From Bolinopsis microptera (taxonomy: Eukaryota; Ctenophora; Tentaculata; Lobata; Bolinopsidae), in NCBI RefSeq assembly GCF_026151205.1, contig NC_087081.1, forward strand, positions 6,009,246 through 6,073,245: a DNA stretch of 64,000 bases. The letters run 5' to 3'. The notes under the pieces were generated by a model. That model saw nothing but the letters and a program-made list of their open reading frames with translations. It did no database searches and was not told where the DNA came from. Position numbers and translations under genes: made by a program. Positions 1 to 64,000 of this stretch are shown piece by piece; positions within the stretch are counted from its first letter, which is position 1; each line of letters opens with the position of its first letter.

Positions 1-79
1 TATAGTAAACTATAGTAAATTGAGAGTAGCGGTCAACATGAGATCCATCTAACAAATAACAAATAAGAATACTACTATA

Positions 80-119
80 ATATGTACTATAAGGGTCATT
101 AGACCCTTATAGTACATAT
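80..119. repeat. Perfect hairpin, 18-bp stem
   Basis: ATATGTACTATAAGGGTC is followed after four bases (ATTA) by its exact reverse complement. The purpose is unknown; it may be a transposon end. Confidence 0.8.
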
Positions 120-156
120 AAGATCTAAGTAGTATGATATCTGGAGGGGGATATTT

Positions 157-479
157 AAAACATATAAGTGATACGAAAGATAGTATGATATTGTTTATAA
201 TAACCTCTGTCCTCCAATACTTTATAACAGATAATACCTTCGTACTCTATTTGGGGCTTGAGCCGCGCAAATAACCTCACTGTATTTCCGGTCATTATCA
301 TGCGTGGCTCTCAGACTTCAGAGTACGAAGGTATTATCATATTATCACATTATAATATCATTTATTATCTCTATTATAATATCATGTATAAGTAGTATAT
401 AAGTATAAGCTGACAACGATTAACACATGTTTATTGAAAGCTTCTACATGTTAAACTATCGTATCACTTATATGTTTTT
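157..479. mobile_element. Nested inverted-repeat element (MITE-like)
   Basis: The outer ends are a perfect 20-bp inverted repeat (157-176 and 460-479). Inside lies a second element, 230-338, with a perfect 19-bp inverted repeat (GATAATACCTTCGTACTCT at 230-248 and its complement at 320-338). The sizes (323 and 109 bp), terminal repeats and lack of coding potential suggest a small non-autonomous DNA transposon inserted in or derived from another. No convincing target-site duplication was found. Confidence 0.6.
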
Positions 480-982
480 AACCCAACTCCATTCAGCTGT
501 ATAAGTAATAAATTATGAATTATCATTTATAAGTATAATCATTACCTTAGTAGAACTCTAGAGGGCCGAAGGCTCCAGAAAGTTTTACCAGGGTAATAAA
601 ATACGTATTCTTCCCCTTTACAAAAGAGCCACTAATTTGACTCCTGTCGACGTTCACTAATTTAGGAGACAACGTCGCGTGTCCTGAATCTGTATCATCA
701 TTGGACTGTTGTTCGCCCCTTACTTGCAAGAGGTATAACACGTAACCCTGCATCGAAAATAGTTAATTGCATATTATGTAGTAATAATGAATAATAAAGC
801 AACATAAAGTAATTATTATGTTAATGTTATACTTGAGCAGGGAAAATATATGGATCTAAACACTGAAAGCTTTCTTAAAATAGCCTCATTATTTTAATTA
901 TTATTATTACTAATTACTACTACTTATTATGTCAAGTTTTGAAGGAGCATTTTGTTCAGATAGTTATCAAACACCCTATCAA

Positions 983-3900
983 CAGTGCTGGAGGGCGCTC
1001 TCTGCGGAACTGCCTCTACCTATTACTATTAGTAGAGGCAGTGCTGGAGGATGATATCAGAACTGCCTCTACTTATTACTATTAGTAGAGGCAGTGCTGG
1101 AGGATGATATCAGAACTGCCTCTACTTATTACTATTAGTAGAGGCAGTGCTGGAGGGTGATATCAGAACTGCCTCTACTTATTACTATTAGTAGAGGCAG
1201 TGCTGGAGGGTGATATCAGAACTGCCTCTACTTATTACTATTAGTAAAGGCAGTGCTGGAGGATGATATCAGAACTGCCTCTACTTATACTATTAGTAGA
1301 GGCAGTGCTGGAGGATGATATCAGAAACTGCCTCGACTTCTTACTAATAGTAGAGGCAGTGCTGGAGGATGATATCAGAACTGCCTCTACTTATTACTAT
1401 TAGTAGAGGCAGTGCTGGAGGATGATATCAGAACCTGCCTCTACTTATTACTATTAGTAGAGGCAGTGCTGGAGGATGATATCAGAACTGCCTCTACTTA
1501 TTACTATTAGTAGAGGCAGTGCTGGAGGATGATATCAAGAAACTGCCTCTACTTAATACTATTAGTAGAGGCAGTGCCTGGAGGATGATATCAGACTTGC
1601 CTCTACTTATTACTATTTGTAGAGGCAGTGCTGGAGGGTGCTCTCTGCAGAACAGCTTTCTACTTATTACTATTAGTAGAGGCAGTGCTGGAGGCTGATA
1701 TCAGAACTGCCTCTACATATTACTATTAGTAGAGGCAGTGCTGGAGGATGATATCAGAACTGCCTCTACTTATTACTATTAGTAGAGGCCAGTGCTGGAG
1801 GATGATATCAGAACTGCCTCTACTTATTACTATTAGTAGAGGCAGTGCTGGAGGATGATATCAGAATGCCTCTACTTATTAACTATTAGTTGAGGCAGTG
1901 CTGGAGGATGATATCAGAACTGCCTCTACTTGTACTATTAGTAGAGCAGTGCTGGAGGAGTGCTCTTTGCAGAACTGCTTCTACTTATTACTATTAGTAG
2001 AGGCAGTGCTGGAGGATGATATCAGAACTGCCTCTACTTATTACTATTAGTAAAGGCAGTGCTGGAGGATGATATCAGAACTGCCTCTACTTATTACTAT
2101 TAGTAGAGGCAGTGCTGGAGGATGATATCAGAACTGCCTCTACTTATTACTATTAGTAGAGGCAGTGCTGGAGGGTGCTCTCTGCAGAACTGCTTCTACT
2201 TATTACTATTAGTAGAGGCAGTGCTGGAGGATGATATCAGAACTGCCTCTACTTATACTATTAGTAAAGGCAGTGCTGGCGGATGATATCAGAACTGCCT
2301 CTACTATTACTATTAGTAGAGGCAGTGCTGGAGGATGATATCAGAACTGCCTTACTTATTTTTTTAAAGGCAGTGGGGGTGAACAAAAACCCCTTTTTTT
2401 AACATGAGGGGCAGTGCTGGGGGTAATCAGAACGCCTTACTATTCATTAGGAGGCAGTGGGAGGATGAAAAACTGCCCCCTTTTTATTTTTTTATAAGGC
2501 GTGCTGGGGGTGCTCTTGCAAAACGGGCCCTTTTATTACATATAGAGGCAGTGCGGGGGTGATACAACTGCCCTATTATTACTTTAGTAAAGGCAGTGCT
2601 GGGGATGTATCAGAACGTTACTTATACTATTGTAGAGGCGTGCTGGAGGATGAAATCAGAACTCCCTCTCTTTTACTTTTAGTAGGGAGTGCGGGGGAAA
2701 GAATCAAACTGCCTTCTTATTCTATTAGAAGGCAGTGCGGGGGATATCAGAAGCCTTTTTATTACTATTTTTAAGGCGTGCGGGGGGGAAAACATTTGGG
2801 CCTCTAAATTTTTTGAAAAGGCGTCGGGGGGGGGCCCCTCCCAAAGCCTCAATTTTGTCTATTAGTAGAGGCAGTGGCTGGAGGATGACTTTCAGAGACT
2901 GCCTCTAACTTCTTTACAATTAGTGTAGATGGTCAGTGCTTGAGGAGATATCAGAACTGCCTCTACTTATTCTATAGTAAGGCAGTGCTGGTGGATGATA
3001 TCAGGAACTGCCTCTACTTGTTACTATAGTAGAGGCAGTGCTGGAGGGTGATACCAGAACATCCTCTATTTATTACTATTAGTAGAGCAGTGCTGGAGGG
3101 TGCTCTCTGCAGAACTGCCTCTACTTATTACTATTAGTAGAGGCAGTTGCTGGGAGGATGATATCAGAACTGCCCTTACTATTACTATTAGTAGAGGCAG
3201 TGCTGGAGGATGATAGGCAGAACTGCCTCTACTTATTACTATTAGTAGAGGGCAGTGCTGGAGGATGATATCAGACTGCCTCTAACTTATACTATTAGTA
3301 GAGTCAGTGCTGGAGGGAGCTCTCTGCAGAACTGCCTCTACTTATTACTATTAGTAGAGGCAGTGCTGGAGGATGATATCAGAACTGCCTCTACTTATTA
3401 CTATTAGTAGAGGCAGTGCTGGAGGATGATATCAGAACTGCCTCTACTTATTACTATTAGTAGAGGCAGTGCTGGAGGATGAATCAGAACTGCCTTCTAC
3501 TTATACTTAGTAGAGGGCAGTGCTGGAGGATGATATCAGAACTCGCCTCTACTTGTTACTATAGTCGAGGCAGTGCTGGAGGGTGATATCAGAACTGCCT
3601 CTACTTATTACTATTAGTAGAGGCAGTGCTGGAGGGTGCTCTCTGCAGAACTGCCCTTACTTATTACTATTAGTAGAGGCAGTGCTGGAGGATGATATCA
3701 GAACTGCCTCTACTTATTACTATTAGTAGAGGCAGTGCAGGAGGATGATATCAGAACTGCCTCTACTTATTACTATTAGTAGAGGCAGTGCTGGAGGATG
3801 ATATCAGAACTGCCTCTACTTGTTACTATAGTAGAGGCAGTGCTGGAGGATGATATCAGAACTGCCTCTACTTATTACTATTAGTAGAGGCAGTGCTGGA

Positions 3901-5116
3901 GGTGCTCTCTGCAGAACTGCCCTCTACTTATTACTATTAGTAGAGGCAGTGCTGGAGGATGAATCAGAACTGCCTTACTTATTAACATTAGTAGAGGCAG
4001 TGCTGGAGGATGATATCAGAACTGCCTCTACTTATTACTATTAGTAGAGGCAGTGCTGGAGGGTGCTCTCTGCAGAACTGCCTCTACTTATTACTATTAG
4101 TAGAGGCAGTGCTAGGAGGATGATATCAGAACTGCCTCTACTTATTACTATAGTAGAGGCAGTGCTGGAGGATGATATCAGAACTGCCTCTACTTATTAC
4201 TATTAGTAGAGGCAGTGCTGGAGGGGTGCTCTCTGCAGAACTGCCTCTACTTATTACTATTAGTAGAGGTAGTGCTGGAGGATGATATCAGAACTGCCTC
4301 TACTTATTACTATAGTAGAGGCAGTGCTGGAGGATGATATCAGAACTGCCTCTACTTATTACTATTAGTAGAGGCAGTGCTGGAGGATGATATCAGAACT
4401 GCCTCTACTTATTACTATTAGTAGAGGCAGTGCTGGAGGATGATATCAGAACTGCTTCTACTTATTACTATTAGTAGAGGCAGTGCTGGAGGATGATATC
4501 AGAACTGCCTCTACTTATTACTATTAGTAGAGGCAGTGCTGGAGGATGATATCAGAACTGCCTCTACTTATTACTATTAGTAGAGGCAGTGCTGGAGGAT
4601 GATATCAGAACTGCCTCTACTTATTACTATTAGTAGAGGCAGTGCTGGAGGATGATATCAGAACTGCCTCTACTTATTACTATTAGTAAAGGCAGTGCTG
4701 GAGGGTGCTCTCTGCAGAACTGCCTCTACTTATTACTATTAGTAGAGGCAGTGCTGGAGGATGATATCAGAACTGCCTCTACTTATTACTATTAGTAGAG
4801 GCAGTGCTGGAGGATGATATCAGAACTGCCTCTACTTATTACTATTAGTAGAGGCAGTGCTGGAGGATGATATCAGAACTGCCTCTACTTATTACTATTA
4901 GTAGAGGCAGTGCTGGAGGATGATATCAGAACTGCCTCTACTTGTTACTATTAGTAGAGGCAGTGCTGGAGGGTGATATCAGAACTGCCTCTACTTATTA
5001 CTATTAGTAGAGGCAGTGCTGGAGGGTGCTCTCTGCAGAACTGCCTCTACTTATTACTATTAGTAGAGGCAGTGCTGGAGGATGATATCAGAACTGCCTC
5101 TACTTATTACTATTAG
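983..5116. repeat. Satellite array, 53-bp hairpin unit (about 78 copies)
   Basis: The unit contains an 11-bp perfect stem (CTGCCTCTACT and AGTAGAGGCAG) around a 10-base loop, so every monomer can fold into a hairpin. Two monomer types alternate irregularly and differ in the tail: one ends GATGATATCAGAA, the other GTGCTCTCTGCAGAA (for example near 1638, 2175, 3105, 4068 and 5030). From about 2345 to 2880 the array loses its regularity, with runs of G, T and dropped bases that look like poor consensus sequence. Short open frames in the array (2559-2774, 3850-4044) are by-products of the repeat. Confidence 0.95.
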
Positions 5117-7429
5117 ACCGCTGCTGCAGCAATGTTAGCCTTGTGATGGGGAAGGAAATCTATCTTGTAATTAAATAATTAGTAATTAAATCTTATAATT
5201 AAATTTAAGAGACAGGGTTAAAGGAGCGAGCTCCATGTGCGTTACCTGGGTAACGCACCCAGCAACAATCAACATGTGCGCTGCAAAAATGAATGACAAT
5301 TATAAATATATGGACCTTGCAACAGGTGAACCGTATTTTCTGACGAGTGGAAGGGATTAACCAGTTTTAGTGGATTGCGATATATATGTAATATATTATA
5401 TTATAATATATATGCGAAATTAATTCCAAATTAATTGCGTTTTAGTGGTGAAATCATGAAATGTATTTCGTCGGAAATGGACTACTGATCGAAATGGTCG
5501 AATTGTTCTCCCACTTCACAAGGTTCAATGAATCAGCTACCAGCTAATCTGCTACTGGGTATCAAGCAATTACGACCACACGTGATGTAACGGAAATATG
5601 TACATTAAAGTTTTAGTTGCATAAATGCAATTAACATGAAAAGTCCTTTTACAAAAACCCTTGCCCAAGAATTTATTACATAATAATATGGGGAATATCT
5701 CTTAGCTATTTTGCGTTTTATAAGAAAAGCAACTACCTAAAATGACATCATTTCATTCCATCCTGAGCCGCTGCTGTTTGCTACAGCCAGGTCTTCAGCT
5801 GCAACCAGGTTTTTAGCTGGCTAATTAATCATTTTATAAATGTGAAATGAAAATTCTGGTATTTTATATGATACTGCAAATTTGTCTTCATTAAATCGAG
5901 CACCTTATTCATCCATACAGGGCCACAAAATACTTATAGTAGGAAAAGTCGGTAGAAAGACCATCTTCAATAGAGACAAGATTTGTTTTACGGAATGATC
6001 TTAAATGAGGTGGGTTCAGCGAAATAGAAAATTAAGAGATACGGATTCTGGCGGGAAGGTGAAACATTATTTTCCTGACACGTAACAGCGATTAAGCAAT
6101 CAGTTTTGACCAATCAAATCCAAGAATCACTGTCACGTGACAAGACAAATAGGTTTCAAACATTTGTCACAAATGCTAATTTTAAAAATGAGATACTACA
6201 AAACCAAAACGACAGCTTTGCCAGCACGCGTGAAATAAAAAAATTGTTTAAAGATAGACAGTAATGTCCAAGCAATTGCCAATTTTTAATCCGTATGTAT
6301 CAAGAATTTAATGACAGAATTTATAATTGACAGAAATTATAATTGACAGAAATGAAAACACGCGCTATAAATCAAGACACGTTATTCAAAAGCTCTAATT
6401 AAAATGATCGGAATTTCTCTACGTAGTAATACAGTGTCTGGTATGATTTGTATAATACTACTGTTATAATGCTGCTAATATCATAATATTCAAAACACAG
6501 CATATATAAAGCTAATAAGGATATTTCCACCACCCCGCACTGCCCGACCTTCAACCATTCGTCAATGTTTGATATACAAGATTGGTGTTATACTGCTGAT
6601 GACTTACTGTCACGTGGAGCAGGTTAATTAAGATAGTTTGCGGTGTTATGGAAATGAAGCTCCCCCGACAGTAAACTGTGAAATAAACTAGATGAAGTAA
6701 CGCAAATGTATGAAGCATTATAGTATTGGGAGCTTATGACTTCATGGTATTTATATAAAAACGCCTTCGTGTGACAAATATCCGACCCACCCTTTGAGGA
6801 CACATCGTTGGAGGACACCACACGATACAACAATGAACGTCAATTGTCAAACGACGGCAGCTCCAAATTTGGGAGTTAAAGTTCAACAACACGTCGTACA
6901 GTATTTGATCGCGAACCAATGGTTTGATAGTGATGCAGCATAGATTACAATGCTATTATTCTTCTATCAGTCGAAGGTTGCACTTAAGTGATTTCACTTG
7001 TGCTAAAACTGTTTAAATACCTTACCGGACATCGTGAGATCTTTGTGGTGGAAGTACTTATAAGGTCAGGATTCTGCGAACTGCTTTAATTTGGTAATAG
7101 TACTACGGGAACTATGATAAAAGGAGGACAGTTCAACAATAAAAACTACTGTGATAGAGGATGAGCACTCAAATCCGATCTCATTTCATATTGGGCTGTT
7201 TTATTATTGATTAGGGATTATATATCAACGATTATATTAAGCAAAGCCCCACAATATGACTCCTGCCCCACAATATGACACCTGCAATACCATGATGATC
7301 ATATTTCATTTAATTGCTTCAACAAGCAATAACAACAAAAACCATAATAAGTTACCATGACAACACCTGTAGTTATCTGGTTACCATGACAACAATAAAG
7401 TAACCATAACAACACTTTACCCCCTTTAG
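5117..7429. other. Non-coding, intron or upstream region
   Basis: No exon could be supported. One notable structure is a hairpin at 5237-5258 (10-bp stem, GTGCGTTACC and complement, 2-base loop). The minus-strand open frames at 6624-6919 have no protein-like features. If the exon at 7430 has an upstream partner, it must end in phase 0; none was recognised here. Confidence 0.5.
7352..7415 (+). promoter_or_regulatory. Three X-box-like motifs just upstream of an exon
   Basis: GTTACCATGACAAC occurs twice and a degenerate form (GTAACCATAACAAC) once, within 65 bases. They resemble the RFX-factor X-box (GTNRCC, short spacer, RGYAAC). They lie within 80 bases of the acceptor of the exon at 7430, so they may equally be a decayed local repeat. 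Function is inferred only. Confidence 0.25.
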
Positions 7430-7517
7430 TTGGTGTGTAAAGCAACACGTTGTGGAGAATGTGGTTACTACTGGGAGGATGAGAGGATGATGAACGTGAC
7501 ATGCCCTGAACTCCAAG
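7430..7517 (+). CDS. Exon: second half of Cys-rich module
   Basis: The acceptor CCCCTTTAG and donor GTAAGA bound 29 codons plus one base (phase 0 in, phase 1 out). The cysteine spacing C-x4-C-x2-C-x13-C is identical to that in the exon at 26939-27121, which is the main reason for calling it. The outgoing phase joins cleanly to the Ig exon at 11987. Confidence 0.65.
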
Positions 7518-10500
7518 GTAAGATTCCTTAATTAATGAGTTATTCATGGTTGAATTGGTCACGTAATGGTTGAATTGGTCACGTAATGGTTGAATTGGTC
7601 ACGTTTGCACGTCACGATTCGTGACGTGCAAACGTGACTCACGAACATACCATTTTTCGTTATTAAAATGGACGGACATAAACAGTTGATTGCGTTTTGT
7701 TTTAAAATAGACGAAATAAAACGGCGAAATCTTATACGAGAGTCGTGACTATTAAGAAAGATTTGAAAGATCATACCAGTCCTGAGTCCAATCCTTGTAA
7801 CCCATGATTGGAACTTAATCGTGCCAATATTACAAACTAAATACGTATAACTATAACCAAGCTCAAAATTAAAACCTCCTTCCCCAAGTTTTAGAAAACC
7901 TATGGGATATGAAATAAAATAATTCTGTACTCTGTAAACTGCTTAGTTAACAGAGCTCAGCTGATCCCATGGTCTGGTTTGCATGAGGACTTAATCTAGC
8001 TAATTTAACAGAGACCATATTAAACCTACGCAATATTATTCATCTAGCGAAGACTAGGTACTCATGGGAGGGAAATGGAACAAATTCATGATCGTCACCT
8101 AATTTATCGTAGTCTTGCTAGCGGTAGACTTGTTTAATTTTACGTAAAAGGGATTGTTAACATTGTGACGTCAGTGTTTATTTAAAGTATCATAAAGTAA
8201 GTAAATAATTAACAAAGTTGATAGTTTGGTTAAATGCTGATGGTTACTAACTAGGATAAGTTACAATTGAACAGGAGTCTACATTTTCCTGTCGTCAGCA
8301 TAAGTTACAATTGCATTTCTAACAATGAGATAGGGTAGTGGCTTTTTTGTGTAGACTATTAGCAGAGAACAGTGCAGACTGTTAGCAGAGCACAGTGTAG
8401 ACTATTAGCAGAGCGCAGCTTCTAATGATATAATCTGACCCAATTGTAATGACAAAACCACGAGGATCATGGGAGTCGCACTCTATTAACAAGGACTATT
8501 GTATTACTAAATACGAGAAAATGTTTATCTCGTACTATCCTAAAATTACTATTATAGGATAGTGGCTTTTGTGTGTATATTATTAGCAGACTAATTAGCA
8601 GACTAATTAGCAGACTAATTAGCAGACTAATTAGTAGACTCATTAGCAGACTAATTAGCAGACTCATTAGCAGACTCATTAGCAGACTCATTAGCAGACT
8701 AATTATTAGACTCATTAGCAGACTAATTAGCAGACTCATTAGCAGACTCATTAGCAGACTCATTAGCAGACTAATTATTAGACTCATTAGCAGACTAATT
8801 AGCAGACTCGTTAGCAGACTGATTAGCAGACTCATTAGCAGAATGCAGCTTCTAATGATATAATCTGAGAATACGGAAAAAATGCAGATAGGCATGTCAG
8901 TGTAAGAAACTGTTTGTACGCAATAAGTACAGCTGTACTCAAATCTGTATCCTCCGCCTTGGAGTGAGACTTAAATCACGGAATTAAACATGAAATTACC
9001 AAGGAGAACACGTGACATATTGATCAGACAGTCACGTGACCGTAGCATTCTGCAAGCAGGCTGACAGGAAGTTCTACGCCAACGTAGAGTATCATGCCAA
9101 TCAAATCATTTATCAAGACACTACTGTGCAACAAATTCAGTCGGGCCTCGATTTATTAACAAAGCAAGAGTCAAGAACACGCGTTCAACTCTGATTAATG
9201 CGACTGTCATCGTATGTTGGAGGTGCAGACATTGGGAAACATACTAAATGAAAATTTCTAGAAGCATCTTTTGGGTTGTTATAATCCGTAAGTTTCTTGA
9301 ACTAAAAGGACCTTTAACGTATTTACCGCGGTGAGAACTAGGATCTGAATAATATAAAATAATAATATTAATAGATGTAATATATATTATATAACATAAT
9401 ATGTTTTCTGGTGTCAGTGAAAAGCTTAAAAGCAGAATACTTGGAATTTGGAAATGGGTAATTCCAATATAATACAATATATAATGTATATAATATAATA
9501 ATCCCAAGTGTTCTGCGTCTCACTGTGAGTCGACTCCAGAAAATAAATTCGATAAAATCTGAAACAGACCCAAGCGCAGTGTAACAAAGTGAAACTCTAA
9601 CAGGATTTGAGTTGTAATAACCTTTCAAAATAAGTTTTCGTGGCAACAAAGACGAGCAATTTCTTATTATGAAAATATCTTTGTTATGAAAATATTATCA
9701 GAGATCATTGTGAAATTGGAATGCCCCAGACAATCTCTCGATTAACTGTTGCTTTTAAATTAAAATATTTCAAGTTTGATAGCAATAATGCTGTCAATTG
9801 ACAGTGTTTTATTAAACAAATAAATTACTTATTACTTTAATGAGTTCAACGGTGCCATGAATCATCGACATTTGCTGATGGTCTCAACTCTCAGAAGTCA
9901 AGCAAACAAGAAATACATTTTTTATCCGTTCCGAACAAACAATTCTTGGAAATAGCACAATTTTTGTTATGATACCTAGAACATACTTTAAGCTCAACGG
10001 AGTCAGAAGTTATAGTATATATTATAAAGGAGTAATCCAGCATTGTTTTCTACAGGACTTCGTGTGCCTACGTAGACTGAGACACCTAAGTCCAATATCG
10101 ACCTCCTTCAAAACATGTTAAGCTTTGGATATTCCACTAATCCACTTCCAATAGTCTGGATTTAAATATCGGACCGTGCCATTAAAATTGTAATTTAATA
10201 TACTTTTAAAATGAAAATCATCAATATAGTAAATAATATAGATTTTAAAGTTAATGTAAGTTAATGATAAATGGTAACAGATTATAGGAAATATCAAAAA
10301 ATAATACGAATATTAACAAAAACGCAATATAATTCATCATTAACGTAACCTTATCGTCTAAACATAGCGTATTATAAAAGCAGTTATATAATAAATAAGT
10401 TATTATATTACAGTCAATTTACAAATTTCCGCGAATCTTAATCTTACGAGTAATACAATAGAACGATAAAGCTATAAGTATAAACTGAAGCAATTATTTA

Positions 10501-13500
10501 CAGTTTTAAGTTATATCAAGTTATTACAGGGACAAACTAACCCTCTTTAACCCCACAGCCCCGGAGATTACAAACAGTGACAATACACAAACTAACCCTC
10601 TTTAACCCCACAGCCCCGGAGATTACAAACAGTGACAAAACACAAACTAACCCTCTTTAACCCCACAGCCCCGGAGATTACAAACAGTGACAAAACACAA
10701 ACTAACCCTCTTTAACCCCACAGCCCCGGAGATTACAAACAGTGACAAAATACAAACTAACCCTCTTTAACCCCACAGCCCCGGAGATTACAAACAGTGA
10801 CAAAACACAAACTAACCCTCTTTAACCCCACAGCCCCGGAGATTACAAACAGTGACAAAACACAAACTAACCCTCTTTAACCCCACAGCCCCGGAGATTA
10901 CAAACAGTGACAAAACACAAACTAACCCTCTTTAACCCCACAGCCCCGGAGATTACAAACAGTGACAAAACACAAACTAACCCTCTTTAACCCCACAGCC
11001 CCGGAGATTACAAACAGTGACAATACACAAACTAACCCTCTTTAACCCCACAGCCCCGGAGATTACAAACAGTGACAAAACACAAACTAACCCTCTTTAA
11101 CCCCACAGCCCCGGAGATTACAAACAGTGACAAAACACAAACTAACCCTCTTTAACCCCACAGCCCCGGAGATTACAAACAGTGACGCAACACAAACTAA
11201 CCCTCTTTAACCCCACAGCCCCGGAGATTACAAACAGTGACAAAACACAAACTAACCCTCTTTAACCCCACAGCCCCGGAGATTACAAACAGTGACAAAA
11301 CACAAACTAACCCTCTTTAACCCCACAGCCCCGGAGATTACAAACAGTGACAAAACACAAACTAACCCTCTTTAACCCCACAGCCCCGGAGATTACAAAC
11401 AGTGACAAAACACAAACTAACCCTCTTTAACCCCACAGCCCCGGAGATTACAAACAGTGACAAAACACAAACTAACCCTCTTTAACCCCACAGCCCCGGA
11501 GATTACAAACAGTGACAAAACACAAACTAACCCTCTTTAACCCCACAGCCCCGGAGATTACAAACAGTGACAAAACACAAACTAACCCTCTTTAACCCCA
11601 CAGCCCCGGAGATTACAAACAGTGACAAAACACAAACTAACCCTCTTTAACCCCACAGCCCCGGAGATTACAAACAGTGACAAAACACAAACTAACCCTC
11701 TTTAACCCCACAGCCCCGGAGATTACAAACAGTGACAAAACACAAACTAACCCTCTTTAACCCCACAGCCCCGGAGATTACAAACAGTGACAAAACACAA
11801 ACTAACCCTCTTTAACCCCACAGCCCCGGAGATTACAAACAGTGACAAAACACAAACTAACCCTCTTTAACCCCACAGCCCCGGAGATTACAAACAGTGA
11901 CAAAACACAAACTAACCCTCTTTAACCCCACAGCCCCGGAGATTACAAACTGACAAAACTCAAACTAACCCTCTTTAACCCCACAGCCCCGGAGATTACA
12001 AACACTCAGCTGGTATCTCTTACCCCCGAGGGAGAGGACGCAGTGATACCGTGTGAGGCTACTGGTTACCCTATCCCAACCGTCAAATGGACACTGGACG
12101 GTGAGCAAACCTTTCGTTATTAACTTTTGAAGAAAATCTTAGAAAACATAATGCCTCTGGTATCTAACCAAATCAGAATTTATAATTATAGCGTTGTTCG
12201 TATTAAAATCAAATATAATCTAACTCTAGAACCACTAAATATGAACTGCACGCAACAGAATTAAGTCCGGGAATTTGCTTGTAATTTTCATAAATTTACT
12301 TAATTTTTTTTCCAGAGTAAGTTCATACTGTTTATTCTACAGAGTATTAATGATTGGTGTCGTCGAGCTTTTAAGTACTCAGTACCCAGTTCAGAATTCA
12401 GGAACCAAATTCAGCGGGGAATGTTTACAGTTTTTAGTGCAGTCAGGTGGAAGTAGAACTATGAACATTACTTGTCAAGTTCATAACTGTAAAATATGCC
12501 CACGATTGCAACAGATTAATGAATTCTAAGGAGCGTTCAATTAGTATTACATAGGTACCTGTAACGCATATCGTAAATCTTGACTGACGGTTATACGCCC
12601 AAAACTGGAATAAATGGCACGTGCATTATGCTAAAAAAGAAACTCATTGAGCCATGGAACTCTGACTTTTTTATTGTGGGAGAGACACCTTCTCGCAAAA
12701 ATTCATTATTCAAGCATATTATTGTAATGGTAAAACGTTTATGTCAGAATCGACCGAATACATAATATCCCATCGAAATATAATTCTGAGTGAAAGAAAT
12801 TCGTAATTAATAAATCAACAGACACCTTTCGAGCATTATTGAAATCGATCGCCCGACTGGGCCTTTTTTTTAAATGGTTCGAATTCCGGGACATTTCATC
12901 TCTCAATATTTTATCCAAATATTTAAGCCCCTATTTTATACAAGTATTTGAAAAAACCAATCATAAACCTGAAAGTACTATCAACTAGGAAAATTACGAG
13001 ATCCATATTGTCTAAGACGTAGACGTAACGATCTCTCAAAGTATTTAATACTCTTGAATCGCGATCAGAGTTCTTGTACAGAATGAAATTAAGTTGCGTA
13101 GAACAAAGAAGTCCTCGTACAACATGTCTACATAAATGACTGAACTTCCAAGAAGGAATAATTTGGGTCTGAGTTCCGACTTTTATAGGAGGGGTTGACT
13201 ATAGCAGCCCTTTAGTTTCCTTACATTAAATCGTGCTGCACTGTAAATAAGGTATGGTATTATTAGTATCCACCACTCATAACATTATATATGGTGATCA
13301 CCACTTTAAGTTTCAACATCAGTACTTCAGTAATATATAATGTCAAGAGATAAAATCTAAATAGTACGTGATTATTATATCGGGTCTCAATAAGAGGTCT
13401 CGACTGACTAGGCATCAAACCTTGGCAATTGGTAATTTTCCTCTGGCCCGGAGTCAGCTGACCCTAGGGACCAGAGGATAAAGGCGTAGAGACTGTGTGT

Positions 13501-16500
13501 ATCTACAAAAGTGGTTATTTTTACAAGAGACAGGGCTGGCAACGCAAGAAAAGAAAAACGGGAGAAACAAACACAAAATGCATATCGTGATTATTATTAC
13601 TATTGTAACATGAACTCGCGATTTATCTGCCGCGACAACGAGTCTGCAGACACCTATAATAGTAGGCAGTCAAAAATAATGGATGTCCAGGTCGGGTAGA
13701 TGGGTTATTACGCTAGAAAGTCGCGTTAGTTCATAAATTCTAACACTCTTGAGTATTCGTGACTTAAGTTGGATTCAGTAAGATCTGAGGTGATTTATTT
13801 AATTCTGCGCAGTCTTTATTAATATGACGTCTCAGATCAGTAACAATTTATCTACAAAATGCTATTTTACTGACTGAAAGACAACTCTAGAGTGGTTAAA
13901 TGGCTGCAGGTTGAATGTTTAGTGTAAGGGTAGAAGGTTAATATTGCTTCTGAATGTCGTTAACATTTCATCCCCTGATTGCGTTTATGATTGTTCTGTA
14001 AGATCTCCCAGGAAATTCATTATTATTCTATCCCGGCTGATTATTCTATCCCGGAGGTGTTTATAACTTATAAGTACTAGCAGGAATTCCCGTCTAACCC
14101 TATAGTGGTGTCAAGACTCAATAGACTAAAATAATAATTATTATATTTAGTTCGCGATTTTTACACCACTTGGGGGTCCAAATTTTGGGCACTACAATTC
14201 TTATTCTTTGGCAAATATTTTTTTTCCATGCTGATTTAAAGGCCATTAAAGCATTTGAACCAGTCAAAAAGGTTTAAGTTATCATGCCGCGGTGTCAGTA
14301 AAATGGTTCGGATATATAAACATGTTATATATATATATCGTCTCGCTTTATATATAGTAAGATAACGCACTTTGCTACATAGACTATAGTAGCGCGGACA
14401 TGGGTGACCTCGTTATAACGCTTTTTTTGGGCAAATTGTTTCCTCCCTCATTAACCGTATATATGAGAGAGAAAAAATAGAACATAATTCAAAAGCTTTT
14501 CGAGCATAAGTGAGCATCAAGTGGACGCAACCTTTGCACCAAACACAGAACACTGACCTTAAAGCGTGTTACGCTGCAGTATTTCTCAGTAATGCACCAG
14601 CACGTGGTATGTGATATTGCACGTGGTATGTGATAATGCACGTGGTATGTGATAATGCACAGCGCTCAGCACATGTGGCACGTGGGCGCCTCTGATCTAA
14701 CCTCAAATCTCGCTATATCGCCGGCACCTCAATATGACGCCCTTTTTGTTCTAAATTATTTTCTCCCTCGAGATACGCGTTAAAGCGAGGTATTATAATA
14801 GTATAAACTGTACAGGGTATTACAAAGTTACAAGAATCGACTCAATTCTTTCAAATTTCGTCACCTGCTGCTGAAAAGTCCTGAGATGAATTTTCCTGCC
14901 TGTATTTATACCGTAGTTCTTCGAAAGTGCCCTCCTAGCAGCAGTCCAACTACTTCCGTTGACATAAGTCATTAAATAGAAAAGCTTGGCCATGTCTACT
15001 CTCATCTCGGCTGATATGCCAGATTTTAATATTTTTGGAAGAATGCAAATTCGCGAAAAATGAGTTTTGAAACGATTTTGTGAGAGAAACTAAAATGTAA
15101 GGCATAACCAGCATTTTAAAACCGAATGCATCTAATTTTACTGCAGTTACTGCAGCCTGAATCGCTCGAGAGTTGAGGCACATAAGTATTTACCACAGGA
15201 AATAGCATTAGCGGCGATTAAACAAATAACTACAGGCTCGGGGAAACTAGCATTTCCATTATTTATATGTTCAGAGATGTCATATTAGTACCGATTAGCT
15301 AGGCGTTCGACATTTGATGCTAGGCTGTTTCGTTCCTAATATACAGGGTGTTTCAAGACTCGTGTCTAAAATTTCAATTTTTTAATTTATGAAGGACCAA
15401 AATTAGATGCATTCGGTTTTAAAATGCTGGTTATGCCTTACATTTTAGTTTCTCTCACAAAATCGTTTCAAAACTCATTTTTCGCAAATTTGCATTCTTC
15501 CAAAAATATTAAAATCTGGCATATCAGACGAGATGAGAGTAGACATGGCCAAGCTTTTCTATTTAATGACTTATGTCAACGGAAGTAGTTGGACTGCTGC
15601 TAGGAGGGCACTTTCGAAGAACTACGGTATAAATACAGGCAGGAAAATTCATCTCAGGACTTTTCAGCAGCAGGTGACGAAATTTGAAAGAATTGAGTCG
15701 ATTCCTGTAACTTTGTAATACCCTGTACAGTTTATACTATTATAATACCTCGCTTTAACGCGTATCTCGAGGGAGAAAATAATTTAGAACAAAAAGGGCG
15801 TCATATTGAGGTGCCGGCGATATAGCGAGATTTGAGGTTAGATCAGAGGCGCCCACGTGCCACATGTGCTGAGCGCTGTGCATTATCACATACCACGTGC
15901 ATTATCACATACCACGTGCAATATCACATACCACGTGCTGGTGCATTACTGAGAAATACTGCAGCGTAACACGCTTTAAGGTCAGTGTTCTGTGTTTGGT
16001 GCAAAGGTTACGTCCACTTGATGCTCACTTATGCTCGAAAAGCTTTTGAATTATGTTCTATTTTTTCCCTCTCATATATACGGTTAATGAGGGAGGAAAC
16101 AATTTGCCCAAAAAAAGCGTTATAACGAGGTCACCCATGTCCGCGCTACTATAGTCTATGTAGCAAAGTGCGTTATCTTACTATATATAAAGCGAGACGA
16201 TATATATATATAACATGTTTATATATCCGAACCATTTTACTGACACCGCGGCATGATAACTTAAACCTTTTTGACTGGTTCAAATGCTTTAATGGCCTTT
16301 AAATCAGCATGGAAAAAAAATATTTGCCAAAGAATAAGAATTGTAGTGCCCAAAATTTGGACCCCCAAGTGGTGTAAAAATCGCGAACTAAATATAATAA
16401 TTATTATTTTAGTCTATTGAGTCTTGACACCACTATAGGGTTAGACGGGAATTCCTGCTAGTACTTATAAGTTATAAACACCTCCGGGATAGAATAATCA

Positions 16501-19500
16501 GCCGGGATAGAATAATAATGAATTTCCTGGGAGATCTTACAGAACAATCATAAACGCAATCAGGGGATGAAATGTTAACGACATTCAGAAGCAATATTAA
16601 TCTTCTACCCTTACACTAAACATTCAACCTGCAGTTATTTAACCACTCTAGAGTTGTCTTTCAGTCAGTAAAATAGCATTTTGTAGATAAATTGTTACTG
16701 ATCTGAGACGTCATATTAATAAAGACTGCGCAGAATTAAATAAATCACCTCAGATCTTACTGAATCCAACTTAAGTCACGAATACTCAAGAGTGTTAGAA
16801 TTTATGAACTAACGCGACTTTCTAGCGTAATAACCCATCTACCCGACCTGGCCATCTAGTTAGGGAGGGTATGTAATGGCGTGGGATTAGTTTAGTAAAA
16901 GCAATTTGACTTCAAGAATCACTAGTTGGAAGCCTAAACTAAAGGATTTTTATAGGTGGCAATTTTTATTTTGGCGGGAACACCCATATACGGGCCACGC
17001 CCTTTTTCAGGGTTTCGCGGGTCACTCGAATTTTTGTATTTCAGCCCAGGATGGTCTTAAAGACTATTCCGATACACCAAAATGTGCCTAATAGCCACAT
17101 TTATATACAACTTATGAAGCAACATATACCTTAAAATGCTTCGTTTCGGAAATATGGCCGAAAAACGGTTTTTGGCTTGACGCAGTGCAGTGCAGTTATG
17201 ACCACTTGAATTCAGTTATATAAGTAAACTATAATTTGGTAGCCTATCAGCAAATCGACTTGCAAGTTGGTACTGGAAGTGAAGATTTATTAAATACAGT
17301 ATAAATCGTTACTCATGCTCCCCAGGCCAGGCGACCATTAACAGATTATTGACAGCTGCATAACGTTACCAGACAACCTTATTACTTTATTACAGCTTCC
17401 GAAATCCGAACCAACAATCTATTTAATTAATGATAAATCCCTCCAGCGGCGGGTTCGATCTAAATTGGGAAAATTCAGCGCTTTCCAGCCGAATTCATTA
17501 AGACTGGAGTCTAATTGAATTTTCAATTTTGGCATTAATTGGAGGAAGCAGTTATTGACAACCCATAAACCAACAATCTTACCTCCTTGAAATAAACTCT
17601 GCATTACTATAAGAATATCATAACCTCAATAAATATTAAATAAATCGGAGTTGAAGTATTTATAATAATAAGTTGAAGTATTATAGTGATAGTATTTATA
17701 AGTATTGGCCTAAGAAAGCTAAATTATACCCAAATAGGCCACCCTGTGCTAAATAAATTATTCATCTTAAGATTATTTTGGTTGTCATTGGCTAAAAACT
17801 AGCCATAGAATTTCTAGCTCTATTTTTAATATCCATTTGACGCAAAATTATATTCTCATGCTGGTTTTCTATTGAACCTTCAGCGCAGGCACGTAGCCAG
17901 GGGGGGGGGGGGCTAGGGGGCCTGGTTCAGCGGTTATATATATTATATATCATATTATTATATTACCCAAAAATGTTTTGATTTCAATTTAAAGGCGAGT
18001 TTTGGTGAGCAGGCGTTACAAGTATGTTAATGTCATAGGATTTGATGGTACGATTCTGTGAGCATGAATCATGACACGTGACAACCCATCTTAAGGACTG
18101 TATTTTAATTGGTATCAATGGTAATAATAACTATGGCAACAATTTCAGATGGAACTCCTGTTGAAGAAATCCGCAAACATTCAATCAGAGGAAACAACAC
18201 GCTCGTCATCAGACAGGTAAAACCTTTAGCTTCTTGTCAGATGAATATACTGCTATAAACTTTGATATATGTTATATATATATATATCTTCAATAACTTA
18301 TATTATATATATAAGTGGGAAATTGGTAGATCACCGACCGGCTATAAGCCGGTTATAAGCCGGCTATAAACCGGCTTACAGCCGGCTACAATTTTTATAG
18401 CCGGCTATAAGCCGGCTTATAGCCGGTTAGTAGCCGCTTACATTTGTTGTTGAGCGACGGCTATTAGCCGGTTATAAGCCGGCTATTAGCCGTTTAGGTA
18501 TCGGCTATAAGAAATTCAGTGAAAACGGCTATTAGCCGGTTATAAGCCGGCTATTAGCCGTTTAGGTATCGAAAGTGGTTATAAGCCGGCTATAAGCCGG
18601 CTATAAGATATTAACTTAACTTCATCGTACTGAACTGAGTTGATATCTTATAACCGGCTTATAGCCGGCTTATAGCCGGCTTATAACCACTTTCGATACC
18701 TAAACGGCTAATAGCCGGCTTATAACCGGCTAATAGCCGTTTTCACTGAATTTCTTATAGCCGGCTCCTGACTATCGTTCAGTACGATGTAGTTGAGTTA
18801 ATATCTTATAACCGGCTTATAACCACTTTCGATACCTAAACGGCTAATAGCCGGCTTATAACCGGCTAATAGCCGTTTTCATTGAATTTCTTATAGCCGG
18901 CTCCTGACTATCGTTCAGTACGATGTAGTTGAGTTAATATCTTATTACCGGCTTATAGCCACTTTTAATACCAAAACGGCTAATAGCAGGCTTATAACCG
19001 GCTAATAGCCGTCGCTCAACAACAAATGTAAGCGGCTACTAACCGGCTATAAGCCGGCTTATAGCCGGCTATAAAAATTGTAGCCGGCTATAAGCCGGCT
19101 TATAGCCGGTTAGTAGCCGGCTTATAGCCGGTCGGTGATCTACCAACTGGCCATATAAGTAGGTAGTAGATATAACTATACAGTAAGTTTTATATAACTT
19201 ATTGTAACATCTGAAAAATCCAGGGGCTTTAGTATAGCTTAAAGGACCACCTGTGCAAAGGCGCTCTTTTATTGCTAACAGTAATAACTGTAAATTTGAA
19301 AAAAAATATCACGGTTCAATCAATGTATCTTTAAAATCTTAAACATCTAGAATAGAATAAATTAAATAATATCAAATCTAACATAATAGATTATAATGAC
19401 ATTTAAGCGTTATCATCACTTATTTAAGACAATCGTCCTATAATTCCTACTACTTCTTTAACAAATACCATTCAAAAACCTGTAAAACTTTAATAATAAT

Positions 19501-22500
19501 AAATAAATAAATTCTAACATTTATTACACGCTTCGACATTAAAATATACCCAACAAAGATGTACATTAAAGTCATTCAAGCGAGACTTAGTGTTGAAATA
19601 GCAAGATTATGGACTTTTTAAACAGTTCAGATTTTATGAATAAATATTTGTATGAAGTTACCAAAATTATGCACTTTCATATCAGTTCAGACATTATGGA
19701 CAAATATTAGAAATATTATCAAAAGCTAGTTGGAAATAAAACGTCTTTAGGGCATTTTTAAAACATTCTACAGATGATAATGATCTCACTGAGTAGGGTA
19801 GTTCATTCCAAATTTTTGGTCCACAAAACATAAATGCAGCATCTGTTCGTCTGAAATGAGGAGCAGGAGGAACTTTCAACAAATAAAAGTCATCGTCTAG
19901 TCTGGAACTTTGTCTTCGTACTTCCCTTAGATTGACGTGTCCTTGTAAGTACTGAGGGGCTATGTTATTAAGACACTTGAAGACCAAAAGTGATATTTTG
20001 AACTTAATTCTGAACCGAACAGGCAGAAAGTGGAGCTTTTTGAGGTAAGGCATGATAGGTTCACGTATCTTTTTTCCGTAAAGACCAAAGATAAATCTAG
20101 CAGCATTGTTCTGTATCTTTTGTAGCTTATGAAGATTCTTTTCTGTTAGTCCATAATAGACTGAGTTGCAGTAGTCTATGAAACAGAGGATATTGGAGTG
20201 AACTAGCTGAACTTTTAGGTCATGGGAAAGCTTCGAACCGATTCTTGCTAAGTCCCTTTGATTCAAATAACATACTTTGGAGACAGCATTTATTTGAGAG
20301 TCCAGATTCATTTGGTGATCGAAAAGGAATCCCAGGTTCTTGGCCTTGCTAACAGGGCAGATTGAGAGGTCTCCTAAATCCATTGTCTGGATTGGGCTGA
20401 CATATGGTCCTATATCAATGAACTCTGTTTTTTCATCATTCAGTTTTAGGAAGTTAACTGTCATCCATTGCTTTATCTCCAGAAAGCAATTTTTCACAGC
20501 TGTTAAATCAGGATTAGAACTGTGAACATCAAAAGTAAAGTACACCTGTGTGTCATCTGCATACAAATGTATCGAGAAACCATATTTTGTGACAATTTCT
20601 TCAAGATCTCTGGACTCTGGTATACAATATGAACAGTAGTGGTCCTAAAATGGATCCTTGAGGTACACCAATATCCAGATAGCCTTCAGAAGATGTGGCT
20701 TTTTTTACTTTAACCTTGAATGTGCGATTATTAAGGTAACATTGTAACCAGCTGAGTGCTAGTTCTGTAATACCATACGCATTCTTGAGTTTCGTAAGAA
20801 GGAGGTTATGGTTTATGGTGTCGAAAGCAGCTGATAGATCTAAGAGTAGAAGCACAACATTCGATTTGCTGTCAATCATCATTAGAATATCATTATGTAT
20901 TTTGGTAACTGCAGTTTCACAACTATGGAATTTTCTATAGCCTGATTGATATGGGGAAAACAGGTTGTTGACATCAGCATATTCATTTAATTGGCAATGA
21001 ACTACTTTTTCTAGTATTTTGGACAGATAAGTTAGATTGCTAATCGGTCGATAGTTTTTCAGCTCATCAACATCTAAGGTAGGTTTCTTGAGTCCAGGCC
21101 TAATAGATGCTTCTTTTAGGGCAGATGGAAACTTTCCGACTCTTAGTGATTCATTCACGATGTAATGGATGATTGGGAGAAGCTCGGGTAAGCATTTCTT
21201 GAAGAGCCACATTGGTATGACATCGAGTACGCTTGATTTATTGGGAAGACTCTTAATTAAGGTTTCAAGGTCTGATAATGAGACTTCCTTAAACTGATTA
21301 AGTCTACACTTTGCATTATCTATCGAAGTAGAGTCCTTGGTACCTTGACCGTTTAGGGAAGTGTTTTGAATTTCCTTCTCAATATTAGAGTAAATGGTCT
21401 TTACTTTTTGATCGAAGAAAGTCTTGAGTTTGGCAGCCACTTCGATATCTTCACCATTTGGCAATTTGTTGGAGCCATATTCCTTATCTAAAAGTTTATT
21501 TATGACTTTATAGGTCCCTTTCGAGTCTCCTTTGCAGGAACTGAGCTGTTTATCATAGTAGCCATCCCTAGCTCGATTGATAGTGATTTCTGCGTCAACA
21601 CATTTTTCAAAATGAGTAGTTTTAAACTCACCATTCTCTGGATACTTTTTGGCTTTTCGTTTTGCCCTTCTCCTCTCTCTGACAGCAATTTGACATTTAT
21701 TATCCCAAAAATCAGACTTTTCAGCAGTAAATCGTTTCGTAATAAGTGGGGCATGTTTGTCTAGCACCTGTTCAAGGACATTTTGATAAAGGTTCACAGT
21801 CTCGTCTAAGGATTGATATTCAGAAAGGTTAAGCTCTGAACAAAACAGATCTTCCCTGAACTTATCGATGTCAATTTTGCTTAGCTCTCTGACATCTTTT
21901 TCTTCATATGTACGAGCTTTATGAAGATCGAATGTGACTGGGACCTGAAAACTTACTAGATAGTGATCAGAGCTGGTTCCAGTGCTTGTCTCTACCATCA
22001 TATCTGTTACAGACAATGAGTCACTTACACAGCCTAGAGTAAATAACAAGTCCAGTGTCCCGCCGGAGATGTGAGTAGGAGAGTCGACATGCTGAAGGAA
22101 GCCTTTGCTCTCACAAAGAGCAATAAAGTTCTGGGCAACATTATTGTTCAGGTCTTCAACATGGAAATTAAAGTCACCACAAATAATTGGAGATCCAGTT
22201 TTAAGCAGAAGATTGTCCAGGTATCCATCAAAGTCATCCATAAACTTAGATATTTTTGTTTCATCATATTTCGCTTTGGCCTGAGTGCTGCGATAAACTA
22301 CACATAGCCTGATAATCTCACCAGCAGTTTTAATGACACATTCAAGTACTTCAAAAGATGAATATTTAGTAACATCATTGCGTACAGGCGATATCATTTT
22401 GGGGTTGAAGAGAAAACCAACACCACCTCCCCTACCTCTTCGAGGGGCACTGATAATATCGAACCCAAAATCACGGATTTCGGCAAACTTTGCCCGATCA

Positions 22501-25500
22501 TTAGTATTTAGCCAAGTTTCCGTGATACAACAGATAGAAATCGAGTTATCTTTAAGCATTTCTAGTACGCCACAAGTTTTGTTGCATAGAGACCTTGCGT
22601 TGAAACAACCAATAGAAAGCTGTGATTTCTGTCGATTAGCACCTAATTTCACATTACGTTTTTTGAAATAAAGTCAGTGTTAGCAGCAATACGTTTAGTT
22701 TCTCTTACCAACACAGGACAATCGTAAGCTGCCGCATTATGTGTTCTTGAATTCTCGGCATCATTTAAGTTAAGAATGGGGGACAAGTTCATTCGAAACT
22801 AACTTTATACGTCTATAGCAAGGGTACTACATCAGCGTAGGCTATTTAATCAGCGTATTTCGAGTTAAACGGTCGCTATCAAAAATATGAGAGTTAAAGG
22901 ACAATATTTTTCATTTCCTCAGAATCATATTTGTTTTTTGTCTTTGGCGACCTGAAAGCAGCGTAAAGGAACGCATGAATTGAAAAGAAATTAAATTCTG
23001 TAAACTGATTTGCGGTCGTTCTAGAATCTAGATGATGTGCGATGGGCCAAATTCGCATTTTTGTGGCCTATCATCGATTAACGATTGACGATATTCACGA
23101 AAGTAATTTTGTTTAAAAGAATAGAATTCGACTACTTATTAGTTATTACTCCAAGAAACGAAATGTCGCATAATATCATTATTCTATTATTCTCGCTTAA
23201 CGTTTGCACGTGAATGACACTCAAATCACACACTGCTGTCAACTAATTCACAAATCCCGGGAGTGTGGTACGCAATGAGCCTCACGTGCAATTACCTGAA
23301 TAAATGCAATATCTCTGGTCAAATGATATTGCATTTATTTTATAGCGCTATAAAACTTACGGCATATAATGTCTGGAGGCTTATACTAAACGGGTCGTTT
23401 AGTCATCATATGATATTACGACAAATATCATAACAAATATCACTTCGAATTTTACCACAAATATTCTTATAGAAATAACGATAAATGTTACTAACTCACC
23501 GTTTAAAACATCGAATAATAGTTGCTGCTATAAGAGTAACATGATATCAGAATTATACCGTAAAATATAGCTGATGGCTTTCTCATAAATAATTCTACTG
23601 GTGTTTGAAACCGTACTAAAGTAACATGAACAGTGAACACCTTGCACTAATGTGATTGGTCATTAAAAAGTTATCATTTCAGTCTCACAATAGTTACAAC
23701 AAATAGGTACAACAAACAAGCTAGAAACATACAAATTATCTAGCTCGAGATGTTTTGAGGGTTCCGAATAACAGAATCATTTCTAGAATTTGGTACCATT
23801 TGCGCAACAAGTTTATAAGTAGGGAGTAATACCCTCTTTAACATCAACCAGAACTCCCGCTAATTTAAACCTGAACCACTAAATAACTTTTAGGATCGTT
23901 TAAGTATTTCAATCGGTTTATATTAAGATCAGCAGCAATTAATGATTTTTATTTTTTGATAAATTCCAAACCATTCCTTTTATTGAAATTACCATATTCT
24001 TTATGTTTCCTTTTTCGAAACATTTCCTTGTGTTTTAACTCCTTCGGTTTATTATAAATTGTTTAATAATATTTCCTTGTGTTTACAATTCCGTATTTTC
24101 AGCTGGTAATGGGAGCCGATAATGGACGATACGTTTGCACTGCCGAGAATTCTGCTGGAACAACTGAATCCACTATTGTCGTCGCAATTTGTAAGTTTTT
24201 AGTTTTTCATTTTTTTCAATAGTTCAATGATGAGTATTTTTACTATTCTAGGTATCTTAAGATCTTGGTTGTAGCTCAGAGTTGAAAAATGTCGTGGAAT
24301 GAACTGATACAGTACAGACCGTTCTTCCATACAAACCGCCGTAGTGACATGGTCAATAAACACCGTAGTGACATGGTCAATAAACGTGCCATGTCTTCCA
24401 ATACCAAAATTATAGTAATACGTTATATAAATCACAGTGCTGGCAAGCACGAGCGGTGTCTTTATTGGGGGTATACTATGTACCCCCTTTACTATTTACC
24501 CCCTTTACTATTATACCCCCTTTACAATTATACCCCCTTTAGTACACGTTACAAGCCTCTCTCGTGCACGCGAAGCGTGCACTCCGGCCGGAGGCGGCGG
24601 CCGAAGGCCGCCGCCTCCGGCAGGAGTTTTTCAGGCATTAAGACTCATCGGAAGTCGTTCAGCAGATTTATTTTTAGTTCAAAACATTCTAATTTGATGT
24701 CAAAGATGACAGGAATAAAAAATAGTTATGTTGAGATTTTTTAAAAATTTGCATAAAATACTCGCCAGCACTGTTATACGAAATTCGGTAAAAAACCCAA
24801 AATCGCCATATTCAGGTGCCTTAAAAACCATGTTAAAATTGAGTTAGAGATCTGAAATTTTTCAGGGCGTCTAGACGTTGATCAAATCGACTGCAAAAAA
24901 AGTTTCAGGTTTCAGGAGCATCGGGAAATGGGTTTTCTAGAACCCCTGTTTTACGATAGATTGTCGTGATATATACATACATATATATGTATATCCCTGA
25001 ATATATATATATATTCAGGGATAGACGCTTTGCCAGTCAATTGTAGCCTGTATTTAAGTGTCCATAGATTCAAAAGTATAAAAGATACAGCCATTTCCGA
25101 CCACAGGTCTTGCAAATAATTGTTTATACTTTAGTTTACATTGTATAAACAAATTATTTGACGTCATAAACACCCCTTGATGACGTCATCAAGTTAACCG
25201 TTTTTAAAACTTGATTTTTGACAAAATAATAACTTTTCAAATTAATTTTAAACCATTAAGGAGTAATTTTATTCAAAATCTGAGGAAATTTTCACCTTAG
25301 ATAATTGTTCAAGCATTCTGAAAATCTACCGGAAAGTTTTTCTAGCTTGCTCCTTCATAAAGATATTCGTCATTGAAGTTTGTGTTTTTTTGAAGAATTA
25401 TTTTATAAAAACGTCAATTTTGCGATTTAGTATTCTCTGGTTTTGGGCCATGCCTTGGGTTGTGGAGCTCAGTTCTGCTTCCTATAGGTATAAATTGTGC

Positions 25501-27121
25501 ATTAGGCTAGTTTTAAAGTTGAAAATCGAAAAGTTGCACACGTGGGGACACGCCCAAATTGATAGAAAATCGCTAAAATCACTGAAAATTGCTGTTTTCG
25601 TCATTTTCTGTCAACTTTAGAGTGCCGTTGTGATAACAGTTCTTCTTGAAATACTTTGAAACTTTGCATGCTTATCAAGCTATATATAAAACAATTACAT
25701 GCAAAAATTTACGGCAATTCAATATTGGATGCGCACGCAACGTCCGCTCAAAGTTTGCACGTGCGAAAGGTGAGAATTTTGCTCATTCGTGATTTCCAAC
25801 AAATTCTGCTTTGCCACGACAGTTTAATGTCATTATATATGAATTTAATGCCAACTTGAATGAGTATTAAGTGGCATATTCAGTTAGTGATCGACCGATA
25901 TGCTTCCCTAAACACAAGGAAATGTTTTTAAAGGAAAAATTTCGAAATCGTTGAAACCTCCTCCTTATTAATGAAGATATCAGTTTATATTTCGACTTTA
26001 TAAAGTACCCTGACATTATAATCAAAAAGAGATGATATTTTACCAAAACCCATAATCATGGGTAGAGTGGACCGCTGTCAGTGTCTCTCTTTCCCAAACA
26101 AAAGGAAATGATATTACTTTGATTGACCGTTCTCAAATGCAAAATGATACCGAGAATGAAATCGGTCGCTCGCTTTTCCCATTCATTTACAATTGTAATA
26201 GATTAAGAAGAACTACCCAAAGGCAGATGTACTCGGCAATGAAGATTCAATAAACTTCAGCTAATTCAATAAGTAATACTAATAACTACCACCCTTACCC
26301 CGAAATACTAGGTATCAACCCGAACGCAACCCAAAGAGATTTTTACATCATCTGATTGATGTAATCAATCAAAAATTATTACAATTCGTAAGCCGTGAAT
26401 GAATGGGAAAAGCGAGCGACCGATTTCATTCTCGGTATCATTTTGCATTTGAGAACGGTCAATCAAAGTAATATCATTTCCTTTTGTTTGGGAAAGAGAG
26501 ACACTGACAGCGGTCCACTCTACCCATGATTATGGGTTTTGGTAAAATTACATTATAATAAATTATATAAATATTACTATAAAGAACAAAATGTGATACC
26601 GACCGTTATACACAACCCCGCAGAACCAATCGAAAAGGCGTTTAACGTTATTTAAGTTAAGGTGTGGTAAATACCCATTTGGGTTAAATCGTTCAAACTT
26701 TGTCGCAATTGGAATTGAAATTATTCCTTGTTTACCCATTTTAAAGGAATTTGTACCGATACATAAACGCAGCTATTTAAAAGCCTGCAAGTTATATTAA
26801 TAGCCTTGCAAAATAACCTCCCCCTGTAAACAGGACATTCTATACGGTGTATGATTCACCGTTCAAATAGTGCAAAATGCTATAATAGACGGAGATATTT
26901 AAAAGCTATTCAAGTTAACACACACGTCATGCCTTCAGTGCCACGAATGTCCCCAATGTGCCCCAGCTCCACCGACAAGACCATGAGGTGTGAGCATGAT
27001 TTCTGTGCCACTGCAAAGTGTCCAGCCTACGAGGGAACTGATAATGTTACCTGTGTCAATACCGTGTGTAATGTTTGTACTTACATCTTCGTGGATAAAT
27101 CTAACACTTATGTTGATTGCT
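7430..27121 (+). CDS. Modular extracellular protein: Cys-rich half-module, I-set Ig domain, Cys-rich module (partial)
   Basis: Five exons join in phase: 7430-7517, 11987-12100, 18149-18216, 24103-24190 and 26939-27121. The first gives the second half of a cysteine-rich module. Exons 2-4 give one 90-residue I-set Ig domain with the B-strand Cys (VIPCEATG), Trp (VKWTL) and the DNGRYVC motif on the F strand. Exon 5 encodes a complete Cys-rich module containing CPAYEG. The Ig domain and the last module are each bounded by phase-1 introns, typical of shuffled extracellular modules. No signal peptide or transmembrane segment is visible, so the start is missing. The end is either downstream or the Met/Gly-rich ORF at 27925, whose acceptor phase also fits. 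The introns are very large and repeat-filled; one holds a LINE in opposite orientation. A matrix or adhesion role is inferred. Confidence 0.8.
7561..7638. repeat. 20-bp direct repeat leading into a 19-bp perfect hairpin
   Basis: ACGTAATGGTTGAATTGGTC is repeated in tandem and runs into an inverted repeat at 7598-7638. The stem is GTCACGTTTGCACGTCACG, the loop ATT, followed by the exact complement. The stem is rich in ACGT and GCACGT cores. Confidence 0.85.
8329..8868. repeat. Duplicated cassette with expanded 12-bp array
   Basis: Two copies of a cassette (8329-8438 and 8554-8868) share their start (GTAGTGGCTTTT) and their end (CAGCTTCTAATGATATAATC). In the second copy the middle has expanded into about 23 copies of AATTAGCAGACT and variants (about 8580-8845). 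Because the unit is 12 bp, frames on both strands stay open (LISR on plus, a Leu/Ser/Ile pattern on minus); neither is a gene. Confidence 0.9.
10533..12003 (+). repeat. 55-bp minisatellite carrying a complete 3' splice site, 27 copies
   Basis: Each unit holds, in order, a branch-point-like CTAAC, a pyrimidine tract, the acceptor TTTAACCCCACAG and the first 17 bases of the downstream Ig exon (CCCCGGAGATTACAAAC). Acceptor AGs run from 10558 to 11986 at 55-bp steps, with one 53-bp step at the end. Only the last is followed by the true exon. Copies are almost identical; variation is limited to a few bases. Splicing at any earlier copy would read into a TAA in the same unit, so only the last acceptor can be productive. 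Confidence 0.95.
11987..12100 (+). CDS. Exon: first part of Ig domain
   Basis: The exon enters in phase 1 and exits in phase 1 (donor GTGAGC). It encodes strands A-C, with VIPCEATGYPIPTVKWTLD. The start after the last array acceptor is favoured over a later CAG at 12007-12009 because it supplies the usual PEI start of an I-set domain and a better pyrimidine tract. Confidence 0.85.
14813..15139 (-). mobile_element. DNA transposon copy in left arm, truncated
   Basis: The end CAGGGTATTACAAAG lies next to TA at 14811. The inner end is lost at the arm boundary. It contains the minus-strand 61-codon frame 14820-15005, near-identical to the one in the other copy. Confidence 0.7.
15344..15725 (+). 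mobile_element. Small TA-flanked DNA transposon (mariner-like remnant)
   Basis: This 382-bp element has ends CAGGGTGTTTC and (reversed) CAGGGTATTAC and is flanked by TA on both sides, as for Tc1/mariner. The frame 15533-15718 reads a short helix-rich peptide (MAKLFYLMTYVNGSSWTAAR and on). It resembles the N-terminal helix-turn-helix region that precedes mariner-type transposases in many invertebrates; that match is from memory and unproven. No catalytic DDE/D region is present, so it is a deleted, non-autonomous copy. Confidence 0.6.
17886..17935 (+). mobile_element. Solo terminal fragment of the CAGGCACGTAGCCAGG element
   Basis: CAGGCACGTAGCCAGG followed by a G run and CTAGGGGG matches the outer end of the elements at 62286-63551. 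The rest of the element is absent. Confidence 0.6.
18149..18216 (+). CDS. Exon: middle of Ig domain
   Basis: A 68-base exon, phase 1 in and phase 0 out, with acceptor ATTTCAG and donor GTAAAA. It encodes DGTPVEEIRKHSIRGNNTLV, the C' to E strand region. Confidence 0.85.
18317..19152. mobile_element. Palindromic hAT-like non-autonomous element
   Basis: This 836-bp element is flanked by an exact 8-bp duplication (ATATAAGT at 18309-18316 and 19153-19160), as made by hAT transposases. The ends are inverted repeats (TTGGTAGATCACCGACCGG and complement). The interior is almost wholly short self-complementary words (TTATAGCCGGCTATAA type). The left arm folds onto the right arm about a centre near 18628, and the right arm carries about three tandem copies of a 170-bp block. 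It has no coding capacity. Confidence 0.85.
19694..20566 (-). CDS. LINE ORF2, rest of reverse transcriptase and C-terminus
   Basis: It opens with the second catalytic box (MYADDTQVYF). It continues through the thumb and the conserved CR1/L2 tail (FIDYCNSVYYGL, KIQNNAARFI, IWNELPYSVRSL) to a natural stop. It is in a different frame from the upstream part because of a single-base change. Confidence 0.85.
   Translation of the reverse strand: MYADDTQVYFTFDVHSSNPDLTAVKNCFLEIKQWMTVNFLKLNDEKTEFIDIGPYVSPIQTMDLGDLSICPVSKAKNLGFLFDHQMNLDSQINAVSKVCYLNQRDLARIGSKLSHDLKVQLVHSNILCFIDYCNSVYYGLTEKNLHKLQKIQNNAARFIFGLYGKKIREPIMPYLKKLHFLPVRFRIKFKISLLVFKCLNNIAPQYLQGHVNLREVRRQSSRLDDDFYLLKVPPAPHFRRTDAAFMFCGPKIWNELPYSVRSLSSVECFKNALKTFYFQLAFDNISNICP
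20601..22652 (-). CDS. LINE ORF2, endonuclease and first part of reverse transcriptase
   Basis: The endonuclease shows CFNARS (Asn near residue 18), TETW (Glu near 45), GDFN and the SDH motif (TSSDHYLV). The reverse transcriptase begins with RPISNLTYLSKILEK, the catalytic LLLDLSAAFDTINH and GVPQGSILGPLLFILY. The frame then runs into a stop a few codons later; a one-base insertion near 20610-20625 moves the rest to the next frame (19694-20566). The start is uncertain: the first codon used here is GTG, overlapping the stop of a 47-codon upstream frame (22649-22792) that may be the end of ORF1. Confidence 0.85.
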   Translation of the reverse strand: MKLGANRQKSQLSIGCFNARSLCNKTCGVLEMLKDNSISICCITETWLNTNDRAKFAEIRDFGFDIISAPRRGRGGGVGFLFNPKMISPVRNDVTKYSSFEVLECVIKTAGEIIRLCVVYRSTQAKAKYDETKISKFMDDFDGYLDNLLLKTGSPIICGDFNFHVEDLNNNVAQNFIALCESKGFLQHVDSPTHISGGTLDLLFTLGCVSDSLSVTDMMVETSTGTSSDHYLVSFQVPVTFDLHKARTYEEKDVRELSKIDIDKFREDLFCSELNLSEYQSLDETVNLYQNVLEQVLDKHAPLITKRFTAEKSDFWDNKCQIAVRERRRAKRKAKKYPENGEFKTTHFEKCVDAEITINRARDGYYDKQLSSCKGDSKGTYKVINKLLDKEYGSNKLPNGEDIEVAAKLKTFFDQKVKTIYSNIEKEIQNTSLNGQGTKDSTSIDNAKCRLNQFKEVSLSDLETLIKSLPNKSSVLDVIPMWLFKKCLPELLPIIHYIVNESLRVGKFPSALKEASIRPGLKKPTLDVDELKNYRPISNLTYLSKILEKVVHCQLNEYADVNNLFSPYQSGYRKFHSCETAVTKIHNDILMMIDSKSNVVLLLLDLSAAFDTINHNLLLTKLKNAYGITELALSWLQCYLNNRTFKVKVKKATSSEGYLDIGVPQGSILGPLLFILYTRVQRS
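22850..24102 (+). other. Intron sequence without recognised features
   Basis: AT-rich and between the LINE 5' side and the third Ig exon. I see no coding signal or clear repeat. Confidence 0.5.
24103..24190 (+). CDS. Exon: last part of Ig domain
   Basis: An 88-base exon, phase 0 in and phase 1 out (donor GTAAGT). It encodes the F and G strands with DNGRYVCTAENSAG, including the second canonical Ig cysteine. Confidence 0.85.
24435..24773. mobile_element. Candidate hAT-like MITE with GC-rich hairpin
   Basis: The ends CAGTGCTGGCAAG and (reversed) CAGTGCTGGCGAG form a terminal inverted repeat of hAT style. Inside is a short TACCCCCTTTA repeat (24479-24542) and a 15-bp perfect GC-rich stem (CCGGAGGCGGCGGCC, loop GAA, about 24597-24629). 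No 8-bp target duplication was found, so the family is provisional. Confidence 0.55.
24774..26036. other. Intron with repeat-derived sequence
   Basis: It contains a 32-bp perfect palindrome at 24992-25023 (TATCCCTGAATATATA and complement). The open frames at 25390-25859 show no protein features. Confidence 0.5.
26037..26549. mobile_element. Foldback element with about 155-bp inverted repeats
   Basis: The arms at about 26037-26190 and 26395-26549 are near-perfect reverse complements, starting TTTTACCAAAACCCATAATC. The spacer of about 200 bp has no coding sign. A solo arm of the same family lies at 46160-46282 and a decayed piece near 41082-41125, so it is a dispersed family. Confidence 0.8.
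26939..27121 (+). CDS. Exon: complete Cys-rich module
   Basis: The exon is phase 1 on both sides (183 bases; acceptor GCCTTCAG, donor GTGAGT). It encodes MCPSS, RCEHDFCATAKCPAYEG and then the C-x4-C-x2-C-x13-C block ending YVDC. Similar Cys-rich modules occur beside Ig, Kunitz and other domains in invertebrate matrix proteins (recalled, not searched). An upstream in-frame ATG at 26851 is intronic by this model. Confidence 0.8.
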
Positions 27122-27914
27122 GTGAGTATATTTAATTTTTCGTTGTAATTGATTAGGCTATTATCATAGTTTATTATGATATTCTTGTTATTGATTATGA
27201 TATATTTTTATTATATATAAATTATTATCATTAATATTGTCAAGTAGTTTATTGACGCAGAAGATGATACTTAAGACATCTTTTGCATGATCAAATCAAA
27301 TGACCATGGTATCATAATTTTAGCTCAAAAATGAAGCTTTGGATTTGTTAACGGGTAAGGTCATCGGATTTGATTATAGAAATTCGTGATTAAGTCCATG
27401 AAACCCAATTTGAAATGGCAATACTAAACAAACTAGGAGTTGTTAATGTTAGCAGGAGTGCAATGTTGCAGCTCGTTCGGCCTCGGGTCCAATCCTCTCT
27501 TCGATTTGCAATCTATAGTATCCCAGTATCCCCAATCCCCATACATCGTCCCAATGGTCTCTCAGTCTCATTTTGCAGCATTTTCTCCGGTTTTTCAACC
27601 TAACTTATCCCATTCTGAGGCTAGATCTAACCTTATTATCATGCCTGGTCATACTTTACCATCTTGCTCCAGTTTTGTGACTCGATTCCTCCCTTTTTGC
27701 AGTTTGATCTTTTTACTTTTAGTTTTACAGCCCCATATCTTCTGAATTTAATAAACAGTTTTCATGACCGGCCATCTGTTCACGGGGTGAAATATGTAAA
27801 ATATGTGAAGTATGTAAACACCGTGCATCGTTATCCAATGATTTACAACTTGATTTTCTCAAGTCTTATAATATTAATTTACTGCTGCTTTAAATTAGCA
27901 AGCTCTAAATCACA
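27122..27914 (+). other. Intron or intergenic region
   Basis: No supported gene. Overlapping plus-strand frames at 27415-27954 lack recognisable motifs. If the Met/Gly-rich ORF belongs to the Ig gene, this is its last intron (acceptor TCTTCAG ending at 27924, phase 1, matching the previous donor). Confidence 0.5.
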
Positions 27915-28853
27915 ATGTCTTCAGATGCTGATCCAGCAGTTGTTAAAAAGATGAAGCAGATGAACATGATGGGCAACATGCCCGGATGGCCTGCTGGAAG
28001 TTCAATGGGTGGTGGACATGGAAGCATGGGTGGTGGTGCCATGGGTGCCATGCCTGGATGGCCTGCTGGAAGTTCAATGGGTGGTGGTGCTATGGGTGCC
28101 ATGCCTGGATGGCCTGCTGGAAGTTCAATGGGTGGTGGAGCTATGGGCGCCATGCCTGGATGGCCTGCTGGAAGTTCGATGGGTGGTGGAGCTATGGGCG
28201 CCATGCCTGGATGGCCTGCTGGAAGTTCAATGGGCGGTGGGGCTATGGGTGCCATGCCTGGATGGCCCGCAGGATCTTCAATGGGTGGTGGACACGGAGC
28301 CATGCCTGGATGGCCTGCTGGAAGTTCAATGGGTGGTGGAGCTATGGGCGCCATGCCTGGATGGCCTGCTGGAAGTTCAATGGGCGGTGGGGCTATGGGT
28401 GCCATGCCTGGATGGCCCGCAGGATCTTCAATGGTTGGTGGACACGGAGCCATGCCTGGATGGCCCGCTGGAAGCTCGATGAGTGGTGGTGCTATGGGTG
28501 CCATGCCTGGATGGCCTGCTGGAAGTTCAATGGGTGGTGGAGCTATGGGCGCCATGCCTGGATGGCCTGCTGGAAGTTCAATGGGTGGTGGTGCTATGGG
28601 TGCCATGCCCGGAGGTTCAATGGGAAGCATGGGAGCCTCAAATATGGACAAGAACGCGTGGCACTTCGTTCCAGGCTGGCCTGGTCACATGAGCCAGATG
28701 CCAGGTATGCCGGGTGCAGGCAAAGCAAGTGGAGCTGCAGTCCCAGCTCAGCAGGCTCAGGCTGGAGGAGAGGGAGGTCATCTTAATGTCTTCTACTCTG
28801 GTCGACCTGATGACGAGGAGGAGGAGGAGGAGGATGAGATTGTGGAGAGCTGA
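27915..28853 (+). CDS. Met/Gly-rich repeat protein with acidic tail, or last exon of the Ig-module gene
   Basis: The open frame of 312 residues starts MSSDADPAVVKKMKQMNMMG. It then has 12 copies of MPGWPAGSS within a mostly 17-residue (51-bp) period, AMGAMPGWPAGSSMGGG. A unique tail (MDKNAWHFVPGW) runs through an Ala/Gln/Gly stretch to an acidic end (DDEEEEEEDEIVES). It has no signal peptide of its own. Two models fit: a separate gene starting at the ATG (context CACAATG), or the terminal exon from 27925 spliced in phase to the Cys-rich exon at 26939-27121, which would make it the tail of a secreted matrix protein. Low-complexity Met/Gly/Trp/Pro repeats suggest a structural role. A polyadenylation signal AATAAA lies at 29207-29212. 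Other frames over the repeats are also open and are shadows. Confidence 0.6.
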   Translation: MSSDADPAVVKKMKQMNMMGNMPGWPAGSSMGGGHGSMGGGAMGAMPGWPAGSSMGGGAMGAMPGWPAGSSMGGGAMGAMPGWPAGSSMGGGAMGAMPGWPAGSSMGGGAMGAMPGWPAGSSMGGGHGAMPGWPAGSSMGGGAMGAMPGWPAGSSMGGGAMGAMPGWPAGSSMVGGHGAMPGWPAGSSMSGGAMGAMPGWPAGSSMGGGAMGAMPGWPAGSSMGGGAMGAMPGGSMGSMGASNMDKNAWHFVPGWPGHMSQMPGMPGAGKASGAAVPAQQAQAGGEGGHLNVFYSGRPDDEEEEEEDEIVES

Positions 28854-28873
28854 GCTACTAAAACTCTTTCTAT

Positions 28874-28922
28874 ATGCCCACGTGACCATGACACGTGACC
28901 ATGACACGTGACCATGACACAT
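28874..28922. repeat. 13-bp repeat with CACGTG cores
   Basis: ACGTGACCATGAC is repeated about 3.5 times just after the stop codon of the Met/Gly-rich ORF, in its presumed 3' UTR. Confidence 0.8.
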
Positions 28923-29874
28923 GGGCTGATCTTGTGTAGAAATGCACGATAACATGTGCCCCAAAGAGTTAGACTCTATGAAAAGACTTGTGCATGGATT
29001 CCAACCTGGACAATTAATATTACTTTCCTATATAACTTGTACAAAATCGTTGTTATTACATTTCCATTTCATCTTTTTACTCACTTTGACTTGATAATGA
29101 CTTGAACTTGAAGCTCTAAAATTTTATACCTTTTGCTATCAAACATTTATACTTTTACAATAACAAATTGTATGCTTTCTGCGAAACAATCACTCAATAT
29201 TCAACAAATAAACAATTAAAACGTATAAGATATTTACAAAGCTGAAAACATCAGAATTTATACCGCTTTTATTATAGTCCTGAAACGTTCCTACAAGAAC
29301 CCATGTTTAGCCCGCATATTTAACTATTTTACAATAATAGTATCTATTTGTATATAATAATGCTATTTGTATATAACTCAGAGGAGATAAAGCCAATATC
29401 AATTTAAACTCAATATGATAGACCCTCTGACTAGGGCAAAGCGTCAAATATATACGCTACAAACTCAAATAATAATATCTCCTATAATTGAATTTTATAA
29501 TTTTAACCATATCTCAAATATCCTAATCCTAAATCCGGGGGTGGGTCTTCCACAAATATTAAATGAAGTGAATGAACTGCATAATATGTGATGTGTATTA
29601 TAAGTGTAGAGTTTAGTGAAAACTTCGTGGACGGCATATATACAGTATAATAGGTCTATACTTTAAATTCTATACGTTAGTCGCCTAAATGGTTCGTGGA
29701 AGACCGAGCCCCCATATTTACAAACTAATATCATTTCTCATTCCAAAATCAGACATTTATTGGACCAGTTGACCACATATAAGTAAGAAATAAATTAGTT
29801 TTACTGATCCTAATGTTTATTATGCCACATGGCTTTGCGATGAGCGAAGGGGCTGGAGAGGTCATTTTATCATT
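28923..29874. other. Convergent 3' flanks of two genes
   Basis: No coding sequence. A plus-strand AATAAA at 29207-29212 suits the upstream ORF. A minus-strand AATAAA (29816-29821 on plus as TTTATT) lies 54 bases past the transporter stop. Confidence 0.55.
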
Positions 29875-29924
29875 TTACTCTGAAAATGGCTGGATTCTGG
29901 TGAATCTCGAGAGGACGCTCATAC
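29875..29924 (-). CDS. MFS transporter exon 11 with stop
   Basis: Phase 1 in. A short cytoplasmic tail (MSVLSRFTRIQPFSE) ends in TAA. Confidence 0.8.
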
Positions 29925-32900
29925 CTGTTTCATATTCATAGGGTTAATTTGATTAATATAACTGACCATGAAAAAGGGGTTCCTAAGCGTCACTTTTTTA
30001 TTCTTCATACCCAATAAATTGATGCCTAAGAAGTAAAATATTGTAACATTAAGTGAAAGTCTATACTTACGTTCTTCCCGCACAGCTTTTAACACAAAGT
30101 GAAGTAAGCAAGAGAAGAGGAAGGCAAGAAGGGAGCAGAATCCGAATATGTTCATGATTCCCTTCCACTGTAGGACTATGTGCCATCCCAGCATCAAAAA
30201 ACCCTGAAAATTAGAAAGTGTTCGCTTTCGAATTCGTATCAGTAAGTTTCACCACGATCTAATTATTGTTGGTAGAGGGAAATTGAATTCCTACCAGGCT
30301 GTGCCCCCAAAGCTCACTAGTTGGAATTCCGTCCGCCAAACGAATTAAATTCTTGGAGTCACTGCATATTTTTCAAATAAGCTTTAACTGTAAACAACAT
30401 AAAAACTTATTGTACCTGTAGTAATGCTCCAACACCCTGGCTGATATAAAGGAAACCAATCTTTAGCTTGGTGTTTTTGCAACCAAAGAAAGTCATTGCA
30501 GCTGCAGGAAGGAGAGAGAACCCGCCGGCAGATGTAAAGATTATTGCTGACACCCACACAAAGTACATCGGCTAGAAAAATATTTTTAAGGATTTTGTTA
30601 AGTATAACTTTGTCCGATCAAGGATCACACAAGTAAAAGTAAGTAACTGTTTATATTAAAATTACTGCTCGATCTATTATCTATTTAATTTTATAAAATG
30701 TTGGTTATTCTTAACTGTTTATAATGATAAAAGTTGATTTTCATTAACTTAAAATTTAAAATACAGTTAAAAGGGCCATCTAATCTACTTAGGACGTCCG
30801 GCGAATAGCCTTACTCTTAGGGAGGGGGTGGTTTCGGAATTTCGGACAAATCCGGACAGGGGGATCGTGGTTTCTAACAATCCTGATGTCGGGAAATTTT
30901 TGCAGAATTAACGAAAAAGTCAACTCTTTGACTGATCTAATTACTCTGTAAGCACTAAGCAGTAAGTTTAGATCCCTGTATTTTGAACGAGTACTTAAAT
31001 GTACTTAAATTTAACTGTGCTATAAACTTGTTCGACACTAAATGTATTATTGTCTATTTTAAGTAACTACACATTTTATTAACAATGAATTTGAATTGGT
31101 TTTATTTGTACTCCTAGAAGGAGCTGCAAGCTGGAAAGGGGGGAGGGGGTGGTCTGAAAATCTGCGATTTTGGCAGACGTCCTAAGTAAATAGCCCCAAA
31201 GTAGTTTTTAGCACGAACCTCTCCTCCTAATTTAGTAGCGTAGAATGTGAACATCAACAATGTCAGGACTCCTGTTTGAACCATCAATGTTTTCTGAATA
31301 CCTGGGACGAGAATCATTCATTGGTATTTTTTGGTATATGATCTGTTCGCTCACTAGAACTTTAACAACAATCCATTTTATTTTAACCTGGTCACTCAGT
31401 GCGGGGACTCACCACGCCCTGTTTTATTGGCTGATTGCTTTTTTCTTCTATTTCTAAATAATCACCATTTGATGATATTCAGTAAGTTCTTCTGACACAA
31501 ATCTTTGTCAATCTGACATTCTGACTGTCTGGTCATAACTGATTATATTTAATCTATGAAGTTTTGAAAATTGCTTAAGAAATGATTTAAAAGTTGGAGA
31601 ATTACATTCCCATATTTTAATTACCTATGACATCACTAAGAGTTCCCCAAGCCAGCCTGCCACCCCCGTTCATGAGACCGGCTATTGCTCCTGTGGTCGC
31701 CAAGAAGTGGTCATTGTTGATGAAGGACTCTCCAAAGACTTTACTTAGCGAGTTCATGAAGATGAAATCGCACCTGATTATGTGAATAAATTGACTATGT
31801 TGTAGGGACAAAAGGATTTCGCGATTATTTTGGCCAAAAATCGCGGTACCGCGAAATTTAACAGGCTATATATTAAACTATACATAAAATTTGTCGCGGA
31901 GAATGGGAAATTTCGCGATTTCGTACATGCCGCGAAATCCTTTTGTCCCTGGTATGTTGTAAAACGTTTTGTCCATCATTTCGGTTCGATTATTTTTAAA
32001 TATTGCAAATATTGAACTCAATGTTGATTATCCAATAAGAATTAATACTTTAACGCAATTTCCTGTTACTCATCTAATAGTAATACTAATAGTAATAGTT
32101 CGATCGGTAACAGATATATGTTATGTTTAATGGATAACAATTTAACATGTAACCGGTTTGTTCATATGATGTGACATGTGGCTATTAAACTGTCGTGACG
32201 TTCGTAACCATGAGAGTAATTTATAGTAAACGGCATGACAAGTAACAGTTCTCTTATAGCTATTAACCGCACAAACGGATAAACAAAATCACTTGTAATT
32301 CACGGAGTGACTCATACCCTTTTCTGCTTACTTTTTCGCTAACAAACCTTTCTTTTTAAAAGAATTAATAAATAAATACAAAAATAAACATCACTCAGCT
32401 GGTTACCTGCCAAGACCGAAGATAATGAAGAACACCCAAAAGTGAGGGCTCTTGACCATTTTAAAAGGCTGAACATCAGGTTCTAATAACAGTGGGTCAC
32501 TGTCTATCAACTTGAGTTTTATGCCTGAAAGCTGCGTCTTCTCTTCCTCTGTCGGCCGGCTTACCTACCAATGAAATGAAATTTGTTTAAAATAATTGCT
32601 AACAAACTGAGCTTCAAAATAAAATCATTTATTGATGGTTTTATACCCAATGCTGCTATAAGATTCATTTATTTTCCCATGATAGTCATTTGAAGCACTT
32701 ATAAAATATTTTAATACTGAACAAGCGTTGAGTGTAACATAATTTTTGTTAACAAACCAGAGTGACCGCGATTGAAAGAAGGACACAAGAGACGGCTGAA
32801 ACGATGAGGAAGGATTGTGGTACCCGTTTCAGGAGGTCATGTTGTGTGAAATATTTCTCGTCTGGGTAACCCTGTAGCAAAAATCTCAATAATTGTTGTC

Positions 32901-35900
32901 ATGTTTTTTGATAATTTAGCATTTAAGCTCTGAATGATTCACATAAGTTGTTTAGGTTTTATTCATGGTTAAACTCTGACTACAACTCTTTACAAGTTAC
33001 CTGGGGACCCGGCCCAGGCTATTGTGTTCATTAACATAGACAATAGAGATTCGGCGGAATCACAGGCTGATCGCCGCCCTGTAATTTATAAGGTGATCCA
33101 AAGACCAAAGGCCATTGAAAAGAAAAAGGGGTTTGGTCTGGTACACGTGACTCACCACATAAGGGGCGTGATCTGGTACGTGACTCACCACATAAGGGGC
33201 GTGGTCTGGTACGTGACTCACCACATAAGGGGCGTGGTCTGATACGTGACTCACCACATAAGGGGCGTGGTCTGGTACGTGACTCACCACATAAGGGGCG
33301 TGGTCTGGTACGTGACTCACCACATAAGGGGCGTGATCTGGTACGTGACTCACCACATAAGGGGCGTGATCTGGTACGTGACTCACCACATAAGGGGCGT
33401 GATCTGGTACGTGACTCACCACATAAGGGGCGTGGTCTGGTACGTGACTCACCACATAAGGGGCGTGATCTGGTACGTGACTCACCACATAAGGGGCGTG
33501 ATCTGGTACGTGACTCACCACATAAGGGGCGTGGTCTGGTACGTGACTCACCACATAAGGGGCGTGATCTGGTACGTGACTCACCACATAAGGGGCGTGA
33601 TCTGGTACGTGACTCACCACATAAGGGGCGTGGTCTGGTACGTGACTCACCACATAATGGGCGTGATCTGGTACGTGACTCACCACATAAGGGGCGTGGT
33701 CTGGTACGTGACTCAACACATAAGGGGCGTGATCTGGTACGTGACTCACCACATAAGGGGCGTGGTCTGGTACGTAGTTCCAGGGGTTGATGAAGGCAGA
33801 TTGGATAGCAGCAAAGACAAAGCCGCTGAACCCACTCCCCAGTGCTGATACCCCCGCTGCTAGACCTCGTTTCTTGGGAAACCACTCCATTGCAGTGGAC
33901 AGGAACGTTACCAGCAATACACCTTAGAATTAGAATTTGTTAAAATCGTTAGAGTTATAAGATACTGTAAGACGTTTAGATTATCTCCAAACTTCCAAAA
34001 TATTTAACCTGCTATATTCCATGTGCAATCGGGACTAACAACTGCAGATATGATGCACAATGTTGTAATTTATGAAAATAGTACTGACAATGAAACGAAT
34101 AATAATATTACTAATATTATTAGGGAGTTATAACTATAAGATCTCTTAAAGAATAGTATTACCTTCGCAGTACCCCAGTATACAGTAGATGACAACAATG
34201 GCTCCAAAGCTTTTAAGAGCCACAAAGTTTAGCATCAGAGAAGCTATAAAGACTGCACTTACACCTATCAGTGACCACGTATACCCTGTCATTAATTTCG
34301 TTATAAACTCTGTTTGATTAGAATAATTGTATCTTGTGTTTCCAGAGGTTTATTGCTCCGTTTCAATATAATTTGAAGTGTTTCGTAGTCCCCTCACAAG
34401 GAGTTTTGTGTTTTATCATTTTCCACAACAAGAAATGTTTAGTATAACCGCTTAGAGCATGTACGAGTATCACAATGAAGTAATGAAATAAGTAAGTACG
34501 AACCTAGAAGATACTCTAGGAGACTACCAGTGAACATAGTAACTGAGAGGATAATGGTACACATGATCGGTACAAAGGAGACCCCACTCGATCTGACGTC
34601 TGAACCCTACGAATATTAGTTATAGTTCTGGGGCTTTTTATGGTTCTTTTGCGATAGTCTAAACGCGATAGCTAGCGCTAGTTAGCACTAATTTTAGCGC
34701 TAATTAGCGCTAACTGGCGGTAGATAGCGCTAATTATCGCAATAGTTTGCAATAATTATCGTTAACTATAGCTGAGCTCTAGGTAGCGCTAGAAATCGCG
34801 TTCAGACTATCGCAGAAGAACCCTTTTTATTTGTCAATGCTGTGAGATAAAACACAAAACAGAAATTTATTGATCAATTTACAAAAATAATACATCATAA
34901 TAATATAAGTATAGCATAAATAATGGTTAATAGATGTAATGAATTTAATAGCATCGATGAATTTGATTACATTAATGTATTTAATCGCCATAATGAATTT
35001 GATAGTAATTAGTATTAAAGTATTAATGAATTCAAGAACCTTTATGAATTTAACAATCTTAATGAATTAATGACTTTTGATTAATGAATTTAATATAATA
35101 CATGAATTCAATAATCTTAACGAATTTAATAACCTTAATGAATTTATTAGATTCTGCTTATTTGGTTCACAGGTTTTTCCTAGACTTTTTGTTCGAACTT
35201 TAGCTTTCTGTACAAGATTTTTTGTTATCTTAGAATTAATTCCGCATTTATATTATTCCCACTCTCGACTCCTTGCTAGCAGTCCGGTTAATTTAGTACC
35301 TCTAGGTAACTTCTCATTTAATCATGAGGACTTATTAAAGAACATCTCACCCTCTAAGATTTTCACCGCTTCGTTCATTTTATAGATTTATTCTTTTTCT
35401 ATTTTTACTACACTTACTAACACGTGCATATTACGAAGGAGTAGATAAGATGCCTCCGCAGGCATTTTAGAACGTTTTATATTTTATCACTTCATGCACG
35501 GCTGCCATTCTGCTTATTTGGTTCACAGGTTTTTCCTAGACTTTTTGTTCGAACTTTAGCTTTCTGTACAAGATTTTTTGTTATCTTAGAATTAATTCCG
35601 CATTTATATTATTCCCACTCTCGACTCCTTGCTAGCAGTCCGGTTAATTTAGTACCTCTAGGTAACTTCTCATTTAATCATGAGGACTTATTAAAGAACA
35701 TCTCACCCTCTAAGATTTTCACCGCTTCGTTCATTTTATAGATTTATTCTTTTTCTATTTTTACTACACTTACTAACACGTGCATATTACGAAGGAGTAG
35801 ATAAGATGCCTCCGCAGGCATTTTAGAACGTTTTATATTTTATCACTTCATGCACGGCTGCCATTCTGCTTATTTGGTTCACAGGTTTTTCCTAGACTTT

Positions 35901-38900
35901 TTGTTCGAACTTTAGCTTTCTGTACAAGATTTTTTGTTATCTTAGAATTAATTCCGCATTTATATTATTCCCACTCTCGACTCCTTGCTAGCAGTCCGGT
36001 TAATTTAGTACCTCTAGGTAACTTCTCATTTAATCATGAGGACTTATTAAAGAACATCTCACCCTCTAAGATTTTCACCGCTTCGTTCATTTTATAGATT
36101 TATTCTTTTTCTATTTTTACTACACTTACTAACACGTGCATATTACGAAGGAGTAGATAAGATGCCTCCGCAGGCATTTTAGAACGTTTTATATTTTATC
36201 ACTTCATGCACGGCTGCCATTCTGCTTATTTGGTTCACAGGTTTTTCCTAGACTTTTTGTTCGAACTTTAGCTTTCTGTACAAGATTTTTTGTTATCTTA
36301 GAATTAATTCCGCATTTATATTATTCCCACTCTCGACTCCTTGCTAGCAGTCCGGTTAATTTAGTACCTCTAGGTAACTTCTCATTTAATCATGAGGACT
36401 TATTAAAGAACATCTCACCCTCTAAGATTTTCACCGCTTCGTTCATTTTATAGATTTATTCTTTTTCTATTTTTACTACACTTACTAACACGTGCATATT
36501 ACGAAGGAGTAGATAAGATGCCTCCGCAGGCATTTTAGAACGTTTTATATTTTATCACTTCATGCACGGCTGCCATTCTGCTTATTTGGTTCACAGGTTT
36601 TTCCTAGACTTTTTGTTCGAACTTTAGCTTTCTGTACAAGATTTTTTGTTATCTTAGAATTAATTCCGCATTTATATTATTCCCACTCTCGACTCCTTGC
36701 TAGCAGTCCGGTTAATTTAGTACCTCTAGGTAACTTCTCATTTAATCATGAGGACTTATTAAAGAACATCTCACCCTCTAAGATTTTCACCGCTTCGTTC
36801 ATTTTATAGATTTATTCTTTTTCTATTTTTACTACACTTACTAACACGTGCATATTACGAAGGAGTAGATAAGATGCCTCCGCAGGCATTTTAGAACGTT
36901 TTATATTTTATCACTTCATGCACGGCTGCCATTCTGCTTATTTGGTTCACAGGTTTTTCCTAGACTTTTTGTTCGAACTTTAGCTTTCTGTACAAGATTT
37001 TTTGTTATCTTAGAATTAATTCCGCATTTATATTATTCCCACTCTCGACTCCTTGCTAGCAGTCCGGTTAATTTAGTACCTCTAGGTAACTTCTCATTTA
37101 ATCATGAGGACTTATTAAAGAACATCTCACCCTCTAAGATTTTCACCGCTTCGTTCATTTTATAGATTTATTCTTTTTCTATTTTTACTACACTTACTAA
37201 CACGTGCATATTACGAAGGAGTAGATAAGATGCCTCCGCAGGCATTTTAGAACGTTTTATATTTTATCACTTCATGCACGGCTGCCATTCTGCTTATTTG
37301 GTTCACAGGTTTTTCCTAGACTTTTTGTTCGAACTTTAGCTTTCTGTACAAGATTTTTTGTTATCTTAGAATTAATTCCGCATTTATATTATTCCCACTC
37401 TCGACTCCTTGCTAGCAGTCCGGTTAATTTAGTACCTCTAGGTAACTTCTCATTTAATCATGAGGACTTATTAAAGAACATCTCACCCTCTAAGATTTTC
37501 ACCGCTTCGTTCATTTTATAGATTTATTCTTTTTCTATTTTTACTACACTTACTAACACGTGCATATTACGAAGGAGTAGATAAGATGCCTCCGCAGGCA
37601 TTTTAGAACGTTTTATATTTTATCACTTCATGCACGGCTGCCATTCTGCTTATTTGGTTCACAGGTTTTTCCTAGACTTTTTGTTCGAACTTTAGCTTTC
37701 TGTACAAGATTTTTTGTTATCTTAGAATTAATTCCGCATTTATATTATTCCCACTCTCGACTCCTTGCTAGCAGTCCGGTTAATTTAGTACCTCTAGGTA
37801 ACTTCTCATTTAATCATGAGGACTTATTAAAGAACATCTCACCCTCTAAGATTTTCACCGCTTCGTTCATTTTATAGATTTATTCTTTTTCTATTTTTAC
37901 TACACTTACTAACACGTGCATATTACGAAGGAGTAGATAAGATGCCTCCGCAGGCATTTTAGAACGTTTTATATTTTATCACTTCATGCACGGCTGCCAT
38001 TCTGCTTATTTGGTTCACAGGTTTTTCCTAGACTTTTTGTTCGAACTTTAGCTTTCTGTACAAGATTTTTTGTTATCTTAGAATTAATTCCGCATTTATA
38101 TTATTCCCACTCTCGACTCCTTGCTAGCAGTCCGGTTAATTTAGTACCTCTAGGTAACTTCTCATTTAATCATGAGGACTTATTAAAGAACATCTCACCC
38201 TCTAAGATTTTCACCGCTTCGTTCATTTTATAGATTTATTCTTTTTCTATTTTTACTACACTTACTAACACGTGCATATTACGAAGGAGTAGATAAGATG
38301 CCTCCGCAGGCATTTTAGAACGTTTTATATTTTATCACTTCATGCACGGCTGCCATTCTGCTTATTTGGTTCACAGGTTTTTCCTAGACTTTTTGTTCGA
38401 ACTTTAGCTTTCTGTACAAGATTTTTTGTTATCTTAGAATTAATTCCGCATTTATATTATTCCCACTCTCGACTCCTTGCTAGCAGTCCGGTTAATTTAG
38501 TACCTCTAGGTAACTTCTCATTTAATCATGAGGACTTATTAAAGAACATCTCACCCTCTAAGATTTTCACCGCTTCGTTCATTTTATAGATTTATTCTTT
38601 TTCTATTTTTACTACACTTACTAACACGTGCATATTACGAAGGAGTAGATAAGATGCCTCCGCAGGCATTTTAGAACGTTTTATATTTTATCACTTCATG
38701 CACGGCTGCCATTCTGCTTATTTGGTTCACAGGTTTTTCCTAGACTTTTTGTTCGAACTTTAGCTTTCTGTACAAGATTTTTTGTTATCTTAGAATTAAT
38801 TCCGCATTTATATTATTCCCACTCTCGACTCCTTGCTAGCAGTCCGGTTAATTTAGTACCTCTAGGTAACTTCTCATTTAATCATGAGGACTTATTAAAG

Positions 38901-39333
38901 AACATCTCACCCTCTAAGAAAACTCCGTTTGAAGATATTTTGTATTATTATCTATGTATAAATTTTCCTTGTGTTTGAATTCTGTCACTTTTTAACTGTT
39001 TCTAGTATTTGTTATTTTCGGCCGATTTCTGCACTTTTTCACTGGGTCATCTTCATATTTTCTGGGATGGAGACGACGCATATCAGCATTTAAGGAAGAG
39101 TTACTTCATTAGACTCTTCTGGTCAAGGACAACATGACACCTAAAACTTTGAACATAACACGAGGAAACATGGACAAAACTGAACAAGAACCACATTCGA
39201 AGACTGAAACATCTGAATGACTCTGCAACCCAGGAATCCACTACTCAGTTATCATCGCTAAATGATCGGTTTGGTATCGACGTTACATACTTTATTATTT
39301 TTTTTAAAAAGAAAAAGAGGCTGATTTTAGTTT

Positions 39334-39371
<38 letters not shown>

Positions 39372-40205
39372 CTTCCTTCAAAACATTCCAGTACATTGTG
39401 CAGAAAGTTGGAGATGAAGCCGTAGTACGTACATGTAGCATTCTACTGGATCGAACTTGCAGAGTGTGGTTTCCTCCAATCTGGGCCGAGCGTTTATATA
39501 AACATACACGGCGCAGATCGACTGGAGGAGATTGCACTATGTAGGCTCCGGTGTAATGTGATATGTATGTACTACGGCTTTACAAATTTTGGAAGCATGT
39601 AAGGATATATCTGATACCTATCGTATATACTAAAAATACTCTAGCACAATTGTAACTGCAGTTTCACAGAACTCTAAATGCTTAATGAACACTCTTGCAG
39701 GTACCACCCGTATTCACACTCAGACCTGAGTTTAGTCATTTCCCGATACGAGATTGGGGACGGGTTCTATAAACAAACAAACAAACAAACAATGAATTTA
39801 TTAAGGTTAATAAATTTATTAACCTTAATGAATTTAATCGCCATAATGAATTTAGGCAAATAGGTACAATACCGACCAGATATTAACCGTCTAATAGCCA
39901 GTTGTCACGGTAACTAACAGCTGGCTATTAGTCAATAGCCAGCTGTCACTGTAACTATAAACAGCTGGCTATTAGTATTAGCCAATAGCCGGTTGATAGT
40001 TGGTCGGCATTGTTCCGATTTGTCATGAATTTAATCATAATAAACTCACATCCTCTCGAAGATAAGACACCACGTAGAGCAACACAGTCCCGAAAGAGTT
40101 AACAGGGAACCCTGAAGCTAGGTTACCAAGGCAACAAGCAGCCAGGACCTTGTAGGCTTTAATATCTGTATCGGTGAGCATCTTGGTCCTTACTGACACC
40201 ACCAT
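29875..40205 (-). CDS. MFS transporter, oxalate:formate antiporter / monocarboxylate-like, 11 exons, 465 aa
   Basis: Exons in order of translation: 40050-40205, 34504-34606, 34163-34285, 33750-33922, 32758-32871, 32407-32564, 31625-31773, 31219-31301, 30416-30571, 30071-30203, 29875-29924. All junctions are GT-AG and phases agree; the sum is 1398 bases including TAA. About 12 hydrophobic segments are spaced as in the major facilitator superfamily. Diagnostic pieces are the TM4-5 region (EWFPKKRGLAAGVSALGSG, residues 140-158), EKYFTQHDLLKRVPQSFL after TM6, a polar central loop (residues about 225-262) and the second-half motif NGGGRLAWGTLSD. It probably moves a small organic anion across a membrane; the substrate is not predictable. 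The start at 40205 follows an in-frame TGA; a second in-frame ATG lies at 40181. Exon 4 ends in a 33-bp tandem array that copies its donor. Confidence 0.92.
30071..30203 (-). CDS. MFS transporter exon 10
   Basis: Phase 0 in, 1 out, donor GTAAGT. It encodes IFGFCSLLAFLFSCLLHFVL (TM12) and KAVREE. Confidence 0.92.
30416..30571 (-). CDS. MFS transporter exon 9
   Basis: 52 codons, phase 0 on both sides. It encodes FVWVSAIIFTSAGGFSLLPA and IGFLYISQGVGALLQ (TM10-TM11). Confidence 0.92.
30572..31218 (-). other. Transporter intron 8
   Basis: AT-rich with no recognised element. GC-poor except near 31130-31150, where a GGGGGAGGGGG stretch occurs. Confidence 0.6.
31219..31301 (-). CDS. MFS transporter exon 8
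   Basis: Phase 1 in, 0 out. The acceptor CGTCCCAG (not the later TTCAG) is chosen because it alone fits the phase. It encodes TLMVQTGVLTLLMFTFYATK. Confidence 0.85.
31625..31773 (-). CDS. MFS transporter exon 7
   Basis: Phase 2 in, 1 out. It encodes FMNSLSKVFGESFINNDHFL and NGGGRLAWGTLSDVI, the second-half MFS motif. A hAT-like MITE sits 29 bases upstream of its acceptor. Confidence 0.93.
31803..31951. mobile_element. hAT-like MITE
   Basis: The ends are inverted repeats (TAGGGACAAAAGGATTTCGC and, reversed, CAGGGACAAAAGGATTTCGC). The flanks CTATGTTG and GTATGTTG match in 7 of 8 bases (or 9 of 9 if offset by one: TATGTTGTA), as for a hAT target duplication. It is 149 bp and lies within intron 6 of the transporter. 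Confidence 0.8.
32407..32564 (-). CDS. MFS transporter exon 6
   Basis: Phase 0 in, 2 out. It carries the central polar loop (SRPTEEEKTQLSG) and the start of TM7 (HFWVFFIIFGLG). Confidence 0.92.
32758..32871 (-). CDS. MFS transporter exon 5
   Basis: 38 codons, phase 0 on both sides. It encodes GYPDEKYFTQHDLLKRVPQS followed by TM6. Confidence 0.92.
33001..33088 (+). repeat. Dispersed about 85-bp repeat, copy 1
   Basis: It starts CTGGGGACCCGGCCCAGGCT and ends with a GGCGGAAT, CAGGCTGA, CGCCGCCC series. Other copies are at 46580-46655 (minus), 47463-47548 (plus) and 48731-48801 (minus). Both ends are conserved while the middle drifts, so it looks like a small mobile unit. It has no match to a known SINE that I can name. 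Confidence 0.65.
33148..33776 (-). repeat. 33-bp array carrying a 5' splice site and in-frame codons, 19 copies
   Basis: On the minus strand each unit reads VPDHAPYV then GTGAGT (or VSH if translated). The unit thus contains the end of exon 4 and the start of its intron. Units 2 (TTGAGT), 4 and 17 carry single differences; 18 of 19 retain a GTGAGT donor. The frame is open through all 19 units and stops at 33060. Confidence 0.95.
33750..33922 (-). CDS. MFS transporter exon 4, ending in the donor array
   Basis: Phase 1 in, 0 out. It encodes EWFPKKRGLAAG and INPWNYVPDHAPYV, then donor GTGAGT. The next 18 downstream repeat units keep the frame open, so later donors would lengthen this exon by multiples of 33 bases. 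The shortest form is annotated because it matches the family's usual length here. Confidence 0.85.
34163..34285 (-). CDS. MFS transporter exon 3
   Basis: Phase 1 on both sides. It encodes TM3 and TM4 start (WSLIGVSAVFIASLMLNFVA, GAIVVIYCILGYCE). Donor GTAATA. Confidence 0.9.
34504..34606 (-). CDS. MFS transporter exon 2
   Basis: Phase 0 in, 1 out. It encodes GSDVRSSGVSFVPIMCTIIL and on (TM2). The donor is GTTCGT, the same unusual form used by exon 8. Confidence 0.88.
34642..34822. mobile_element. Palindromic hAT-like MITE
   Basis: 181 bp with an exact 8-bp target duplication (CTTTTTAT at 34634-34641 and 34823-34830). The terminal inverted repeats are GGTTCTTTTGCGATAGTCT and, reversed, GGTTCTTCTGCGATAGTCT. 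The interior is reiterated AGCGCTA / TAGCGCTAA palindromes. Confidence 0.88.
35151..38921. repeat. 356-bp satellite, about 10.6 near-identical copies
   Basis: The unit starts ATTCTGCTTATTTGGTTCAC and repeats exactly every 356 bases. I found no differences by eye between copies, which suggests recent amplification or homogenisation. It contains a small hairpin (TGCCTCCGCAGGCA). The frame at 35077-35385 is not a gene. Confidence 0.95.
39336..39545 (-). mobile_element. Possible tRNA-derived SINE with poly-A tail
   Basis: Read on the minus strand, a tRNA-like box B (AAGTTCGATCC) and a weak box A (CGGCCCAGATTGG) about 30 bases before it precede a sequence of about 100 bases. This ends in a poly-A tract (the T run at 39336-39372). 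Target duplications were not found, so it could be another retroposed transcript. Confidence 0.35.
39855..40024. mobile_element. Palindromic hAT-like MITE
   Basis: 170 bp with the inverted ends GGCAAATAGGTACAATACCG and, reversed, GACAAATCGGAACAATGCCG. It is flanked by ATGAATTTA on both sides (8-9 bp; the flank is itself a repeat so the exact length is ambiguous). The interior repeats AGCTGGCTATTAG / CAGCTGTCAC type words. Confidence 0.8.
40050..40205 (-). CDS. MFS transporter exon 1
   Basis: 52 codons, phase 0 out, donor GTGAGT. It includes a short N-terminus and TM1 (YKVLAACCLGNLASGFPVNS). Confidence 0.85.
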
Positions 40206-42356
40206 TCACTACGAGTATCTCGCTTCTTGTCTTATTTCTAGTTCTATATCCGTGCCGTGTTGTCGAGCGTTTTAGTTCTATGTGTGTTCAGGGATATCGG
40301 CAGTTGGGGCTGTACTTCTAATGCAGTGGTTGTGAGAATTCCTCATTGGAAGCTAAAGTTTCTTAGTTTGAAATATGAGGTGACCAGAAAAAGTCGAGCC
40401 ACTAAGCGCATACTATTACTATGATGTGATTATGTTACACAAATCAAACCGTCAAATTAGGTCAAATTATTCCCTTATCATTAAAATTCAATAATCATGT
40501 CACAGAACAAACATCAGGCAACAGTTATACATAATTTAATTGGACAGTTCTTGTAGTACTAGCAGTGCATTAGTAACATAACCATATTACAATAATTAGT
40601 AACATCTTAACATGACCATATTACAATAATGATAATGAACCTTTGTTTACTGCAAGCAAGGTGCAAAATGTTATTGTTTCAATTGGATCAAGATTCAAGA
40701 TCTCCTTAGCATAACGAGTCAAAGGTAGCTGTATTGCAAGAGTGGTTTTTAGAATGAGCAACTCTCAAATGTAACCATATTTCAAAACGATGAGATGACC
40801 TAAACATTGTTGGGCAACTAAGGCAACTAAGGCGAAATAACGGCATTTGAAGGTATACAATATAATATATATATATATTGTGATTATGTTGCAGAACGGT
40901 GCATCAGAATGTTTAAATTGATATCAAACTATTATACTCGAAATCATGGGTATGAACTATAATGAATAATTCAATTGGACAGGGCAACCCATACCTATTA
41001 CTAAAGTTCAAAACTGGAGAGCTAACGTTTACGCTCATTGAATTTCTAAGGCCTTGGATACAGAACAATTGGCAAAGGCAAACGACCGATTTCATTCTCG
41101 ATATCGATCATTAAGAACAGTCATTTAAGCCAATTATATTATATTTCCTTCTCAGTTGAAAAAAGGGAAAACACTAATAGAAGACGTTCAATTCTAAGTC
41201 TACCCAATTCAGGGTTTTAGCTTACAATCAACAATACAGGTTCTAAGGAGTGAGGTTCGGGTATAAACGTCACCTCACTTGAAACAGAGCTCTTATGAAC
41301 TAATTTTTAGAGGTCTCAAACAACCCAAATTACACTAATAAACTCACAACAATCAAAGCACAAAGTTGCCCACAACAAAGGGCTATGTCACGTTACATAC
41401 ACGTCTAACCCAACCCTCAAATACCCGCCATCATTACCAAACACGCACATCGCCTCCTCCACATTACCCCCACATTACACATCGCCTCTTCCACTAAGCC
41501 AACTAACGGAAGAGCTCGAACCTTAGAAGCTAATTTGCTTGCACAACATGGGCGTTTACTACGGTCAGTTAGATGCTTATTCGGCCGTTTAGAGGTCGTG
41601 ATTATAGAACATAAGTACATAACGGGGAAGCTGGATTCTCAAGTCACGTGACTCGCTAGAAGCCTCCAGACCAGGTACAAACATCCTTTGTAACCGCATA
41701 TATTGCTACAGGAAAATTTGAGCTCCAGGCCAGTTAGCTGAGCTAGGCAAATCGGAAATTTTATAGAATTCGAATGGTTAGGTCGGTAGGGTGAGGATTA
41801 TATGAACGCGACGTGACTATATTATGTACTCTAATTGGATTGGACGGATTCTATTTTTATTGGATTTGCAGGACTACTATACTCGGAGTTTTGTGCTGTA
41901 CATGGTATAGAATTAATACTTAAACCACTAAACACTGCTTCAAAATCAAATGAATTTTTGTGAAGAGCTGTGGTTGGGTTGCTTTGCTCGAGCTTGTATT
42001 GTGCTGAAATAGACAAAATTAATCATGTAATGTGCATGTTAAAGTTATGAATTAATCTTGTCTATAAACTGTTTTTTATTCTGTAAACTGCAATTGGGTT
42101 AAAATTTGATGAGATTGCGAAATGCATAATTACAGAATCAACTCATAAACAAAAAGGTTCCAGTATTTTCGCATGAGATAAGAATCACTTTGTTGGTCGG
42201 TCATAAATTAAAATGTATACAATAAATGCCATTCTCATCTCACGTAGAGGTTATTTATTAATGCTGTTGAGTAATTTTCGATATCGCACTCGAGGTAGTT
42301 CTCCTTCATGAGGTAGCCAGCTTAAACATTCATGAAGGTGTCAAAAAACGTCTGCC
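40206..42356. other. Intergenic region upstream of the transporter
   Basis: It should hold the transporter promoter, but no TATA or CpG feature stands out. A decayed piece of the 26-kb foldback family lies near 41082-41125. The minus-strand frame at 40913-41095 is unsupported. Confidence 0.5.
41831..42003 (-). CDS. Candidate terminal exon of a small secreted protein
   Basis: The acceptor TCTATTTCAG opens a 57-codon frame (QYKLEQSNPTTALHKNSFDF and on) ending in TAG. Its entry phase (1) matches the donor of the candidate exon at 44694-44799. No domain is recognisable and the frame could be chance in AT-rich DNA. Confidence 0.22.
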
Positions 42357-42480
42357 CGTGTCACCCTGGTAACGTGTCACCCTGGTAACGTGTCACCCTG
42401 GTAACGTGTCACCCTGGTAACGTGTCACCCTGGTAACGTGTCACCCTGGTAACGTGTCACCCTGATAAAGTGACACCCTA
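42357..42480. repeat. 16-bp minisatellite
   Basis: CGTGTCACCCTGGTAA is repeated about 7.5 times, with the last units diverged. Confidence 0.92.
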
Positions 42481-42760
42481 GCAGCCTTTATGGAATTACA
42501 ATCCCCATTAATCTAGGTATTCGTATGGTTGGGAAGAAAACCATATTTATTTTGATACGTGACAGTGGTTCTGAGTTTTGATCGGTCAATAAATAGAATG
42601 CAAGCGGAGTGGTTAATAAACGCTAGTTCATGATTAAAAACAATACGGTGCACCCGGCCACGCTTGGATGCAGATCTCTATTAACATTAGGACTTAACTT
42701 TAATAGTTTAGCTTTAACTGAAGGGAGGACCCCATGTGCTGATGTGGTTCATGCCCATTA

Positions 42761-44634
42761 CTTACAGCGATATTGGTATCACTATAGTGGTATTACTTAT
42801 GGTTACAGCGATATTGGTATCACTATAGTGGTATTACTTATGGTTATAGCGATATTGGTATCACTATAGTGGTATTACTTATGGTTATAGCGATATTGGT
42901 ATCACTATAGTGGTATTACTTATGGTTATAGCGATATTGGTATCACTATAGTGGTATTACTTATGGTTACAGCGATATTGGTATCACTATAGTGGTATTA
43001 CTTATGGTTATAGCGATATTGGTATCACTATAGTGGTATTACTTATGGTTATAGCGATATTGGTATCACTATAGTGGTATTACTTATGGTTATAGCGATA
43101 TTGGTATCACTATAGTGGTATTACTTATGGTTACAGCGATATTGGTATCGCTATAGTGGTATTACTTATGGTTATAGCGATATTGGTATCACTATAGTGG
43201 TATTACTTATGGTTATAGCGATATTGGTATCACTATAGTGGTATTACTTATGGTTACAGCGATATTGGTATCACTATAGTGGTATTGCTTATGGTTACAG
43301 CGATATTGGTATCACTATAGTGGTATTGCTTATGGTTACAGCGATATTGGTATCACTATAGTGGTATTGCTTATGGTTACAGCGATATTGGTATCACTAT
43401 AGTGGTATTGCTTATGGTTACAGCGATATTGGTATCACTATAGTGGTATTGCTTATGGTTACAGCGATATTGGTATCACTATAGTGGTATTGCTTATGGT
43501 CGTTACAGCGATATTGGTATCACTATAGTGGTATTGCTTATGGTTACAGCGATATTGGTATCACTATAGTGGTATTGCTTATGGTTACAGCGATATTGGT
43601 ATCACTATAGTGGTATTGCTTATGGTTACAGCGATATTGGTATCACTATAGTGGTATTGCTTATGGTCGTTACAGCGATATTGGTATCACTATAGTGGTA
43701 TTGCTTATGGTTACAGCGATATTGGTATCACTATAGTGGTATTGCTTATGGTTACAGCGATATTGGTATCACTATAGTGGTATTGCTTATGGTTACAGCG
43801 ATATTGGTATCACTATAGTGGTATTGCTTATGGTTATAGCGATATTGGTATCACTATAGTGGTATTGCTTATGGTTATAGCGATATTGGTATCACTATAG
43901 TGGTATTACTTATGGTTATAGCGATATTGGTATCACTATAGTGGTATTACTTATGGTTACAGCGATATTGGTATCACTATAGTGGTATTACTTATGGTTA
44001 CAGCGATATTGGTATCACTATAGTGGTATTACTTATGGTTACAGCGATATTGGTATCACTATAGTGGTATTACTTATGGTTACAGCGATATTGGTATCAC
44101 TATAGTGGTATTACTTATGGTTACAGCGATATTGGTATCACTATAGTGGTATTACTTATGGTTACAGCGATATTGGTATCACTATAGTGGTATTACTTAT
44201 GGTTACAGCGATATTGGTATCACTATAGTGGTATTACTTATGGTTACAGCGATATTGGTATCACTATAGTGGTATTACTTATGGTTATAGCGATATTGGT
44301 ATCACTATAGTGGTATTACTTATGGTTATAGCGATATTGGTATCACTATAGTGGTATTACTTATGGTTATAGCGATATTGGTATCACTATAGTGGTATTA
44401 CTTATGGTTATAGCGATATTGGTATCACTATAGTGGTATTACTTATGGTTATAGCGATATTGGTATCACTATAGTGGTATTACTTATGGTTATAGCGATA
44501 TTGGTATCACTATAGTGGTATTACTTATGGTTACAGCGATATTGGTATCACTATAGTGGTATTACTTATGGTTACAGCGATATTGGTATCACTATAGTGG
44601 TATTACTCATGGTTATAGCGATATTAGTATCACT
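42761..44634. repeat. 41-bp minisatellite, about 45 copies
   Basis: The unit is TTACAGCGATATTGGTATCA followed by a 10-bp perfect palindrome region CACTATAGTG and GGTATTACTTATGG. Variants (TTAC or TTAT; TATTACT or TATTGCT) are clustered: GCT forms fill about 43270-43880. Two units carry a CGT insertion (near 43500 and 43667), the mark of a segmental duplication inside the array. Confidence 0.95.
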
Positions 44635-44693
44635 AGAAAGTATACATAAAATATGACACAACAAATAGTTCTCTCTGATGATCACATAAATAC

Positions 44694-44799
44694 CTGGGAA
44701 CCTCAGGATTAAATGTTTAAAAACGATCTCGGAGATGTGACGAAGTGGGAGGCTGGCGTCGACCAGTAATACTAATACTAATGTGCTAATAAGCGTCAT
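44694..44799 (-). CDS. Candidate first exon with signal peptide
   Basis: The ATG at 44799 starts MTLISTLVLVLLVDASLP, a convincing signal peptide shape, and continues to a donor-like GTATTT in phase 1. The 41-bp array lies just downstream, in what would be the intron to 41831-42003. The gene model rests on phase agreement only. Confidence 0.22.
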
Positions 44800-44920
44800 T
44801 TAACGAGAATACCATTCTCGCCATCCTTATTAAAGGAAAACTCCGTTGGTATAACAGTTGCCTTATTGATATCTGTCGCTGTTTTGACTTACTTACTTTA
44901 TGCTTTTATGTAACTTTGTG

Positions 44921-45163
44921 TTACTTTATGTGAGAATTACTGTGTGCACGGATCTGTCTGGAAGAACAGGCATTTATGTTATCGGTTTCTAGAGCTTCTC
45001 TGCAGTTCTGTTTGTAAACGTCATCATTAACTGACAGCTTTTTAATCTGTTCAGAGTTGATAGTCTCACCAGTTAATTTGGCACTATAAGTGTAATCCGC
45101 TAAACTAATTTTAAACTCAAGGACTTTTAAAATAACTAATAAGTCGCAAAATATGACAAGAAG
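44921..45163 (-). CDS. Candidate terminal exon, 80 codons
   Basis: A strong acceptor (CTTTCTTCTTTTACTCAG) is followed by an 80-codon frame ending in TAA. It has a hydrophobic start (LLVIFCDLLVILKVLEF) and a polar remainder (NSEQIKKLSVNDDVYKQNCR). It has no ATG of its own. No family is recognised and no upstream exon was identified. Confidence 0.22.
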   Translation of the reverse strand, partial: LLVIFCDLLVILKVLEFKISLADYTYSAKLTGETINSEQIKKLSVNDDVYKQNCREALETDNINACSSRQIRAHSNSHIK

Positions 45164-46025
45164 CTGAGTAAAAGAAGAAAGTGGTCACTGCAGATGTACA
45201 AGAAGAAAGCCATGAATATTACCCTGAAGGGTTGATAAATCGATTACTATTTCTAATTATGTAGTTGTGCATCCATTTGACTATAACAATCAATATAAAT
45301 AGCCAAAACGGCACTACCATTATTATTAAGCCACTCAATCATAATACCGCATGATAAACTATAAAGAACCTCATTTTCATTAAGTTAAAAAAGTTTACTG
45401 TTGAATAAATTACTTGAATGAAAGAATAATTGCTAAGGTAATCGGGTATGGGTAAATCAGACTACTTATAAATAAGTCTTACAACTAAATGATATTTCAA
45501 AGCAAAACTAACAACTTTTTTGGTTTCGTCCGAGTCTGACCGAAACGGGAAGCCCTCTGCAAGCAACTCTCAATCTCTAAATCCACGTTCCATTCAAACT
45601 GCTCTCCAAGAGATATATCACTATTAGCAGTACCCAAATTGTTTCGCTAATCTGAGACCCATCCTTTTTAATCTCATGCACAGACCCTGAAATAGAAAAT
45701 AACACCACAATATTGTACTCGATCAGATTGGACCACTTTTACGATGAATCCCTTCATCCTTTGGTGATTGTAAGCTTGCTGTTTATTTTCAATTTCTGCG
45801 AGTTTCAGTTGAATTATAATATGCCAAGTAATGAACGTTGTTTCTAAATCGAGAAGAGAGGTCAATTCTCATTCATTCAGAGTTCAGGGAACACACGATA
45901 TGTGTGGTGATTAATGAAGTTATGACCACAATTAACCAACTGACCACGTTCATGTTCTATCTTATCGGACTTTATTTGAACGGACACTAATTGGACACGT
46001 ACTAGGCCAACAGGACCTAGCGTTT
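45164..46025. other. Intergenic, nothing firm
   Basis: AT-rich. Short minus-strand frames near 45550-45865 were considered but not supported. Confidence 0.5.
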
Positions 46026-46152
46026 ATTTTAATGCCCGTTCATTGTAATGTCCGTTCATTTTAATGTCCGTTCATTTTAATGTCCGTTCATTTTAATGTC
46101 CGTTCATTTTAATATCCGTTCATTTTAATGTCCGTTCATTTTAATGTCCGTT
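46026..46152. repeat. 16-bp minisatellite
   Basis: TGTCCGTTCATTTTAA is repeated about eight times with few changes. Confidence 0.92.
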
Positions 46153-46159
46153 TGAATTG

Positions 46160-46282
46160 TAAATGAATGGGAAAAGCGAGCGACCGATTTCATTATCGAT
46201 ATCATTTTGCATTTGCGCATGGTTATTCAAATTAATATCATTTCCTTTGGCAATGGTCCACTCTACCCATGATTATGGGTTT
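46160..46282 (+). mobile_element. Solo arm of the foldback family at 26037-26549
   Basis: AATGGGAAAAGCGAGCGACC through CCCATGATTATGGGTTTT matches one arm of that element with some divergence and an internal deletion. Confidence 0.75.
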
Positions 46283-46579
46283 TCATGGTCAAATATGTTA
46301 TACATATAAAGACATAAATTACTTCACAAATTACCTCATGATCAAGTTGCACTTGCAGATCATTTGCCATGCAAAGATTCGATGTACATAATTAATTCTC
46401 GAGTTTATAACTTTCAATAAGCGGATTGCTCTTCACTCAAATATTCACCTCACCCTCCCACTTTACTTGTCCCTTTCGTATAGATCGTGTCTTCGAACCT
46501 CCAGTACGTATGATTATCATTAACCAAGATAAACTCGAAAAAACAGTCGTGGCGTGAAATTGTTTTATCGTTAAAATTT

Positions 46580-46655
46580 ACTGGGCCGCGCTCAGCCTGT
46601 CATTCCGCCTTATTTCTATTTTATGAACATGATACTGATAGCCTGAGGTCCCCAG
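46580..46655 (-). repeat. Dispersed about 85-bp repeat, copy 2
   Basis: Reverse orientation; shares GGCGGAATGACAGGCTGAGC and the CTGGGGACCTCAGGCTAT start. Confidence 0.6.
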
Positions 46656-46989
46656 ATAACGCTAAAACGTGACATCATGATTGCTACCTGCCATGCAGGA
46701 GGACCATGATAGTGGCGCCAGATAAAACGCTTACCAAACGTATCGGTCATTTTGCCTTTAAGTTTAATTAATCTCTTCGCGGAATTTAAGAATTTGCGAA
46801 ACTTTAAAATCCAATACTAAGCAGTTTTGGCTTCGAATCTGCTCGGCAACCAAAAATCCGCGAGTCATAATGTGAGGTACGGGAAATAAAAATAAAAAAT
46901 TCTAAAAAAGGAATGAGTGCGGCCGCGGTCGGTCCGAATCAGCTAATAGTGATATTGTTTAGATAACCAGGTTAGTCTCTCATCTCTAC

Positions 46990-47240
46990 CCTCCAGCCTG
47001 GAAACGAAAAAGCAGATGAGCTGGCCAAACTGGCAAACTTGGTACAATCAGCAAATCCACTTTGAATTGAAGTCTCCAATTCCACAATCTTACATCAAAT
47101 GTTTAATCGACGACAAAGTCACCAGACTGAATCAGGAATCCTGGTTAACTGATGGTCCCAGACACACTAAACTGACACTTGGCCGCAAACACGTCAAAAT
47201 CACTAACAAAAATTGCGCCCGTTGTTATAAAATTGTTTAG
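46990..47240 (+). mobile_element. Decayed retroelement fragment with RNase H signature
   Basis: The segment encodes GNEKADELAKLANL, the typical end of the RNase H domain of LINEs that carry one (I/R1-type), and then IPQSYIKCLIDDKV, the region that usually follows it. It is a short broken remnant with no reverse transcriptase nearby. Confidence 0.6.
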
Positions 47241-47462
47241 TTTTGGCGGACGCTACATTTCCATTCACTTTAACTATAAATATGAATATAGGCTCCAATC
47301 AGCTCACTTCATAATAATAATATTAATATTGATACACATCAGTACAGTGTACACTATACTAAGCATACCACGTACAAATTGGGCTTATTACCTGATACAT
47401 TACAATTACATAGTATACATTAAAATTCACCCGCGCGGCGCATTCATTGACAGGTTTACATA

Positions 47463-47548
47463 AGGACCCCGGCCCAGGCTATTACGTTAATAAACATGAT
47501 AAAGCTATTCGGTGGAATGACAGGCTGAGCTTGAGCGCCGCCCAGTAA
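47463..47548 (+). repeat. Dispersed about 85-bp repeat, copy 3
   Basis: The best preserved copy with copy 1: GGACCCCGGCCCAGGCTATT at the start and GGAATGACAGGCTGAGC and CGCCGCCCAGTAA at the end. Confidence 0.65.
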
Positions 47549-47574
47549 TGACAGGCTAGCTATAGACATCACAT

Positions 47575-47720
47575 CTCCGCAAGTAATCCTCGCGCGCGGC
47601 TGTGCGGCGTGCGCGGCTAGTTGTCATGGTAACAGACGTAAGGACACACGACATATTTAAATTGGTAGTGCGCCATCGACAGTGAGCCGCGCGTGCCGAC
47701 TGTATATAGGACGTTTTTTA
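47575..47720 (+). promoter_or_regulatory. CpG-rich segment, possible promoter
   Basis: In an AT-rich neighbourhood this stretch is packed with CG (CGCGCGCGGCTGTGCGGCGT). It contains an X-box-like GTTGTCATGGTAAC and has TATATAGG about 80 bases later. It is the only such spot upstream of the kinase gene, whose first coding exon lies about 1.7 kb away. No 5' UTR exon could be defined. Confidence 0.3.
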
Positions 47721-49373
47721 GCGTTAATTTCGGCCAGCACAATTTTCTTCAAACAAATAAATATTGAGTATCCTTCCCGACCTCCGATTGCAATAAAAAT
47801 TGGTAAGCTTGCCTGCTTGCTCATAGACTTACAAAGAAAGTGTCCGAAAAATTTAAAGCTTATTCAACAATCTAATCAGACATTATGTTACAGCTAAAAG
47901 GAGCATATTTTGCTTCATTTTAATTACTATATCAACCCCGATATATAAATCCGAGCAAGTTTGAAGTTTATTTTTATCGTGCAACCTTTAATTTAAACCC
48001 ACCTACCTTGTTCTCCAAAATCCATGTTTTTGTGCAAAAACGTCTATTCGTAACCTTGAATTTTGTAACAATTTAAATTGACAATCCGCGACAGAACGCG
48101 GTAAATTTAATCAAATGAATAAAGCTAATTAGATTAAAGGTTGAATATTCAAAAACTTTTAATCTAAATATCAAATTGTATAGAAAATAGAAATTGGGCC
48201 CAATATACTGAAATTTGTAACATTAAAACGTCAGACGAGGTGAGAGCTAACGAGTTTATCCACTGAAATGGCATTAAAACGGTACAAAATTCAATGTTTT
48301 TGGTACAAAATTTGGTCAATAATATGATTGATGGAACCCTTTATGAGCTAGGCAAACTGGTTTGAACTTCAAAAACTATAATATAGCTTGCCTAATACCC
48401 CTCACACTATATACTCTATACATTTACATTCTAATGTTACGTTATTCAAGTTCCGCAGCCATTTTATCTAATTATACGAACAAGGATTGCTGTCCACAAG
48501 TTTCTCTAACAGCCCATTGAAAAAGTGTTACACAGAAGTGCATTACAAAATTCAATATCCAGGGACTAATTGATAGCATAGTATTATTATTTTGAGTTAG
48601 TATTACTATTTTGCACAGATCCGTGTCAGGTTGCATGAACAATAAAGTTAAACATATGGTTACATCGAAATAAATTTTTCGTGCACATAGAAATATACAC
48701 GATTTTCAAATTCAATATGGAATTATATCAACTGGGCGGCGCTCGGCCTGTCACTCCGCCACATCTGCGTGCTTATAAACAGCAAAGACTGGGGTCCCCA
48801 GGTGGTATGGAACATGATAAAATACTCCATCACGGATCGGGAAATTGAGCGGCCATCCACAAAAGAAAAGCGGCCGCATTTCTTGTTAGAATCTTGGACC
48901 TCATTTTTTGAAAAATTTTTGAGGTTCAAGGCCTATCTCAAAATTCTGTCCAGCTAATCTCTTCGAAATAATCCCTAGAAAATATCCTGAAAGTTTCAGG
49001 GAGATAACTCAAAAACTGTAGAAGAAGATAGATTTTCAGACTCAACTTTCAGGGTGTGCGATTGAAACTTGCTTCGCAATACAATAACAGATGAGTGCTG
49101 ACCTTGGATCAGTGATAACATCGGCTATGAAAAATATTTTTCCATGCAACTAAATGCAGCTGATGCAACGAATCACGATCGTCTATCAGAAACAGCTATT
49201 AAATAATTTTTGAGAAAAACCCCCACCGATATTAAACCCTAACTAATTTCTTAAGCTTTAGTCCCTCACCTGAGTTTTATCTTGGTATTCCATTCTGTTC
49301 TCAAACAAAACCCAAATTATTCTCCTCTAGGTGTTACCCTTTGAATTGTCCTCACTGATATTTTCTCTGACAG
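47721..49373. other. Upstream region or 5' UTR intron of the kinase gene
   Basis: AT-rich, with one repeat copy at 48731-48801. The frame 48769-48957 derives partly from that repeat and is not supported. Confidence 0.5.
48731..48801 (-). repeat. Dispersed about 85-bp repeat, copy 4
   Basis: Reverse orientation; GGCGGAGTGACAGGCCGAGC with CGCCGCCCAGT matches the conserved end, and CTGGGGACCCCAG the start. Confidence 0.6.
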
Positions 49374-49512
49374 AGAAAAGCATGTAGTCAGTCAAAATGT
49401 TACATTCATGGAGGTGGATTTGTATTTTCATGGAAATGTAGACAGAGAGACGGCCGAATGCAGGCTTATGCTATACAGCAGTAGTGATGGTACTTACCTT
49501 ATCAGATCAAAG
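49374..49512 (+). CDS. Kinase gene exon with start of SH2-1
   Basis: Acceptor TCTCTGACAG, donor GTGAGT, phase 0 out. The frame is open upstream of the ATG at 49408 to the acceptor, so the true start could be in an earlier exon. Starting at 49408 gives MEVDLYFHGNVDRE, like Syk-type N-termini, which begin just before the first SH2. Confidence 0.85.
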
Positions 49513-52500
49513 GTGAGTTATTCAATCATGCATATTTCTATTTTAAATTCTAATGATTCAGTGGCTGTTTAAATAATGCTGGAGGTTGTCACAAAATATG
49601 TTTAATTAAACTACTTAAATAGATTCTGAGTCGTCTGATAAAAAATGGCTCTTTCAATTATAAATTGGGTCTCAACTGTGTTTAGCTGTATGAATTTTAA
49701 TTTAATTTTCTATTATCCTTTGGATTTACGATCAACTGTTTTATCTAGGACGAGGAGAACTATGTTATAAGTGTATACTTTAGAAGACAGATAGCACACT
49801 ATCTGATAAACAAACAGGTAATATTATGAAACATGGCCCATCTCAGCTCTTTATGTTGGGTGTTAAAACACATATTGGGTGTTAAAACACATTTGACCGG
49901 GATTGGCAATTTTGAGCTATCCCAGTCCCGGTCCCGGTCAAGTCACATTTTTCATCCCGGTCATGGTCCCGGTCAAATGCTGATTTATGATCCCGGTCCC
50001 GGTCTATCACTCAAATTTGCCGGGATTTTGACCGGGATCTTTAACATAATTTCATTCACTGTGATTTTAAGTTTTTCCTTTCATTCATATTGTGAATTTC
50101 ATCTTTAAACATCCTCTGAGCCAAATAAAACAATGCTTAAAATTGCTAAACAAGTTTGAGTAATAAATTATGATCATGAATTAACCAGCAATTGACTGGA
50201 ATTCCCGGTACCGGGAATCCCGGTACTGGGATTGGCAATTTTAAGCTATCCCGGTCCCGGTCCTGGTCAAGTCACATTTTTCATCCCGGTCCCGGTAAAT
50301 TGATAATTCCGGTCCCGGTCCCGGTCAAGTCACATTTTGTATCCCGGTCCCGGTCCCGGTCAGGCCTGAAATCATGTCCAAGTCACCTCCTGCATTTGAC
50401 ACATATGGGTTAGCAACCACCTCACCCACTCATTCTTCTCTCTCATAATATATCACTATTAGTTACTATTGGTAATTATTTGTTACATAGCAAATTGGGA
50501 TTTGGGACCATTTTGCGGATTATTTTAAATATAGTTTATTGTACATATTGTATACCAAAGTGTAGATCACCTCCTGACTAGTAACCACATTAAAAATAAG
50601 CTAAAATCTACAGGATGATGGTACGATAGTGTGGGATTCCAACCATGTGTATGAAAGTTTGGAGAACATGATTTATCAGCACAGTATTGAACCCGAGGGC
50701 ATGGTAACACTGCTCACAGATGGGTGTCCTGTCCGGTACTTCATTGTGCAGGACTCACTCTTTCCTGGGCATCAGGTGGGCTTTATTAGGTTATTGGTTT
50801 ATTTTTAATTAATTGGGAGTGGCCACTAGGGTTCGATAATTGTAGGATTATATACCTGTTATCGCTCAAATATTTATCCTGATTGATATCATATTCAAAG
50901 ATTTTGAGGCATTTTCCAGATTCTTCTTCTTGTATAATACTAAACGGACAAGTGACATCTCAAATATCATCATACTTATCAATTAAAAACTACTACTTAA
51001 CTAATTAACGATTAATCATTTAATTAACTAAATACTGACAATATGTGGCAGTGTGCTGGACTCTGCTGGTTTCACGGGAGACTAGCTAAAGAACAGATAT
51101 CGCTGAGACTTGCAATTACTGACCCAGTAACAGGCTCTTTCTTGGTGACCAACAGTCAGTCCACTGAAGCTATATACATCCTTAACATCTGGAATAACAA
51201 TAAAGTGAGTGGATTGTATTAACATGCTAGGCTGTAGTTTGGAATTTAAGTCATTTCCCTTTGCTATTTATTCAAAAAAATTCATTGTTTCTGCCATCTG
51301 GATGCATAGTATTTTTGGTGTAAAACTGTGTCGTGCAGATATTCCAAGAATTACACGAATTTCTATTAATTTCCTCTGGAAAATTAGTAGCTGTCTGCAG
51401 CTTAGTAAATGTACTTTATGAATTACAACAGTGTAGTATTATAGTAATTAAGTATTTCCTTATACATAAACTTTGCTCTAACGCATGTGTAAATTTGTTT
51501 TCAGCATTTGTATTTGGCATTTTGTGCAGATTAGATTGATCTGGTACGCCATAAAACCCGGATAATGCCTCTATTAATTAATGACTAAATGCATCTCCCT
51601 CACGAATCACATGTCATTACATATATTAGATAATATCATCAGTCACATAATATCATCACTCATCAGTCGATATAACACTGGTAATATAAGCTAGTAAACC
51701 TCAAATATTGTTATCATTTTTATCAGTGCAGTTGTTATCTGATGTTATCATTGTTATTTGTTGTTATCATTGTTATCTGATGTTATCATTGTTATCTGAT
51801 GTTATCATTGTTATCTGATGTTATCATTGTTATCTGATGTTATCATTGTTATTTGATGTTATCATTGTTATCTGATATGATGTTATCATTGTTATCTAAT
51901 GTTATCATTGTTATCTGATGTTATCATTGTTATCTGATGTTATCATTGTTATCTGATGTTATCATTGTTATCTGATGTTATCATTGTTATTTGATGTTAT
52001 CATTGTTATCTGATATGATGTTATCATTGTTATCTGATGTTATCATTGTTATCTGATGTTATCATTGTTATTATCAGTTGGTGCAGTACAGTGTGCTAGA
52101 GAAAGATAACGAACTGTGTATCACACTGAACAGAAGATTCCGTAATCTTCTCAGTCTTATCGAACATTACTTGACTGACGATTCTCTCGGTTAGATACTT
52201 TTATTTTTTAATTGGTTCGTTAATTAGTTAGTTAGTAAGTTTATTGGTTAGTTAGTTAATTATTAAGTTAGTTATTTAATCAGCTGCGTTAGAAACTTAT
52301 TTTAAGTTCATTAGTTTGTTAATCAACATATCATTTGGTTTAATAATGAAGTGTCGATATTTCAAACTTTTGTTTAATAACAATTTGGTGGAACCAGAAC
52401 TGTTACCGTTACTTAACTTGTAAGATAATAATGATCGTATCTCCCCATGCCTCCGTAAAATTTTGTGTTTGTTTATTTAATTTATGTTTGTACACACTGA

Positions 52501-55500
52501 CATGTAGCTTTGATCTGCAATTATACTCTAATTGAGACATTAATAATTGTAATCCTACATTGGTAAACTACATAGTTAAATACATATAAGTAGTAAAAGC
52601 TTGACAAGGTAAATAAAATTATCTGACCAGCTACCCTGACTCACCTCCAGGAACGAAGCTAATACAACCCTGTTGTGTAACGGTGTGGCACCAGCGTGGT
52701 CACCTCTCTCACCCCCCTCAAATATTACCACCTCACTTCTGTTCAAGTGACGTGGAGGCTTCCCTGTCTGACGGGAGTATTGGTGAGACGCGCAATGTGG
52801 TGCAGCGCACGCCCCAGCGCACTCAGCGCAAGGTGGCCATCCGGGGTGCTCGCAGGAAGGCAGCTAATCTAAATGTGGTTTTAAACCTGTGAGTTTCTTT
52901 TTAGCTTAGTTATATTATCAGTTTGGGTGGTGCTTCTATAAACAGTATTACCTATCTTATCACTTAATTCAGTTCTTTACTCCTTATTTAGGTTGCTTTT
53001 TATTGTATAATGTTTGAATTTTATTTTAAAGTCATATATCTACTTTCACGGCATGTTCCTATGTTATAGAATGGTAATTTTATCATTATTATTAAACGTG
53101 TGCTAATATTTCAGGTCGAACCTATCCTTATCAGATAACGATTCTCCGCACTGTGGTGAAACAGACATGGCCCTGGGCTTCTATAACATGACGTATAGTA
53201 GTGATGAGGAGAAGAAACCTAAGAAAAGTAACAAGGGTGAGCTCCTTCATAGGATACTGAACTGATATTTGCACAGTAAATGGGCCAATAGTTAATGGGG
53301 CACAGTAGATCTGCCTTTTCTGACAAATGTGCACTCTGCCAATTATTTACTTTAAAATCCTTTTGTCACATTTTTTGCCTGATTTGGCATTTTTAGTGGT
53401 TCCCAAAAAGAGATTTCCGCAATCAGTTCCGATCGTTACAAAGGTCTTGCCTCAAAAATAAATTTGAATAAAGTTTTTAAGCACTTTCGTTAGAAGACAG
53501 CAGAAATGTGGATTTAACTGTACTACTACTAATCTGACACTCAAACCTCAGATGATACAGGTATAACACTGGAGTTGCACAATACTCTATCGAGAAAAGG
53601 TAGTCACAGGATTAAACGTAAATCTATGGAGAAATCACAACGAAAACTACAGAAAATAAGGGTCAGTGCTTTTGAGTTAAGGGGGAGGGTTCACCCTGAT
53701 TTTTTTGTGAAACTTGGTTTCGAGATAGCAGTTGACCAACAAACTAGGACCGGTGACCAAACTTTTGAGGGGGTCCCGGACCCCAACCGCCAAACGGTGC
53801 CCGCGGGGCAGCCACGCCCATATTTGGTCCAAATTAGGCCCAATTTAGCTAAATACCCTCAACATGCCCAAAACCCAGATTTTAGGTGCGTTACTTGTAG
53901 CTAGTGGTCCCCTGAACTCGTATATGAATTTTCATCAAGATTGAACAAAAAATGACTGAGTTATGAGCCAAAAACCATATGCCCATATTTGGGTATACGC
54001 ACCAAATTTGGTCGATTTTGGCCCATAAATTGGTCAAATATCAATATTTTCGAATGAAATCAACTTTATATGGAAGGTAAGCCTATACTACACATTCTCT
54101 ATGATTATCAGCTCAATATCTACCTAACTGTGGATTCTGTGTTCAATTAATCGCAAAAAATGAACAAAATCGCCCATATCTCAGTTCGCGATATTTGCAA
54201 AACTGATTTCGTTCAAAACAATAGAACTCAATAGGGTTTCAATATTTTTACATGAAATTTTCAGAATCAATGTAGAATCGCATTTCGACCTTAAGTTTTA
54301 ATATGGGGGGGGGGGGGGGGGGGGTGTCACGTCCGTCTATGTCCGCTTGTCTCATAGAATCCAAAAAGGACAGGACATAGGCGGACATAAGCGGACATAG
54401 GCGGACATAGGCGGACATAGACGGACATAGGCGGACATAGGCGGACATAGACGGACATAGGCGGACATAGGCGGACATTAATAGACACCTAAATTGCTAA
54501 ATAAAATGTTCAATTTTTGCTGTTATAGGGGGATCATGTTTTTTGTCCGTTCGGTACCCTATATTTTCAAAACAGACAAAAAATAGAGCGGACAAAAACG
54601 GATAAAAATGGACAAAAACGGACAAAAATGGAAATAACATTTAGATGCTTCCTCCTCCTACTCTTCCTCCTCCTCCCCCTGGGTCTTCCTGATCTTCCTC
54701 AGTCCTCTTCCTCCTCCCCTCCCCAGTCCTCCTCCTACTACTCCTCCTCGTCCTCAGTCCTCCTCATCAGTCCTCAACAGTCCTCCTCCTCCTGGGTCCT
54801 CCTCCTCCTCCTGAGTCCTCCTCCTGGGTCCTCCTCCTGGGTCCTCCTCCTCCTCTTCATCCTCCTCCTCTTCCTCCTCAGTCCTCAGTCCTCCTCAGTC
54901 CTCCTCCTCATCCTTCTCCTCAGTCCTCCATCCTCCTCCTCAGTCCTCCCCCAGTCCCCCTCCTCCTCCTCCTATTCAGTCCTCCTCCTCCTCCTCCTCC
55001 TCCTCCTTCTCAGTCCTCCTCAGTCCTCCTCCTCCTCCTCCTCCTCCTCCTCCTCCTCCTCTTCCCTCTCAGTCATCCTCCTCAGCCATCCTCCTCAGTC
55101 CTCCTCAGTCCTCCTCAGTCCTCCTCCTCAGTCCTCCTCCTCCTGGGTCCTCCTCCTCCTCTTCATCCTCCTCCTCTTCCTCCTCGGTCCTCAGTCCTCC
55201 TCCTCCTGGGTCCTCCTCCTCATCCTTCTCATCAGTCCTCCTCCTCCTCAGTCCTCTCCCAGTCCCCCTCCTTCTCCTCCTCCTATTCAGTCCTCCTCCT
55301 CCTCCTCCTCCTCAGTTCTCCTCAGTCCTCCTTCTCATTTCTCCTAAGTCCTCCTCCTGAGTCCTCCTCCTGAGTCCTCCTCCTCTTCCTTCTGAGTCCT
55401 TCTCCTGAGTCCTCCTCCTCCTCCCTCTCAGTCATCCTCCTCAGTCATCCTCCTCAGCCATCCTCCCCAGCCATCCTCCTCAGCCATCCTCCTCAGTACT

Positions 55501-58500
55501 CCTCAGTCCTCCTCCTTCTCAGTCATCGTCAGTCCTCCTCCTGGGTCCTCCTGGGTCTTTCTGATCCTCCCCAGTCCTCTTCCTCCTCCCCTCCTCAGTC
55601 CTCCTCCTACTCTTCCTCCTCGTCCTCAGTCCTCCTCATCAGTCCTCAACAGTTCTCCTCCTCCCCAGTCCTCCTCCTCCTGGGGCCTTTTCCTGGGTCC
55701 TCCTCCTGGGTCCTCCTCCTCCTCTTCATCCTCCTCCTCTTCCTCCTCAGTCCTCAGTCCTCCTCAGTCCTCCTCCTCATCCTTCTCCTCAGTCCTCCAT
55801 CCTCCTCCTCAGTCCTCCCCCAGTCCCCTCCTCCTCCTCCTATTCAGTCCTCCTCCTCCTCTTTCTTAGTCCTCCTCAGTCCTCCTCCTCCTCCTCCTCC
55901 TCCTCCTCTTCCCTCTCAATCATCCTCCTCAGCCATCCTCCTCAGCCATCCTCCTCAGCCATCCTTCTCAGCCATCCTCCTCAGTACTCTTCAGTACTCT
56001 TCAGTCCTCAAAATGTTTGTCCGCTAATGTCCACCAATGTCCGCTAATGTCCACCAATGTCCATCCAAGTCCGCCAATGTCCGTCCGGGTCCGCCAATGT
56101 CCGTCCGAGTCCGCCAATGTCCGTCCGAGTCCGCCAATGTCCGTCCGAGTCCGCCAATGTCCGTCCGAGTCCGCCAATGTCCGTCCGTGTCCGCCAATGT
56201 CCCAAAAAACACGTCCGTTGTCTCATAGAATCCAAAAAGGACAGGACATAGGCGGACATAGACGGACATGACACCCCCCCCAATATGGAATTTTGAGTTA
56301 GGCCTTTAAAAAAATTTGGCGGCCAAATTCTGAAATTTGCCGGGCATTTTTTAGAATTTGGCTGCCAAATTTTTTTAAAGGCCTAACTCAAAATTCCATA
56401 TTAAAACTTAAGATCGAAATGCGATTCTACGTTGATTCTGAAAATTTCATGTAAAAATATTGAAACCCTATTGAGTTCTATTGTTTTGAACGAAATCAGT
56501 TTCGCAAATATCGCGAACTGAGATATGGGCGATTTTGTTCATTTTTTGCGATTAATTGAACACAGAATCCACAGTTAGGTAGATATTGAGCTGATAATCA
56601 TAGAGAATGTGTAGTATAGGCTTACCTTCCATATAAAGTTGGTTTCATTCAAAAATATTGATATTTGACCAATTTATGGGCCAAAATCGACCAAATTTGG
56701 TGCGTATACCCAAATATGGGCATATGGTTTTTGGCTCATAACTCAGTCATTTTTTGTCCAATCTTGATGAAAATTCATATACGAGTTCAGGGGACTACTA
56801 GCTACAAGTAAAGCACCTAAAATCTGGGTTTTGGGCATGTTGAGGGTATTTGGCTAAATTGGGCCTAATTTGGACCAAATATGGGCGTGGCTGCCCCGCG
56901 GGCACCGTTTGGCGGTTGGGGTCCGGGACCCCCTCAAAAGTTTGGTCACCGGTCCTAGTTTGTTGGTCAACTGCTATCTCGAAACCAAGTTTCACAAAAA
57001 AATCAGGGTGAACCCCCCCCCCCCCCCCCCCCCCCCTTAAGGGTCAGAGATTCCGCATTGTAAAGATTTATGAAGGAGATTTGTCTTAATTTCTGCAGCT
57101 GATTATCCCAGTTTTATTTTTCTGCATGATATAAATAATAAATTAATATGTTTAATTTAACATTTCTTAAAGTTTGTGTATCGATATTACTAAATCGTGG
57201 GGCGTAATGATTGTAGAATAAGGTAGAGATTTAATGTTGAGGGTTGAGAGGGGGGGGGGGGGGGGAGAGTATGCAGGAGAAAAGAGGTCCCTGTAATAAT
57301 CATGCAGGCGTTCAACTGAAACTCAATCACTAAGAAACCTGAGAAAGTTATAAAACCAGCCAGCCCATGATCAAATGTTGTAAAGTTACATTGTATACTC
57401 TGCCTTAATCATGCTCATAAACAGGTCAACTAGCCCAGTCATCCTACCCATCCAACCTATCTAAAGGCTGCAAATTCGTCGTCGAATTGTTCAGTGTATT
57501 TTCTTCAAAATTTGCCGCACTTAAAACAATTTTAAGCAGGTGCGGGTTCGTACTATTGGCAAAATTTTACCGACCTGTATGTTGCCTAATGCCTATGGCA
57601 ACATAATATGACAGTTTATCAATGAATCCATCAATCGAAAATAGGACAATTGCACCGTAGAGTCCTGTTTTCACCTCCCCATGCCGTAGAGTCTCACGCC
57701 TCACGGTGTAGAGTCTCACGCCGTCGTCCGTAGTTACATGCTAATTATGTGTATAATTACATGCTAATTATGTGCATATTTATATGCTAATTATGTGTAT
57801 ATTTATATGCTAATTATGTGTATTATTGCAGGCTACACAGCCCCAAGTTCAGAGCTCCTCTTCAGATGAACTTGTTCTGGATGGCCCCTCCTCTCGCGAT
57901 CAAGCGCAAACTAAACTTAAACGCAGGTATGTATTAAGGGGGGGGGGGGGGTTCACCCTGATTTTTTTGTGAAACTTAGTTTCGAGATAGCAGTTGACCA
58001 ACCAACTAGGACCGGTGACCCTACTTTTGAGGGGGTCCCGGAACCCCAACCGCCAAACGGTGCCCGCGGGGCAGCCACGCCCATATTTGGTCCAAATTAG
58101 GCCCAATTTAGCCAAATACCCTGAACATGCCCAAAACCCAGATTTTAGGTGCTCTACTTGTAGCTAGTGGTCCCCTGAACTCGTATATGAATTTTCATCA
58201 AGATCGGACAAAAAATGACCGAGTTATGAGCCAAAAACCATATGCCCATATTTGGGCATACGCACTAAATTTGATCGATTTTGGCCCATAAATAGGTCAA
58301 ATATCAATATTTTTGAATGAAACCAACTTAATATAAAAGGTAAGCCTAAACTACACATTCTCTATGATTATCAGCTCAATATCTACCTAACTGTGGATTC
58401 TGTGTTCAAATAGTTGCAAAAAATGAACCAAATCGCCCATATCTCAGTTCGCGATATTTGCAAAACTGACTTCGCTCAAAACAATAGAACTCAATAGGGT

Positions 58501-61500
58501 TTCATTATTTTTACATGAAATTTTCAGAATCGACGTAGAATCGCCTCATGACCTTAAGTTTTGTATTAGAATTTTGAGTTAGGCCTTTAAAAAAATTTGG
58601 CGGCCAAATTCTGAAAAATGCCCGGCAAATTTCTGCTATCTCGAAACCAAGTTTCACAAAAAATTCAGGGTGAACCCCCCCCCCTCCTTAAATAGTGAGC
58701 TTTTAATGTATTTATATTACAAAACTTGTATACTTTTCTAGATATGTAGCAGTTTTAGTCGCACTGAAAAACTAGGAAATAATTAAATATATACATCATG
58801 TCAATGATCACAACAATAAGGTAGTTACATTCTCATTACCAAGTTTCACAATTCACACCCAGTGAAACACTCGCCGTTATTACACTGTTAGAGTCTATCA
58901 TCTGACATTTTATGTCATACATTTCCCCAAGTTTGACACCTAATTACACCATCTAACACCTATCACCTAACTCCTGACACCTAATTAATAGTTCCTGTAA
59001 GTGCAGACACGCTCTTCAGTTGACGATGTGTGGTGTTAAGGAAACACACACTTTTTACATTACATATTTTAAATTCATGTAATTACTTTACACATCTAGA
59101 GCTTGATCACATAATTGGTACCGTTTATCGGTGAAACTCATACATAACTTAGCATAATATTCATTGTCATACATAATATCTGATAAAATAAATGTGCATT
59201 TTATTTTTATATTCAGCGTGTACTGCACTTCAATGACAGAAGATCACATATCATTATAATTGATGTGTGATTATTACTTTTTATCTTTACTTATAATAGA
59301 TATGATATCATAATGTTAATTTTCGTTTCTATTTAAGCGTAACTTTATGTTTTTGTTTGTGTCCCTGGTTGTGTTATTTACAGTTTTTGTTTCAGTTTTT
59401 GTTTCTGTTACTTACGTTTCTATTTCTGTAACTTACGTTTCTGATACTTTCTCTTTCAGGAATGCTAAAGAAAAGAGAAAAAACAAAAAGCACTTTTTAA
59501 AGCAATCAGAAGTTGACGACTTGAAATCTTCTTCTGCGCGTCTCAGTTTAGACTTGAACAGTATTCTCTGCAGTGAATTACTAGGTAAAATAATGTTTTA
59601 AAATGTATTATAACAGTTTTGGTAGATGTAAACATCAACAACCTGGTGATTAATTACGGAAACTAATTGTCCAATATATGTTTTCTAATTAATTAATGTT
59701 AGAATTTATGTTTAAATGTGGAGTTAAATCCTGTAATGATACTGTGTGAGAAGAATATATTATTAAAGAAAATATATATAAGAATCGTCCCTACTAATAG
59801 AGTAATAAGATATCTTCAATTTCGCTGTAACGAATTTAGTAAGTAATTAATTGTTTGTCCCGTTATTCTTTTTCCTTCCTCTTTTCCTTGTCATCCCCTT
59901 TAGTTTTAAGATTCTTGCTATAAATGGCTACAGCTAACACTATTAATGCTAAGTACCAAACAACAAGTGGGAGGTGGATCGTTGGTACCATTAAATCGAT
60001 TTAACACCGCAATTCCAGTCGCAAGCCTGGGACCACTACTAGCATAGTCACAACATCTACAAAGCTGCCATATAGCCTGACTGACAATTTTCTCGACTGA
60101 CTGACAATGTTTCTTCTTTTTCCCCATTTAGAATACAAAGATTAGTACATTTTAGCTTATGATTAATATTATATTTTTACCTATAGTTTACTTAGACTAC
60201 AGTATAATTCTTATTGAAAGTTTATGAATGTGACTGACTACACTACGATCACTTTAATTCTGATATTGAGTAATTTTGTGTGAATATGATAAATTCAGCC
60301 GTGTAAGTCCACCTTTACATGGTGTATATTTTCTCTCCTTTAGCATATTATCCTTGTAAACAGAAGAGTAACCCCATAAAGCAATATTAGTCAGTTTAAG
60401 ACGGTGGGGGGGGGGGGGGGGCCAATGGCATAAATGGAGAAAATGGAGAATTACTCATGGGTTTTTCCATTTTCTCCATAGAAATAGTCTCCATTTTATG
60501 CCATTTTATGCCATTTTATGCCATGGAAAACCTGAAAAATTTAGAATTTCGAAAAAAATTATTTTAAAAAAAGATACTTTCGGCCAATAATGAACAGAGT
60601 ATCATGAAACATGGAGAAAAGTGGTTTTCAGAAAAACTTTGAAAAATGTTGACTTAGAAAATGTTCGGTCCGAGTCATTTACGAAACGTACCTCCCGTAT
60701 CGAGAGCTCCCGATTCCGAGCTCGTGTTGCAAAGGGGAGGCCTGCCTTCCGAGATCGCATTACCTCGAGTCCAAAATTGTGTATCGAGGGGAAGGTGTGG
60801 ACTTCGAAAAACCGAAAAAATATTTTCGGCCAATAATGAACAGAGTATCATGAAACATGGAGAAAAGTGGTTTTCAGAAAAACTTTGAAAAATGTTGACT
60901 TAGAAAATGTTCGGTCCGAGTCATTTTCGATACGTACCTCCCGTATCGAGAGCTCCCGATTCCGAGCTCGTGTTGCAAAGGGGAGGCCTGCCTTCCGAGA
61001 TCGCATTACTTCCAGTCCAAAATTGTGTATCGAGGGGAAGGTGTGGACTTCGAAAAACCGAAAAAATATTTTCGGCAAATAATGAACAGAGTAGCATGAA
61101 ACGTGGAGAAAAGCGGTTTTCAGAAAAAATTTGAAAAATTTTGACCGAAAAAATATTTTCGGCTTATGAACAAGGTAGCATGAAACGTGGAGAAAAGTGT
61201 TTTTCAGAAAAACTTTGAAAAATTTTGACTTAGAAAATTACCCCTCGCTCGGTACACAATTTTGGACTCGAGGCTTCCCCCTGGTAATGCGATCTCGGAA
61301 GGCAGGCCTCCCCTTTGCAACACGAGCTCGGAATCGGGAGCTCTCGATACGAGAGGTACGTATCGAGAATGACTCGGGCCGAAAATTTTCTAAGTCAAAA
61401 TTTTTCAAAGTTTTTCTAAAAACCACTTTTCTCCACGTTTCATGCTACCCTCTTCATTATAAGCCGAAATATTTTTTTAGTTTTTCGGTTTATCGAAGTC

Positions 61501-63925
61501 TGCACCTACCCCTCGATACACAAATTTGGACTCGAGGCTTCCCCCTGGTAATGCGATCTCGGAAGGCAGGCCTCCCCTTTGCAGTGCGAGCTTGTTTCGA
61601 CTGTCGAGGATGTAGGTCTCACTTCTCAGTGCCTATTACTCTCCCCTATTACTCACTCCTGCTGTAGCCTGTAGAAATAACTTTACACTAGGCTTGAGTA
61701 ATTATGAGTTTGCCTGAAGTGTGCCTCTACTAACCTAGTATAAGCATCTAGTAGCCTACTATGAGCTTTCATAAGCTTGTTACGCCCCTAGTAAGCGTAA
61801 ATAAACATGTAAGGAGGTCCAATTTAGGTGTTAAAATGGTGTTAAAGATGAAATTTCGAAGACAAAATTCATGGCATAAAATGGAGAAAATGGAGAATTA
61901 CTCATGGGTTTTTCCATTTTCTCCATAGAAAAAGTCTCCATTTTATGCCATTTTATGCCATTTTATGCCATTGGCCCCCCCCCCCCCCCCAAGACGGTGA
62001 TGGCCCAGTATAAACAACATATTGAGGTTTTGTACGTGGTTATTGGTGTTAAGTTGGTGATGGAGATCATACCACTGGTATTGTGAACATATTGTAGTAA
62101 TTAATCTGTGAACTGTTAGTGTATGCGAAAAATACCGGAACTGAACAGTTACACACACAGTTTTTAAATTATTTTATGTGAGCAATTATTTTTAATTTAA
62201 GTGAGATATTACTCGGGTGATAACTAAAATGTGCAAGTTAACAACCATGTGCGTGTGTGGGTGGGTGGGTAAGTGGGTGGGTGGGCAGGCACGTAGCCAG
62301 GGGGGGGGGCTAGGGGGGCGGCAGCCCCCCCCCCCCCGGAAAAAATCGAACCCCAGAAAAAAGATAAGCCCCATAGTCCCCATGGTCGCCTGGTAACTGG
62401 GCTGTGTTTATGACTGCAGTCAGTCAAAGATTTGAACTGTGGATTAGTAAATATATGTCATTAAATCCAAGCAAACATTCTAGAAGACTTCTATAATTAT
62501 AGTCAATAGTGTCCCCTAGACCGTAGGAAATGTAAAAATCTTAAGACGATGAGGCCTGAGTAAGTCGTAAATTCTGATTGGAGAATGCAGATTGCTGTTG
62601 TGAAGTTACCAAATTTACGTGAGTACTTGATTCTTTTCAATCCCAGTTTATTGCTGTCCTACAAATTTCTTTAATGCCAAATGTCGTCTAAAACACCCTG
62701 TTTCGCAAAAAATTTCCGGGGGGCTGCGCCCCCCTAGCCCCCGCCAAGGGGCTCCGCCCCTGGACCCCGCTGAGGGCTGCGCCCCCCGACCTCTGCCACA
62801 GCTTGCTTGCTTCGCTCGCTGCGCAGCTTGATTGGACGCGTCGGCTCGCTTCGCTCGCCGACAGCCCCCCTCAAAGAAAAATCCTGGCTACGTCCCTGTG
62901 GGTGGGTGGGTGTTTGTGTGGGTGGGTGGGTGGCAGGGACGTAGCCAGGATTTTTCTTTGAGGGGGGCTGTCGGCGAGCGAAGCGAGTCGACGCGTCCAA
63001 TCAAGCTGCGCAGCGAGCGAAGCAAGCAAGCTGTGGCAGGGGTCTGGGGGCGCAGCCCTCAGCGGGGTCCAGGGGCGGAGCCCCTTGGCGGGGGCTAGGG
63101 GGGCGAAGCCCCCCGGAAATTTTTTGCGAAACAGGGTGTTTTAGACGACATTTGGCATTAAAGAAATTTGTAGGACAGCAATAAACTGGGATTGAAAAGA
63201 ATCAAGTACTCACGTAAATTTGGTAACTTCACAACAGCAATCTGCATTCTCCAATCAGAATTTACGACTTACTCAGGCCTCATCGTCTTAAGATTTTTAC
63301 ATTTCCTACGGTCTAGGGGACACTATTGACTATAATTATAGAAGTCTTCTAGAATGTTTGCTTGGATTTAATGACATATATTTACTAATCCACAGTTCAA
63401 ATCTTTGACTGACTGCAGTCATAAACACAGCCCAGTTACCAGGCGACCATGGGGACTATGGGGCTTATCTTTTTTCTGGGGTTCGATTTTTTCCGGGGGG
63501 GGGGGGGGGGGGGCTGCCGCCCCCCTAGCCCCCCCCCTGGCTACGTGCCTGGTGGGTGGGTAGGTGGGTGGGTGGGTGGGTTTTTGGTGGGTAGGTGGGT
63601 GGGTGGGTGGGTGGGTGGGTAGGTGGGTGTATTTTTATATTCGTGTTCGTGTGTACATGTGTGTTTGTCTGTATGACTGTGTGTTTGTATGGCTGTGTGT
63701 ATGTGTCTGTGTAATTGTATGGCTATGTATTATATATACATATATTATATAATGACTCAATGTCTATGTGTAACACCAGTTGTCCAGGTGGTGGTGTAAG
63801 CAGTAAAGTGTACAAAGGAACATTACACCACGCACCAGTTGCCATTAAGAAGGTTAACAGAGGATCCAGCAAGTGGCAGCACGAACCTGCAGCTATTGAA
63901 CATGATAACATTCTGCGGCTTATAG
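49374..63925 (+). CDS. Tandem-SH2 tyrosine kinase, Syk-like (partial, continues past window)
   Basis: Exons: 49374-49512, 49749-49817, 50614-50775, 51052-51204, 52078-52189, 52651-52888, 53115-53236, 53552-53661, 57832-57926, 59460-59584, 63788-63925. All phases agree. Counting from the ATG at 49408: SH2-1 is residues about 4-105 (FHGNVDRETAE, GTYLIRSK with Arg33, IAHYLI); SH2-2 about 117-207 (WFHGRLAKEQ, GSFLVTNS, LLSLIEHY, LIQPC). A linker of about 230 residues is Ser-rich and basic. The kinase start has the glycine loop (GGGVSSKVYKG), VAIKK (Lys451) and EHDNILRLIG. Two SH2 domains before a kinase is the Syk/ZAP-70 and Shark layout, a cytoplasmic pTyr-signalling design. The inter-SH2 linker is only about 15-20 residues and the second SH2 lacks the usual arginine. 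Confidence 0.9.
49749..49817 (+). CDS. Kinase gene exon, SH2-1 middle
   Basis: 23 codons, phase 0 on both sides: YVISVYFRRQIAHYLINKQ, covering strands C and D with the conserved His-Tyr. Confidence 0.9.
49890..50385. repeat. CCCGGTC-rich repeat, two related blocks
   Basis: Blocks at about 49896-50040 and 50198-50375 share GGGATTGGCAATTTT, AGCTATCCC and reiterated CCCGGTCCCGGTC. They resemble the interior of small transposons with CCCGGTACCGGG cores, but ends were not defined. The open frames 49833-50413 arise from it. Confidence 0.7.
50614..50775 (+). CDS. Kinase gene exon, SH2-1 end and short inter-SH2 linker
   Basis: 54 codons, phase 0 on both sides. HVYESLENMIYQH and GMVTLLTDGCPV close SH2-1. 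Confidence 0.9.
51052..51204 (+). CDS. Kinase gene exon, SH2-2 first half
   Basis: 51 codons. WFHGRLAKEQ is a clear SH2 start. At the position of the phosphotyrosine-binding arginine (FLVR) the sequence reads FLVT (Thr145). Confidence 0.9.
51718..52077 (+). repeat. 19-bp array abutting a splice acceptor
   Basis: TATCTGATGTTATCATTGT and variants are repeated about 18 times, up to the acceptor of the next exon (ATTGTTATTATCAG). Two units share an inserted ATGAT block, showing a segmental duplication. The array supplies the pyrimidine context of the acceptor. Confidence 0.92.
52078..52189 (+). CDS. Kinase gene exon, SH2-2 second half
   Basis: Phase 0 in, 1 out. LNRRFRNLLSLIEHYLTDD is the C-terminal SH2 helix region. 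The usual His-Tyr of strand D is Gln-Tyr (LVQYSV). Confidence 0.88.
52651..52888 (+). CDS. Kinase gene exon, linker
   Basis: Phase 1 in, 2 out. GTKLIQPC closes SH2-2. The rest is linker with a basic cluster (RTPQRTQRKVAIRGARRKAA). Confidence 0.88.
53115..53236 (+). CDS. Kinase gene exon, linker
   Basis: Phase 2 in, 1 out. Ser/Asp-rich with Tyr residues in FYNMTYSSDEEKKPKK, possible phosphosites. Confidence 0.85.
53552..53661 (+). CDS. Kinase gene exon, linker
   Basis: Phase 1 in, 0 out. Basic (SRKGSHRIKRKSMEKSQRKL). The donor GTCAGT lies 15 bases before the TTAA where a transposon is inserted; the frame runs on into it, which is not coding. Confidence 0.8.
54305..56281. mobile_element. Nested transposon with TGTCCG ends and a TCC tract
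   Basis: It is inserted in the TTAA element, with AATAT on both sides (54300-54304, 56282-56286). The ends are G runs plus GTGTCACGTCCGTCTATGTC in inverted orientation. The sub-terminal zones repeat GGCGGACATA (54360-54478) and GTCCGCCAATGTCCGTCCGA (56017-56200). The middle is a long TCC/CAGT polypyrimidine tract. It encodes nothing. Confidence 0.8.
54640..56010 (+). repeat. 1.4-kb polypyrimidine (TCC)n / CAGTCC tract
   Basis: Almost pure pyrimidine on the plus strand (TCCTCCTCC with CAG interruptions). The frame 54628-55347 is a by-product. Two long blocks repeat (about 54640-55000 and 55550-55860), indicating internal duplication. Confidence 0.92.
57037..57831 (+). other. Intron remainder before the linker exon
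   Basis: AT-rich, with a G run at about 57251-57265 and the short array at 57726-57826. Confidence 0.6.
57726..57826 (+). repeat. About 24-bp array abutting a splice acceptor
   Basis: Four copies of ATGCTAATTATGTGTATA run into the acceptor (TATGTGTATTATTGCAG) of the exon at 57832. Confidence 0.85.
57832..57926 (+). CDS. Kinase gene exon, linker
   Basis: Phase 0 in, 2 out. Ser-rich acidic (VQSSSSDELVLDGPSSRD) then basic. The donor GTATGT is only 7 bases from the TTAA of the next transposon. Confidence 0.85.
57938..58687. mobile_element. TTAA-flanked MITE, 750 bp
   Basis: TTAA at 57934-57937 and 58688-58691. The G/C-run ends are followed by GTTCACCCTGATTTTTTTGT and its complement, extended to about 45 bp (through TCGAGATAGCAG). 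It is closely related to the arms of the element at 53681-57036. Confidence 0.88.
58692..59459 (+). other. Intron before linker exon
   Basis: AT-rich. A pyrimidine-rich GTTTCTGTTACTTACGTTTC repeat immediately precedes the acceptor at 59459. Confidence 0.6.
59460..59584 (+). CDS. Kinase gene exon, linker
   Basis: Phase 2 in, 1 out. A basic cluster (AKEKRKNKKHFLK) and SSSARLSLDLNSIL, leading to the kinase domain. Confidence 0.85.
59585..60397 (+). other. Intron start
   Basis: No recognised element. The minus-strand frame at 59918-60127 is unsupported. Confidence 0.55.
60406..61990. mobile_element. hAT-like element with poly-G ends and internal 246-bp repeats
   Basis: An exact 8-bp target duplication (AAGACGGT at 60398-60405 and 61991-61998) flanks a 1585-bp element. 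The ends are a G run plus GGCCAATGGCATAAA in inverted orientation, with an extra direct copy of TGGAGAAAATGGAGAATTAC near both ends. The interior has two tandem 246-bp units (about 60600-61090) and further copies in reverse (about 61245-61600). The frames 60621-61667 come from these repeats; no transposase. Confidence 0.85.
62286..62898 (+). mobile_element. Non-autonomous DNA transposon, left copy of an inverted pair
   Basis: 613 bp with the ends CAGGCACGTAGCCAGG and, reversed, CAGGGACGTAGCCAGG. It has a GC-rich inner part (GGGGCTGCGCCCCCCTAG type hairpins). It is inserted in a GTGG microsatellite, so the target duplication is ambiguous. Confidence 0.82.
62934..63551 (-). mobile_element. Non-autonomous DNA transposon, right copy of an inverted pair
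   Basis: A near-identical reverse copy of 62286-62898, separated from it by a 35-bp GTGG-type spacer (62899-62933). Small differences exist (for example GGTCTG versus CCTCTG regions). The frames 62734-63098 lie in the GC-rich parts and are not genes. Confidence 0.82.
63552..63787 (+). repeat. GGTG microsatellite and GT-rich intron end
   Basis: GGTGGGTAGGTGGGTGGGTG and on, to about 63628, then TGTGTTTGT-type sequence up to the acceptor TTGTCCAG. Confidence 0.85.
63788..63925 (+). CDS. Kinase gene exon, start of catalytic domain
   Basis: Phase 1 in, 1 out, donor GTGGGT. GGGVSSKVYKG is the nucleotide-binding loop (third Gly replaced by Ser). VAIKK carries the catalytic Lys, and EHDNILRLIG matches the HxNI region. 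Lys to His spans only 18 residues, shorter than usual, so helix C looks compressed. The catalytic loop and activation segment lie beyond the window. Confidence 0.85.
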
Positions 63926-64000
63926 GTGGGTCTTTATTCTTAATCTGTACTTGAATAATATGTAAACATATATTATATATCAATTACAACATACCCTATG
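63926..64000 (+). other. Start of next kinase intron
   Basis: AT-rich intron sequence to the window edge. Confidence 0.7.

Follow-up and report, generated by a model that had tools for sequence, protein, structure and literature searches.

A 33-nt tandem array repeating a splice donor across an exon-intron boundary of an MFS transporter gene, most likely a long in-frame mirage

The stretch of DNA analysed here (the window, 64,000 nucleotides) carries on its minus strand a gene model for a transporter of the MFS type, in which the end of the fourth exon and the splice donor behind it are repeated many times into the adjoining intron. The features of this gene are:

29875..40181, minus strand: MFS transporter gene model with 11 exons and a product of 457 aa, the coordinates covering the coding part with its stop (splice model, Pfam, PDB)
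33750..33922, minus strand: exon 4, 173 nt to the exon-adjacent donor, encoding the predicted TM5 and the first part of the loop that leads to TM6 (phase-consistent splice model, hydropathy)
32758..32871, minus strand: exon 5, which follows the acceptor of intron 4, begins GYPDEKYF and encodes the predicted TM6 (splice model, hydropathy)
33145..33775, minus strand: 33-nt tandem array of 19 units across the exon 4/intron 4 boundary (Tandem Repeats Finder, unit listing)
33744..33749, minus strand: exon-adjacent donor GTGAGT of unit 1, taken as the main donor (unit listing)
33711..33716, minus strand: broken donor TTGAGT of unit 2 (unit listing)
33150..33155, minus strand: last intact donor, in unit 19, which if used would give a 655-aa protein (unit listing, splice model)
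33126..33149, minus strand: degenerate 20th unit with a 2-nt insertion and 3 mismatches (local alignment)

Several other elements share the window. Two SH2 domain pieces (Pfam 7.7e-05 and 3.1e-04), presumably Syk-like, lie at 49345-51219, and the long open frames at 19694-22673 may encode an endonuclease and a reverse transcriptase like those of CR1/L2-type retrotransposons. An open frame at 27915-28853, 312 aa long when read from the first ATG, contains an MPGWPAGSSMGGGAMGA-type repeat with a 51-nt unit and had no match in Pfam. There are also two inverted repeats, a near-perfect one at 14300-16238 (two arms of 840 nt or more with 99% complementarity, a spacer of 259 nt and mirrored open frames) and another at 62325-63507 (574-nt arms, 99% complementary) whose spacer is just 35 nt. 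The matches to Ig, SH2 and MFS domains, together with an intron-rich gene, are compatible with an animal.

The transporter model was built from open frames, splice signals and homology. It runs on the minus strand from 40181 to 29875, its phases are all consistent, and its 11 exons form a single open frame of 457 aa. Up to an E value of 0.1, two distinct PDB sequences match the protein, the oxalate:formate antiporter 8hpj (OxlT, 3.4e-15) and a lactate transporter (0.023). Hydropathy gives 13 windows over threshold which, because they include three overlapping pairs, represent 10 distinct segments; the TM4 and TM8 regions stay under threshold. Exons 4 and 5 meet behind residue 177, in the stretch that separates the hydrophobic segments 141-159 and 198-216; by their place in the MFS fold, these segments would be TM5 and TM6. 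In the usual MFS topology the loop between these two helices faces the cell exterior. The location that the preliminary description had assigned to the repeat, the TM5-TM6 loop of an MFS transporter, is thus borne out by hydropathy and by the Pfam MFS_1 match (1.3e-17, 64.2 bits with a cut-off of 33.4; residues 24-372, profile positions 9-317 of 347). As for the remaining architecture, ten exons measure 50-158 nt, and of the nine introns besides intron 4 eight measure 146-647 nt and one 5443 nt. The last of these, the 5.4-kb first intron, contains at 35151-38919 a tandem repeat of its own, in which a 356-bp unit recurs 10.6 times with hardly any change.

Tandem Repeats Finder describes the array at the exon 4 boundary with a period of 33, 19.1 copies, 97% matches, 0% indels and a score of 1178. 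With the boundary placed as in the gene model, it begins 26 nt within exon 4 and extends into intron 4. Read on the minus strand from 33775 to 33145, it consists of 19 near-identical copies of the consensus CACGTACCAGATCACGCCCCTTATGTGGTGAGT, in a register that sets the donor GT at 33749 and then each 33 nt down to 33155. Both this program and the unit listing confirm the earlier observation that the exon end plus GTGAGT recurs as a 33-bp unit, with the donor intact in 18 of 19 copies; the exception is unit 2 (exon end 33717), which reads TTGAGT. Two details had to be adjusted: 33750, given earlier as the donor, is correct as the last exonic base while the GT itself begins at 33749, and the regular series of donors predicted every 33 bases below it has the right grid, although the one at 33717 is the broken one. 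Altogether GTGAGT occurs 36 times on the two strands of the window; half of these, 18, lie on the minus strand within the 0.64 kb or so of the array, and the 18 outside it correspond to 0.14 per kb per strand. Scored against the U1 donor consensus, the exon 4 donor has 6 matches and one wobble. Its strength is unremarkable, as 6 or 7 matches occur at every one of the ten donors in this gene.

Variation among the in-register units is confined to five columns. One is a C/T column with 9 C and 10 T, another differs through the opening base of unit 1, and the remaining three hold singletons, among them the change to TTGAGT in unit 2. When the C/T column (CTCTCTTCTTCTTTCCCCT) was searched for a higher-order period at lags 1-7, the best agreements were 7/12 at lag 7 and 9/17 at lag 2, with no clear super-unit. 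On the intron side, the degenerate 20th unit (33149-33126) is identical to the unit at 19 of 22 aligned positions, and its local alignment score was reached by 0 of 2000 shuffles. Could the array, or its copy number, be an artefact of assembly, or the gene a decaying copy? Units that are 97% alike are indeed the type of stretch that assemblers expand or collapse, but here the point changes sit at fixed places among the units and the intron-side edge is degenerate, and phase and open frame are kept over 11 exons, which speaks against decay. We therefore regard both possibilities as very improbable.

Further sequence searches returned little. The 33-nt repeat pattern had 0 matches in viral contigs, the protein of exons 4-6 had 16 pattern matches there with no relative among them, and a scan of the window with Rfam gave nothing at the gathering threshold. 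A Pfam RNA_bind match to the translated array (1.4e-08, 35.1 bits, cut-off 27.9) was rejected as a repeat artefact, given that no single stretch passes alone.

Does an array lying over a splice site call for a special cause? Arrays with a Tandem Repeats Finder score of at least 200, 14 after merging by hand, cover 24.7% of the window. Only 1 of the 20 junctions of the MFS gene is touched by them. When the arrays were shifted circularly, a mean of 4.9 junctions was touched and 84.8% of the shifts touched at least one, so that no special cause is needed. Nor can an avoidance of splice junctions by arrays be claimed, because 15.2% of the shifts leave all junctions untouched and 7.2% touch a single one, 22% in all. 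An array that spans a junction and survives would be one that leaves the splice site usable, this being what selection would permit.

Joined to 32871, the 19 unit ends yield proteins that grow by 11 aa per unit from 457 aa to 655 aa, each with the terminal stop only. The earlier claim that the frame stays open through all units, each adding the residues VSHVPDHAPYV, consequently stands. However, such an open frame is cheap, since a unit made of about 27 coding nt plus a few intron nt needs only a length that is a multiple of 3 and some three new codons without a stop. The chance of an in-frame, stop-free unit is about 0.29, that is, 1/3 for a length divisible by 3 times 0.87 for stop-free new codons. 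In the window, the unit length is divisible by 3 in 4 of 13 arrays with listed units, a list that leaves out the TCC-rich array at 54650-55989 because its period is ambiguous. The open reading frame of the array is thus largely a by-product of the length and origin of its unit. The count of constraint leaves aside the C/T column as well as the initial base of unit 1, which sits at the array edge. All three singletons change the protein, compared with 76.8% of random changes, and one of the three changes the donor hexamer, where 0.55 would be expected without selection (6/33 positions). Donors and peptide show no sign of constraint, on a count of only three changes that has little power.

One reading of the open frame is that the last, intron-proximal donor is used (exon end 33156). 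The whole array would then be exonic, the TM5-TM6 loop would contain a repeat of 198 residues, and alleles would vary in loop length. We weigh this against the mirage interpretation set out below because of an effect of SRSF1 and because equal competing donors reportedly, in work of Reed and Maniatis in 1986 and of Eperon in 1993, tend to be spliced intron-proximally. In mammals, SRSF1 favours the intron-proximal of two competing donors and hnRNP A1 the intron-distal one (PMC5585400). The frame, open across all 19 units into exon 5, agrees with this reading, as does the size of the intron that would be left, 284 nt after subtraction of 18 units, which resembles most others in the gene. On the other hand, exon 4 would grow to 767 nt (173 + 18 x 33), far from the 50-158 nt of the other ten exons, the singletons, few as they are, give no hint of coding constraint, and normal splicing is reported for the globin and Adh3 mirages (PMC3087553). 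On balance we consider use of the last donor unlikely.

A control for donor choice is offered by a second array in the same window, which repeats an acceptor instead:

10532..12005, plus strand: array of 55-nt units with 27 identical acceptors, followed by an Ig-domain exon (Tandem Repeats Finder; Ig_3 3.6e-08)

The preliminary description had placed such a mirror array in a neighbouring gene; it exists, but about 21 kb away and on the other strand. It comprises 27 copies of CCCCACAG followed by CCCC, spaced 55 nt with a last step of 53, and every unit contains CTAAC and a pyrimidine-rich run. The exon downstream encodes part of an Ig domain (Pfam Ig_3, 3.6e-08). In the phase that matches acceptor 11986, 1 of the 27 acceptors is open and in frame, namely 11986 itself; with any incoming phase allowed, 11933 alone among the 26 acceptors above 11986 reads stop-free into the Ig exon, in another phase. 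At most one of the 27 acceptors is therefore usable per phase and, if the Ig gene works, the animal's splicing machinery has to single out one copy. The simplest assumption is that, of these identical acceptors, the exon-adjacent one is chosen. By analogy, a choice of one copy may hold for the donor array as well, which lends support and is not proof, since donor and acceptor choice obey different rules; as a control for the mirage reading, it also assumes a working Ig gene. A short exon-like stretch at 24103-24190 carries the latter half of an Ig domain (DNGRYVCTAENSAG). By hand count its phase does not fit a direct join to 12100, which implies more exons in between if both belong to one gene.

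The preliminary description had further proposed that alternative choice among the donors generates a ladder of isoforms. In this reading, 18 equal donors would be picked at random or by regulation to give transporters of 457 to 655 aa. It draws on the identity of 18 of the 19 donors, all in frame, and since every intact donor preserves the frame nothing purges alternative use. Published cases can be read in the same direction: repeat-bearing exon ends in human paralogs often come with alternative transcripts (PMC2812944), and the authors of the globin study noted that repeated splice signals could serve as cryptic sites (PMC3087553). Against it, the first step of the ladder is missing, because the unit adjoining the native one carries the broken donor; the donors are without visible constraint over the three changes; and the mirror acceptor array is incapable of such use. 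Predicted RNA structure does not single out any donors either. Structure was rejected as a donor selector: with local pairing modelled, P(9 nt unpaired) is at most 0.001 at all 19 donors and P(6 nt unpaired) is 0.002-0.023 at the 18 intact donors and 0.171 at the broken one, and all 20 shuffles of the array fold as well as the array itself or better. With a frame that is cheap and donors that bear no mark of constraint over the few changes, the ladder gains no positive support, and we judge it quite unlikely. Its fullest form, in which the 18 identical 5′ splice sites are used in parallel so that one allele yields 0 to 18 extra 11-residue units in the loop, over a range shifted by copy-number mutation, seems to us about as unlikely.

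How, then, could a splice donor be repeated 19 times without harm? The reading that we consider probable is that of a tolerated minisatellite at an exon-intron boundary, a mirage, in which the exon-adjacent donor at 33750 is mainly used. The unit lies across the exon-intron boundary as the gene model places it, and the splice signal recurs in many units (GTGAGT in 18 of 19). A 33-nt segment containing the exon end and the donor would have been copied and multiplied through unequal exchange or slippage. Because nearly every unit has the same donor, any change in copy number keeps a good donor on the exon side; gain or loss of units would thus be tolerated and the array could grow into the intron. 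The donor at 33750 would serve most or all of the mRNA, giving the 457-aa transporter, while units 2-19 would be spliced out as intron and the other donors would rarely be used. Exon and intron sizes suit this reading: exon 4 then measures 173 nt beside ten exons of 50-158 nt, and once 18 units are subtracted intron 4 comes to 284 nt, similar to most introns of the gene. The degenerate edge unit, the lack of visible constraint on the donors over three changes and the acceptor control point the same way. What varies would then be the copy number in the DNA, and variation between alleles is likely by the precedent of the amphioxus gene BflGb6. The standing given to the four explanations was set in view of donor choice in mammals and of the transcripts from human duplications. 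Most likely, we are dealing with a new case, a long in-frame mirage, and purpose-built variation in protein length is less likely.

A window with 18 identical in-frame donors and 27 identical acceptors, only one of which could be usable, is a natural experiment on the choice made by the spliceosome. At issue is whether this choice follows adjacency to the exon, nearness to the acceptor, or chance. In addition, if the host animal is not a cephalochordate, the range over which mirages have been described becomes wider.

The first description of mirages is said to be the Adh paper in NAR in 2002. Among other systems in which a repeat meets a splice site, Rogers-type intron gain, where AGGT in a duplicated exonic segment gives rise to a new intron, was considered and rejected: the unit consensus is without AGGT, and even with no additional unit present intron 4 connects two coding exons. 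In the potato RdRp gene a tandem duplication likewise includes a splice site (PMC4974935), but no new intron is required here, where the array lies at an intron between two coding exons. The repeats found in human segmental duplications are also minisatellites, with units of 30 bp on average, some of them at exon-intron boundaries, and they alter gene structure (PMC2812944). In that study, 66% of the repeat-driven intron changes also have a transcript with the repeat kept in the exon. Those repeats average 4 units and were recognised by comparison of paralogs with transcript support, which includes alternative transcripts. The literature searched on boundary minisatellites and splice-site duplications, some of it available in part, contained no array that combined so many units with an open frame, which is not proof of absence in print.

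The nearest counterparts are the amphioxus mirages of Adh3, TnC, globin and PGBD5 genes, in which a minisatellite multiplies an exon-intron boundary together with the splice signal there (PMC3087553, PMC3902484). Those in Adh3, TnC, BflGb6, BflGb9 and PGBD5 are like the present array in having a boundary-spanning tandem unit with the splice signal repeated. According to these reports, mirages occur at both 5′ and 3′ boundaries and the units of Adh3 measure 10-72 bp; the Adh3 mirage shows somatic instability; and the Adh3 data and globin RT-PCR suggest that regular splicing is undisturbed, which the authors inferred for PGBD5 as well (PMC3087553, PMC3902484). In BflGb6, units at the edge escape homogenisation, and the degenerate 20th unit may be compared with these (PMC3087553). 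The haplotypes of BflGb6 have 6 and 3 units (PMC3087553), compared with the 19 of the present array, whose 33-nt unit keeps the frame.
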